Positions 1 to 64,000 of a DNA stretch of 64,000 nt are shown here, piece after piece. The notes below the pieces were generated by a model. That model worked only from the letters and a program-made list of their open reading frames with translations. It did no database searches and had not been told where the DNA came from. Each line of letters starts with the position of its first letter. The first letter of the stretch is position 1. Origin of the DNA: Siphonodentalium dalli (taxonomy: Eukaryota > Mollusca > Scaphopoda > Gadilida > Siphonodentaliidae); the NCBI GenBank assembly GCA_032622095.1, contig CP136067.1, positions 54,413,899-54,477,898 of the forward strand, read 5' to 3'. A program made the translations under genes and the position numbers.

Positions 1-1124
1 TATCATCGGTAATCTGGTGTATTAACCTAATTTCAATGTGGATGTTTGTGTACTTTCAATGAAATTTTAGCCAGAATATTCTTGAAATTGGTTTCAGAAT
101 GGTGGGGGGGGGGGGGGGGGAGGGGGGGGCGTGGTTTGTGGAGAAACAAGATCCTTTCAGATTGCTCTTTCTTCCCTTATAAAGTACATCACCAAATTTT
201 TATGAAACTGGGCTAGTTTAAAATTCAGCTTGGTAAAGTTATACCATTCTTCTATCAACATGATGCTATTACCTTGTGTTGTACTGCATTATAAGGTCGT
301 CCAATCCCTGGGGGTCCAAATTAACATAGATTCCTCTTTTGTTTATAAACTCCCAGTTTGAGTTCAGACAGTGAATATTGTTCATTAGAGAGCACCTGGT
401 AAATTAAAGCTCAGGATATCTTAACCTATCATCAGTATCTGCTGTTTATAAGACCCAGCGTGTAGGATATGATGCATAATAAGGTTTAACAGTTCAAACA
501 CATTACAGAATGAAGCACAATAGTAAACAGCTGTTTTAAGTAAAAAAAAAGTGTCAATTTTTAATAGCAGAGGAGCAGGGTCCACGCTCAACCAAAATTT
601 ACTTTTACCAAATATTTTGTCAAATGAAAATATTTTTTGACAAATTCTTTTACAAATTGCCAAATGCTATCAGTTTCTGCAACTTTGGGTCTTATACTTT
701 TTTTTACTTTTTTCTTGTGACTTACCAAAACATTTGCCAAATGAAAATATATTTTGCAAAATGTGAATTAATTTGCCCGAACCTTGCAGAGGAGTGTTTT
801 TCCCTGATGTCAGGAGCAAATCCCCTTGTGGGGTGCCAGAGAGGAGGCCAAATGGTCCTTCTTGACAGGGGGGATGCTCAGCAACAAATTTCCAACACCC
901 CATCCTCTTCCTCATGACAATATTCCCAAAGCTAGAAGATTGCATTTGAACCCACTCTTGAATTTTCGACTGGGACCTCGCATAACACCACGTTTTTAAA
1001 CCACCTACAACCAAGATTTTGGGTGGAGGTGGCGGAGACGGTATCCTTGGTCACAGTGGGGATAGTTCCATCTCCAGTTGTCATAGCTAAGATCATGACA
1101 CATTATATTTTTTCCACTTTCCAG
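1..1124. other. Intron upstream of the ADAR-like exon; no exon seen
   Basis: Presumed intron of the ADAR-like gene that continues left of the window. It holds a G-homopolymer tract near 104-129 and, at about 1010-1085, a fragment of a dispersed repeat whose 'ggtatccttggtcacagtgg' text recurs in similar form near 7565-7605. It ends in a polypyrimidine tract and an ag acceptor at 1123-1124. I saw no dsRNA-binding-domain exon here. Confidence 0.5.
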
Positions 1125-1787
1125 AACAAATGCCAGTCCACATAGAAGGGAGGGAGGAGTTACCACAGCACATGGCTGATCTGGTGTCTCGAAAAATCCT
1201 CGAGAAATTTGGCGAGCTCACTGAAGACTTTACATCGAATCTAGCGAAGCGGAAAGTGTTAGCTGGTGTCGTCATGACAACAGGTCTAGAATCCGAAGAT
1301 GCTGACGTCATCTGTGTTACCACAGGAACCAAATGCATCAATGGCGAGTACATCAACACCCAAGGTTTTGCACTGAATGATTGTCACGCCGAAATTGTTT
1401 CCCGACGATGCCTTGTACGATTTCTTTATCACAAACTTCTTGATCACATATTCCGAGGTGGCACTGATGCAGCTTCTATTTTTGAGAAATGTGAAATCGA
1501 GGACAAATATCAAGTTAAGGAGAATATAAAATTCCATCTGTACATCAGTACCGCTCCCTGTGGCGACTGCAGGATTTTCTCCCCACACGAGACCGAAATC
1601 TCAGACCGACATCCAAATCGCAAGACTAGAGGTCAGCTGAGAACGAAGATAGAATCTGGGGAAGGGACGATTCCGGTGAAGAATGGTAGTACGATCCAGA
1701 CATGGGACGGTGTGCTGCAAGGGGAGCGACTCCTAACAATGTCTTGCAGTGATAAGATCGCTAAATGGAACACCATGGGTTGCCAAG
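1125..1787 (+). CDS. ADAR2-like (ADARB1): ADAR2-like RNA adenosine deaminase, penultimate coding exon (N-terminal two thirds of deaminase domain)
   Basis: The exon encodes the first ~220 residues of an adenosine deaminase acting on double-stranded RNA, a nuclear enzyme converting adenosine to inosine. Numbered from the in-frame ATG at 1130, the HAE motif (H86, E88) holds the first zinc ligand and the proton-shuttling glutamate. The PCGDC motif (C144) and SCSDK motif (C206) supply the other zinc ligands. GEGTIP contains E178, matching the base-flipping Glu488 of human ADAR2. The run LPQ..AD.VSR...KFG.LT at the start and NGEY..ALNDCHAE are close to vertebrate ADAR2, closer than to ADAR1. The exon opens after a polypyrimidine-ag acceptor at 1123-1124, so ATG 1130 is internal and not the true start. 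It ends at CCAAG|gtaag, leaving one base (phase 1) that joins the exon at 17522. dsRNA-binding exons are expected upstream. The reading past 1787 is intron. Confidence 0.95.
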
Positions 1788-1804
1788 GTAAGATTCTCAT
1801 CCAT

Positions 1805-2204
1805 TTAACCCTTTACCCAACAAACCGGCCAAAACCGGCCAAATAAAGCTTCAACAGCCTAAAATATCTTCGGTCTGTCTCAATAGAACCATACAAATAT
1901 GGATATCATTGGAACCGGCTCCTTGACCACATTGTGATAGTTACAGTTATGCCCTGTGCCAATGCATTCTCTTATATATGCGAGTCGACCATAGGTCGCC
2001 TCGCATATATAAGAGAATGCATTGGCCTAAACAAAATCTTTTTTTAACACTTTTTACCATTTTTTCTTACATTCTTTAACAATTTTATAATTTGTAATGT
2101 GTTAAGCCAATGCATTCTCTTATATATGCGAGGCGACCTATGGTCGACTCGCATATATAAGAGAATGCATTGGCACAGGGCCCTTCTGTTGGGTAAAGGG
2201 TTAA
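1805..2204. mobile_element. TTAA-flanked palindromic MITE with two 69-bp hairpins
   Basis: Inverted ends ttaaccctttacccaac and gttgggtaaagggttaa bound a 400-bp element with TTAA at both edges, the target preference of piggyBac-type transposons. Inside are two near-perfect 69-bp hairpins at 1958-2026 and 2106-2174 that are also inverted relative to each other. No transposase is present, so this is a non-autonomous copy. It starts only about 18 bp after the ADAR exon's splice donor. Confidence 0.8.
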
Positions 2205-3014
2205 GATTGGAGATAGTGTCCCAAATTTACCATTTTACTTGTAGTTGTTATTCTTGGAACACATATATTCTGACGAGGCCTGTTCTGTTGTTAGTGTCCT
2301 TGAACTAAACGCTGAATTTTCACAAATGTCCAATCGATAAGGAAATTTCAATTTTAATCTTCTGAAGTTGAAATTTCAGTCTAAAGTCAGATCTTAATTC
2401 TCATAATTTGTCTAGGAAATTTGCATTAAATTTCAAGAAAATTTTGAGTACCAAATAAACTTTATTGAAAAAAAAGAAAAGAAGAGAATTCACAAAATCT
2501 ATAAAGGACATCCATACATTTTCATTATATCTGCTCTATTTTGCATGCATTCAAGTAATGCCCTGTTTCAATACGACTTTGCCTTTATAATTAGTTGCTC
2601 CGAACTTCTGACTATCTTTCCTGATCTTGTCAGTTGACCAGGCTTGTCAGGGCTCATTCAAGCGGAAAGCTTTGTTCAGTTCAGTTTATTAGGCTCACAG
2701 AGAGTCTATTAAACTTTGTGTTTTCAGCTTCTCCCCAGTTACTGGTGTGGGTTATAGATGATCGTCTATTATGATATTTCCAGCTTCAGTGCAACACTGA
2801 CTTGTGATCGTGACATTCAAATATAATTATTTTGAAACACCGAAACCAATTTTCACATTTGTGTGATTCTGTTGTCAAGAATAAACTTGTGCATGACTGA
2901 CGTATGTTGGTGCCACCCAAGTCTGAGTTTAGTCTGCTAGCATCACCAAATTCACCCTCTGGGGACCGCATCTGCTATGGGATGTATACCTAGACTCAGT
3001 TTGAAGTTCCCAAA
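2205..3014. other. ADAR intron, mostly unique AT-rich sequence
   Basis: No exon is seen. A single arm of the foldback family described at 3957 occurs at about 2930-2975, followed by the companion segment that also appears near 49750-49870. Confidence 0.4.
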
Positions 3015-3789
3015 TACCTTACTCGTATTTAAATTCACGCAGGACTATTTTTCGCTCAGTTTTGAATTCGCGCACTTTTAATTCACGCACCTTGATGCGC
3101 GAATTCAAAACTGACAAAACTATTTTCGTAAAATGTTTGGATTTGATGACAGTTTCAGATCTTAATCGTTAATGAAGATACGTGTGCATATTAAACAGCA
3201 TCATTGGTGGCTTTACACCGTGTATAATTTAACATAACTGCATCATCAATGTCTTGTGAAGACGGGTGTTTATACCCTCCAAATAATTCTTCTGATACTG
3301 AAATAGTTATAAACATAATTTAAATGAAATCTAAAGACATAAAATCAACAACCGCGTATTGAAAAACTTACATCAGAAAAAGTATAAACTTGGTGACATA
3401 ACACTCCAGACTGTTTGGTCACGGTGTAGTGCCAGCATTGTTGGGGGGGGCGTGCGTCTTCAGTCTGTATTTCTTACAAGTATTTCAACATCAATGATGT
3501 TGCCATGATTTGTTGCTATATAGTTATGTCATTATACATATCAGTAATGGTTTTGATGTTGGTTGCCCGCATGTAAATTCTAGTCATAGTAGGCTAGTAG
3601 CCTAATATTTGGTCCAACCTTCCGTAATGTGAATACATTTATTACATAACTCATCAACATAATAATAACCATATTGTTTCCTGCTGGTTTGGTATAAACT
3701 CAGGTGTCGTACTATTTTTCACTCAGTTTTAAATTCGCGGACTGGTGCGTGAAAATTAGTACTGCGCGAATTTAAATACGAGTAAGGTA
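3015..3789. mobile_element. TIR element, family with actcgtatttaaattc ends (copy 1)
   Basis: The left end reads taccttactcgtatttaaat and the right end is its reverse complement with few changes. Subterminal 'tactatttttcactcag' and 'gcgaattcaaaactga' segments are also inverted. A second copy in the opposite orientation lies at 60858-61519 and fragments at 23678-23880. There is no coding capacity, so it is a non-autonomous DNA element. Confidence 0.7.
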
Positions 3790-3956
3790 GTGAATATTGT
3801 GATGTACACCCATTGGGAACCTTGATTGTGCAATATGTCTTCTACCAATTTGGGGATATAGAGAATCTAAACTATAAAAGAAATAGAATCAATGTGAAGA
3901 AGTTTCTATAGAAATTTGATGATAAAGAAACTTTCCCAGAGAAGATGAGGCTTAAG

Positions 3957-4058
3957 CAGAAAGGTCCCCAGAGGGTGAATTTAGTGATGCTAGCTTGCTA
4001 TGTGGGATAGAGTCACTAAATTCTCCCTCTAGGGACCTCATTCTGCAAATTACAGACA
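3957..4058. repeat. Foldback hairpin, 'gaggtccccagagggtgaat' family
   Basis: Inverted arms 'ccccagagggtgaatttag' and its complement flank a short centre around gctagc. Related hairpins or arms occur at 2930, 30336-30365, 30470-30562, 30764-30872, 49640-49745 and 49946-50070, so this is a dispersed family. Remaining sequence from 3789 to 5061 shows no other recognisable feature. Confidence 0.7.
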
Positions 4059-5061
4059 TACTATAATCAGACTCTCAGCAGATCCTTTTCTCTCATTGGT
4101 TCTCTATGACACAAAAAATGTCATTAATTTCTCAATTTGTTGATGTTATCACAGAAATATCATAATGGCCGATCAATGTACCGAGGGAAACAAATCATTA
4201 GATGTCTGAGCTATTTCTTTTGGATTATTTTCGTGGTTTACCAAGATAAGTGTGAAAATATGCATATTTTGGCCGATCCGCTGTAACTCGCTCTTCAGAT
4301 ATAACACACACCGGTTACCAGGGGTGAGCTTGTGTGACTCGATTGGGCTCTTTTGGCATGTTGTATTTTCCGCTTGGTTCACCATCCTGGCCCAGTCTTA
4401 TTGCATCTTATTACTCTTTAACAGTTCACAAAACAAACATTCATTTCTTAAGTAATTACTATGACAAATTGGTGTCATTAGAATTTTTTTGTTGAATACG
4501 TCATGCCATCCTTTAATTGTACATATGTCAGACAATGGTGTCAATGTTTATACACATTAATTCCATGAGTTCACTAGGTTCTCTCTTATGGAGCATGAAC
4601 GTTATTTCAACCCTCAAATTTATTAAATGTGAAAAGGCCATCAAAGTGTCAACTTGAGAAAATTAAGGGCATTTTTTGTAACAACATCATTTAGCCCTAC
4701 CAGCATCATAGAAATTCAGCAGGAACCACCAATATCATAACCGCTTAACCAGGGGTTTCACTCTAAATGGAGAAGGAACTAATCTAAAACCCTTTATGCA
4801 TCTGAAGGCGAGACCTCTCAGCTGCCTTCCACAGTTTGTGGCCCAGTGATCAGTGGATTCAGTGCACATTCTTCTGGTATGACAGCTTTACTGCTTCGAC
4901 CTCATTAGTCGACTTCCTCTCTCAATACACCATGAAATAACCGCAGCCAAATGCATAATCAATGCATTTGGTGCATGTTCATTAAAACCAGATAATTGAG
5001 CTGTTCAAACCGCTCACCAAGGTTTTCTTTCTTCATAACATTTACTTACCTTCACTGACTG

Positions 5062-5268
5062 TTAACTCTTTCTGAACTAAATGGATTATCCCACCCACTT
5101 ATAACAATATATATTGGAATGGTCTATTGTTAATTTGGAGGTGTGTTCAGGATATATAAGTAGACGGCAGACAGAAAAATATTCAGACCTATTGAACTTA
5201 TTATCTGAACATTTCCTAAGAGAACTACTCATCAATGAGTATTTAATAGTAAAGAAAGGGTTATTATA
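5062..5268. mobile_element. TTAA element, family B (copy 1)
   Basis: Begins ttaactctttctgaactaaa and ends with the inverted aaagaaagggtta. The internal text 'attggaatggtctattgtta' and 'actcatcaatgagtattta' is shared with copies near 7038, 18176, 19112, 47130, 49067, 50138, 51690 and 52750. It is a short non-autonomous element. Unique AT-rich sequence without exons follows to 6078. Confidence 0.7.
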
Positions 5269-6078
5269 TGCCTGAATATTGTTTGTAAATATAGATTTAA
5301 GATGCATAATCTCATTAAGCACCCCTCAATATCTATTTATTTGTATTCGGGGGTAAAAAATATTTCTTTCGAGTCGAGGAACCAACCTATACAGCACATA
5401 GTTATTCGATATCGATTTTTGAAATCTATTATTTTTCACCATCAAGACTTAATAGTGGCCCAGTAAAAAATCGATGAGCTGATGGTCTCAAACCAAATAG
5501 CGGATGAAGATGGATAACTCCAAAATCAAGAGACTTTGTGTTGATAATAAGGCCAAAGTTTTTTGACCGACATGTTGATAAATAACACGTTTTGTGCAAT
5601 GATATACTATAGTTGACAGTGGTTAGCATTATATTTGGTCAATTAATCGATTCTGACAACTTAAGCGGCATTTCTAAAAATGTTGTTGTTGTTGTTGGAA
5701 TCTGATAATATGGGGACCATCGAATCGGATTGAGCACCGTTAACAATATTTTATGGACCTATCTCAGCTTTTAAAAATAGTGACGTTTAATTAATTCTCG
5801 CAAATAAATGGAATCGACTCACTCATTTATGTGGTATCTTATGATAATATGCAAGGCATATAGAACGACCCCCATGTGATGTTAAGAGGAAGAACCTTGC
5901 GAATGATCTGTAGTCATAAACCTATTTAGACCTTCTGCATGGTAATAACTCGAATGTTTTCAGATTGATCTTGTAGACCTTTTGTATCATATGTGAGTAG
6001 ATTTCGATATACACGTACCTATGGTTTATAGACATCGACCTTTGATAATATATAGGCCTTTATATTAAATGCATTGAA

Positions 6079-6350
6079 TTAACCAACCCTTCCATGAGTG
6101 GAGCTTCCTGAAATTTTACGAAAACCCTGTGCCAAAGCATTCTCTTATAGAAGAGTCTACCTTAGGGAGCCTCGCATATATAAGAGAACACATTGGCCTA
6201 ACCTAACAATATTTATCTTGACCTAGTAGTAATCCAGTGCATTCTCTTACATATGCGAGGCTCCCTATGGGGGACTCGCATCTACAAGAGAATGCTTGGC
6301 ACATGATCTTTAATGCTGCACCAGCGCAGTTCTCATCATGAAAGGGTTAA
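6079..6350. mobile_element. TTAA MITE with hairpin cassettes, family A
   Basis: Left end resembles cccttccatgagtggagc and right end catgaaagggttaa. The interior holds two degenerate copies of the cattctcttatatatgcgag hairpin. This is a member of the commonest element family in the window. Confidence 0.75.
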
Positions 6351-6690
6351 ATTAATTGAATTAAGCATGCATACATCAGACTGATAAAGGCACATCGATG
6401 AGAAGAATCTTGAATAGAAAGGAGGGTTGTTTATGAAAAAACCAGGAAAATAGATTAATCCAGGTTTCTAGAAGCAGATATCGTGAATCATGATGCAGTG
6501 ATTGCAATGTAATGTTGATGGCAAATATCACCTCTGCAATGCAAAATGATTCATTGCTGGCGTATTGAGAATTGGCAAAATAATGTTTCTGGCTTCTTTC
6601 AACGAAAATCAATATGAATTTGAGGACAGTGATTAATAGTTGTGTCATACCAAATTTCATTGTTATAATATTTTTTGGCAGTGTGAAAAT

Positions 6691-6962
6691 TCTTTTAGCT
6701 CTTTTTAATGGGATCTGCACTGGTGCAGCATTAAAGATCCTATGCCAGTGCATTCTCTTAAATATGTGAGTCTCCCACAGGGAGCATCGCATATATAAGA
6801 GAATGCACTGGCTTACAAGGTTGTGGTAAATATTGTTAGGCCAATGCATTCTCTTATATATACGAAGTTATCTATACAATGTACGAAACTCGCATATATA
6901 CGAGGATACATTGGTACATGGTTTTCCCAAAATTTCAGCAAGCTCCAGTCATGGAAGAGTTA
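6691..6962. mobile_element. TTAA MITE with hairpin cassettes, family A
   Basis: Carries the diagnostic 'ctggtgcagcattaaagatc' subterminal segment, two hairpins (about 6733-6813 and 6839-6915) and the 'agctccagtcatgga' right end. The ends are eroded relative to other copies. Confidence 0.7.
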
Positions 6963-7037
6963 AATGAATCAGTCAGTTAGAAAATATATTCCAGTCACGG
7001 AATGGTTCAGCGATGTATAATCCTCAAGTTTCAAATT

Positions 7038-7610
7038 AATCCTTTATTTACTATTTAATATGGATTCTCCCATTCAGTTATGAAAGTATACATTGGAATG
7101 GTCTATTATTCATCTGGAGGGGTGTTAATGAAAAATAAGAAACGGCAGATAATACGAGAGCAGAAAGGATTCCTACTCATTGGTGGGAAATGTTCAGATA
7201 ATAAATTCAACATAATAGCCTATGGTATTTGTGGAACTAATTTTCACAACATGTATAATTTTGTCCGAGCTTTTATTCCTACATTTTTAGGTCAATTTTT
7301 TAAAAACTTAGCACATATATTTAGTACCATGGGAATCTGTGCACCTGTGATTATGACGGCTGTCCGACATTTTTTGGTGGAGTTATCCCCCCTTTTTCGA
7401 CTTAGAACTTTTATTCCTAAATATTTCGGTCAATACCGGTAGGTTTAAGATTAGGGTTAGGGTTGTGCACCTGCAATGGGAACTGTTATTTTATTTTATT
7501 ATTTTAACTAAATGTTTACTGACATGTGAAACATCTTAGTATTTAAAAAACACGGGGGGGGGGGGGTATCCTTAGTCCCCATTGGGACAGTTACACCTCT
7601 AGTTTTCTGA
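7038..7610. repeat. Partial family B element followed by a dispersed mollusc-type repeat
   Basis: Positions 7038-7215 match family B ('ggaatggtctattattcatc', 'aaatgttcagataataaatt'). From about 7255 the text 'gcttttattcctacattttt' through a G-homopolymer to about 7606 is shared with 10440-10760. The open frame across this junction has no recognisable protein domain. From 7611 to 8341 nothing recognisable was found. Confidence 0.6.
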
Positions 7611-8341
7611 TCATTTAGTAAAGAGAGGATAAATCAGTGTGTTATGCTTCTATTTATCAATACAATGAAGTGATCTTCATCTCCACATCAAGTCCCCCCA
7701 CCCACTGACTCAAACAACCTTAGCTCAGAAAAAGTTAATTTCTCGCCTGTTCATGTGTATATTATTAAAAAACCAAATAAGCAATAAAATCAGAAGATTA
7801 TTTTTTGTCCTCTGAGACATCACACATAGAAATAACTCAGATCATTGAATTGGAAGTGAGTTCAGAGTGTGTCCTTCAGTGCAGAATGAGGCGTATGGGA
7901 ATGTCGAGATATCATGTCTAGACTAATCAGCATACAAATCTATTTCTTCTAGGCGTACAGCCAATCTGCAATTCAAATTCAAGGGGACGCTATGAGGCTA
8001 CACCCAACATTTGGATCATGCAAAACTAGATTTATGAGTCTAATTATTATAATTATCTGTAAATTATTATCCTACCGAGTGACCTGGTACATGTCTGTAG
8101 ATTGTAATTAACTTTGGTTTGACAACACACCTTTCAAAAGACGTTTATGTGACATCTCTGCGATTTTTGACATTGTAAAAGGACACTGGTGGCCCGTTGG
8201 TTTATACAGCACCGTGTACTCGATCATTGTAAACTGTCCTGTATGGGAGTGATGTTCTAATCATTGCTGAATTCATTCACATCTTGATCTCCATGGATAT
8301 AGCCAGCCTCTCTCTAGCTGCTAACATAATTCTTGTGATCA

Positions 8342-8724
8342 TCATTCCTGAAATTTTGCAAAAACCATGTGCCAATTCATTTTGTTATAAATGCGAGTCT
8401 CCCATATCTTATATAGGCATATATAAGATAATACAGTAGGTTAATACTATTTACATCAATTGGCCTTGTAAGCCAGTGCATTCTCTTATACAGAAATGTC
8501 CTAAATAATCGACTTCTTAACCACAGCAGAATTATGGGTAATTTTTCAGGATTTAGTCAACTAAATCCTGAACAAATTTCCCATAATTCTGCTGTGGTTA
8601 AGGAGTGGATTATTTAAGGCATTGCTGTAGGTGCGAGGCTCCCTATGGGAGACTAACATATATAAGATAATGCACTGGATCTTTAATAGTGCACCAGCGC
8701 AGCTCCTTTCTTGAAGGGGTGTTA
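8342..8724. mobile_element. Family A MITE interrupted by a nested TA-flanked foldback
   Basis: Outer left part ('cctgaaattttgcaaaaacc') and right part ('gcaccagcgcagctcc', 'cttgaagggg') are family A. The second hairpin is split by the foldback at 8491-8627, which has TA on both sides. Confidence 0.7.
8491..8627. mobile_element. TA-flanked foldback element, family C (nested)
   Basis: A 137-bp palindrome with ends cagaaatgtcct and its approximate complement, flanked by TA dinucleotides as expected of Tc1/mariner-type integration. The arms include 'accacagcagaattatgggt' and its complement. Sister copies lie at 20974-21182 and 21968-22188. It sits inside a family A hairpin, so it inserted later. 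Confidence 0.8.
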
Positions 8725-9373
8725 AAGGGGTACTGTACCCCAATTTCAATAAATTCCCAGTGACAATAGCGACCTAATATGAATATTATATTATAAAATA
8801 ACTAATTTGAGTCGACTATGTCTACTGAAAACATTCCGGTTAACAGGCTATCGTAAAAGTAAAATTGAATTATTTAATATAAATTCATTTATGGCTGGAG
8901 TCATAAAATGGAGAATTATGCCATTACGAGTTATCGTTCTTGAAATCGCATATGTTGCGTGTCTTTTATCGACGGCCATTCGCGAACATTATTGAGTTGC
9001 AAACAAAACATGTTACCTGCAAAAGAAGGCCCGTTATAACCGGTTCGGGAAAAAAGGAGAAAGAAACAAGAGTCATAAAGCGTCAAGTATTTTATAGGGA
9101 GTGAGATTGTTCGATGGAAGAGATTTAATGCATCAATCGAAGCTGTGAGCAATGAACTTCCGGTTCTTCCTGCGACCTGCGTCTTCTCCGGTGAAGGTCA
9201 AAAACAAGGCGCGTAGTTTGAAATCGTAATATTTTTGTTTCCAAGATCAATATTTTCTTCGCTAAATTAGGTTTATACGAAACTCATATAACACGAACAC
9301 AATCTAACTTGAAAGTTATTTCAATTGGAGTAAATAAAAAAATTGCCTATCTTAGTGTACAGTACCCCTTTAA
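8722..9373. mobile_element. TTAA element with aggggtactgtac ends (copy 1)
   Basis: Ends ttaaaggggtactgtacc and gtacagtacccctttaa form terminal inverted repeats with TTAA edges. A shorter relative is at 57787-58306 sharing 'ggttaacaggctatcgtaaa' and 'tgcgtcttctccggtgaagg' text. Open frames inside are shared between copies only in broken form, so no gene is called. From 9374 to 9880 nothing recognisable was seen. Confidence 0.8.
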
Positions 9374-9879
9374 TATTAAAGTATATCTATAGAATAGATC
9401 ATTCCAGTGTATTATTTTTAGAATTGTCCGAGAAGCCATTCAGAGGGTTAAGTCCAATATCATCAGCTCTGGTACTAAAAGAATTAACTTTTTATCACTG
9501 TGCATAAAATACATGTAGTCTCAATTATAGACTCAATAGAAATCTATGCTTAATGCTTTATGGTTTACCATGTGTCTTTATTAAAGCCAGATCACTCGAT
9601 CTTTATGTGACAGTTGCTTCAATTTCTGAAATTGGAAGAGGACCCCAATGGCCCTTTCCTTACAGAAAAGCATGTGCTCTATCACCATAACCTGTCCAAT
9701 ACAAAGTCTGCCCTGGAATATTGCTGGAATAAACATAATTAGAAAGCTATGGTGAAAGGCATGTAGAGAGTTCCGACACATTTTATAAGCCCGTTTTTAA
9801 AACAGGATGTATTTATTTTTCTCCAACCAACTGTCTCTGCCCATCCGTCTGTCCCTTAATATTTTGTTTCCGGATGATA

Positions 9880-10330
9880 GCTTTTAATAGTTCTACTGAA
9901 CTAAATGGAATGAAATATGTTATGTTCACTACCACAAAAATGGGTCAAGTTAATTTTTGTTGGAATATGGTCTGGCAGCCCATTTTTACCAGCGTTCCCG
10001 ACCATTTTTGAAATTTTCGTTTCTGGATTATAACTTTAGTTAATATATATGGTATGCAGGTTTATAGTTCTACTGAACTAAATGGAATGAAATATGTTAT
10101 GTTCACTACCACAAAAATGGGTCAAGTTCGATTTTGTTGGACTAGGGTCTGGCAGCCCGTTTTTACAGCGTTGCCAAACATTTTTGAAATTTTCGTTTCT
10201 GGATCATAACTTGAGTTAATATATATGGTATGCAGGTTTACAGCCATACAATACGTATCAAGTTCAATTTTGGGTTCCGTCCGCCCATTTTTACCGGAGT
10301 TAAGGACCTTTTTCGACTTGAAATTCAGGT
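9880..10330. repeat. Imperfect tandem repeat, ~177-bp period
   Basis: The text 'ttctactgaactaaatggaa' starts at 9891 and again at 10068. The segment 'gttaatatatatggtatgca' and the flanking 'cattttt' blocks repeat a third time in part to about 10330. There is no coding signal. Confidence 0.7.
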
Positions 10331-10439
10331 TTTCTTGTTTCACCATATCATTCACACAATTAGACTATCAGGATAGAAAAAATTCACTGTAATTACAATG
10401 GACTCATTGTATCCTCTGTACTAGTCTGTAGTGAGTTAT

Positions 10440-10790
10440 GGTGGGGGGGGGGTATACAGGTGTCGGCTTGTCTGTCCGTCTGTAGATGCACTTTTATTCC
10501 TTCATTTTCAGCCAATTTATTTTAAAACTTGGCACAGATACCTGTGCACCTGCGATTATGAGATATGTCTGACTTTTTAGGTGGAGTTATCCCCCTCCCC
10601 CCACCCCCTTAGCGAGTTATGGAGGGGGGGTATATAGGAATCAGCTTGTCCATCCGTCTATCCATAGACGCGACTTTGTCCAAGCTTTTATTCCTACATT
10701 TATCGGTCAATTGTTTTTAAACTTGGCACAGATATTTAGTACCATGGGAAATCTAAAGAGGGAAATTCATGAATATCTCATGTTTAATTT
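10440..10790. repeat. Dispersed repeat, 'tccgtctgtc' / 'cttttattcctac' type
   Basis: Two partial copies, each starting after a G-rich tract and carrying 'gtcggcttgtctgtccgtct' or 'atcagcttgtccatccgtct' and 'aaacttggcacagatattta'. This repeat is shared with 7255-7606. From 10791 to 11530 nothing recognisable was found. Confidence 0.6.
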
Positions 10791-11529
10791 TCTTCGGACA
10801 ATAATGGACTTTATTTTAATGACTGATTTCAATTGATCTTTCCGCCCACATTTATGCAAATATTAATACATTTGGAAGTTGCAAAGTTTATTGTAGGCTC
10901 ATACGAAGCCAGTTCTTTTCAATTTTCGTGTCAATCTGAACAATATACATGTGGGCAGAGTATTTTGTCATGAGGACACGCATCCTTCTTGGTAAGCTTG
11001 AAATAAACCAGTTATGCCGAAACCAAGAATTCTCATTGGCCTGTCTGGCTTCCGTACATTTACGAGCAACATGAGAACCATCCATAGTCTGCAGACTCAT
11101 TGTTGCCTAAAGTTAATGGTGCTACCAATTTTCTGAAGCAACTAACAACAGAAATGTGTTCTTTCTGGAGAAGCCCAAATTATTTCTCAATTAGGTTAGA
11201 GCTACAGATAAGTGATACTGCCTTTGAAGGAAATGCTTTCAGAGGGACGCGAGTAATTTATGGTTCTCTGTAGTAAATGGTCCTCTACATTCACCGTACT
11301 AATAACTGTCATCACGGTCTACAATGCAAGTGATTAATTTTGCCGATTGGAGTATATTTACTGCTACATGACAAATTTTGTCAGAAGACGTGGCACAGCT
11401 CTCTTGTGAGGGGACTTGGCAAACAAAAATATTACTCCTGGAAGCAATTCAAATAGATTTGTTTCCGTTCTATTCACACGCTCTCACTCGTCTAAGGAGT
11501 CTGGTACAATTAGACTCGGACAATCTTGA

Positions 11530-13930
11530 CTAGAGGCCTGCGGTCTTCGATTTTGTTTTAATCAATGATTCTAATCCACTTTATTTGGAAAGCTTTTCAA
11601 TGGCTTTATTTGGCTGACACTTACTCGACTGACTGCAACAGTTTTGTCAGTTTAAATTTTTGAATTGAACCCTAATATTGTACGATGTCACCCCATGGCT
11701 GTCTAAATTACAACTTTTATGACACTCATACAGGAACCAATCTAGTACAGTTTCATGCAGACAGAAACCAGTTTAGAACGCAGACTTAGTCCAGTGCAGT
11801 TTCATGACCCTCATGCTGACTGAAGCCAGTCTAGAATGCAGCCTGGGAGTTGGACACTCTTGCAGGCAGGGACCAGTCTTTTAAGTGCAGTTTCATGACC
11901 CTCAAGCTTGCAGAATTAAGCCTTTGATTTAGTTGTAATGATTCTAATCCACTTTATTTTGAAAGCATTTCAATGGCATTATTTCGTTGACACCAGAGCT
12001 GTTAAGTTTCACGGATTATCTGTGAGACTTCTGGATTGCCATAGCGAAAACATCTAAAATACAGATAATCACCCATTTCTCCTGCATGTGACAACGTGGC
12101 TAATTAGTAGGCCATGCATGTCAACAGATAAAATGAGTACACGCATCGGCCACTAATCCCTTTTTCACAGTTTGGGCATCCCTTAATATATTAATTGTTC
12201 TGAGACAGTTCAAGCATTTGTCAAAACAAACATGCATCTACTTGATTATCCCCCGCCAAATTTAAAATTTGCGGGGGATATAGTAATGGGTTCCGTCCGT
12301 CCGTCTGTCCATTTGTCCCGAATTTGTAAGAGTCATAACTTGAACAAATGTAAATGGATTTCAAAGATTTGTGGTATATGAGTTCACCTGACCATTACAT
12401 AGAATGAGTTCGCAAGCCAGGTCTGGCCAGATATTATTACCGGAGTTATTGGACTTTGTTTATTATTTTTGTCGAATTTACCAAATAGCAAATAGACGAC
12501 GTCACAGGGCTCATTTTCACAAATCTCAACGGATTTAAAAGATATTTGGTATATGAGTTCACCTGACCATTACCTAGAATGAGTTTGCAAGCCAGGTCCG
12601 GCCAGATATTTTTATCGGAGTTATTGGACTTTGGTAATTTCGACAAAAATAATAAACAAATAGACGTCACAGGGCTCATTTCCACAAATGTCAACGGATT
12701 TCAAAGATTTTTGGTACATGAGTTCACATGACCAGTATCTAGAACGAGTTCGCAAACCAGGTCCGGCCAGATATTTTCAGCAGAGTTATTGGACTTTGGA
12801 CAACTGTTTATTTTTTTGTGTGCAAATGGATGACGTCACAGGGCTAATTTCCACGAATGTCAACGGATTTAAAAGATTTTTGGTATATTCGTTCCCATGA
12901 CCAGTACCTAAAATGAGTTCGCAAGCCAGGCTTTTTGACAAAATCCCACCTCTTGTTTAGCACATACTGAGAACGCAAACATTTTATTGAGAATGCACTT
13001 CCCCAACTGCACAATTCGGCGGGGGATACCGCCGTCTGCGACTGCTTGTTTCAATACATGTAGACACATAATACACAGCTGTTAAATAACCGCTAAGTCA
13101 CAAAGCATGCCAACGGAATGTGTCAATTTTATTTGCGGGTAAACTGTAAGATGGGTCAATTTTGTACTTTCGGTTTCACACATGTCCGGTTGTAACCTGT
13201 GTATTACTATGGTTCGTTTTTACTTTTTTTAAATTTGTTTTAAGTTACTGCTTCTTAAAAAATGGTGACATTTCATTTGGGGTTTAAACTGTAAGACGAG
13301 TCCATTTTATAGTTTATTCCGATTTGTACTTTCGGTTTCGCACAAATCCAGCCGTACCCAGAGGAATTATGAGTATTTTATCTCAGTTTAAACGAAGTGC
13401 CTGCTTCTTTCTCTTTAATAAATGGTGGACCGTGGTGGTCTCTCAACACAGGTGGAATTTGTGTTTTGAGCCGAAAATTAGGTGGTCGTGGTCGCGTTTA
13501 ACAGGTGATCACCCATTGAAGGTGATATATAGAATGAACCAGTCAGTGAACAGGAAATTGGAGGTGGTTCCTCCTGCAAAACTCCCGGATGGCTATTTTC
13601 AAAACATTAACCGGTCTGGCTGACACGCACTCCACTGACTGCAACAGTTTTATCTGTTTCGATAATTAATTGAAACCTGTTATTTTAAAATGTCCCCTGC
13701 TGGCTGTCTGAAGTACACCTTTATGACACTCATGCAGACAGGGACCAGTTTCAAACTTTCATGACCCTCATGCTGGCAGAACCCAGTCTAGAGAACGGCC
13801 TGGGAGTATGACACCCGTGCAACCACGAACCAGTCTAGTACAGTTTCATGACCCTCGTGCATGAAGAAACATTAAGTACTAATGCACTATAAATTTAACC
13901 CACCTCAGACATTGAAACTTAATCTGATTT
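11530..13930. repeat. Two copies of an uncharacterised intronic repeat around a gcgggggata-type element
   Basis: The segments at about 11610-11900 and 13600-13865 share 'ctgactgcaacagtttt', 'cagtttcatgaccctcatgc' and 'gcctgggagt'. They flank the element at 12247-13051. A further pair of imperfect repeats with 'aaactgtaagatgggtc' / 'tttgtactttcggtttc' occurs at 13120-13340. No exon is supported here, and 13931-14674 also shows nothing recognisable. Confidence 0.45.
12247..13051. repeat. gcgggggata-type mollusc repeat with ~170-bp internal tandem copies
   Basis: Starts with the small palindrome cccccgccaaatttaaaatt...gcgggggata and ends with gcgggggataccgccgtctg. Four internal units share 'tggtatatgagttcacctga' and 'gagttcgcaagccaggtc' at about 12359, 12533, 12698 and 12868. 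Similar elements are common in marine mollusc genomes (from memory). Probably non-coding. Confidence 0.65.
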
Positions 13931-14674
13931 AGTTGATAATCATACCACCAAGTTTATGCTGCTATGTAATATTGTACAAATTCTGTAGGTTCACATTTTC
14001 TGTTGGAGAGGTAAAACTATTGGTATAATATTGGGCTACTTGTGTAACTCCTTCTCTGTACATCTCCATTCTCTCTTCCTCACACATCTGCTTCTGCCAC
14101 AGGTCTGATAGCTGAAATGGGACGCAGCCAGTCACATGACATCTAGTCGACACCAAGGAGGGAATTGTTTAATGACTCAAAACGCAAAAAAGCATCTCGG
14201 CTAATCTCGGGTTTTCATTTCTGTGAAATTGATTTTTCTGGCAATCTGAAACCAGATCAGAGGAAATTCATGAGGGAATTTTTCGATAATGTCTCAGACT
14301 TTACAATTTAATTTACAAATGTGAAATATGTGTTTGTGTCGGCTGTCTTGTATTGCGGCTTGAAGTGCCAATTGAGAAAGTTCTATACCACCAGCTCTAA
14401 ATGTTTTGCGGAGTATCTAAGCAAATCAAATTTTTTTTCAATTCTCATAGCGATTAGATGTCTTGTGTTCAGCCTTTTTAGTATGACAGCGACAGTAAGT
14501 TCTTCCAACAGCTTCCCTCATGATTGATTGATGAAGTTTTTTATGAATAAATGAGAAACGAAGACATTGTAATGAATGTATGGATTTCAGCCAATGCCAG
14601 CTCTGGGATCTTGGCAAACTGGGACGCTTCACTAACTGGGACCTCACACTGACTGGGACCTCACACTGACTTAA

Positions 14675-15066
14675 TTTTGGGGTCATTCGGCCAAAAAACA
14701 TGGTCGCCAGCAGCCATCTTGGATTTTACTCTTTGTATGACTAAATTCTTTAGCACGGGCTATATGTCATACCTTTAGTCTGATCATCATAAAATTTGTC
14801 ATGAATGTTATTGATGACATTTAGATGGGAACGAGTCATTTTGGGGACATTCGGCCAAAAAACATGGCCGCCAGCAGCCATCTTGGATTTTACTCTTTGT
14901 ATGACTAAATTCTTTAGCATGGGCTACAGGTCGTACCTTTAGTCTGATCGTCATAAAATTTGTCATGGATGTTAACAATGACATGTAGATGGGAACGACT
15001 CATTTTGGGGTCATTCGGCCGAAAACATGACCGCCAGCAGCCATCTTGGATTTTACTTTTCTCTTC
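14675..15066. repeat. Tandem repeat, 164-bp period, three copies
   Basis: The text 'attcggccaaaaaacatgg' begins at 14685, 14849 and 15013 (the last with small changes), followed each time by 'ccagcagccatcttggattt'. The exact 164-bp spacing shows a direct tandem array. It is intronic with no coding signal. From 15067 to 15749 nothing recognisable was found. Confidence 0.85.
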
Positions 15067-15749
15067 ATGTCTATAAACTAGTATTAGACATTCAACTTTC
15101 CACATTCCTAATTGCTCCATTGACTGTAATACATTAAATTATTCCCTTTCCAAGTTGAGCTACAGTATCATTGACACTTTCATTGATTTCAGTAATGTCT
15201 ATATTTTGATAAAATACTATAAGAAACGCTGTGTTTCACACATATACATATATATAGGAATCAGGGAGCTAAATGTGTTCTAGAGTCGGGGAGCGAGTAC
15301 TCCGTGGAGCTAAAGGTGAAGGTAACTGAAGAATGACCTTCACCTGATACATGCGACACTTTATTAAAGGATGACATCGCGTTTATTTGATTTGTACATA
15401 ATATCTAAATAATTTAAACTGGTGAATGAATGGGGGAATGGATTTTTGTAAGCGGGAAATTTATTTAACTAGCTGCTGTAGTCCTGGGTTTTTCCAGATC
15501 AAATTTGGCTGTGAGATAGCCCTGTCGTAGACTTGGGGATTTATTTTAAAAAGTAAACACATGACCTATGATTTTTCTTGCATTTTCGTGATCAACTGAT
15601 GTCAATCTAGCGGCGTAAACATCACTGGTATGGCCTGCAGGCTTCAATTCAGTGAATTTGGCCGAAAAGTTAACACTGTCGCCTATGGGAAACAATTTAG
15701 TTCAGTGATTCCTACAGTGTCATTGACACTTTCATTTCTCATGCCTTGA

Positions 15750-15986
15750 CCCTTTCATGACGGGAGCTGCGGGAAAGTGCATTCTCTTGTATATGCGAAT
15801 CTCCCATAGGGAGCCTTGCATATATAAGAGAATGCACGGGCTTACAAGATCAAGGTAAAATATTGTTAGGCCAATGCATTCTCTTATATATGCGAGGTGC
15901 CTTATGGGCAACTCGCATATATAAGAGAATGCATTGGCACAGGGTTTTCACAAAAAATCAGGAAGCTCCAGTCATGAAAGGGTTAA
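15750..15986. mobile_element. TTAA MITE with two hairpin cassettes, family A (well preserved)
   Basis: Inverted ends ccctttcatgacgggagc and gctccagtcatgaaaggg flank two hairpins at about 15775-15840 and 15871-15939. The arms are strongly conserved, while the inner stem-loop differs between the two. The right edge is TTAA; the left edge has tgac instead, so that side is mutated. From 15987 to 17030 no exon is seen. Confidence 0.8.
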
Positions 15987-17030
15987 TCATCAGGGACATA
16001 TCCAGGCCGTTTTTCATACCGTTTACCGGTTTGGGCGCCCAAACTCCAGGCACCCAAAAAAAAAGTAGATTTTACCAACTTTTTTTTTTTTTTAAATTAA
16101 GCTCCCAATTCATATCATAGTTGGAATCATACTGTAGAGTATGTTGGTTTATCTAGCTTTCATCTGTGAAAACTTCAAATAGTTTGAGTTCAGGTTTGTT
16201 ATCATTCAGACTTCAGTATTTCAATCAAATTAAAGTGAAATTACACAATACAGTACAGGAACAGTGACAATTTGATCATATCAACATGGTTATCAGGTGG
16301 GATCTCATAATACCAAATGAATAATTAACATGGAGTAATTACTAACTTAATAGACATCATTTCTGTACTACTAGTATATTATGTACCGGTTTGTGTCTCA
16401 CACTTGAATTTTAGAAAATAGCCTATTATATGAATTAGAGTGATAACGGTTTCATTTCAAGCAGGATAAGCATAATCCATTGAATCAAAAGATATCTGAC
16501 AATAACTTGTAAGCATTTCCAATCCATACATATATAAAAATTTCCAAAGTTCCGCTTGAGAAACTTGATCAAATTGACCTCTCAGTAAAATTCAATATAC
16601 TGAATCCGAGAGCCCCAGATTAGCTCTCAATGCATTGGATTTTCAAAAAATTTCCAGGGGAACAACCCCCAGACCCCCCCACCATCAACTGGGGGATACC
16701 CCCCTCCCGAACCTCCCTTGCTCAAGTGTTCGGGATATTGCCCAAAAACAGGTGTCCCCAAAAAATCGCTGGACCCTTCACTGATCATCAAATTACATTT
16801 CAATGACCCATTAATCAGTCTATTTTTTATCAAATTTGACAATCTAAATCAACTTGTAATATATAAGATTGGATACTGCTTCAATATCTGGAACTGTCCT
16901 AAGTGCCCTTGGCTATTTATGTTCGGAAGAATAAAATATAAGAAATAAAATCACCCTCCCACCCCATTTTTTTTTTTAAGTTGGTTGTAAATATAGCAAT
17001 TTATTTAGCCTTTAATATGTGTAACAGGAT

Positions 17031-17594
17031 CTGGCTGTTGATTTCATACTTACATTCGTTCATTTCCAGGTTCCCTGCTCAGCTATTTCATGAAACCAGT
17101 CTATCTGGATAGCATCATTCTGGGCAGTCTTTACAATGGGGAGCTGGCTGTTGATTTCATACTTACATTTGTTCATTTCCAGGTTCCCTGCTCGGCTATT
17201 TCATGAAACCAGTCTATCTGGATAGCATCATTCTGGGCAGTCTTTACAATGGGGAGCTGGCTGTTGATTTCATACTTACATTTGTTCATTTCCAGGTTCC
17301 CTGCTCGGCTATTTCATGAAACCAGTCTATCTGGATAGCATCATTCTGGGCAGTCTTTACAATGGGGAGCTGGCTGTTGATTTCATACTTACATTTGTTC
17401 ATTTCCAGGTTCCCTGCTCGGCTATTTCATGAAACCAGTCTATCTGGATAGCATCATTCTGGGCAGTCTTTACAATGGGGAGCTGGCTGTTGATTTCATA
17501 CTTACATTTGTTCATTTCCAGGTTCCCTGCTCAGCTATTTCATGAAACCAGTCTATCTGGATAGCATCATTCTGGGCAGTCTTTACAATGGGGA
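17031..17594 (+). repeat. Five-copy 113-bp tandem array containing the ADAR splice acceptor and exon start
   Basis: Units start at 17031, 17144, 17257, 17370 and 17483. Each has 'ctggctgttgatttcatact', a pyrimidine tract, tttccag and the first 73 or so bases of the last ADAR exon. No good donor lies inside a unit, so the copies give five alternative acceptors rather than repeated exons. Only the last is followed by the full exon. Units 2-4 read ctcggc where units 1 and 5 read ctcagc. Unit length is not a multiple of three. Confidence 0.95.
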
Positions 17595-18039
17595 GCACCT
17601 AGCGAGAGGAGTATACGGACGCTACAGCCAGGCAGAAGACATCCAACAACCATACCGACTCAACCAGCCATACCTTAGCAGCATAAGCAACCCAGAGAGC
17701 CGGCAACCAGGCAAAGCTCCTAACTTCAGCGTCAACTGGTGCATCATTGACAACACGATTGAAGTTATCAACACGATGACGGGCAAGACGGAAGTCGGCG
17801 AAACATCCAGGCTGTCGAAGCACGCCATGTTCAGATTGTTTAACAATCTCTATGACATGGCTGTAACAACAAACCATCCCGATAGTCTCGCACCCAAGCT
17901 GTACTCGGAAGCTAAAATCGGCGCTTTGGAGTACCAGTCTACCAAAGATAACCTATATAAGGCATTCCAGACCCTTAATTTAGGGGCATGGGTCAAGAAA
18001 CCAGCCGAGCAGGACCAGTTTGAGTTGAGCAGTAACTGA
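17522..18039 (+). CDS. ADAR2-like (ADARB1): ADAR2-like RNA adenosine deaminase, last coding exon (C-terminal part of deaminase domain)
   Basis: Continues the deaminase domain of the exon at 1125-1787. The leftover G plus GT makes the glycine of GCQ-GSLLS, and reading stays open to the TAA at 18037-18039, adding about 171 residues. Motifs conserved with ADAR2 include ILGSLY..EHL, NPESRQPGKAPNFSVNW, EVIN..TGK, SRLSKHA and the terminal LGAWVKKPAEQDQFEL, a region that in human ADAR2 helps bind inositol hexakisphosphate inside the domain. The total domain length (~390 residues) is normal for the family. The acceptor at 17520-17521 is the last of five tandem copies; using any earlier one gives a premature TGA. 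The ATG at 17542 is internal, not a start. AATAAA candidates downstream are distant (for example 18996), so the 3' end is unresolved. Confidence 0.95.
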
Positions 18040-18175
18040 TTGGTTAGAGTCATTTCATTGTTGAAATAATTTCATGATTATTGTACGTACAGGGCATAAA
18101 GTGTTTGGGGGGATGGACTTATTGGTTTGACCTGTTTGTTTCTCAGCTGAAGCTGTCAAAATGATTTATAACCAT

Positions 18176-18735
18176 TTAACCATTTCTATACTAAATGGAT
18201 TCTCCTATTCAGTTATTACTGTATACTTTTTGGAATGTTCTATTGATCATTTGGAGAGGTGTGCAGTATAAATTGCAGACAACAGTCAGACGAAAAGATA
18301 ATACAAGTGCTAAATGTTTCTTATTACACACATATGTGCGATTTCCATTGAAAACGCTGTTAACTAAAAATGGTAATGTCATTAGTGAATGAAGTCATTT
18401 CTCATGATGTCATTGACGTTAAGTCGCTTACTGATCTAGACTGAATTTCGATGGTTGAACTTTTTCCACAATAAGATTCTTTCTTGCATTAATTTTGGGT
18501 GTTTTAATCAAATTGATGCAGAAGTGTAATAGTGTAATCAATTAGTTCCGAGAATTATGTTAAATAATTCATTCAAGGTTTCTTAACAACGTCTCTCGCC
18601 TCTAGTTAATTATTTAACGTAATTCTCGAAACCAATCGATTACTCTCTATATATTCATTTGAGGAAAATGTTCAGATAATAAGTTCAACAAACGACTACT
18701 ACTCATCAATGAGTATTTACTATAGAAAGGGTTAA
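18176..18735. mobile_element. TTAA family B element with an internal foldback
   Basis: Left end 'ttaaccatttctatactaaa', right end 'gaaagggttaatt', and shared internal text 'actcatcaatgagtatttac' define family B. A separate imperfect foldback at about 18520-18650 (arms around 'agttccgagaattatgttaa') seems to be inserted within it. This lies just downstream of the ADAR stop codon. Confidence 0.6.
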
Positions 18736-19111
18736 TTATGACCAATTGGAAAACATTAAAGTTAGTGTATCTCTTCCTAACATCATTTATAAGGTTTCCT
18801 GGGTATAAAATAATCGAAGAAGCCTGTCCAGAAATTGTTCTATCAATTAATAATTTATTTATTTAGATTTTTTTCCTGGTATGATACATTGAGCATACCA
18901 AGATGAAGAACTCTATCTTGTTAGCACCATCAATTAAGGCAAATTTCATTTGAATTAACAGATTTCATCTTGAAATACGTTTTGCTTCCATCAGAAATAA
19001 ACCACATTGTTGTTCCTTTATAGACAAATAAATATACACAATCTTCAATTTGATCTGTATTTTATTCACAAAAAGCTAATGATGTTGTAATTGTGACCCA
19101 GAAGAGATATA

Positions 19112-19341
19112 CTTCTTTACTAAATGGATTCTCCGATTCAATTATAAAAGTATACACTGGAATGATCTATTTTCCATCTTATTCAGGAAATATAAGCAGA
19201 TGTTAACAGCACAAATAGATCATACAAGTGCAGACGGATTCATATCCATTGGTGGAAACTGTTAGTCGTTTGTTGGTATAATATCTGAACATTTACTAAG
19301 TGAACTACTCAGCAATGAGTATTCAATAAAGAAAGGGTGTC
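19112..19341. mobile_element. TTAA family B element
   Basis: Carries 'actaaatggattctccgatt', 'atctgaacatttactaag' and 'caatgagtattcaataaaga', all shared with other family B copies; ends are eroded. The rest of 18736-20973 contains no recognisable gene, only AT-rich sequence and short homopolymer runs. Confidence 0.65.
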
Positions 19342-20973
19342 AAATCATATGACCGTTTTAGCCATGAACCACACATGTCAAACCATTACAATTTCTTCAG
19401 AACACATGTTTACAGGGTTCCCACAGTGTGTTAAAAATCTGGTATAGCCTTGAATCTGACAATAGGACAATTCAACACCTAGAAAGCAGGGTTTGCGATG
19501 TCCAGAAAATTCTTTTAGCCATTTTTCAGAAACTTCGGCCAAATTTAAAAACCACAAGATATATCATCATTGGGAGGCAAAACAAAAACATGACATATTA
19601 ATAAAAAAAAAAGTAAAGCAAATAGAACAAATAAAACATCCACACAAAAAAATAACTTAAACTTTTCGAGATTGACGTGTAAAAAAAATTATACTGCAAG
19701 TGTGCACCGATGAGAACAGCACAAACAGTAAAATAGTTCACATTTTTATTGATATTGTCTATAGCAATAATAAACAGTAAAACGTTATCTACATGTAGCT
19801 GATATCGTATACCAATATAAATGAGAACAGATGTGCCTATTGTTGAATCCATAAAGCAATAAAGCATTGTTTATTGATTAAGAAAAGGGACAATATTAAA
19901 TAGGGGTTAATTATTAATCATTGTTTTGATAAGCATGTGTGGCTGTTAGTAAATTGTTATCCAGACATACAGGGGCGAGCAACTAATCATTAACTATTGA
20001 GGACTAAGGGTTTCTGTGAGAGCTGGCGATATATGGAGAAGTGATTGCTCACTATAGGCTTGAAACTTTGCGGCCAAATGAATGTTTTTTTGGCCCTGCT
20101 CGGAAGTGCTTAAAGTGCCTTAATTTAGGCCTAATATGCACTTCTCTCTAACACATTAAGTTGATCTTGAAGATTGTCATGAAATTTCATTGAATTTTTG
20201 AACAGAAGGCCTTGAAAATTGTCGTGAAAGAGCCTTGAATTTAAGAATGTCAGACTTGTGGGAACCCTTTTCAAAGAAGAAATGTTTTTTTTTTAAATTG
20301 TAATTTTAGTATGATTAATAGAATATGGTTAAATATTTTATTTTATTAATGAAATCCTGTAGAATGGGATGCCCATTCTCACCAAGGTTTGTGCCCTGGT
20401 TCTGATGATACCGGGTTCTCCTGATATCAGTATATTTTCACATCTACATATTATTTTTATTCACTTTGAAAACCTGTCTATTTTGAACGGATTCTCTTGC
20501 TAGTCATATTTCAAACTACCAGGCTACTCCTGCGATAGTTTTCTACCACTTTAATAAGATAAAACTGAAGGTTGGATATATTATTTGTCTATAGAAGCAT
20601 AATATAAAAGTGGTTTTATTTCAATTGTAAGAACACTTTCAAAGCATATCAAGAAGGAGAACCCTATCTTGTTTGGATCCTCGATCATGGCAAATTGTAT
20701 TTCTGTTCTAAAAATAGCCCCTAATACTATCCCGTGTTCTAAATAAAATTTCTATTGATACAATCTTTTCCTGACTGGTGTCCTCGATTCATGTCTATTA
20801 TTTATACCCCCGAATCTATATACAACTTTCTGGGAGGAGATAAACCATCTTTAAAGTAATATTAGTGAATTTTAGCGTTACTTAAAGTATTGTATGTCAT
20901 GATGGTTGCATAGTCAGCATGTTTCATCATTAGTAACTCGAGAACATTTGAAAGAATTCCTAAATTTTATGTA

Positions 20974-21182
20974 CAGTAATGCCCAAAGTAATTGACCACT
21001 TAACCACAGCAGAATTATGGGTAATTTTTCAGGATTTAGTCGGAAATATGGCTTGTTGCCATTCATTGGAAAGCTCTCGCCGAGAGTTTTCCGATGAATG
21101 GCAACAAGCCATTTTCCGACTAAATCCTGAAAAATTACCCATAATTCTGCTGTTAAGTGGTCAATTACTTTGGGCATTACTG
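20974..21182. mobile_element. TA-flanked long foldback element, family C
   Basis: A 209-bp near-perfect palindrome beginning cagtaatgccc and ending gggcattactg, with TA on both sides (20972-20973, 21183-21184). Arms of about 100 bp differ by only a few bases and meet near 21075. It has no coding content. The overlapping open frames on both strands follow from the palindrome. Confidence 0.9.
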
Positions 21183-21196
21183 TACTGAAATCATGG

Positions 21197-21414
21197 TTAA
21201 CCCTTCCATGACTAGAGCTTCCTGAAATTTTGCGGAAACCCTGTGCCAATGCATTCTTTTATATATGCGAGTCCCATAGCCCCATGACCTTGTTAGCCAG
21301 TGCATTCTCTTATATATGCGAGGCTCCCTATGGGAGACGGGCATATATAAGAGAATCCACTGGCACAGGGTCTTGAATGCTGCACCAGCACAGCTCCAGT
21401 CATGAAAGGGTTAA
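21197..21414. mobile_element. TTAA MITE with hairpin cassettes, family A
   Basis: TTAA at both edges (21197-21200 and 21411-21414), ends cccttccatgactagagc and ctccagtcatgaaaggg. One complete hairpin lies at about 21296-21363, while the left hairpin has lost its second half. Confidence 0.85.
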
Positions 21415-21967
21415 TGTTTGTCTAAAATCATTCTTTATTGTCTGAGAAATACTACCTATAATCTGTTTTGGACAAAAAAAAACAGATAACAAATTTATCA
21501 CCTGTTCAACATAGTTGTGAGAAAATTCACTTTCTTATCTAAATCTTACATCATTATTACACATAGTCCACATGAAATCATAATATAAATCGTCCCATTT
21601 TTTATGTTTTTTCTATCTGCTGTTTACCCCTATTCATTGCTGAATGGTTTCTCCTATGTAGTTCTAAAAGGTTCCATTGGAATTGTCGATTCTTCAATTG
21701 TAGGGATGGTTTGATAATAAAATGACAGCGCACAGGAAAACATCCTATCGTTATCTATACATTCATTGGTAAGGATGTTCAGCTCAGATGAACAATTTAT
21801 CTAAATGTCCAGAAACATCGCTAAAAATGGTCAGGTTCTATCTCATTATCAGTAGTTTATGGTGTCAAATCCGATGGACCTTTGTTTTCACTCAACACAA
21901 TACTATCTGTCAAATAGCGTACTTACAACGCCAGGACCATGATTTCAGTCTAAATATAGGCCCACTA

Positions 21968-22188
21968 CAGTAATGCCATAAATAATTGACTCCTTAACCA
22001 CAGCAGAATTATGGGTAATTTTTCAGGATTTAGTCGGAAATATGGCTTGCCATTCATCAGAAAGTTGCCATTCATCGGAAAGCTCTCACTTTCCGATGAA
22101 TGGTAACGAGCCATATTTCCGACTAAATCCTGAAAAAATACCCATAATTCTGCTGTGGTTAAGGAGTTGATTATTTAGGGCATTACTG
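21968..22188. mobile_element. TA-flanked long foldback element, family C
   Basis: Palindrome of 221 bp with ends cagtaatgcc and ggcattactg, TA on both sides. It shares its arms with 20974-21182, including 'cataattctgctg' and 'ggatttagtcggaaatatgg'. Small arm differences near the centre include a short duplicated 'gccattcatcggaaag' piece. Confidence 0.88.
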
Positions 22189-22314
22189 TATATTTACAAA
22201 CCTGTTGAACAGAAAAATGAATTTAAATGGTGACCTATGATCAATCTTATCCCAGTCTTCCTAATTGGGATATTTTAGGGTCGTCCTGGTTGGCTGTGGC
22301 TCTAAAAGTCATCT

Positions 22315-22572
22315 TTAACCCTTTCATGACGGGAGTTGCGCTGGTGCAGCATTAAATATCCTGGGTCAGTGCATTCTCTTATATATGTGAGTCTCCCATA
22401 GGGAAGCTCTAATGTTTTAGAACATGCACTGGCTTACAAGGTGAAGGTAAAAATTGTGCCAATGTATTCTCTTATATATGCAAGGCTCGCTTTGAGAGAC
22501 TCGCATATATAGAAGAATACATTGGCAGAGTTTTTGCAAAAGTTCTGGAAGCTCCGCTCATGGAAGGGTTAA
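22315..22572. mobile_element. TTAA MITE with hairpin cassettes, family A
   Basis: TTAA edges, left end ccctttcatgacgggagttg, right end 'gctccgctcatggaaggg'. Two hairpins are present, the first with a degraded right arm. Confidence 0.8.
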
Positions 22573-22947
22573 TAATTAAAAACTATGGCATATAAATAAA
22601 TTTTATTCCCATCTTTGAATGTTCATAATAATTGCAGCAAAAAAAAATATCTGAATTTTCAGCACTTGTTAAAAGCTCCAATTTATCAGCACTTGTTAAA
22701 TCAAACTGCAGATAAAATGTTTTTACAAATGAAGTATGATTTAATTTTATTTTTATTGTAACATTTATTTCTCATTTTAACCTTTTGAATAGGTAAGGCT
22801 TGTTGAGGAACCATTGATGTTGTAAGACTTGTATCTAGTTGTTGTATATTTGTCGATATGGGGAAAGCATCAATAAAATCATCATCATTTGTAACTCATT
22901 CTTCTTATCTGACCCCTAAAGAGGTTAATTAAATAACGAAAGAAGGT

Positions 22948-23179
22948 TTAACCCTTTCAGTGCCAAGTCCGATTTTTGTATCAACCCATATTTCCTTGAT
23001 CATTTTTCAAATTTATTGATTATAATAATGTGATACATTAGAGCTCTTTCCATCAATGTATCACATTATTATAATCAATAAATTGCTCTTTCCATCAATG
23101 TATCACATTATTATAATCAATAAATTTGAAAAATATTAATCAAGGAAATAAAAATCGGTCTTGGCACTGAAAGGGTTAA
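22948..23179. mobile_element. TTAA-flanked foldback with ccctttcagtgccaag ends
   Basis: Inverted ends ttaaccctttcagtgccaag and cttggcactgaaagggttaa bound 232 bp. The centre repeats the segment 'atgtatcacattattataat' twice on the right arm, so one arm is partly duplicated. This is a distinct end sequence from family A, but it shares the TTAA-CCCTTTC start. Confidence 0.85.
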
Positions 23180-23572
23180 AGCTACATGGTGGTTTGCGCT
23201 CCAAAATACACCTAATAATATTTGCTCTGAATTTCTGGTATCGAAATAGGTTGATAAATACTCGGAACTACCTTTCTACAAGCATTATATGTCCCAGAAA
23301 GAAGCATTGAAGACATAACAAATACAAATTTGAAAACAATGTTTTTTCAACCACAAAACAGCCATTTGCATGGCATGGAACAGAAAAGAACGTTCCATGT
23401 TACTCTATTCCTGATATGGCAGAAATAAAGAGCGTTTATTTCACTTCTTTGCGAAAAATTTAAAACCGTTGGAAAATGGCTGTGAGCCTGTGTGACAAAG
23501 TGTTTTTCAGAGCATATGAAGCCGGTATATAAATATTTTGTGTATTTGTGAACCTATCTTTTATCTCCTTCC

Positions 23573-23643
23573 TTTAATATATACGAGGCTCCCTATGGGA
23601 TCTTTAGTGCTGCACCAGCACGGCTCCCTTCATGAAAGGGTTA
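23573..23643. mobile_element. Family A MITE remnant
   Basis: Only the right part survives: 'cgaggctccctatggg', 'gctgcaccagcac' and 'cttcatgaaagggttaa'. Fragments of the actcgtatttaaattc element follow at 23678-23880. No gene is seen up to 24523. Confidence 0.6.
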
Positions 23644-24523
23644 ATCAAAAAAAAATATGGAGTATTGTATCTTGCAATACCTTATTTGTATTTAAATTCA
23701 TGCCGCACTATTGTTCTCTATTTCAAAACTGCAAAAAAAATTAATTTGTAAGGTCAGTGCGACACAATCTCTGCTAATTATAGCAACTTATATACCTTGC
23801 TCGTATTTAAATTCGCACAGTACTATTTTTCCCACACCTGAATTTAAAATTGAGTGACAAATAGTACGCCTCATGAGTGGATTCCAAACCACATGGAACA
23901 TAATAGGACTATTTTGTTATACTATGGGCGGTTGGGCAATAGACAATGATATTTACATGAGGGCATCCTCAACACCATTATTAATATTTAAAGCATTGGA
24001 TCACGGTAACATCTTTGATGTTGAAATGCTTGGAAGAAATACATATAATTATTTCAGGCTGAAGGTGCTGAAATGGCCGCAAGTAAGTGGTTAACAGTGC
24101 TGTTCACGCTGGAGATATCGACTTGGAACCTTGGTACATACATGTTTATTCTGCATGACGGTGCATGCCCCCCATCTCATTCGCACCCCTGGAGGTTGCA
24201 TACCTGACAGAACCGGCCGCAAGTTAGAAGTTACCAATTGATGCCATTTCCGCTCAAGCTATCGAATTGGTACATACTTGTCTTTTCTGCACGATAGTGC
24301 ATGAACCATCTTGTGCGGAGCCCTGCATGGAGGTGGTATGGTCGGCAGATGTTACTCTGTTTTTTGCTTACATGCATAGCGAATTCGACTGTTGCGTATG
24401 GGTTAATATGTTCACTTAACTAGAAACTTGCCTGATCGCCCATGGATGCAGAGGGGTATTCACTGCATGATGTTATATCCCTTTGCGTGGTCTGATAGCT
24501 ATGAGAGGTGTGGTCTGTGCCTT

Positions 24524-26530
24524 TTTAGCTCCCCTGAGATGAAGTTTCTGGTTGAGCTATAGTCATCACTCCTCGTCTGTCCATCTGTCAAGAATGGTCT
24601 TCTTCTCCAGAACCAAATGGGTTCATATTAGGGCCCGACGAATCGGCAAATTCAACATCGAATCTTGAATCGAATCATGGTTATGATTCGAAATCGAATT
24701 GAATCAAATCTATTGCCAACACTCGCGGCAGATTTGCGGTATAAATTCCCAGACTCCGGATACCATATCCATATTTAAGTATGCTTCAAAAGCGTCGGTA
24801 TTGACGGAAAGTAAATATTATAATTAAATGTCAATATTAAAATTTTATAAAATACATGTCTAGTTTGTGTGTTTATCGCCAAAAACTCCCTAAAAGAAAC
24901 CATTTGTAGACATGCAGATTGCAGAAATAAATGTTAATTGTAGGAATATCGCAAGCAATCCACCATCTTGGATAGCTCAGTAAATCCTGTGTCTATAGTC
25001 TATATCATTATTATGATGTGAATTCTATGTTTCCTGAATCTGAATTTCATTTAAGAATAAAAACAACAATGATTAAATGAAACAAATTATTTGTATTCAG
25101 AATAATAACATGAACGTTTATAATTAATTAAACTGTTACTGAGTGTCTGTTGCCCACTGTCCTATCCACTCATTTGGAATGAGATTATTATTATTATCCT
25201 CGATGGGTGGTGGTGTATCTATAGGATGGGGAATATTACCCGAGGGGAAAGATATTTGAGCCAGACATGAGGTCAAAACTATTGTCCCGAGAGTGAGATT
25301 TTACCATCCCATGCACACCAGTCACTCATGCACACAGGATGATGTTTCTGCCCCCAAATCGCCCATGTCGCCATTCTAACATTATCAAGATGGTTGTGAC
25401 AAAAACTAATAACTTGCAAAAACTTGGTGAAAAGTACAAATTTGGTATGTAACAAAGGTATATATTTGAAAACAAACTATCTGATACAGCGTATAGAGAT
25501 AATAAATAATCGAGTCCGTCCGTCAGAACATTTAGATATTCGGATTCAGGGCAAAGATTCAAGTCCGCTCGTTAAATTCGAGCGAAGAAATATTTAATGA
25601 GAAATTTATGTTGCTATGACAACCTATAAATTTCAATTATCGAGTTGCTTTTATGTTATACATTTGCAATACAATACAATTAATGTTAATTGATATGATG
25701 GACACATGCGTTTTGCAGAAACGCCGAACTATATACATTGCGTATATCGACAGCAGTCATGTGGTTTGGTTATAGATAACGTGTAGAATTGGGTCAAATC
25801 AGATGTTTATATTTCCAGATGAAGTTGTGTGTGGAATACCAAGTTACACATGCAATTAACAAGCTTAAACTTATTACATGTACATCATTTAATGTTCATC
25901 ACATATATTTCAGTTTGATTACATTCTATTTGAAAAATGACACCTTCGATGTGTGCTTTCGTCAATTGAGTATGCAAATGTGACAAGTCACATGACTCAT
26001 GTAAGAGACACCATGCACGTGCTCATGCGAGGTAGGAAATTCCACTTAGCTATCTCACATGACTTCATATAGGCGCTCTGGATTAGTGGGGGAGAAAGAA
26101 CGATCTATTTGGCAACTTACCCTACACATTGGACACGGCGGTCGTGGATTATTGTTAACTATTTGGAGAAAATGCGGGCAATAAAGGACTTTTATACAAC
26201 GATTCGAAATATCCCGAATCACACGACCGCTTTCGAATCGAATCGGGCAGTAAGATTCGAATCTCGAAGCTTCGTCGGGCCCCAGTTCATAATTGGTGTG
26301 GAAGTTCCCCAGGTGACTCATTAAGATTTGTTCAAATGAGGTCACCCGGTCAATTAGTAGCGAAACCAGGGCCATAACTCGATTCCTCCATAGTAATTCT
26401 TAGAATAACTTCTCAAAAAACATTGGGCCGATTTAGTTTATATTTGGTATGGAGGGGCCTTAGGTGACTGGGGTTCAAATGGGCTCACCGGTTCAAATAT
26501 GGAAGGAGCCAGGGACATAACTTTAAAAAA
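24524..26530. repeat. gctcacctgag-type repeat copy, split by a hAT-like element
   Basis: Left part 24524-24628 ('gagctatagtcatcactcct', 'gtctgtccatctgtc') and right part 26285-26530 ('ggggttcaaatgggctcacc', 'agggacataac') are continuous with each other in intact copies at 26967-27345 and 29055-29427. The split allows the inserted element at 24629-26284 to be delimited exactly. Confidence 0.8.
24629..26284. mobile_element. hAT-type DNA transposon, non-autonomous or decayed, 1.66 kb
   Basis: Terminal inverted repeats tagggcccgacgaa (left) and ttcgtcggggcccca-like (right: ttcgtcgggcccca) differ at one base. Flanks gttcatat and gttcataa make an 8-bp target duplication with one change. An 8-bp duplication plus TAGGG/CAGGG-type ends is characteristic of the hAT superfamily. 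Subterminal regions are rich in 'gaatcgaat' repeats. No intact transposase is visible. A minus-strand open frame at 26055-26375 crosses the right end and is not a gene. Confidence 0.85.
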
Positions 26531-26966
26531 CTACCAAAAAAAACAAACATTTTTTTTAGATTGAACCACCTGTTATGAAATACTTGTACTGCGCTGTAAT
26601 GCTATTGTCAATGAGCATGCCTTATCAGATCTTTTCTGATATGTTTGATAAACAATAAATGGGGAGAATGTGGGGTCATTAATGTTCAATTAAGATTTGA
26701 GATATAATCCCATGTGTTCTTAGCCAGGCTTGTAAACAAATTAAATTTTCTCTTGAATGAGATCTCTTGTCTGTATAAACCATATAAATTATTATGTAGA
26801 TTGATTTTAATATCTGGCTAATTAAAAGTGGCTGAGATAGGGATTTTAACACTTTTGCTTTCAAAGAGTTGACTTCAACACCTAAACTTATCCTCTGAAA
26901 CAACTAAACCATTGGATATGATAGTTAGAGCTCTTTGTATGATGTGAATAGAGCAGAGCTATGATT

Positions 26967-27345
26967 TTTAGCTCACCTGAGACTAAGTCTCCGGTGGAGC
27001 TATAGTCATCACTCCTCGTCCGTCCATCCGTCCGTCAACAATTCTTTAAACATCTTCTCCTCTGGAACCATAAGACGGAATTGGTTCATATTTGGTATGG
27101 ATGTTCCCTAGGTGACTCGCATTCAGATTTGTTCACTGGGTCAAATAGTTGCGAAGCCAGGGCCATAACTCTTTCCCTCCATAGTAATTCTTTTAAACAT
27201 CTTCTCAAATACCATCAGGCCAAATGGGTTCATATTTGGTATGAAGGATCCTTGGGTGACTGGGGTTCAGATTTGTTCAAATGAGGTCACTGGGTCAAAT
27301 GTGGGCGGGGCCAGGGACATAACTCCAAAAAATTACTCTTTTTCT
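26967..27345. repeat. gctcacctgag-type dispersed repeat
   Basis: Starts 'ttagctcacctgagactaag' and includes 'ggtggagctatagtcatcac', a run of tccgt units and 'gttcatatttggtatgg' twice. Near-identical to 29055-29427. No protein product is recognised. Confidence 0.75.
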
Positions 27346-28480
27346 CCATAGTAATTCATGATATGTCTTCTATGCAATAATCAAATGGCCTATTTGCTTA
27401 TATTAGGTATGAAATTACCTTGGTTGACAGATTTGTGAAAATGGGATCACAAAGTTGAATAAGGACAGAGCCACAGACATAACTATTTCACCACATAGCA
27501 ATTCTTAAAATATGTTTGCAAGAGCCAAGAACTAGTTGGCTTATTTAGCATGGAATGTTCTTGTTTGACTGCAATTCAGATTTTGTTTAATGTGGTTACC
27601 TGGTCAAATAGGAGCCAAGCGAAGGACAGTTTCCCTCTTAATAATATGCTTCCTTCACAAGGACCATCAGATCTATTTTACTGATATTTAGTATGAAGGG
27701 TTCTTTGGTGTCTGGGATTCAAATATATTCAGATGGGGTCACCACTCACCAGGTTAAATAGGGTGGGACCAGGGACATAACTGTATGTCAAATTTATTCA
27801 GATGGGGTCACCAGGTTAAATAGGGTGGGACCAGGGACTTAACTGTATGTCTCTATAGTAATACTTAAAATGTCTTCTCAAGAGAGGTTGGACTATTTAG
27901 CTTTCATATACTTGGAGGATCCTTTAGTGACTGAGATTCAGATTTGATAACATGAGGTCAATTTGTCAAGAAATGACGGGGCTATGGGGAGTTAACACTT
28001 TTGTGTCTAATAAAATCATTGAAATACCAAATTCATTGAATCATCTACCTTGGACCTACCTGACTGATTAATTTGACATACATGTATGGTGTTTTGGGTC
28101 CATGGATAATTGGGCTTCAAACATGTCTAAATGGTTTAATAAAAAGGTGCTTGTGAGATTGGAAATTTCAAACAATTGAGAAAGTTTGAGATGTCGGTTG
28201 TGAAATTCCAACCTAAGACTTGGGAGTCTGGAGGGGACTTGTTGAGCTGGAGGAGGGGGTGATCAGTAGTGTATAGTTGGTAATTTCAAGGTGGATATTC
28301 ACCCATCTACATACATGAAGCCTCTCTAGCCACAAATCCTGTTTAGATCATCTACTTTTAAAGTTATTATGAAAAGTTCTGACTGTTGTGGTCTCCTGAG
28401 TCCCAGTCTTATCAGTCTTTGCAGTCTGGTGAGCAACCCCACAGTCATTGACTGTCTTGTTTTGGTGAGAGTGACCCCTT
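27342..28480. repeat. ~1.1-kb segment duplicated at 31081-32105 (copy 1)
   Basis: From 'ctccatagtaattcatgata' to 'cagtcattgactgtcttgtt' the sequence parallels 31081-32105 in order and orientation with scattered substitutions and small indels. One local tandem duplication is present near 27730-27850 ('caggttaaatagggtgggac' twice). There is no coding signal in common between the copies. From 28481 to 29054 only unique AT-rich sequence and a C-homopolymer (28979-28988) were seen. Confidence 0.8.
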
Positions 28481-29054
28481 CAGCTATACTAACCCTTCTC
28501 TTTTGACCATAACTTCCAATTAACCCTTCTCTTTTGACCCATAAATTCAGATAATTTGTGTTATTATGTACATTAGTGTGTACTACCTTAGTACATAACA
28601 GTACACTCTATAATTCCACATCAAAACTTTAGATTATGATTTCGATTATAGCAATGTACTATAGGATCATGATCGTCCTCTCGTTTATCTGATCGGAACC
28701 AAATGCAGATCGAGTTCAAATAACTCCTTTATCAATTTAGCAAAAAATTGTTTTAAATATTTAAAGGCCCACTTAATTTTCGAATCATTGTATCACATAT
28801 ACTGGTAACATGTTGTTTTTGTCGAGGTACGGAGGTGTGTTCTGTGTCTAAGATGAAGCTACATGGTTCCTCGGTCCCTAATCTTGGTTCTTCGTTGGGA
28901 GATCACTTTAGTCAGTGGTCACGATGAACAGTAATGGACTAACTATTGTCCAATGCTTTGTTCTTCACAAAAAAGACCCCCCCCCCCCACTCGTCGATCG
29001 CTCCTCGTTCACCCCGGATGAAGAAGCAAACTGGGGAAACAAATCGCTTGGTTT

Positions 29055-29427
29055 TTAGCTCACCTAAGACGAAGTCTCCGGTGGAGCTATAGTCATCAAT
29101 CCTCGTCCGTCCGTCCATCGATCCGTCCGTCAACAATTCTTTAAACATCTTCTCCTCTGGAACAATAAGACCGAATGGGTTCATATTTGGTGTGGATGTT
29201 CCCTAGGTGACTCACATTCAGATTTGTTCAAATGAGGTCTCTGGGTCAAATAGCTCGAAGCCAGGGCCATAACTCTTTCCCTCCATAGTAATTCTTTTAA
29301 ACATCTTCTCAATTACCATCAGGCCAAATGAGTTCATATTTGGTATGAAGGATCCTTGGGTGACTGGGGTTCAGATTTGTTCAAATGAGGTCACTGGGTC
29401 AAATGTGGGCGGGGCCAGGGACATAAC
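29055..29427. repeat. gctcacctgag-type dispersed repeat
   Basis: Same element as 26967-27345: 'tagctcacctaagacgaagt', 'gtcaacaattctttaaacat', 'ggtgactggggttcagattt'. It is followed at 29428-29640 by A/T-rich low complexity including a (ta)n run near 29593-29618. Confidence 0.75.
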
Positions 29428-29591
29428 TAAACAAATTTTTTTTTTAGATTTAACTCTTTAACCAAAAAAAAAGAAAGAAAAGAAAAGAAATTATTTATTA
29501 AAAAATAAAAGAATATTTTTTGAAAATTGGAATTGTTTTTTTTATTAAAATATTATAAAAAAAAAAAAATTGTATTTAACTCCATGGTCCA

Positions 29592-29623
<32 letters not shown>

Positions 29624-29885
29624 TAATATTTTTTGAAAATTGAAAAACTAATGCCATTACATTTCTGAAGGTTGTGCCCCCTGGTCCTTCACTCAAGTTC
29701 ACTGCTTCGGTCCCAAAAATAAAATTTACTCAAATTCTTGACAGAGAATCATTAATAAGAAGCATTTACTTTGGCTCTAACTGTATGCTGGCTCTAACTG
29801 TAAACTGGGTATGCCTGCACATGTCAAGTGAAATCTGACATTTTTATAAACATTCCCTGGAGATCTGCCAGAAGTCATTAATATA

Positions 29886-30036
29886 CAATTATCGCATTGT
29901 TTCGAGGTTGATACGAGGAATTGTCAACCCGAGGAAGTCAATATTCACCAAGGCCGTAGGCCGAGGTGAATATTGACTTCCAAGGGCTGACAATTCCTCT
30001 TGTCAACCAAGAAACAATGTGATAACTGTTTTATTA
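29886..30036. repeat. Foldback with 'aaggccgtaggccgaggtga' centre
   Basis: Arms 'atcgcattgtttcgaggttg' and the inverse near 30005-30030 surround a centre that is itself palindromic (ggccgtaggcc). It has no coding content. The open frame starting at 30019 begins inside it and is not supported as a gene. Confidence 0.7.
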
Positions 30037-30335
30037 TATGAAATGCGTTTTGATTGGACAAGACGTTGTGACGTTGAACGTCGCTGGGGAAAACCTGATC
30101 TATATCCAGGTCTGATAATAAGTTATGTTAACCCCTGGAGTATCTGGCATCACTTGGAACTGTTGTTAACCTGTTGTTTAATTAATGAGGTGAACATCGT
30201 TAGATATCTCGATTTTTCGTTACGTTTTAACATAGGAATTGTGGAAAGAAACTTAGGATCATATAATAATTCCCAATTACATCAATCTATCATATATTGT
30301 TCAAATCTTTCAACAGGGCAAATAGTGTGCCTGTC

Positions 30336-30872
30336 ATTTGCAGAATGAGGTCCCCAGAGTGTGAATTTAGTGATGTGGAGAAAAGAAAAGTGGTTGGCAT
30401 GCTGTTATTATAATTATATACATGTGATCCCTGCTAAATTCAAGCCTGAGTTTAGTGTGCCTGTCATTTGCAGAATGAGGTCCCTAGAGGGTGAATTTAG
30501 TTATGCTAACCCGCATAGCGGGCTAGCATCACCAAATTCGCCCTCTGGAGACATCATTCTGCTTAGGCCTCATCTTCTGGGAAGTATCCATAGTATCAAA
30601 TTAACATTGTTGTTAGTTACATTTCCCTCCTAGGAAGTTTCTATATCCCCTAATTTGCAGAAGATAAAATTCATAATTGAGGTGCCCAATGGGTGAACAT
30701 CACCAACTTCAACTGGGGAACTTCAATCTGATCCTAGGTCTGCCATAGCAGTTGAGGGCCTTAGCAGAATGAGGTCCCCAGAGGGTGAATTTAGTGATGC
30801 TAGCCCGCTATGCGGGATAGCATCACTAAATTCACCCTCTGGGGACCTCATTCTGCAAATGACAGACACACT
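30336..30872. repeat. Cluster of 'gaggtccccagagggtgaat' hairpins
   Basis: One single arm (30336-30365) and two complete hairpins (30470-30562, 30764-30872), with the companion text 'tttagtgtgcctgtcatttg' next to the arms. Loops read gctaacccgcatagcgggct and gctagcccgctatgcgggat. Confidence 0.75.
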
Positions 30873-31080
30873 ATCACACTATTTCAAGGCTTGATTGTAT
30901 AATACATTGTGTTGCTTGAGGCCAGGCACCTACAATGTAGGAACAGACACGCTATTTGCAGGCTTGCTCCTTTGGTGATTGCTATTTGCAGGCTTGCTCC
31001 TTTGGTGATTGTGATTCAGATTTGTTCAATCAGGGTCACCAGGTCAAGTAGGTGCAAGGCCAGCTACATTACTCTTTCTC

Positions 31081-32105
31081 TCCATAGTAATTCATGATAT
31101 GTCTTCTATGCAAGAATCAAATGGCCTATTTTGCTTATATGAAATTTGAAACTAATGTTGCTTATATTTGGTATGAAATTACCTTGGGTGACAGATTTGT
31201 GAAAATGGGATCACAAAGTCAAATAAGGACAGAGCCAGAGACTTAACTACATAGTAATTCTTAAGATATGTTTGCAAGAACTTATTGGCTCATTTAGCGT
31301 GGAATGTTCTTCCTTGACTGCAATTCAGATTTTATTAAATGGGGTCACCTGGTCAAATAGGGGCCAAGGGAATGACAGTTTCCCTCTTAATATGCTTCCT
31401 TCACAAGGACTATCAGGTCTATTTTACTGATATTTATGATATGTATGAAGGGTTCTTTGGTGTCTGGGATTCACCAGGTTAAATAGGGTGGGACCAGGGA
31501 CATAACTATATGTCTCTATAGTAATTCTTAAAATGTCTTCTCAAGACAGGTTGGACTATTTAGCTTACATATAGTATGGAGGATCCTTTAGTTACTGAGA
31601 TTCAGATTTGTTAAAATGAGGTCAACCTGTCCAGAAATGGCGGGGCTATGGGGAGTTAACACTTTTCATTAAAACATCTACCTTGGAACCACCTGACTGA
31701 TTAATCTGACATACATGTATGGTGTTTTGGGTCCATGGATAATTAGGCTTCAAACATGTTTAAATGGTTTTATAAAAAGGTGCTTGTGAGATTGGAAATT
31801 TCCAACAATTAAGAAAGTTTGAGGTGTCGGTTGTGAAATTCCAACCTAAGACTTGGGTGTCTGGAGCCCGGTTGGGAGGCGACTTGTTGAGCTGGAGGAG
31901 GGGGGTGATCAGTAGTGTACATTTGGTAATTTCAAGGTGGATTTTCACCAATCTACATACGTGAAGTCTCTCTAACCACATATCCTGTTTGGATCTACTT
32001 CTTTTAAAGTGATTATGAAAAGTTCTGACTGTTGTGGTCTCCAGAGTCCCAGTCTTTGCAGTCTGGTGAGCGACCCCAGTCATTGACTGTCTTGTTTGGT
32101 CCAAC
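31081..32105. repeat. ~1-kb segment duplicated from/with 27342-28480 (copy 2)
   Basis: Parallel to 27342-28480 in the same orientation, for example 'ggacagagccagagacttaa', 'tacatgtatggtgttttggg' and 'aaaggtgcttgtgagattgg'. It is preceded by a 30-bp direct duplication of 'gctatttgcaggcttgctcc' at about 30952-31010. From 32106 to 32735 there is no repeat I recognise; this is the presumed 5' flank of the next gene. Confidence 0.8.
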
Positions 32106-32735
32106 ATCCGAACCAACAAAAATACATAATTTGGAATCATTCTGTTCCACACCGAAACATTAGTTTGTTGGTTGCAGCTAGGGGACAAAATATCAGAACC
32201 AACAAAATCTCTAGTTCTAACCTAATTTATACTGAGAAATAAAATTCAGCAGCAAAACATTAAATTATAAACCAATTATAATAAAATTGCACAATTATTT
32301 AGTTCTACAAATTGAGTCAATATTTACAATAAGCAAAATGGGAACGTTTCGGTTCCTGATTAGTATAGGTTCATAGGTTTATTGTTAACTTAACATCCCC
32401 ACAGATGATTAATGAATTAGCAAGATTATACCAAGTTATTATAGAAGGTCCACGTGTATACATGTCAGGAACTAGCTCATGTTGTTACCACGACGATATT
32501 TTAAGCGGAGTCGTGGGATATTCGATAGGAAATTCCGGCTATATATATATATGCATCCGCCATCAGTATGGACTGTCCGGTCGTATCCAAGTAACTCGAC
32601 GTCACAGAAACTGTTGTGAGTATATATATCATGCACTAATTCATCTCTTTCTATCCGTCTGCCACCATATAAGAAAATGCATGGGACTGCACAACCATCA
32701 CCCGGCCCAGTGAACTCGGATGTCTACATCAAAGC

Positions 32736-33977
32736 ATGAACAGTCTAGAAGTAATTGCAACAAAAAGAGAATACGGGAATATCTTGAACAACTTGAGGTT
32801 GGATGGCGTTTTCGTGCAAACAGACTGGCTCGGGGTCGGTATTCGTCAGGTATTTATCGGAATCACGGAAAATGACCTTGTGATCGGCGAGCAAAAGGTG
32901 CTAGCATACAACAGAAACGATTTTTCAGCAACGAACTGGGCTGTTTGTCTGGAAATTGAGGGATTCGATTTGTTACGTGCGTATCCGTTAGATGTTCTAC
33001 ATGCATCTGTTGTCAACGGCGAATCGAAACGGATTGCGGTCTGCACATGTATGGGTCACGTGTCGTATTTTGAACTCGCAAATCTCAGCGCGGGTTACGA
33101 ACTAAGCTGGATTCAATGGAAAGACTTTATTGTGGACCATTTTACTGAGACAAATTTGGAACTGAAGTGGACAAAATATAAGAACATCTTCGCTACCAAT
33201 TCTGGTGGTCAAAACCTTAAGCCTGGGAATGATATGTACTTCTTTAGTTTGCCAGACGTCTCGTTAATAACTAGAACTGTTGCTGTGAGCACAGGAAATC
33301 ACAAATTTGAGAGAACAGAACGGACACATGACCAAAATAATGTGAAATCTGCATGCAGCGTTATCTGCTATGCCCTCAAAGATCTTAAAAAGTCTACCAC
33401 CGAACAACAATCCGACAAAGTCACGAATGCGAACTTAAGGCACAAAACTTGCAGTGACTTCATACATGAGACATATAATGCTAATTTGTCAACAGAATCC
33501 CAGGTTGACATGCATTCCGTTACACATATTTCTTCGGAATTTCCCAATGCTTCTACTTTGAAAGAGCGTCGAAGTCAGGGCTACTTGAAGGACAAATTAA
33601 CTTCTCTGAGTCGGACATTTTCTGGTTCCAATCGGGAAAACCAGAGGACGAGTTCAGCTACAACGTCGAATTCGGTTTCGCCAGTTGACCTCGCCGATTC
33701 CGTCTCAAAATACTTCACAACTTCGAACTTCAACCACCAGAATTCCACGCGCGTGCACGTGAGTTCTTCTGACTCTGATGTCTTCCAAAGCAAAGGTCAC
33801 GTCGTGATGCCCCACCCTTCGCCTTCATGTTTGGAAATTGCTGCGGGTGGCCGATTTAATAAGCATTCCAAACACGCAATACTCGATCTTCTGTTTGCTG
33901 GGCCAAGTGGAGATATACGACGCTTGTTGCATAGAAAGAATACGAAGATAGAGAAGCAAGACATACACATCCGAAAA
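32736..33977 (+). CDS. RasGEF-like protein, exon 1 (residues 1-414, N-terminal half)
   Basis: First coding exon of a nine-exon gene. ATG 32736 has A at -3, and an in-frame TAA lies 22 codons upstream (32670-32672), which supports this start unless an upstream exon exists. A tatatata stretch at about 32540-32553 could be a TATA-like element (weak). Residues 1 to ~150 look folded, with alternating hydrophobic segments (GVFVQTDWLGVGIRQVFIGI, then ICVCTCMGHVSYFEL-like text) that might be a PH-like beta domain, but I do not recognise the family. Residues ~180-400 are rich in Ser, Thr, Asn and Gln and are probably disordered. The reading continues to a stop at 34082, but a strong donor (gaaaa|gtaagt) at 33978 keeps phase 0 with the next exon. 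Function is unknown apart from the RasGEF core encoded downstream. Confidence 0.8.
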
Positions 33978-34997
33978 GTAAGTTCTTCTTTGGTCGATGG
34001 TGGACCGTCAGCTACGAACATATCGAGACTTGATAATGGGGGGTCTCCATTGCAAATGAAGTTTACAACTACATTCCCTTGAACTAGATATAAACCTAAG
34101 GTTCGCAAAAATCGATTTTTGCAGCCCCTCCCCCATGGCATGTGTTGGAACTTTCCAACCTGACAACCACCCCCCTTATGTAGGTTTGAAAATTTCCAAA
34201 TTATAGCAATTTCAGTTCAAAAATTGAACGAAATATAGAAAAAAGATGCTACTGTTGGACTAAAACAATAAATTAGCCGCTAATTATTGGTTTGGAAATA
34301 AAACAGTGAGAACCATTTCAACATGTATGTGGTGTCAAATTGTGTGCTAGGCATAACGTTTCCAACTGTTGACAAATTTGATCGAAGTTGCCTGTACAAA
34401 AGCCATGTCGCTGGCTATGAATATAATTTATGGTAGCCTCTTGTAATCATTCAGTTAATATGTTACGGAATCACTGGGATTTTGGGTTGAATTGGATATT
34501 CTCATTATAATTATTTCGGTATACTGGATTAAGTTTGATAAACTATATATAACAAAGTAATGGTTAGCTTTTTCTTTCGTTGTGATATTATAGTTTATGG
34601 GTTCCATAGATACGTGCACAAGATACATGTATGCCGCTTTTTATGTGGAAACCAACTGTATACCATGTTTTTGGTCTGACGATTTGACAGAGTAACTGAT
34701 TAATTACAATAACTCTGTCAGATTGGTTAACCATTTTAATTAGTTTGTGTTAAATTATATAGAAGAAACGCTATATCCTCATTTTTATTTTGACAATGCT
34801 CGCTATGAAACGTTGATCGAGGCAGCACATGTAATGAAAGTGAAATTAACAGTAACTGTTTCGAAACAGTTAGATTTGATTACTGAAACATGCAAGTTAT
34901 TTTATTCTCGCTGGTTATAGCTGCTGATTAGAAGATAATACGATAAATTATAGTTGTCAACGCAAGGACAATAGAAGTTAAATGTACATTTTTTCAG
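33978..34997 (+). other. Intron 1 of the RasGEF-like gene
   Basis: Starts gtaagttc and ends ttttttcag. Unique AT-rich sequence with no repeat or additional exon recognised. If the intron is retained, the protein ends 35 codons later (TGA at 34080-34082). Confidence 0.65.
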
Positions 34998-35047
34998 ATT
35001 GTGAAGAGGAGACGACGGTCCATACTAGAAGGCATCGATAGCTTCAC
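34998..35047 (+). CDS. RasGEF-like protein, exon 2 (residues 415-430)
   Basis: A 50-base exon between ttttttcag and gtaagtac, both strong sites. It encodes a basic segment IVKRRRRSILEGIDSF, likely a nuclear-localisation or regulatory (R-x-x-S phosphorylation) motif. It leaves two bases (AC) that join the G of exon 3 to give threonine. Support rests on splice sites and phase; it is too short for composition evidence. Confidence 0.7.
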
Positions 35048-35744
35048 GTAAGTACACGGAACAGGTGACTGGTCATTTATATTTTTATGTAGGATACCCG
35101 GTTTGATCCAAATCATTCAAAGGTTCCAATTTCCCCATGCTCACGTTACTTCGACGTAGCATAAACATATATATTTATTTATCACATGATTAGCACTATT
35201 TTCCTATGTAATATTCGAGCGTAATAGACACGTGTAATATCGTCGCGTGCAATGACGTCACGCTGCTCTTAGGGACAAAGTTCTCTGTCTGTTAATTATT
35301 GTTGTTTTCGATAAAATTTAAGCGATTATATGACCATGTGATAAAAAGAATCTCAAACTCGTTCTATTTTATACGTAATTTATCAACCTCGTCCAATAAA
35401 TTCTATTTGAGCCTCGGCTCAAATCGAATTTAGTGAACTCGGTTGATAAATTCCGTATAAAATAGAAACTCACGTGAGATCCTCTATTTCTCATTCGTAC
35501 ACAGTACTTCATACATAGTATTATACGTATTAGGACAATTAAGGACATCATCATCGTCGTCATCATTATCGTCATCACCATCAATAACCTGAACACCATC
35601 ATTATCATCGCCACCAGCACTATGGCCGCTCATATAAATCGTCATACTTGTATATGTTGACATATTTGTGTCCATGTTTCTGTGTGTATATGTTCTGTAT
35701 TCAATAACTCTTCACATATGGAGGACAATTAAAGATATATATAT
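35048..35744 (+). other. Start of intron 2, with a foldback at 35362-35467
   Basis: Begins with gtaagtac. The inverted arms 'ttctattttatacg' and 'tataaaatagaa' enclose a smaller palindrome around gagcctcggctc. The cat/atc-rich tract at 35545-35620 is low complexity. No exon is seen. Confidence 0.6.
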
Positions 35745-38700
35745 ATATACTAGCAGGGTTACCCGGCGTTGCCCAGGTTAATGCGACGAGAAACCCTCTG
35801 TATGCTGTGGATATTTGTTGGGGATAGAGAATGCTCTTGCTTAAAAGTGTTATACGTTTTCTCATAAATTGTATATTCAAATAGCATCATAAAACATGAT
35901 TGGGATATAAGTAGTGGCTCACCTTGTCAATTGTCATTCTGTTTGTCGCGATTAATCCGTTCCAACAATAATGAAGTATGTATTTATTTACAACTGCGTA
36001 TACATTAGACGTTATAATATGATACATGAACATCATAAACACATTAGTTCGATAAAAGATGATAATTGGGTTTTAAATATTGAGATGTATCAATCAAATT
36101 AGTGGGTTGGACTAAGTTCTCGAGGACACCTGGCTATCTCCATGACGATACAGATGTTTTAAAGAAATTTCCAGGTGCTCCTCTGTTCATGGTGCTATAT
36201 ATTGGCTAAATATTCTCAGTTTAAACGAAATGTTGATGCGCATAAATATTAGCTACATGTGCCAAACACAGAGCGAGATTTTGAGTTGCTTATATCAGTC
36301 GAGGAGTCTGTTATAAAACCCTTGTCAGATGTGCAGTATTGGGAGGATCCTGAAAAGTCTTATGCTACTAACTGCATTTTCTTGTATATCAGAAGAAACT
36401 ATGTTTGACTGCACACTGTGACCACTATATTTGAACAGGCCTTCCATATCTCTTGACAAATTGTAACTTTTTGTGGAAACTGTATTGAATGGAACATACT
36501 CATTTTTTTTAATAATATATATGCAATCCTCTGACGGTTCGGGATCTATCAGTTTGCACGAAAATGTGTATCTCTTCAATAGAATGATAAATATACGTTT
36601 AATGCTTCTTCTATGTATCTCTTTTTGCTAGCTCATTTTGTGAATGCCCTGATTGCTATTCCCATATAAATATGACAGTTAAGAAGATATAATAGTTCAA
36701 GTGACTTAAGTGGGTCACCATATGTCGGGATTGTGAAATGTGAACGTCCAAAACTACTTAAAATGATATGGAGATGGCCTGGGTGACTCGTATATAACTT
36801 ATATCTGGATAAAGGATAGAAATCTTATCAATGATAGTGCATATCCGCTCGCCATCCGCGACGCAAACGACACCAAATGTGATTTAATTCATGGTATATC
36901 ATTAGAGAAAAACGTGTATGAATTCGGTGGAAATTGGTGCCAAATAAATTTGTACCAGCGTTTGCCTCTTTGGACATATTTAAACCACTCCCATTAGACT
37001 CATGGGTGCATGATATACTGGCGATGGTTATATATATGTTTGGTGGTAATCAGCAACTGAACAAATTCTGAGAATAGTTATGACCCATATCTCTCACCCA
37101 ACCGACAGCAATTTGACGTCTTTAAATCACACGATGATATTCCTCGTATCATAGAGAAGAATAATATATCAATTTGGTGGAAATCTGGGCTAAAAATAGT
37201 TTATTAAATCAATTGTTGATGCAACGTTGACTCGAACAACGCCATATTGCGAAGGTGATTATGTATTTGTTTGGTGGAAATCGGCGACAAAACGATTTCA
37301 CGATATATTTTTAATTTTGCCGACCTCCCCCTTTTCTTCCCCTGAAACCAACAGCGTTATTTTAGAAAATATTTACCCGCACCGCTATCTTCCTTGTAAA
37401 CAGCTACCCCTCTTTGAACGTCTTGGTGCCATCTCGATTGTACCGCGTGAAGTTATATATAGAACGCACACAGACAGACAGAAAGACAGACAGACAGACA
37501 GACAGCACGATTTGATTTCTTGTATCATTTGAGAAGAACATGTCTGAATTTGATGGTAATTAGTACTAAAAATATTGTGTATCAGTTTTGGTGACCCTCC
37601 AGTCCCTATTTCAGTCTCAAGCTGCACACACTCAGACTCATTAGAGATTAGAGATGCATATATATTAAATTGGTGAAAATTGGCGAGTATATAAATTCGT
37701 ATCAAATTTAAGGTCCCCATATCTCTCACACATAGTGCACAAATTTGGTGACACGATAAGATTCCTTGTATCACAGAGAAGAATATGTATCAATCTGGTG
37801 GAAATCGGCACTAAACATATAGATATAATTTGTTGTGTCCCTCTCGTCACTATTCATCACGGATTCGAATGGCCCAACTTATGGCATCCTTAAACCACAC
37901 GATTATACTCCTGATATCATGGAGATGATTGTTTATAAGGTTGGTGATAATCGGCGACTAAACAATTTTTTTTTATCAAATTTGGTGCCAATCCACACCC
38001 CATCTCTCAAACAAACAGCACCACTATGGCGTCTTTAAATCACACGATTAGATTCCTCGTATCTTGGATAAGAACGTGTATCAATTTGGTGGAAATTGGC
38101 GCAAAAAATTGTGAATCAATTTTGGTGCCCCTGTCCCTTTCAATGCAACCCTGACTCGAATGAGGCCACATTTTACAGATATAAGCAACACCATTAGACT
38201 CCTCATACCATGGGGATGATTTTGTATAAGTGTGGTGGCAATCGGCGACTAAACCAATTATTATCAAATTTAGTGCCCACCCCTCCCAATCTCTCAACCA
38301 AAAGACAACAATTTGGCGCTGTTAAAGCGCACAATTTGATTCCTTGTATAATGAAGAAGAATATATATCAATTTGGTGGAGATCGGCGCTAAAATTAGTT
38401 TTTCAATTTTGGTGCCCCTCTCCCCTTCCGTGCATCCCTGACTCGAACGACGCCACTTTTAAACCACACCGTTGTTTTTTTCATATCATGGGTTTGGCGT
38501 TGTTAAATCGCACAATTAGATTCCTTATATCATGAAGAGGAATATATATCAATTTGGTGGAGATCGGCGCTAAAATTAGTTTTTCAATTTTGGTGCCCCT
38601 CTCCCCTTCCGTGCATCCCTGACTCGAACGACGCCACTTTTAAACCACACCGTTGGTTTTTTCATATCATGGGGATGATTATATATAAGTTTGGTGGAAA

Positions 38701-39012
38701 TCGGCGACAGAAAAAAAATCTGCCCCTCTCCCTTCCGGGCACCCCTGACGCGAACGGCGCGACTTTTGCCATATTTAAACCACACCATTAGATTCCTCAT
38801 ATCATGGGGATTATTATGTATAAGTTTGGTGGCAATCGGCGACAATTTTTTTTCCTGCCCCTCCCCCTTTTCTGCCCCTGACAACAACGGCGTCACTTTA
38901 GAAAATTCTAACCCCGACCATTATCTTTCTCGTAAAAAGCTACTCCTAGTAGACCCCTTTGGCATCATCTAGATGGTCCCCTGTGAATTTCTATAGAACA
39001 CAGACAGACAGA
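35745..39012. repeat. Dispersed element beginning ctagcagggttacccggcgt and ending in a cagaca microsatellite
   Basis: It starts after a (ta)n run with tactagcagggttacccggc and ends with cagacagacagacattcgca near 39012. Another cagaca tract at 37470-37503 suggests at least two stacked copies. The interior repeats 'ggtggaaatcggcgac' many times, and a 180-bp direct duplication covers 38340-38480 and 38520-38660. Shorter relatives are at 45968-46986 and 52200-52566. I see no intact reverse transcriptase. Confidence 0.6.
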
Positions 39013-39037
39013 CATTCGCAAATATATATATAGAAGA

Positions 39038-39039
<2 letters not shown>

Positions 39040-39105
<66 letters not shown>
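39040..39105. repeat. (TA)n microsatellite
   Basis: About 33 uninterrupted ta units. From 39106 to 39797 the sequence has a short 30-bp tandem ('atgctggtggtcctgct' twice) and nothing else recognisable. Confidence 0.95.
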
Positions 39106-39107
<2 letters not shown>

Positions 39108-39797
39108 CGTTATCACCCTGGCCAAGTACATTGTCCATGCTAATTTGCCACGATGCTGGTGGTCCTGCTAATTTGCTACGATGCTGGTGGTCCTGCTGAA
39201 TTCCTTTGATGCTGGTAGGGCAAACTGATGCCGTTTCGAACAAGTTTGTCTAATCAGAGCAATGTGAGACAAAGCTAGTGTATGTATGAAACAAAGAACA
39301 TATATTTTCGGGGAAAAAAAATGAATAATGGCTGCGCTGGTGTTTGCAAAACGACGTGAATGGACATCTTTATTATAGTCTATTTGCAACAACTAATACG
39401 ACCAGTATTACAATATTTCGTTTTTGAATATTTGACAAACATAACGGCTTTTTCTGGATATGTTCATTGTCCAAACACCGCAAAAATGAGAACTTTAGAA
39501 CACATAATGGTACTTTTTCTTATATGCATCAGTTTGCCCTTGGCCTAACATCATCGTAGCAATTAATCAGGCCACACCAGCATAATAAAATATTAGCAGG
39601 ACCACTTGACCAGTGGTGGTTAGCCCGGGTTACGACATGTGTAGTTAATGAAATAACGTTGAAGCACCCATCTGATAAAACTAACCACAAAACGAGCCAA
39701 CAGTTCAACACAAATGTATTCACATTGTTCACGTGGTACTTTAAAAAACTCACTGTTGACTTTGAAACCAACGGAAACGGCTGCATGCGTGAACTGC

Positions 39798-42700
39798 TGC
39801 ATGCGTGAACCTTGATTTAGAGAGTATAGCATCTGACATGCGTGAACCTTGATTTAGAGAGTATAGCATCATGCGTGAACCTTGATTTAGAGAGTATAGC
39901 ATCTGACATGCGTGAACCTTGATTTAGAGAGTATAGCATCTGACATGCGTGAACCTTGATTTAGAGAGTATAGCATCTGACATGCGTGAACCTTGATTTA
40001 GAGAGTATAGCATCTGACATGCGTGAACCTTGATTTAGAGAGTATAGCATCTGACATGCGTGAACCTTGATTTAGAGAGTATAGCATCATGCGTGAACCT
40101 TGATTTAGAGAGTATAGCATCTGACATGCGTGAACCTTGATTTAGAGAGTATAGCATCTGACATGCGTGAACCTTGATTTAGAGAGTATAGCATCTGACA
40201 TGCGTGAACCTTGATTTAGAGAGTATAGCATCTGACATGCGTGAACCTTGATTTAGAGAGTATAGCATCTGACATGCGTGAACCTTGATTTAGAGAGTAT
40301 AGCATCTGACATGCGTGAACCTTGATTTAGAGAGTATAGCATCTGACATGCGTGAACCTTGATTTAGAGAGTATAGCATCTGACATGCGTGAACCTTGAT
40401 TTAGAGAGTATAGCATCTGACATGCGTGAACCTTGATTTAGAGAGTATAGCATCTGACATGCGTGAACCTTGATTTAGAGAGTATAGCATCTGACATGCG
40501 TGAACCTTGATTTAGAGAGTATAGCATCTGACATGCGTGAACCTTGATTTAGAGAGTATAGCATCATGCGTGAACCTTGATTTAGAGAGTATAGCATCTG
40601 ACATGCGTGAACCTTGATTTAGAGAGTATAGCATCTGACATGCGTGAACCTTGATTTAGAGAGTATAGCATCATGCGTGAACCTTGATTTAGAGAGTATA
40701 GCATCATGCGTGAACCTTGATTTAGAGAGTATAGCATCTGACATGCGTGAACCTTGATTTAGAGAGTATAGCATCATGCGTGAACCTTGATTTAGAGAGT
40801 ATAGCATCATGCGTGAACCTTGATTTAGAGAGTATAGCATCATGCGTGAACCTTGATTTAGAGAGTATAGCATCATGCGTGAACCTTGATTTAGAGAGTA
40901 TAGCATCATGCGTGAACCTTGATTTAGAGAGTATAGCATCTGACATGCGTGAACCTTGATTTAGAGAGTATAGCATCTGACATGCGTGAACCTTGATTTA
41001 GAGAGTATAGCATCATGCGTGAACCTTGATTTAGAGAGTATAGCATCATGCGTGAACCTTGATTTAGAGAGTATAGCATCTGACATGCGTGAACCTTGAT
41101 TTAGAGAGTATAGCATCATGCGTGAACCTTGATTTAGAGAGTATAGCATCATGCGTGAACCTTGATTTAGAGAGTATAGCATCATGCGTGAACCTTGATT
41201 TAGAGAGTATAGCATCATACGTGAACCTTGATTTAGAGAGTATAGCATCATGCGTGAACCTTGATTTAGAGAGTATAGCATCATGCGTGAACCTTGATTT
41301 AGAGAGTATAGCATCATGCGTGAACCTTGATTTAGAGAGTATAGCATCTGACATGCGTGAACCTTGATTTAGAGAGTATAGCATCTGACATGCGTGAACC
41401 TTGATTTAGAGAGTATAGCATCATGCGTGAACCTTGATTTAGAGAGTATAGCATCTGACATGCGTGAACCTTGATTTAGAGAGTATAGCATCTGACATGC
41501 GTGAACCTTGATTTAGAGAGTATAGCATCTGACATGCGTGAACCTTGATTTAGAGAGTATAGCATCTGACATGCGTGAACCTTGATTTAGAGAGTATAGC
41601 ATCTGACATGCGTGAACCTTGATTTAGAGAGTATAGCATCATGCGTGAACCTTGATTTAGAGAGTATAGCATCTGACATGCGTGAACCTTGATTTAGAGA
41701 GTATAGCATCTGACATGCGTGAACCTTGATTTAGAGAGTATAGCATCTGACATGCGTGAACCTTGATTTAGAGAGTATAGCATCTGACATGCGTGAACCT
41801 TGATTTAGAGAGTATAGCATCTGACATGCGTGAACCTTGATTTAGAGAGTATAGCATCTGACATGCGTGAACCTTGATTTAGAGAGTATAGCATCTGACA
41901 TGCGTGAACCTTGATTTAGAGAGTATAGCATCTGACATGCGTGAACCTTGATTTAGAGAGTATAGCATCATTCGTGAACCTTGATTTAGAGAGTATAGCA
42001 TCTGACATGCGTGAACCTTGATTTAGAGAGTATAGCATCTGACATGCGTGAACCTTGATTTAGAGAGTATAGCATCTGACATGCGTGAACCTTGATTTAG
42101 AGAGTATAGCATCTGACATGCGTGAACCTTGATTTAGAGAGTATAGCATCTGACATGCGTGAACCTTGATTTAGAGAGTATAGCATCTGACATGCGTGAA
42201 CCTTGATTTAGAGAGTATAGCATCTGACATGCGTGAACCTTGATTTAGAGAGTATAGCATCTGACATGCGTGAACCTTGATTTAGAGAGTATAGCATCTG
42301 ACATGCGTGAACCTTGATTTAGAGAGTATAGCATCTGACATGCGTGAACCTTGATTTAGAGAGTATAGCATCTGACATGCGTGAACCTTGATTTAGAGAG
42401 TATAGCATCATGCGTGAACCTTGATTTAGAGAGTATAGCATCATGCGTGAACCTTGATTTAGAGAGTATAGCATCATGCGTGAACCTTGATTTAGAGAGT
42501 ATAGCATCATGCGTGAACCTTGATTTAGAGAGTATAGCATCATGCGTGAACCTTGATTTAGAGAGTATAGCATCTGACATGCGTGAACCTTGATTTAGAG
42601 AGTATAGCATCTGACATGCGTGAACCTTGATTTAGAGAGTATAGCATCATGCGTGAACCTTGATTTAGAGAGTATAGCATCATGCGTGAACCTTGATTTA

Positions 42701-45700
42701 GAGAGTATAGCATCTGACATGCGTGAACCTTGATTTAGAGAGTATAGCATCATGCGTGAACCTTGATTTAGAGAGTATAGCATCATGCGTGAACCTTGAT
42801 TTAGAGAGTATAGCATCATGCGTGAACCTTGATTTAGAGAGTATAGCATCATACGTGAACCTTGATTTAGAGAGTATAGCATCATGCGTGAACCTTGATT
42901 TAGAGAGTATAGCATCATGCGTGAACCTTGATTTAGAGAGTATAGCATCATGCGTGAACCTTGATTTAGAGAGTATAGCATCTGACATGCGTGAACCTTG
43001 ATTTAGAGAGTATAGCATCTGACATGCGTGAACCTTGATTTAGAGAGTATAGCATCATGCGTGAACCTTGATTTAGAGAGTATAGCATCTGACATGCGTG
43101 AACCTTGATTTAGAGAGTATAGCATCTGACATGCGTGAACCTTGATTTAGAGAGTATAGCATCTGACATGCGTGAACCTTGATTTAGAGAGTATAGCATC
43201 TGACATGCGTGAACCTTGATTTAGAGAGTATAGCATCTGACATGCGTGAACCTTGATTTAGAGAGTATAGCATCATGCGTGAACCTTGATTTAGAGAGTA
43301 TAGCATCTGACATGCGTGAACCTTGATTTAGAGAGTATAGCATCTGACATGCGTGAACCTTGATTTAGAGAGTATAGCATCTGACATGCGTGAACCTTGA
43401 TTTAGAGAGTATAGCATCTGACATGCGTGAACCTTGATTTAGAGAGTATAGCATCTGACATGCGTGAACCTTGATTTAGAGAATATAGCATCTGACATGC
43501 GTGAACCTTGATTTAGAGAGTATAGCATCTGACATGCGTGAACCTTGATTTAGAGAGTATAGCATCTGACATGCGTGAACCTTGATTTAGAGAGTATAGC
43601 ATCATTCGTGAACCTTGATTTAGAGAGTATAGCATCTGACATGCGTGAACCTTGATTTAGAGAGTATAGCATCATGCGTGAACCTTGATTTAGAGAGTAT
43701 AGCATCTGACATGCGTGAACCTTGATTTAGAGAGTATAGCATCTGACATGCGTGAACCTTGATTTAGAGAGTATAGCATCTGACATGCGTGAACCTTGAT
43801 TTAGAGAGTATAGCATCTGACATGCGTGAACCTTGATTTAGAGAGTATAGCATCTGACATGCGTGAACCTTGATTTAGAGAGTATAGCATCATGCGTGAA
43901 CCTTGATTTAGAGAGTATAGCATCTGACATGCGTGAACCTTGATTTAGAGAGTATAGCATCTGACATGCGTGAACCTTGATTTAGAGAGTATAGCATCAT
44001 GCGTGAACCTTGATTTAGAGAGTATAGCATCATGCGTGAACCTTGATTTAGAGAGTATAGCATCTGACATGCGTGAACCTTGATTTAGAGAGTATAGCAT
44101 CATGCGTGAACCTTGATTTAGAGAGTATAGCATCATGCGTGAACCTTGATTTAGAGAGTATAGCATCATGCGTGAACCTTGATTTAGAGAGTATAGCATC
44201 ATGCGTGAACCTTGATTTAGAGAGTATAGCATCATGCGTGAACCTTGATTTAGAGAGTATAGCATCTGACATGCGTGAACCTTGATTTAGAGAGTATAGC
44301 ATCTGACATGCGTGAACCTTGATTTAGAGAGTATAGCATCATGCGTGAACCTTGATTTAGAGAGTATAGCATCATGCGTGAACCTTGATTTAGAGAGTAT
44401 AGCATCTGACATGCGTGAACCTTGATTTAGAGAGTATAGCATCATGCGTGAACCTTGATTTAGAGAGTATAGCATCATGCGTGAACCTTGATTTAGAGAG
44501 TATAGCATCATGCGTGAACCTTGATTTAGAGAGTATAGCATCATACGTGAACCTTGATTTAGAGAGTATAGCATCATGCGTGAACCTTGATTTAGAGAGT
44601 ATAGCATCATGCGTGAACCTTGATTTAGAGAGTATAGCATCATGCGTGAACCTTGATTTAGAGAGTATAGCATCTGACATGCGTGAACCTTGATTTAGAG
44701 AGTATAGCATCTGACATGCGTGAACCTTGATTTAGAGAGTATAGCATCATGCGTGAACCTTGATTTAGAGAGTATAGCATCTGACATGCGTGAACCTTGA
44801 TTTAGAGAGTATAGCATCTGACATGCGTGAACCTTGATTTAGAGAGTATAGCATCTGACATGCGTGAACCTTGATTTAGAGAGTATAGCATCTGACATGC
44901 GTGAACCTTGATTTAGAGAGTATAGCATCTGACATGCGTGAACCTTGATTTAGAGAGTATAGCATCATGCGTGAACCTTGATTTAGAGAGTATAGCATCT
45001 GACATGCGTGAACCTTGATTTAGAGAGTATAGCATCTGACATGCGTGAACCTTGATTTAGAGAGTATAGCATCTGACATGCGTGAACCTTGATTTAGAGA
45101 GTATAGCATCTGACATGCGTGAACCTTGATTTAGAGAGTATAGCATCTGACATGCGTGAACCTTGATTTAGAGAGTATAGCATCTGACATGCGTGAACCT
45201 TGATTTAGAGAGTATAGCATCTGACATGCGTGAACCTTGATTTAGAGAGTATAGCATCTGACATGCGTGAACCTTGATTTAGAGAGTATAGCATCATTCG
45301 TGAACCTTGATTTAGAGAGTATAGCATCTGACATGCGTGAACCTTGATTTAGAGAGTATAGCATCTGACATGCGTGAACCTTGATTTAGAGAGTATAGCA
45401 TCTGACATGCGTGAACCTTGATTTAGAGAGTATAGCATCTGACATGCGTGAACCTTGATTTAGAGAGTATAGCATCTGACATGCGTGAACCTTGATTTAG
45501 AGAGTATAGCATCTGACATGCGTGAACCTTGATTTAGAGAGTATAGCATCTGACATGCGTGAACCTTGATTTAGAGAGTATAGCATCTGACATGCGTGAA
45601 CCTTGATTTAGAGAGTATAGCATCTGACATGCGTGAACCTTGATTTAGAGAGTATAGCATCTGACATGCGTGAACCTTGATTTAGAGAGTTTTAGAGAGT

Positions 45701-45724
45701 TTTAGAGAGTATAGCATCTGACAT
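39798..45724. repeat. 5.9-kb minisatellite of 37-bp and 33-bp monomers with higher-order repeats
   Basis: The monomer is 37 bp ('tctgacatgcgtgaaccttg' + 'atttagagagtatagca'); a 33-bp variant lacks four bases (tgac). Roughly 160-170 monomers are arranged head to tail with almost no other variation. Marker variants repeat at fixed spacing: atacgtg at 41217, 42851 and 44543, and attcgtg at 41970, 43604 and 45296. They show three higher-order units with periods of 1634 and 1692 bp. Runs of the 33-bp form stay in frame and create open frames on both strands, which are not genes. The array lies in intron 2 of the RasGEF-like gene. Confidence 0.97.
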
Positions 45725-45877
45725 TCTCACTACTGGTTATATCTTTCCCACCACACGATATAAACCCTATAACCTGTTGATGCTTAGCATGCGACATTTG
45801 TCTAAAACTTAACAAAATCACGTCATTAACACTTTCTTTATTATATACTCACTGACAAGTAGTTCTCTTAAACTTTT

Positions 45878-47130
45878 CATGACAGGAGCTGCGCTGGTGC
45901 AGAATCAAAGATCATGTGCCAGTGCATTCTCTTATAATATGCGAGTCTCCAACAGGGAGCCTCACATATATATATACTATATAGAAGGTGACCCGACTTC
46001 GTCCGGGCTTTGACATTGAATTGACCATTTTGAAGGTCAAGGTCAGGTGGGGTCATGATTTGACCCGTCCAAAACACTCCTTGGAAACAATTACCACTAA
46101 GTATCAAATTTCGTCAAAATCCGTCTGGCAGTTTACCAACACCACAAAAATGGTGGAAATTGGCCCAGCGGATACCGGGAAATCGGCCCAGCGGATACCG
46201 AGATACCCTATGTATCAAATTTCGTCCGTAAAAATCCGCCAGTTTTACCCGATTTGATTTCCACTAAAGTATATAAACGCGCCTCATATACACACGCTCG
46301 TTAATTATCAAGCTTCAACGTAAAGATAAATTAGCATTGTGTAGTAAATTTTAACTAATTATTTTCTCGCCATCAAAGTTGAACAATGTCGATGTTGTTG
46401 GCATTGACGGTTTGGGGCCACCGGTAGATTCCAACAGCGAAATAGCATTTCAGCTAAATGGATTCTTGGATGAGATTCCAGATCCGCCGGGTAAATGTAA
46501 ACAACTTGAGCCTTTGAGTGGTGTAAATATACGAAAAATAAATCTATCGACAATAGACCTAAGAATATCAGCTGTAACAAAATTTATATATCAGAAATTG
46601 TAAATGATTTATTTTGGGACAGATACACGATTCTTAATAGCCTGCAAATTGACAATATATATTGTAAATGTTATAATTTTGGGGAAAATACACGATGCGT
46701 AATTGCCTGCAAATTGCTTACGTTCGTCAACGTATGAATATAGAGTTATCCTCCCTGCATCGCAGTGCTAAATTCCGGCGTGTTAGCACTGCGGATCTCG
46801 AGATATGAGTTTTGAAGGTCAAGGTGACGCCGCACGGACAAATGGACGGGCCCATGTTCGTTCCCGGGTCGAATTACGTGTCTGTACCAAGTTTGGTCGA
46901 AATCGGTCCAGCCGTGTTCGAGTCCATCGCGAACACACACACACACAGACAGACACACAGATCTTCCAAAATATATAATAGATATTCGAGAATGCACTGG
47001 CTTACAAGATCAAGGTAAAATTTTTAGGCCAATGCATTCTGTGATCTATGGGAGACTCGCATACATAAGATAATGCATTGGCACAGGGTTTTCAAAAAAT
47101 TTCAGGAAGCTCCAGTCATCAAAGGGTTAA
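45878..47130. mobile_element. Family A TTAA MITE split by an inserted repeat
   Basis: Left end 'ttaaacttttcatgacagga' with 'gcgctggtgcag' and right end 'agctccagtcatcaaaggg' plus TTAA. The hairpin arm 'ctcacatatata' is broken at about 45968 and resumes at about 46987 with 'gagaatgcactggc'. Removing the insert restores a normal family A element. Confidence 0.8.
45968..46986. repeat. Dispersed element 'acccgacttcgtccgggct' ending in acac/caga microsatellite
   Basis: Starts 'gaaggtgacccgacttcgtc' and ends 'cacacagacagacacacaga' followed by ccaaaatatataatagat. The same end is found at 52560. It contains 'tttggtcgaaatcggtccag' text like the 35745 element and a small tandem 'cggcccagcggataccg'. 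The short open frame at 46379-46603 shows no recognisable domain. Confidence 0.65.
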
Positions 47131-47293
47131 TTAGGAAATGTTCATAGACTGTTTGTTCAACTATTATCCGAACAATTCCCACTAAATGATATTGTCTTTT
47201 TAATATGCCTCATATCCCTAGATGAATAATAGACCATTCCAATGTATACTATTATACCCGAAGAGGAGAATCCATTTTATAAATAAAGGGTTA
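47130..47293. mobile_element. TTAA family B element, short, reverse orientation
   Basis: Contains 'aatagaccattccaatgtat' and 'agaggagaatccattttata', the complement of family B text. It directly abuts the family A element at 47130 and ends about 50 bp before exon 3. Confidence 0.6.
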
Positions 47294-47342
47294 CTGTAAA
47301 CTGAACTGTAGTTAACCACAATTTATTTCTCAATTCTTACAG

Positions 47343-47431
47343 GAGACTGCCACACATGAGCAGTGTTGCTGAGAGTGGTTCCGAGTCAGATGGCAGTATT
47401 ACAGAACTCATAGAGAACTATAAGCAAAAAG
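47343..47431 (+). CDS. RasGEF-like protein, exon 3 (residues 431-461), ends at a GC donor
   Basis: Follows tcttacag and encodes T-RLPHMSSVAESGSESDGS and then ITELIENYKQK, an acidic, serine-rich linker. No GT donor of reasonable quality fits the phase. A GC donor AAAAAG|gctagt at 47432 does, leaving one base that joins TT of exon 4 to give valine. If the intron is not spliced, the next codons are GGC TAG, ending the protein at residue 461 before the RasGEF core. The exon could thus be a terminal exon of a short form or an internal exon of the long form. Confidence 0.7.
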
Positions 47432-48946
47432 GCTAGTGATGTAGGCAGGGATGGGGGGGGGGGGGGGGGTAATAAAATGTTTACAGACTTGTTGGCTGGG
47501 AATTTTTTTTACTCAAGCTTTATGAATCAAAATAAATTATCAAATTTGTCTTGAGCTATAAACTTCATAAAGCAAAATAAAGGATTAACAAGGGTTGCAC
47601 ATCAAAGATGGTGCTCATCGAGTTTTTTTGTTGCCATTTTAAAGAGTGAATCTGTCATGAAATTGATAAAAATACAAACTAAGGGCCGTAGCTCATGTAA
47701 AAATATTGTGCAAAAATGTTTTTGGAACTCAATTGAGATATTGTTGTGAAAGATCCATATACAAAATATGAATGAAATTGGTTGACATTTATTCAAGTTA
47801 TTGTGCTAACAGACATAAAATTGCAAAAAATAGACAAACTAAGGGCCACAACTCAGGTGAAAAAATCAGACAAATCTGGTTTTCGAATTTGACCAATATA
47901 TAGTTGTGAAATTAGTTCCATATACCAAATATGAGTGCTGCCTGGCATATATGCATTACTGATATACATAATTAATGTTACTACATTGATCATTGTCATC
48001 ATGTAGCATTTACCGATGCATCACAGGGGGAGATCATGAGAGAGGGGGTGTGGGCTCTAACAGTACATCAAATGAAAATCGATAGGTGTTAAATAACAAT
48101 CAATAAGTCAATTCCAAATTAATATAAGTCGTTTCAAAATAAAAATATGTCAAATGAAAAATAATAGATATCAAATAACAACCAATATTATGTTGTGCAA
48201 ATTTATAGCAACTCTATCATATATATTATAAATAATGGACAAACACAATTTTATATATGTCACACAGTTTTTGATAGATGTCACTGGAGGGGCATTTTAA
48301 TGTAATGTAGTGGGAAAGACCTCTTATCGTATATATTGTAACCATTGATGAACACAGGGAAATTATAAAAACACAATTCAATAGACGTCATGCAAAAATA
48401 ATGTCTAGTTTCTTTTCAATCAATATGTCAATTATAAATTAAAATAATTAAAATAGAGATTGTTTAAATTATATTTGGTTTTGAAATATTTGTTATAAAA
48501 AAAAACATTATCTAAACAACGTGTAATGTAAATCATTTATTTAAAGTTTGCTCTCCTCAAACAAAAGGGAAGAAAATTTAACTGTGAAAGTGATTTCCTT
48601 TATTTATGCTATATTGGTTCTTGTATTGATTTGTACATGTACTTAGATTGGAAATAAAATATGTTTGAACTAATTTATTGTAATTAGTTATAAGGAGTTT
48701 TGTTAAAACCTGTATGGAATTTGTACTTCAAAACAGACTTTTAAATAAGATTTACAACAAAACACATGCATTTGTTGCTATTAGTATCATCCCTGTTTTA
48801 ATAAGTCAAATCTTGGGAGTGAAATTCAGTGGAACAGTTGGTTTACTTTATTCAAATATTTTTAATGTATAGTTATTTGTGTGGCTCCAGTTTTGAACCA
48901 CATATTATTGTTTCCAAAGCTGATATATATCTCTATTTTCTTTCAG
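47432..48946 (+). other. Intron 3 (GC-AG), no repeat family recognised
   Basis: Begins gctagtgatg, has a G-homopolymer near 47453-47470 and AT-rich unique sequence, and ends with ctctattttctttcag. No exon or familiar element was found. An AATAAA at about 47473 could serve a short transcript. Confidence 0.5.
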
Positions 48947-49061
48947 TTAAGAAATCTCATTGGAAAGTTGTTAAGCAGAAAAAACTTGGCCAAGCTAATA
49001 AAAAGTTTGAAGCTCTGGTTGAGCAAGTCATATTTGAAAAGATGCCAGAAATAAGGAAAAG
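48947..49061 (+). CDS. RasGEF-like protein, exon 4 (residues 461-499)
   Basis: Encodes KKSHWKVVKQKKLGQANKKF and then EALVEQVIFEKMPEIRKR, a lysine-rich helical segment directly N-terminal to the RasGEF core. The acceptor is ctattttctttcag. The donor is AAAAG|gtttgt, which is weak after +4 because a TTAA element is inserted at intron position +6. Two bases (AG) join G of exon 5 to give arginine. Confidence 0.85.
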
Positions 49062-49066
49062 GTTTG

Positions 49067-49319
49067 TTAACCCTTTCTGAACTAAATAACCATTGACGAG
49101 TAGTTCACTTAGGAATGTTCAGATAATAAGTTTAACAAATGTGAACTTAGTATTTAAACATTTCCTTCCAAAAATATGAATTTTTCTGCACTTGTATTAT
49201 CATTTCGCCTGTCTGTTGTCTGCTCATTTTCCTGAACACTCCTCCAAATGGATAATAGACCATTCCAATGTATACATTTTTAACTGATTGGATAATCCAT
49301 TTAGAATTGAAAGGGTTAA
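49067..49319. mobile_element. TTAA family B element at a splice donor
   Basis: Left end ttaaccctttctgaactaaa, right end inverted 'aattgaaagggttaa', TTAA at both edges. It shares 'tagaccattccaatgtatac' text with other copies. It starts five bases after the end of exon 4. From 49320 to 49640 nothing recognisable was found. Confidence 0.85.
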
Positions 49320-49639
49320 TTCATGTATGTTCGGATGTGTGGCTGTTAACATATAGCTGGGTAACAATTGAAAAAACCGGCATTGTAGCAATACAATATT
49401 TATATATCAGATTCTGTTTCAACAATGATGATCGATATCGCTGATATAACAATTGGTTAATCAAGTAAACGTCTACTCAAGTGTAAACAAGTGAGAAAGT
49501 GTGTAAAAACAGTAGGATTATGACAATGTGTTGATGCATATCATACCGTTTTGCCCCGTGAGATCTCCATACACGCTTAATCGGGATAGCTAAACAAATA
49601 ACAGCAAGTCATCACGGTCAAATCTGAGTTTAATGTGCC

Positions 49640-50070
49640 TGTCATTTGCAGAATGAGGTGTCCAGAGGGTGAATTTTGTGACGCTATCCTGCATAGCAGG
49701 TTAGCATCACAAATTCACCCTCTGGGGACCCCATTCTGCATGGCCTCATCTGCTATGGGAGACATAGACTCAGATTGAAGTTCCCAAATGGTGAATATTG
49801 TGATGTACACCCACTTGGAACCTCGATTATGCAATGTGTCGTCTGCCAATTTGGGGATATAGAGAAACTAAACTAAAAAAAGAAATAGAATCTATGTGAA
49901 GAAGTTTCTATAGAAATTTGATAATAAAGAAACTTTCCATAGAAAATGAGGCCTAAGCAGAATGAGGTCCCAGAGGGTGAATTTAGTGATGCTAGCCCTC
50001 TATGAGGGATAGCTTCACTAAATTCACCCTCTGGGGACGTCATTCTGCAAATGACAGGCACTCTAAACTC
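49640..50070. repeat. Pair of 'gaggtccccagagggtgaat' foldbacks with companion segment
   Basis: Hairpins at 49640-49745 and 49946-50070 surround a 200-bp segment ('cttggaacctcgattatgca', 'caatttggggatatagagaa') also present next to the hairpin at 3957 (3800-3950). The whole 430-bp arrangement is likely one element with inverted ends. Confidence 0.7.
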
Positions 50071-50137
50071 AGGTTTTATCAAGGTTTCAGTTCCACCAAA
50101 TTGAAGCATTCATTGAATTGGATTTTTGTTGCACATT

Positions 50138-50397
50138 CAACCCTTTCTATACTACATAGATTCTCCCACTAAATTATAAAAGTATATATATTGGAATAGT
50201 CTATTTTTCATTTGGAGGGGCATTCATGTAATAAAAGCAAATGACAGACAGAAAAACAGAAAATACAATAGCAGAATGATTCACATTCATTGGGGGAAAA
50301 CGTTCAATAAACGACCTTTTGTCATTTGTTGAACTTATTATCTGAAAATTTCCTTACGGAACTACTCGTCAATGAGTATTTAGTATAGAAATGATTA
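50138..50397. mobile_element. TTAA family B element
   Basis: Starts 'caaccctttctatactacat', includes 'ggaatagtctatttttcatt' and 'actcgtcaatgagtatttag', and ends 'agaaatgattaaa'. Confidence 0.7.
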
Positions 50398-50639
50398 AAT
50401 GATGATAATTTAAACATCATGATGGAATTCTGGTGTGAATCCACTCACGATAGTCAATACAACAGCATTTAGTTTTTGAAAAAGGGATATTTTTTAGACA
50501 CCTGATGAAATAATTTTGTCAGAACCTTATGAATTACATTGTTCATCATTTTTAGCCTTGCATATTCCTATGAACTTCTGAGTTGTCAGAAATAACTGGG
50601 AAAGTTTATACGTTACTTATATTTTGAGATGGTCGGACA

Positions 50640-50870
50640 TTAACCCTTTCATGATGGGAGCTATGCTGGTGCAGCATTAAAGATCCTGTGCCAGAAATTA
50701 TGCGAAAATAGGGAGCCTCGCATATATAAGAGAATGCACTGGCTAACAAGATCACGGTAAATATTGTTAGGCCAATGTATTCTCTTATACATGGAAGGCT
50801 CCCTATAAGAGAATGCTTTAGCACAGGGTTTTCACATAATTTCAAGAAGCTCTAGTGATGGAAGGGTTAA
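50640..50870. mobile_element. TTAA MITE with hairpin cassettes, family A
   Basis: TTAA edges, left end ccctttcatgatgggagc, right end 'gctctagtgatggaaggg'. Both hairpins are partly deleted. From 50871 to 51690 nothing recognisable was seen apart from an inverted pair of 'gctgaagggtacacag'-like text near 51060-51330. Confidence 0.8.
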
Positions 50871-51689
50871 TTAATGACTTGTAGACTGATTAATCATCAT
50901 TCTTGGCTTTGGTAGATTCTGTTATTGGGCTAACTTGTATGAATGAATGAATTATTTGAAACTAACCACAATGCAATGGTGTCTGTCATAACCATAGAAT
51001 ATAAGAATAAACGATAAAGTAAAAGTTTAGTAAGGATGAGCTGACAACATAACATGCTAGCTAGTAGTGCTGAAGGGGTCACTCTAACCAAAAAATGTGC
51101 TGAAGGGTACACAGCTTTTGAAATCTCATTCAAAATAACGTTTAGTTTTCTTATCTGTCATGATTTCTTTTAGACAATTATTTTTTTTAAGTTCCAAAGA
51201 ACATTAAAATGAACTGAAAACACTGCTAATGGGCATCAGATTTTCAGAAACAAAGTTTAAGTAAAGGTGTTAGTGCCGGTCACAAACCCTGTGTACCCTT
51301 CAGCACATTTTCAAACCCTGTGTAGACTTCAGCAGTTTTATTGGTGAGAGTAACTCCTTCAGCGCTAGTAATGGTGTGGTGACATCAGTGAGGATCAATT
51401 GGGAAGTGATGATAAAAATTCACATATCAATCTGGTCTCACATATATTATGTCTAGATTAAGCATCATTTTCATTATTTTTGCAGATTCTGTAGAAATTT
51501 TGGAGATGTGATTAATATCTACTAGTAACTTAGCTTTGCTCCCATTTCTTTTGCAAAAGAATACAAATTGTTCTTCATCTTCAAGCTGCCTACACAAGAT
51601 ATCAGGTTTTGGACATTTGTACTTACATTACTCGATGGCAAGTCTGTCGGCTCTGATCCTCATACGATATTTTGAAAAGATATTTAGGT

Positions 51690-51899
51690 ATTTATTGTAA
51701 TTGTGAATGGATAAATTGAACTTATTATCTGATTCCCACCAATGAATAGGAATCCTTCTACACTGACTTGTATCATCAGTTCGTCTGTAAGTCCTCTGCT
51801 TATAATTTCCTGCACATATCTCCAAATGAATATTGGACCATCCTGATGCGTACTTTTATAACTGATGGGAGAACTCATTTAGCAAAGAAGGGAGGTTAA
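51690..51899. mobile_element. TTAA family B element, reverse orientation
   Basis: Contains 'aattgaacttattatctgat', 'atattggaccatcctgatg' and 'gggagaactcatttag', which are reverse complements of family B features. It ends about 50 bp before exon 5. Confidence 0.6.
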
Positions 51900-51947
51900 T
51901 ATGACAGTGATTTGAAACTGTGGTTCATATAAATTTCTCCATTTCAG

Positions 51948-52080
51948 GACCTATAAGGTCGGAGATTTTGAACCAGAAGACGTCGCCAAACAGCTAACAC
52001 TCATCCATCAGACATTGTTGCACAAAATATCGGAAACGGAATTCATGAGATACTTCATTCATCCCTCCAGTAAATATTAT
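51948..52080 (+). CDS. RasGEF-like protein, exon 5 (residues 499-543, start of RasGEF core)
   Basis: Encodes TYKVGDFEPEDVAKQLTLIH and on to HPSSKYY. The segment DFEPEDVAKQLTLIHQTLLHKI matches the first helix of RasGEF (CDC25 homology) domains, whose typical form is P.E.ARQLTL.E..L...I. In this family the domain exchanges GDP for GTP on Ras-type small GTPases. Acceptor is ctccatttcag and donor TAT|gtgaga; the exon ends in phase 0. Confidence 0.88.
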
Positions 52081-52144
52081 GTGAGACATCACATTATTTA
52101 AAAATCTCATTTCTAAAATTTTCCAAATGGGTTGACTTTTTATA

Positions 52145-52566
52145 TTAACCCTTCCATGACTGGACCTTCCTGAAAATTTGACAGAAGTCCCAAAATATAT
52201 TGTAGACTAGCTGATGTGCCTGACTTCATCCGGGCTATTTAGTGATTTCTTTATGACCTCCTGGGCAGAATATACAGCATCTGGATTCAAAGTGACAACG
52301 TTGAACAATACTGTGCGAACAATGTTGAAATGTATTTGGAGAAATAAAAAAAACTATTGTTCGATCAGTCCAGAAACATGCCTATATGAGCGAGGTCAAG
52401 GTCAAGGACACGGTCGCACATGAAATTGGACCCGCCCATATTATTACCGGGATCAAAGTAGGCCCACCAAATTTGAGTCGGATTTGTCAAGCTGTTTTCG
52501 AGTCTATAACACACATACATACATACATACACACATACAGACAGAAGTTCCAAAATATATAATAGA
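52145..52566. repeat. Truncated family A MITE end followed by a ctag...ccggg dispersed element
   Basis: 'ttaacccttccatgactgga' at 52145 is a family A left end with no right half. At about 52200 the element 'gactagctgatgtgcctgac' begins and ends with (cata)n, 'cagacagaagttccaaaata' and atataatagat, like the element ending at 46986. It finishes 25 bp before exon 6. Confidence 0.6.
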
Positions 52567-52591
52567 TAAAATCTTTCAAATATTTCTGCAG

Positions 52592-52711
52592 CCTCCTAAT
52601 ATCAAGAAACTCCTAACGACATCTCACAGCATCAGCATGTTGGTATTGGAAGAAATCAGAGAAGCAAACAACATGAATTCAACTACCGAAATAATGAAAC
52701 TGTGGCTGCAA
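52592..52711 (+). CDS. RasGEF-like protein, exon 6 (residues 544-583)
   Basis: Encodes PPNIKKLLTTSHSISMLVLE and on to TTEIMKLWLQ. The pattern (PNI...L...HSIS.LV..EI..........I...W) matches the RasGEF helices in which other members read PN....I...N.L..WV...I. Acceptor is atatttctgcag and donor CAA|gtgagt; phase 0 at both ends. The exon's in-frame reading is interrupted on both sides only by intron sequence. Confidence 0.87.
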
Positions 52712-55160
52712 GTGAGTTGATATATTCATGTAACAAAGTATTGGTATTTCTTAACCTTTTTTTCAAAATGGATTCTCACATCAGTTATAAAAATAGAGAT
52801 TGGAATGGTCTATTATTCATCTGAAGGGAAGTTCAGGAATTATAATAAGTAGATGACAGATAATTTAAGGAGGAATTTTGAATTAAAAAAAAATCTCAAA
52901 TTTCAAACAATCAATTTGAAGGGAAAAATCATTATCCTTTATAACCAAAGTATGCTATAGTATTATAACAACAACACGTCATTACCCTCACAATACGAGA
53001 GAAATGTCAAATTGTGAAAAAAGAGGTTTTAAAAATTAAATTTTTTTTTTCTTCATGTAGGTCAATAAGACAGTTTGACAGGAAATATTTTCAAAAACTA
53101 CACTGCATTATCTAGACAATGAACCCAACTAGGGTATGCGTTCAGTCTACCATCTGAAAACATGACTCTGTGAGAAAATATATAAAACATTTTTCATTTC
53201 CTTCAAATTGATAGTTGGAAATTGAGATTTGTTTTAAATCCACGAATGTGCAGAAATATTGTCGTTTCTTGAACATGTTATCCAAAGTGAACTAAATTTA
53301 TACTTGTCAATGACGTGTTTAGTAAAGAAATGGTTATCACAGACTCGTTCATTGACTGTTTAGTAAAGAAATGGTTATCACAGACTCGTTCATTAACTGT
53401 TTAGTAAAGAAATGGTTATCACAGACTCGTTCATTGACAGTTTCTATTTCAGTGCACTCTTTTATTATTTCCAGATTTATGATGAGTAGGTATCCGATTC
53501 CCATTCATTCAACAAGCAGACTTTAGATTGTTTGTTGAATATTATTATCTGATCATTGCAAATGAATGAACTGGAATCCTTATCTGCCAGTCATTTTAGT
53601 TTATTTGATGCCTCAACATCCTCAAAAATGAAGAACAAGTGCTACGCTAAGTACATGTATGGCATATGCACACCCCCCCCCCCCCCCCCCCACTTCCCTA
53701 CACTCAGTTTAGAGAGTGGGCAATGCTAAATGTTTATATCAAGTATAAATTATGATGTTTTCTAAGTTCAAGAAGGTCCGTTACTCCATGGAAATCAATT
53801 GATGAAACCAATCGTATGAGTGTATGCTTTCACAAAACTAAACAATATGGAAATAAAACTGTTGGTACTTGAATAACAATGCTATTAAATTTGTGGAAAA
53901 TAATGTCTCCTCCCAAATAAAATAAGGACAAACACTTTGACAAATATCTAGACTATGGACGAAGCACTGACTCTTTGTAACCTTGCTGGTCTATTAATAA
54001 TCCTACTAGCATATAAATCTGATCATTGATTCAGGACTTACAATACGAAAATGTTTGTGCTGAGTAAAAATTTTTAAGTCCCAGCGAGAGCAACAACCAA
54101 ATCTGATGATCCATACCCGAAGTGAAATTTTGTACGAACACAATGCAAAATGTCTGTACAAAGTGAAAGTCCAACAAGGGTCATAACTCTGGTAAAATTA
54201 AGTGGATAAAACCCATCGGTTATTGCCGTTTGGTGAATAATCCAAAATCATATTTAACAAAATGATTCAAAATCAAACATGTAGTACTAATTCGGTACCA
54301 TGTTTGTTTTTGTGACAAAATAATATGTCGTTAATCCATGCAAATGATTAATGATAATGGCACATGATATTCAGCAGGAGGAGCGATTGTGTCGTCATGT
54401 TAATACCATTTAGAAAGGCATACATCTGCCATTATTAAAAGCCCACTTAATTTTCGAGTCACCCTGGAGTCGTTGATTATTTTTTTTATAGTGCCTTGAC
54501 CAAACGGTTTAATAACAATCTATGCCATAAAATATGATTAAAATACTATAATTAATCACCACTTGAAACGTCTGTGTCTCCGAAGATGCCCATAGAGAAA
54601 CAGAAAACAGCTGAAATCATACAAATATTACCCCCATTTTGGCTCCCAAAATGCAACAGAATAAAAAAAAAAAAATGTATTTTCAATGCAAGGGGAATAA
54701 CTATTTTAAGATATAGAGTTATTTCTCCTCCATTGAAAATAATACAATTTGAACTACAATCCAGATGAAAAAAACACAAACTAAACAAAAAACAACATGT
54801 TCACAGTTTATTACACCGGATAAGTTGATAATACAATTGTTTGGAGCTTCCTATTTCAAGTGGTATAGAATATGGCATATATTTTGTATATGTGATCTGG
54901 GGGTTTGACAATTAAGTGGGCCTTAAAATAAAATAAAAGGTTGCAAAACAAATTTTATCCGGGAACTCTTCATTTGTGTAATGTTGTTTATAGGGAAATT
55001 TGGCTGTCACTGGCATGCGTGATCCAACTGTTTCCACAAACACAAGGAAATAGTGAATTTAACACTGTCATATTCAACTATAATAGTTGGATTCAGGATA
55101 CGCCTGATCTGATGATAGTGCGGAAAATAATTTAAAGATGTATCTCTTCCTAATAAGTTA
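52712..55160 (+). other. Intron 6: family B remnant, short tandem repeat, MITE at 54435-54926
   Basis: A family B fragment occupies about 52750-52875. A 41-bp tandem repeat in three copies starts at 53321, 53362 and 53403. A C-homopolymer lies at about 53674-53692. Positions 54435-54926 carry inverted ends ttaaaagcccacttaattt and aattaagtgggccttaa (a non-autonomous element; one related end is at 28760). No exon was found. Confidence 0.6.
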
Positions 55161-55465
55161 AGGGGCCTCGGTGGCTCAATCGGTTAGGGGTACCACTCCA
55201 AGCCGTTTCGCCCTCCAGCGCTGGTGATAAGGGTTCAAATCCACATGTTTCCATCGTGGACTTTGTAACTCTAAATCGTTATCTGGTGGAGTTGCCAGTT
55301 ACTCGCCGATGGCCTGTGGTTTGCCGCACATGGTTGACGAGTCTATCAGCCATTGAAATCACTGTTAGATTAGTCGCAAGTGTGCGGATTTCCTCCACCA
55401 CTAAAACTGGCAATGTCGTGATATGGCCTTAGTTGCTAAAGCGACAATAAACCCCAATCAATCAA
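55161..55465 (+). mobile_element. tRNA-derived SINE with 13-bp target duplication
   Basis: The head contains a pol III A box (tggctcaatcgg) and B box (ggttcaaatcc). The tail reads 'cctccaccactaaaactggc' and ends in caatcaatcaa. Target duplications tcctaataagtta (55148-55160) and tcctaacaagtta (55466-55478) differ at one base. The tail resembles SINE 3' ends common in molluscs (from memory). Between 55479 and 55995 nothing else is recognised. Confidence 0.9.
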
Positions 55466-55995
55466 TCCTAACAAGTTATATGTAGATTCTGGGCTATAAA
55501 ATAATAAATATATATGAATCAAAGATAACTGTCTGAAAAAAGTTCTATCAATAAATATTTATTTTATTTGGATTTTTTCTGATATAATACATACAACCTC
55601 TCGGGACAGTTTTACGGGCTATTTTTTGCAACAGAAGCTTCATGCGATCTTGCGGAAACTTTTGGAGCAAATATTGAGCATACCAAGAGTTAGAACTCTT
55701 ATCTCGTTAGCACTATCAATCAAGGAAAATTACATTTCAACAATTTCACCGCCGTGAATTATTCGTGGCTTCATCAGAAACAAACCACTTTATTAGACCT
55801 AATATAGACAAATATTAATATACACAATCTTGAGGTTTACTTATATATTATTCACAAAAAGCTATTTGTAATCTTGAAATTGGGTTTTTATTAAAATTGT
55901 TGTAATTGTGGCCCTCAAGAGCAACACTATCTTTAATATAAATGTATTGTTTGTATTTTTTATGTGGAACCCTGACATTGATGTTTTTTTTTTAG

Positions 55996-56129
55996 ATAGC
56001 GGAGCGCTGTATGGAAAACTCAGATTTCCAGTCGGCATCAGCTATTGTACGGGGTCTTCAGAGTCCACCAGTTTATTCTCAGACTCAAGTCTGGGCTGGA
56101 CTGTGTTTATCAAAACCAGAGCTCGTCAG
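55996..56129 (+). CDS. RasGEF-like protein, exon 7 (residues 584-628)
   Basis: Encodes IAERCMENSDFQSASAIVRG, LQSPPVYSQTQVWAGLCL and SKPELV. This is the most recognisable RasGEF helix: other members have IA..C..L.NF....AIV.GL....V.RL..TW. Here a Leu/Asn pair before the Phe is replaced by Asn-Ser-Asp, and RL..TW becomes SQTQVW. Acceptor is ttttttttttag and donor TCAG|gtaatt; two bases (AG) join A of exon 8 to give arginine. Confidence 0.9.
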
Positions 56130-56196
56130 GTAATTAAATTCATTTGAGGGTTGAGACAGATTGAAGCCTAATTTTACAGTCATTTAAAAAAAACGG

Positions 56197-56510
56197 ACAT
56201 ATGTGACCCGCCATATCAAATCCAGATGGAAGTCGGGATTTTTTTTACCCTGTGCCAATGCATTCTCTTATATATGCGAGTCGACCATAGGTCGCCTCGC
56301 ATATATAAGAGAATGCATTGGCTTAACAATTTTTTATCATTTTATTAAAATAAATGTTTCTTACAATTTTTAGGACATAAAATAAAAAAACATCCATTAC
56401 CCTGCAGGGAGAAGAGTGGTCGACTCGCATATATAAGAGAATGCATTGGCACAGGGTAAAAAAAATCCCAACTTCCGACTGGATTTGATATGGCGGGTCA
56501 CATATGGACA
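56197..56510. mobile_element. Foldback element with catatgtgacccgcc ends carrying the 69-bp hairpin
   Basis: Outer inverted arms gacatatgtgacccgccata and its complement at 56480-56507 include an imperfect 'ggatttgatatggcgggtca' arm. Inside, a hairpin at 56254-56322 is identical over 69 bp to that at 1958-2026, although the outer ends belong to a different element type. From 56511 to 57786 nothing recognisable was found. Confidence 0.8.
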
Positions 56511-57786
56511 ATATAAATAAAATACTAGATTCTCATCTTAATATTTTTAGAAAATTAAGGTAGGCTGATTTTATTCTTGATAAATCGTGATGGTGGTCAG
56601 TTCTAGAAATTGAAGCAGTATCCTACCATAATAAACAATACACGGTGATTTAAATTGCCCAATTTGATAAAAATAAATTGATAAAAGGGACCAGCAGCCT
56701 TCGTTGTAGGTTATTATTTAGAAATAACATTATCATATTATGATAATTTCATCAAGAATATACTAATAGTACAGCATAAAGATGATATAAATGTGATATT
56801 ATTCACAAAACATGCTTTGTGTCTGAGAAAATACAGGTCGACTGTTGTTTATTTTCTCGCAAAAAGCGCAGTAGCTTGTTTATAAGCAGAATCACGATAT
56901 TGTGCCATTTCCTCATTTTGTGCGCCTACAACTTACAACTTACAATACGACTCATAGTAATATTCCTTATTTGGTATGTATGACCATATATTGTTAGGAG
57001 AAAATACTAACTGGATTGAAAAATATTCATCTCTTTGCAAGAAAATTTATATTATGTACACGTTTTCTGTCTGATCATTTCCCAATCATGGAGTAACGTG
57101 GATTAGCTTCATTTTGAACTGATAGTGGGTAGAATGGGTCAATTAAAATAAAATTTGGTGTGATTTGAACGTGATTGTTGATTGCGGAAATAATTTTATC
57201 TATGTATTCCACAGCGCAACGGAACATTTTCATTGGACGATATGGTAGTTCCAAGTGTTTGTATATAAACAATCGTAACGTAACGTTTTTGATGTTGTTT
57301 ACATAACCAAGGGTACAAACGTGACAACAAGCAATATACGCAATATTTATGATTTGTATAAGAGCAACATCTGTCTATTATATAATATTCTTTCTGTTTA
57401 TGGCGGTTTTAGTGGATGTGACTATTTTAAAACCTGTACCCACAGGGAAAGCCGCCCGTATCTTTAATGGGTCATTGACAATTTTTTGAAAGTTACAGGC
57501 ATGGATGGCCCCCGTGGTGCGTATGCTGTTAAAAAAAGTCACACCCGTTAAAAGCACTAAATATAAAAAATACAACAATACCTTTATATTAAACACTATC
57601 CCCATTGGAAGAATGTAGCAATGAACTAAGATTGTCGAAATTCCAACTACATCAACTGTACCATTTCAGAGAACGCAACTGTTGAACTATGCACAAATGA
57701 TAATATTTATTACTTTATTTGGGACGCATTATTGGGCATCAAAATTACAATGGTGGGCGGCAATAGTAATTACTGCATGTAATTCA

Positions 57787-58306
57787 TTAAAGGGGTACTA
57801 TACGCCAATTTCAATAAATTCCCGGTAACAATTGCGATCTAATATCAATATTATATTTTAAAATAACGTATTTGAGTCGACGTTGTCTACTGAAAACGTT
57901 CCGGTTAACAGGCTATCATAAAAGTCAAATTGAATTATTTAATAAAAATGAATTTATGGCTGGAGTCATAAAATGGCGAATTATGCAATTACGAGTTACC
58001 GTTCTTGAAATCTCACATGTTGGGTGTCTTCATAAAGTATTTTTATAGGGGGTGAGATTGTTCGATGGAAGAGATTGCAGGCATCAATTGAACTTCCGGT
58101 TCATCCTGCAACCTGCGTCTTCTCCGGTGAAGGTCAAAAACATGGCGCGTAGTTTGAAATCATAATATTTTTATTTCCAAGATCAATATTTTCGTCGCTA
58201 AATTAGGTTTATACGAAACTCATAAACACGAACACAATCTAACTTGAAAGTTATGTCAATGGGAGTAAATAAAAAAATTGCCTATCTCTGTGTACAGTAC
58301 CCCTAA
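57787..58306. mobile_element. TIR element with aggggtactgtac ends (copy 2, internally deleted)
   Basis: Shares most of its sequence with 8722-9373 but lacks about 130 bp in the middle. Left edge TTAA; the right edge has lost it ('gtacagtacccctaatg'). Confidence 0.8.
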
Positions 58307-58441
58307 TGATGCTGTTTTCTGACTATTTGGATATAAAATTTATGAAAATAACTTTTTTTTTGCATCTGGAAAATCTCTGCAAATTGTTTCATATCACTTT
58401 TAAGATTTATCCAATACAGATCTTTTCTTTATCTCTTCCAG

Positions 58442-59217
58442 ATCATATATTAGGGTTTGTGAGATTATAAATCCACAGGACAAGTATGAAGTTTATAGAA
58501 GAATTCACCACCAAGCAGCAAATTCAGTGCATATGCAGATACCATGGGTGGACCATCTTCTACTGCATAAAAAGATCATAGCTCATAGATTCCACGAAGC
58601 GAGCTTTATAATGGTACCCTGTAGGATCAATAAAAACAAGAGAAAGCAAAAACCAGTGAAAAAAAAGCATCATCAAGAGCAAAGATTGGCAGTGCAAGTT
58701 GAAAATAGTCACTTGAATGCAATTAACAAGTTTTCTAACAAGCTAGCAAATGATATTTTTGTAAGCACAGGTATCGGATCACAATGTGGAGATAATACTC
58801 TAACGCCACAATGTAAGGAATTTGAAACATCTACACCGAATCTGAATCCAGATGATGAGACAATTCATAAAGAAATCGAGAAATTCTTTCCAAGTTCTAA
58901 GCTGCTCAAGAAAACAAACGATGGCAAGCCCAATAAATCCCTTGGTATTCGATCAACGAAAAACAAGGGCCAAGTTACATTTAAAGATAAAGAAATTTCA
59001 GATTCTTCTAAAAAGAATGAAAGTTCTGACTCTCTGTATGAGAGAATTCATGCAAATGACGACTACAGAGAGATAAAGAGAGCATTTCCGCATTCCAAAC
59101 TGCTGACAAAGACAGAAACGAAAGTTAATGCAACAGACATTGGAAAGAAAAACAGGGATGCCACACAAAAGAGTGATTTGGATGAAGATCACCTGATCCT
59201 AGAGCACAAGAACAGAG
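58442..59217 (+). CDS. RasGEF-like protein, exon 8 (residues 628-887, end of RasGEF core and basic tail)
   Basis: The first ~45 residues finish the recognisable core: SYIRVCEIINPQDKYEVYRR and HMQIPWVDHLLLHKK, matching the YR......P.IP.LG..L.D segment of RasGEFs. The following part normally has acidic-loop and INF.KR..A.II.EI helices, but here it turns into the basic stretch RINKNKRKQKPVKKKHH (a likely nuclear-localisation signal), so the domain is short or degenerate at its C-terminus. Residues ~700-887 are polar and probably disordered; a motif EI..FFP.SKLLKK (about 769-785) recurs as EI.RAFPHSKLLTK (about 836-850). Donor AACAGAG|gtgaga at 59218. The reading past it to 59321 runs into a SINE and is not coding. 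Confidence 0.88.
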
Positions 59218-59245
59218 GTGAGAAACAAGAGTACTACCAGCCCTG

Positions 59246-59635
59246 GTATAATAATGGTGCTTATTTAGCGCCTGTCCCTGTGAGGGCCCTAAGCACTTCA
59301 CATTATTACCCCAGCTGTTGAGTAATGCCAAGTCTTAGTATGCTGCCATCTTACAGGCACTTCACACGAGCAGCTTACACTTACCGAACATCCAGGTCCC
59401 TAGTTCTCATCTAGGTATGACGAAGCAAGCACAGTACAAGTGACCTTGCCAAGGGTCACAACCTGGCACGAGATTTGAAACCGTGTGGCTCTATATAGCA
59501 CGTGTGCACACACCGCTTAATCCAGCCAAGCCACTGTTGCGGAGATCATAATCCACCGGCGAAGCTCGAACTCAACGCCGTTACGTTAACACCATTACAA
59601 GTCTGACTCTCTAACCACTGGGCTACCACTTCCGC
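59246..59635 (-). mobile_element. tRNA-derived SINE, minus strand
   Basis: Read on the minus strand it starts gcggaagtggtagcccagtg with an A box (tagcccagtgg) and a B box (gagttcgagc). It ends with 'ggcgctaaataagcaccatt' and attatacc, a type of tail known from several invertebrate SINEs. Clear target duplications were not found. It starts about 28 bp after the exon 8 donor and supplies the false extension of that exon's open frame. Confidence 0.75.
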
Positions 59636-60857
59636 AAAGAAAAGTTAATACGCCTGTTACAGTTTGTATTCCAGAAACAAATTTTCTGGACACCAAACCC
59701 ACAACAAACTAAAATTCAAAGTAAAATAGCCTCATACCTGTGGTAAAAATTATTGGACATCACATATTGAAACTCAGTTTTTATTTTGAGCCAATTCAGT
59801 TATACTATAGTACCAAGATTGATAATCAAATTTTTTTTATTTAAACTGGAGTTATCATCAGAAATCGAGAAAACTAAAATTTCAAAGTTAAAAAAAGCAA
59901 AAATTAATGGAAAAATCCCGATTCATACACAGCTTGTTATTTGAGCCAGTTCAGCCACATACCAAGTTTGGTAGCAAACAAGCAACCCTAATTGTTGCCC
60001 TCCTCCCTATTCAACTGCCTTCTGATTAGCCCCAAGACATGACGGCCCACAAATCAGTCGCCCTCTCACCCCAGTGACTTTGTTTTTTGTCGCTCGCCTG
60101 ATATTTTATTGCAATAATATTTCCATCCACACACATTGCAGTAACTCAGTGATTTCACAACACAATTCCATACTACATGTAGAAGCATAAATGTTAGATA
60201 GTAAAATAACCCCATGGGTTGAAAAAAAAAGCGCAAGTTAATTTGCTAATTTGCATATATTTAGTTAACAATAATATTCAAACTTTTAACTTGATACTTT
60301 TATTGGAAAAGTTTTATTCTATACACATATTCTACATCAAAAGATATTTATACCTTATAAATTATACCGATCAGAAATCTATGAAGATACAAGGATACTA
60401 AAACTCTTCGCAATAGAAAGAACATGTGCAACATCGAAGTACATGTAAATGACAAGGAATGCTTATTTAGTTATCAAATAACAAAACAGTTGTCAACCTT
60501 GTTTTTGTGAGACTTGTCACCCGCTCTCAACGGAAATGTCTTGGGCAGGTGATAAATCTACATGTCTCACTCAAGCGGGGGCAACAAATGTAAACTAGAA
60601 ATTTGAAGTAGAAAAAGATCCACAACTCTGGGAATAGAGACATCTTTAGAATGGGTGGTTGGAAACCAAAATCAAACTTGACCTGTATTTTTGGGAGTAA
60701 ACCTACATTCTAAATTAGATTTCATTAACTTTGGAAGAGCATATGTTCTCTTTTTTTAAACAGGCCTATAAAAAATGAGGACAGAATTTATTTTCAAACT
60801 CATCCTAGCAGAAGTCACAAACCAAATTTGAGAAAAATTAGTTTAATATGTTTGTAT
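59636..60857 (+). other. Intron 8, unique AT-rich sequence
   Basis: No exon or recognised repeat. A short inverted pair ('gacttgtcacccgctctcaa' near 60510 and 'ggcaggtgataaatctacat' near 60545) is all that was noticed. Confidence 0.45.
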
Positions 60858-61519
60858 ACCTTTCTCGTTTTCGTGCAGTACTATTTTTCGCGCACCCATC
60901 GGCGTGCGAATTTAAAACTGAGTGAAAAATAGTATGACTCATAAGTTTATACCAAATAATAGGGAAACTAAAGAGGGTTATTTTAGATAGCTATAGACAA
61001 AATATATCTACATGCGGGCAACCAATCTCATCGCAATTATTCATATGTACATATAAAGCGATACATCATATTTAGATCTTTGATGTTGAGTTAATGCTTC
61101 TAAGAAATATGGACATTACTGGCTGAAGGTGCCCGAATGCATGTCTCCTGGGGTGTGCTGGGGTGACACCATGATAAAACAGTGTGAGTTATTTCAAATA
61201 CACGCAATTGTGAGTTGATTTAATTTCTTAAGACAGTGGCCCATACGTACGGTTGTGGTTTTACTTCTTTCAAGTTCAATTCCATAATTTGCATAAATAT
61301 TTTACATGTATACCCATATTTACACCAAAATTATGACACAGACTTTGTACTCTCTTCGCTGTAAATTTTATTCAATATTATCTTCTATATATATAAACAT
61401 GTATAACTAAGAACCAAAACTGTCATAAGATACAAGATTTTTTGTGCGTGAATTCAAAGTGTGCGAATTTAAAACTGAGCAAAAAATAGTACTGCGCGAA
61501 TTTAAATACGAGTGAGGTA
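60858..61519. mobile_element. TIR element, family with actcgtatttaaattc ends (copy 2)
   Basis: Right end 'gcgcgaatttaaatacgagt' and left end 'cctttctcgttttcgtgcag' are imperfect inverted repeats. Subterminal 'aaaactgagtgaaaaatagt' matches the copy at 3015-3789 in opposite orientation. It lies about 130 bp before the last exon. Confidence 0.7.
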
Positions 61520-61652
61520 TTAAAAGAGTTACCTTGCTGGAAATGCTGCTTCAAATATTATATTGGTTCTAGAGATAAATTTTCAACTATTATTCTGTCC
61601 ACAAATTGATTGACTAAATAACCAGCTATATCTAACAACTGACATATTGCAG

Positions 61653-62038
61653 GTTCAAGAAGATCTCTGTATGAACAAGGACATCGAAGAAAGTCTTTTT
61701 TTGAAGAGTCAATGGACGAAACATCGATTGAAGTTGACGAAAATGCATTTGAAGACCAAGTTATGAATGCGGTTAACAAAACCAGACGGAAATCAACACT
61801 TTATGCAATTTTGGGGAAAAATCAGCCAGAACAAAACTTTAACACAATAGAAGAAATAGATGATAATAACAATGGATTAGTCGTCAATGATCTAGATAGG
61901 TGTGGCTTATGTGGAGACGAGGAATGCATTTATACTTCTAATATAATTTCATATCTGATCAGTATGCAGATCTCAGCATCAAAATACAGTTTTGAACCAA
62001 ATAGAAAAATTGAGAGATATCTTTTGAGATACAAATAA
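61653..62038 (+). CDS. RasGEF-like protein, last exon (residues 887-1014)
   Basis: Begins after catattgcag; G of exon 8 plus GT makes glycine, then SRRSLYEQGHRRKSFFEESM and on to the stop TAA at 62036-62038. The segment is basic at first (RRS and RRKS phosphorylation-type sites), then acidic (DETSIEVDENAFEDQV), then has a small Cys cluster (CGLCGDEEC, about residues 955-963) that could bind a metal but matches no zinc-finger pattern I know. It has no RasGEF helices. An AATAAA overlaps the stop codon (62034-62039) and another lies at 62833-62838; either could direct polyadenylation. Confidence 0.82.
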
Positions 62039-62363
62039 AATGTAAAATATACAAATTCTAAGTTAAAAGTAGTGGTGTAATGATTAATGACGATACCTGT
62101 GTGTCACGATTCTTTCTGAAGAATCATAATGTGATATGCTTTAACAGATATATGGCAATGCACTTATTCCCACATTTACAGTTCTTAATGGCCGAGTGGT
62201 AAATCTAGAATCCAACACCAGTGACCAGCTAAAGCTAATGGATTAATTCAATTGTTTCAGTGTGACTATATAAGCTATGAGAAGTGACATGCTATTAGAA
62301 ATGAGAAATGGAATTAGAAATGAAAAATGGAATTAGAAATGGAATTATCATTATTATTGTTTT

Positions 62364-62819
62364 AAAGGTGACATGCAATGGTTTTTTAGATGGGTCTATC
62401 CCCCTCATATCAAGGTGGTATGGTCGCCCTGATCCCAACAAGAGGAAATCTAAGTCTAGACAGCCGGAAGCGGAGTTTGTATTTAAATTATTTTTTTTTG
62501 GGATCGATTGAGTGAAATAATTTGTATACTTGAAACTGGGACAAATAATGCACGAGCAATGCGTTAACTTCCTTTTTGGGGTAGACATTGTCGGATTTTG
62601 TAAGCAATTCTGAGACAGGCCATAAGCTCTATTTTATCTTGTCAATCCATGATGTCACAAACTGGGGAGATAAGTCATGAAGTTTTCACTCAAATGGGAA
62701 ACCTATCAAGAAGTTGAAACGGTAATATATCGCGTTTGCAGGATATATTTGCTGACCAAACCGGCGACCGATGAAATTCAGTTTTAGCCTAATGATGGAA
62801 ACAGTTGCATGTCACCTAT
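62364..62819. mobile_element. TIR element with aggtgacatgcaa ends
   Basis: Left end taaaggtgacatgcaatgg and right end 'ttgcatgtcacctata' are inverted. The 455-bp interior has no intact gene. It is just downstream of the RasGEF-like gene, between its two candidate polyadenylation signals. Confidence 0.7.
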
Positions 62820-64000
62820 AAATTGACCAGAAAATAAAGCAACAAGTGCACAGCACTGCATTTGCTAGTCCAAGTCTGCTCCTACTAAAACCAGCTAAGA
62901 TATTGTAATAGCGAGATGCTAGTGTGGCGTGCAGGGGGAGGGGTACCTATATAAATGTACTAAATAGGTCAAGCGGTAACCTGACATACGAATATACCCT
63001 AATGCCACACGCGAAACTGCTTCCCAATTTACAAGTGGTAGTATTATACTATTAAAGGAAGTGCCACACCATGGACCACTGGTCGACTCACTACATAATT
63101 AACATATCATTAATATGCATAAGCCAGTTGGTAAGATATCTGTATTAGATTGGTATCGGTAGCTGATAATGTGACCTTTGATCTCGTCCACGACCTGACC
63201 TTTCGGCATATAGGCTAGCTGGTAAGTATACCCGTATCTGTGTATCAGATTGGAAGTGGTAGCTGATACTCTGACCTCCGACCTCATTCACGACCTGAAC
63301 ATTGCTGGTTATGGATAGGCTCATATGCATGTTAGTACCTGGACTGACAGTGGAGCCAGGGTAGTGAGACATCTGATAAGCATAAGGTAGGACATCATAA
63401 CAACCAGATCTAACATCACTGAATTACTGAGTAACATGTCAACCAAGACATCTGATGAGCAGTGGATAGTGCGATACAGCGACCGGATCGTCTAACACGG
63501 CATGGCTGGATGTCGACATCTTAATTCATATGTAAGCTGATTGACATAGTTCATCTGGGCTGTCAATAGACCTGACATTACCAACTGGCGGACTAGGATT
63601 ATAAATTACATTGTGCGTGATAAATACAACACCCAAATCAACCTGAGTTGACCATTCTAACAAGAGTAGAGACCAGTAGTGCACTATAAAATTCTATGAT
63701 TTATTTACAATGACCAGAATAACATTATATATTTAAAGCTATGGCAACAATATATAAAACAATCTGTATGCATGAAGTGTACTCCATAATCTACTCTATT
63801 GTACCAATGTTTATGCATGAAAATATGTATTAATATGACTGAACCCGCATATAATAATTGAGGAATAATAATATGACCTGGATAAACCTGTTATGTGTGT
63901 CTGATCGTGGAATGGTACTGCAGCATCTACTGATAAAGTATGGATGTGGTACGTGTACTTGGTGGTAGATGCATAATGTGCATGTGGACTGACCTGTATG
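62820..64000. other. Downstream region with a ~100-bp imperfect tandem repeat
   Basis: At 63100-63320 two units share 'ggtagctgata', 'gtgacct' / 'ctgacct' and 'cacgacctgac' with ~100-bp spacing. Otherwise AT-rich sequence in which I see no gene. Confidence 0.5.

What the first reader, a model, noticed from the sequence alone, without database searches (positions are those of the whole stretch)
17031..17594. Five tandem copies of the ADAR splice acceptor and exon start, each upstream copy leading to a premature stop
Seen: five 113-bp units, each containing the pyrimidine tract, ag acceptor and first ~73 bases of the last ADAR exon. Because 113 is not a multiple of three and no donor lies inside a unit, splicing to any of the first four acceptors shifts frame and meets TGA in the next unit, after about 43 codons of exon sequence. 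Only the fifth acceptor gives the full deaminase C-terminus. Inference: this could tune ADAR dosage through nonproductive splicing, in the way vertebrate ADAR2 controls itself by creating an acceptor through self-editing. It could also be a recent neutral duplication or an assembly artefact.
Basis: partly seen in the sequence, partly recalled or inferred. Interest (0 to 1): 0.8.

Follow-up and report, generated by a model that had tools for sequence, protein, structure and literature searches.

The report
Fivefold-repeated splice acceptor in ADAR2 gene
In one animal genome the start of the last exon of an RNA-editing enzyme gene, splice signal included, is repeated five times in a row, so four of the five possible splice choices would make a cut-short and probably dead enzyme; it looks like a young tandem duplication whose effect on the enzyme has still to be measured.

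Summary
Five 113-bp units (17031-17595; 449 of 452 bases match at lag 113) each carry a branch-point-like CTTAC, a pyrimidine tract, CAG and the first 74 bases of the last exon. The gene is ADAR2-type (two dsRNA-binding domains, complete deaminase), one of four deaminase-domain loci found in a 2.2-Gb, 9-contig animal genome and the only one that looks ADAR2-type. Splicing from donor 1787 to any of acceptors 1-4 gives 24 native residues past the junction Gly, 20 foreign ones, then TGA, losing 147 C-terminal deaminase residues. Acceptor 5 gives the full enzyme. No GT in the array scores as a credible donor. Two corrections: the stops lie in the terminal coding exon, so exon-junction-dependent decay is not expected and the likely product is a truncated protein; and nothing found points to self-editing or evolved regulation. 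Tandem arrays are common in this genome, including a 98%-identical one in an intron of its ADAR1-like gene, so a young duplication that happens to straddle a splice site is the best reading. A close precedent exists (potato RdRp). Which acceptors are used is untested: no RNA or reads were available. Boldest open reading: a copy-number rheostat of ADAR2 dosage.

The parts
1125..1787 (+). Penultimate coding exon of the ADAR2-type gene (N-terminal half of the deaminase domain, HAE / PCG / SCSDK motifs, names recalled); donor AAG|GTAAGA after 1787
   Evidence: PF02137 profile 1-167, 214.5 bits; exon ends read by eye and script; aligned to human ADAR2 1ZY7
1788..17069 (+). Last coding-region intron (15.3 kb to the first acceptor)
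   Evidence: between the donor and acceptor 1
17031..17143 (+). Unit 1: 39 nt intron end (CTTAC, tract, CAG) plus 74 nt exon start; acceptor at exon base 17070; 17057 C (private), 17081 A (shared with unit 5)
17144..17256 (+). Unit 2; acceptor exon base 17183; carries the TGA (17204) met from acceptor 1
17257..17369 (+). Unit 3; acceptor exon base 17296; TGA 17317 met from acceptor 2
17370..17482 (+). Unit 4; acceptor exon base 17409; TGA 17430 met from acceptor 3
17483..17595 (+). Unit 5; acceptor exon base 17522, the only one that leads into the full C-terminus; TGA 17543 met from acceptor 4, out of frame for acceptor 5
17522..18039 (+). Last coding exon as used from acceptor 5, stop TGA 18037-18039 (C-terminal half of the deaminase domain)
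   Evidence: PF02137 profile 159-329, 136 bits for the frame 17494-18036
18996..19032 (+). First AATAAA motifs downstream (18996, 19027; an ATTAAA lies at 18755), possible poly(A) signals
   Evidence: motif scan only

Best explanation
A young (or recently homogenised) tandem duplication array of ordinary origin. One event duplicated 113 bp (39 nt of intron end plus 74 nt of exon start) across the last acceptor of the only ADAR2-type gene detected, with one base of junction microhomology. Slippage or unequal exchange then raised it to five copies, probably the middle three last. Each copy keeps a full set of readable acceptor signals, so the five sites are expected to compete. Use of any of sites 1-4 yields the same truncated protein (Ser or Gly at one place): 24 native residues, 20 foreign ones, stop, with 147 residues of the deaminase domain lost, which should be catalytically dead. 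Because the stop lies in the terminal coding exon the message would largely escape exon-junction-dependent decay. If the five sites were used equally, about one transcript in five would encode the full enzyme. No evolved function is needed; the array is probably neutral to mildly harmful and may vary in copy number. Shown: the sequence, frames, stops, lack of a scoring GT donor, single locus in the search, common arrays in the genome. Inferred: order of events, acceptor use, fate of message and protein, neutrality, polymorphism.
For: Array geometry and near identity. The A of CTTAC lies 18 nt before the exon and 14 of 18 bases at -20 to -3 are pyrimidines in all five units. Frames and stops. 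Tandem arrays of period 40 or more cover 8.2% of 16 arbitrarily placed 10-kb pieces (25 arrays, 13,148 of 160,000 bases); arrays of period 60 or more with at least 97% matches cover 0.5% (2 arrays, 798 bases). A 191-bp, 2.7-copy, 98% array lies in an intron of the ADAR1-like gene. Two more arrays of about 165 bp lie in this same ADAR2 intron at 12344-12930 and 14674-15057. No long inverted partner in the window and no unusual folding.
Against: No array with period 60 or more, at least 4 copies and at least 97% matches was seen in the 160-kb sample (0); the nearest is one of period 50, 4.1 copies, 97% (L016). So this array is at the extreme of its kind. A neutral array that diverted most transcripts of the only detected ADAR2 gene would be expected to meet purifying selection; its persistence at five copies is mildly puzzling unless the upstream sites are little used. 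No population, relative or RNA data were available, so neutrality rests on lack of contrary evidence.
Confidence: 0.55

Rival explanations
1. The array is inert: terminal-exon definition or an unseen element makes the spliceosome use only the fifth acceptor, and units 1-4 are just intron.
For: The gene looks intact: the deaminase region aligns nearly end to end with human ADAR2 and the last exon is open to a normal stop. A gene with a strongly diverting array would be expected to suffer.
Against: The signals that can be read (CTTAC, tract, CAG, first 74 exon bases) are the same or nearly so in all five units; nothing in the sequence marks unit 5 as stronger, except that the normal exon continues after it. 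Acceptors were not scored with a full model.
Confidence: 0.16
2. The copy number or copy content in the assembly is wrong, or this is a private haplotype; most chromosomes carry one unit or another number.
For: Units 2-4 are identical, so their number is not anchored by sequence differences. The sequencing type is unknown.
Against: Units 1 and 5 carry different letters at 17057/17509 and share A where units 2-4 have G, so at least three distinguishable units exist. 565 bp is short compared with long reads (general knowledge).
Confidence: 0.14
3. Dosage control: the array is kept by selection because it splits ADAR2 transcripts between full-length and dead forms, with copy number setting the ratio.
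For: Four of five acceptors converge on the same truncated product. Mammalian ADAR2 is controlled by an alternative acceptor that frameshifts it (passages of PMC2694175).
Against: No positive sign of selection was found. Units are too alike to show constraint; of the two variable positions in the unit one changes a Ser that human ADAR2 shares to Gly in units 2-4. Many arrays are seen in the genome sample without regard to genes. No relative could be examined.
Confidence: 0.07
4. Intron gain or resplicing: each unit has the proto-splice motif AG|GT at the acceptor, so after joining 1787 to 17070 the regenerated AAG|GTTCCC could act as donor and splice to the next acceptor, restoring the normal mRNA.
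For: CAG|GT is present in all five units. Tandem duplication of AGGT segments is a proposed route to new introns, and a proto-splice site AAGGTGCCC is listed for one Drosophila case (passages of PMC4974935 and PMC2891723).
Against: The regenerated donor scores -4.25 against 6.85 for the true donor; of all 3,439 GTs in the window the median is -5.03, the 90th percentile -0.36 and the 95th 1.03 (matrix recalled).
Confidence: 0.06

Closest known systems
Tandem duplication across the intron 1 / exon 2 boundary of a potato RNA-dependent RNA polymerase gene (PMC4974935; passages read)
   Same: A duplicated segment that spans intron end and exon start and carries branch site, tract, acceptor and exon start; young.
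   Different: Potato: a duplicate of the boundary in which a cryptic GTAAG donor made a new intron. Here: five copies, no GT that scores as a donor, terminal coding exon, so the copies would compete as acceptors instead of making introns.
Mammalian ADAR2 self-editing acceptor with 47-nt inclusion (PMC2694175; passages read)
   Same: Same enzyme type; an alternative acceptor frameshifts the message to an inactive truncated product.
   Different: There the acceptor is made by A-to-I editing of AA in an intron near the start of the coding region and gives negative feedback. Here the acceptors are genomic, at the last coding exon, with no known feedback and a stop in that exon.
[quoted passage not shown] passages read)
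   Same: AG|GT repeated in tandem with a 113-base period.
   Different: Here AG|GT comes from an acceptor, and its GT is a very poor donor by the recalled matrix.
Minisatellite or VNTR array (general knowledge)
   Same: Head-to-tail near-identical units in a genome where tandem arrays are common.
   Different: The unit happens to be a complete acceptor plus exon start of a conserved gene; polymorphism is unknown.

Membership tests
ADAR2-type adenosine deaminase gene | Complete A_deamin (PF02137) domain | tested here: met
   exons cover profile 1-167 and 159-329; the 392-aa spliced region matches human ADAR2 1ZY7 over query residues 3-390, 505 bits
ADAR2-type adenosine deaminase gene | Two upstream dsRNA-binding domains | tested here: met
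   PF00035 at C7:54409586-54409771 and 54410039-54410194, one open frame of 305 aa, about 5 kb upstream on the same strand; that they are spliced to the deaminase exons is inferred
ADAR2-type adenosine deaminase gene | ADAR2 rather than ADAR1: Arg at human position 455 (PMC6651903 passages) and closest to ADAR2 | tested here: met
   PCGDCR aligned with human PCGDAR (residue numbering recalled); 505 bits to human ADAR2 and 271 to the adenosine deaminase entry 9b83 (ADAR1, name recalled). The paper's table also lists one abalone ADAR2 with Ser there, so the residue is not absolute. No tree was built.
ADAR2-type adenosine deaminase gene | No Z-alpha domain | tested here: inconclusive
   PF02295 found nothing in the genome, but the tool warns that this does not show absence
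ADAR2 self-editing acceptor (mammals) | Acceptor created by editing AA to AI | tested here: not met
   All five acceptors are genomic CAG
ADAR2 self-editing acceptor (mammals) | dsRNA partner pairing with the acceptor region | tested here: not met
   In the window the longest exact reverse-complement match of a unit is 13 bases, and one 21-base match at 86% lies at 17993-18013; folding near that of shuffles. Gene parts outside the window were not examined for this.
ADAR2 self-editing acceptor (mammals) | Alternative acceptor gives a frameshifted inactive protein | tested here: met
   Reading frames; inactivity inferred from the loss of 147 deaminase residues
Intron gain by tandem duplication | Duplicated segment carries branch-site-like motif, tract, acceptor and AG|GT | tested here: met
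Intron gain by tandem duplication | A usable donor inside the duplicated segment | tested here: not met
   best GT donor score in the array -4.13, true donor 6.85 (recalled matrix)
Minisatellite / VNTR | Near-identical head-to-tail units | tested here: met
Minisatellite / VNTR | Copy number differs between individuals | not testable with these tools
   one assembly only; no relatives or reads held
Nonproductive splicing coupled to nonsense-mediated decay | Stop upstream of a later exon junction | tested here: not met
   all four stops lie in the exon that also holds the normal stop; a 3'UTR intron downstream was not excluded

The most novel reading that the evidence does not exclude
A splice-acceptor minisatellite acts as a copy-number rheostat: n identical acceptors in tandem, of which only the last is productive, set full-length ADAR2 near 1/n of transcripts and the truncated, RNA-binding but catalytically dead form near (n-1)/n, so that editing level changes by slippage mutation at one locus.
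Probability: 0.07. Interest if true: 0.78.

Novelty: new variant of a known kind. Interest (0 to 1): 0.42.

Why it matters
If the array is real in animals and the sites are used, it is a natural experiment in how a spliceosome chooses among five equal acceptors spaced 113 nt apart, and in whether the only detected ADAR2 gene of an animal can lose most of its output. If copy number tunes the output, it would be a simple mutable dial on RNA editing. If inert, it shows how an array can sit on a splice site without harm. RNA junction counts would decide between these.

Tried and rejected
Self-editing or structure-based control: no long inverted partner for the unit in the window (longest exact match 13 bases; one 21-base match at 86%, at 17993-18013), and folding energies of the unit (-24.7 against -23.4, sd 3.4, 100 shuffles) and array (-159.8 against -153.0, sd 6.9, 30 shuffles) lie within about one standard deviation of shuffles that keep base composition only. 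A near-perfect hairpin with 80-nt arms begins 164 bases after the donor (1951-2181; of 62 inverted pairs found there only the 25 longest were shown), but its family is found in 8 of 16 arbitrarily placed 10-kb pieces, so it is an ordinary dispersed element.

Paralogue or pseudogene: 13 exon matches at four deaminase-domain loci were found (C7:54.4, C7:36.38, C2:111.04 and C4:223.4 Mb; the search is exon by exon and its counts are lower bounds). Only this one looks ADAR2-type, and its deaminase exons are intact, so there is no sign that the array is in a dead copy beside an active one. The other three were named by inspection of parts only (ADAR1-like; ADAD-like; the C2 locus possibly ADAT1), no tree.

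Species: a paper with 2.23 Gb and nine chromosomes came up (scorpion Hadrurus arizonensis, PMC11126328, passages), but the genome has 7,137 overlapping matches to a six-fold TTAGGG pattern and 0 to a seven-fold TTAGG pattern, and the N50 worked out from the nine contig lengths is 264 Mb, not the paper's 280. Rejected; the species stays unknown, so relatives could not be compared.

Failed control: protein-kinase exons were fetched to see how often arrays touch conserved exons, but all 25 loci came from one near-identical cluster on C2 and were not used. The 25,123 bases of eight ADAR-family loci are too few for a rate (5 arrays of period 40 or more).

Literature: searches on ADAR with tandem duplication and splice acceptor (6 papers, by listing none relevant), duplicated acceptors (no papers), and minisatellite with acceptor (no papers) found no report of this array or of a five-acceptor terminal exon in the held library, which lacks most subscription journals. 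(3, 4, 2 and 8 papers listed) gave the four papers on splicing and ADAR of which I read passages. Classical duplicated-acceptor experiments are recalled only and not relied on.

Full report
OBSERVATION. Tandem Repeats Finder reports 17027-17596, period 113, 5.0 copies, 99% matches, no indels. Comparing the window with itself at lag 113 gives 449 matches in 452 bases from 17031, where the window median is 122; chance is not an option. The exact array is 17031-17595 with one extra matching base (C, 17596). Each unit is 39 nt of intron end plus 74 nt of exon start. Units 2, 3 and 4 are identical. Unit 5 has A where they have G (codon AGC, Ser, instead of GGC, Gly). Unit 1 has that A too, and C instead of T in the pyrimidine tract. 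The human protein aligned has Ser there, so A is probably ancestral.

GENE. The gene is ADAR2-type. Two dsRNA-binding domains lie in one open frame about 5 kb upstream on the same strand; the deaminase domain is split over exon 1125-1787 and exon 17522-18039. The spliced deaminase region matches human ADAR2 (1ZY7) over residues 3-390 with 505 bits, against 271 bits for the ADAR1 entry 9b83 (that 9b83 is ADAR1 is recalled), and keeps the Arg that PMC6651903 (passages) describes as conserved in ADAR2 and changed in ADAR1, although its table lists one abalone ADAR2 without it. Four deaminase-domain loci were found in the genome (13 exon matches); only this one looks ADAR2-type. PMC6651903 reports ADAR2 as single copy in most of the lophotrochozoans it studied (passages). 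The animal itself is unnamed: 2.23 Gb in nine contigs, with long TTAGGG repeats and no match to the TTAGG pattern.

FRAMES. Joining donor 1787 to each acceptor: sites 17070, 17183, 17296 and 17409 all give a 265-residue C-terminal stretch (counted from the first Gln of exon 1125) ending in ...SLYNGE-LAVDFILTFVHFQVPCSAIS, then TGA. Site 17522 gives 392 residues to the normal stop. The four short products are the same apart from Ser (site 1) or Gly (sites 2-4) at one place. They keep 245 native residues, including the zinc-site motifs (recalled: HAE, PCG, SCSDK), and lose the last 147, which in human ADAR2 hold much of the inositol hexakisphosphate pocket (recalled), so they should be dead. The stop is in the exon that also holds the normal stop, so unless an intron lies in the 3'UTR no exon junction follows it. 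The first AATAAA motifs downstream are at 18996 and 19027, with an ATTAAA at 18755.

ACCEPTORS AND DONORS. All five acceptors have a CTTAC whose A is 18 nt before the exon, and 14 of 18 pyrimidines at -20 to -3; they were not scored with a full acceptor model. Units 1 and 5 have a second AG about 13 nt into the exon (CTGCTCAG) which units 2-4 lack. With a donor matrix recalled from human frequencies the true donor scores 6.85; the best GT in the array is -4.13, and the junction regenerated after splicing to 17070 is -4.25, a little above the median (-5.03) and well below the 90th percentile (-0.36) of the 3,439 GTs scored in the window. So there is no exon with its own GT donor inside a unit, and little support for resplicing at AG|GT.

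BACKGROUND. In 16 arbitrarily placed 10-kb pieces of the genome, arrays of period 40 or more cover 13,148 of 160,000 bases (25 arrays); arrays of period 60 or more with at least 97% matches cover 798 bases (2 arrays); none of period 60 or more has both four copies and 97%, though one of period 50 does (4.1 copies, L016). An array of 191 bp x 2.7, 98%, begins about 100 bases after an exon of the ADAR1-like gene, and two arrays of about 165 bp lie in the same ADAR2 intron. If high-identity arrays fell on acceptors at their random rate of about 0.5%, a genome with of the order of 100,000 acceptors (assumed) would have hundreds of hits before selection. One in a noteworthy gene is therefore no surprise, though five copies of 113 bp is beyond what the sample showed. 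An attempted exon control failed.

STRUCTURE AND EDITING. In the window the unit has no inverted partner beyond 13 exact bases, or 21 bases at 86% (17993-18013), and neither unit nor array folds better than shuffles by more than about one standard deviation. A strong hairpin at 1951-2181 in the same intron belongs to a dispersed family present in 8 of 16 sampled pieces.

COMPARISON. The closest precedent that I saw is a tandem duplication across an intron-exon boundary in a potato gene, which carried branch site, tract, acceptor and exon start, and became a new intron through a cryptic GTAAG (PMC4974935, passages). Here no such donor was found, so the outcome differs: a ladder of competing acceptors before a terminal coding exon. 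Mammalian ADAR2 uses an edited acceptor near the start of its coding region to make a frameshifted inactive form (PMC2694175, passages). The outcome is alike; the mechanism is not.

VERDICT. Real in the assembly, correctly described, most likely a young tandem duplication in a genome where such arrays are common. It works, by inference, as four decoy acceptors that divert an unknown share of transcripts to a dead truncated ADAR2. Regulation by copy number is open but unsupported. RNA junction counts would settle it.

Noticed in passing
window 39800-45690: A 37-bp minisatellite of about 166 copies (96% matches) covering nearly 5.9 kb.
   Followed up: no
window 1951-2181: Hairpin with 80-nt arms (99% complementary), 164 bases after the ADAR2 donor, in the same intron; relatives in 8 of 16 sampled 10-kb pieces, so a dispersed element, but a natural candidate for ADAR binding.
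   Followed up: partly
L004 1920-2437 (C7:36.38 Mb): 191-bp, 2.7-copy, 98% tandem array in the intron about 100 bases after an exon of the ADAR1-like gene.
   Followed up: partly
G000 C2:149.83-150.60 Mb: Large cluster of near-identical protein-kinase domains in single open frames, many with the same score (229.6 bits) and often 2.4 or 2.9 kb apart; by my count of the rows about 96 of the 135 kinase matches listed lie there (which scored 134 of 984 candidates).
   Followed up: no
window 17031-17595, every unit: Each unit has ATACTTAC, which equals the start of U1 snRNA (recalled) and reads GTAAGTAT on the minus strand, a donor-like core repeated five times antisense. Probably just the branch-point motif.
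   Followed up: no
window 17081, 17194, 17307, 17420, 17533: The only coding difference between units is A (Ser, units 1 and 5) or G (Gly, units 2-4), an A/G difference inside an A-to-I editing enzyme gene; probably one ordinary transition.
   Followed up: no
window 12344-12930 and 14674-15057: Two further tandem arrays (periods 165 and 164) inside the same ADAR2 intron.
   Followed up: no
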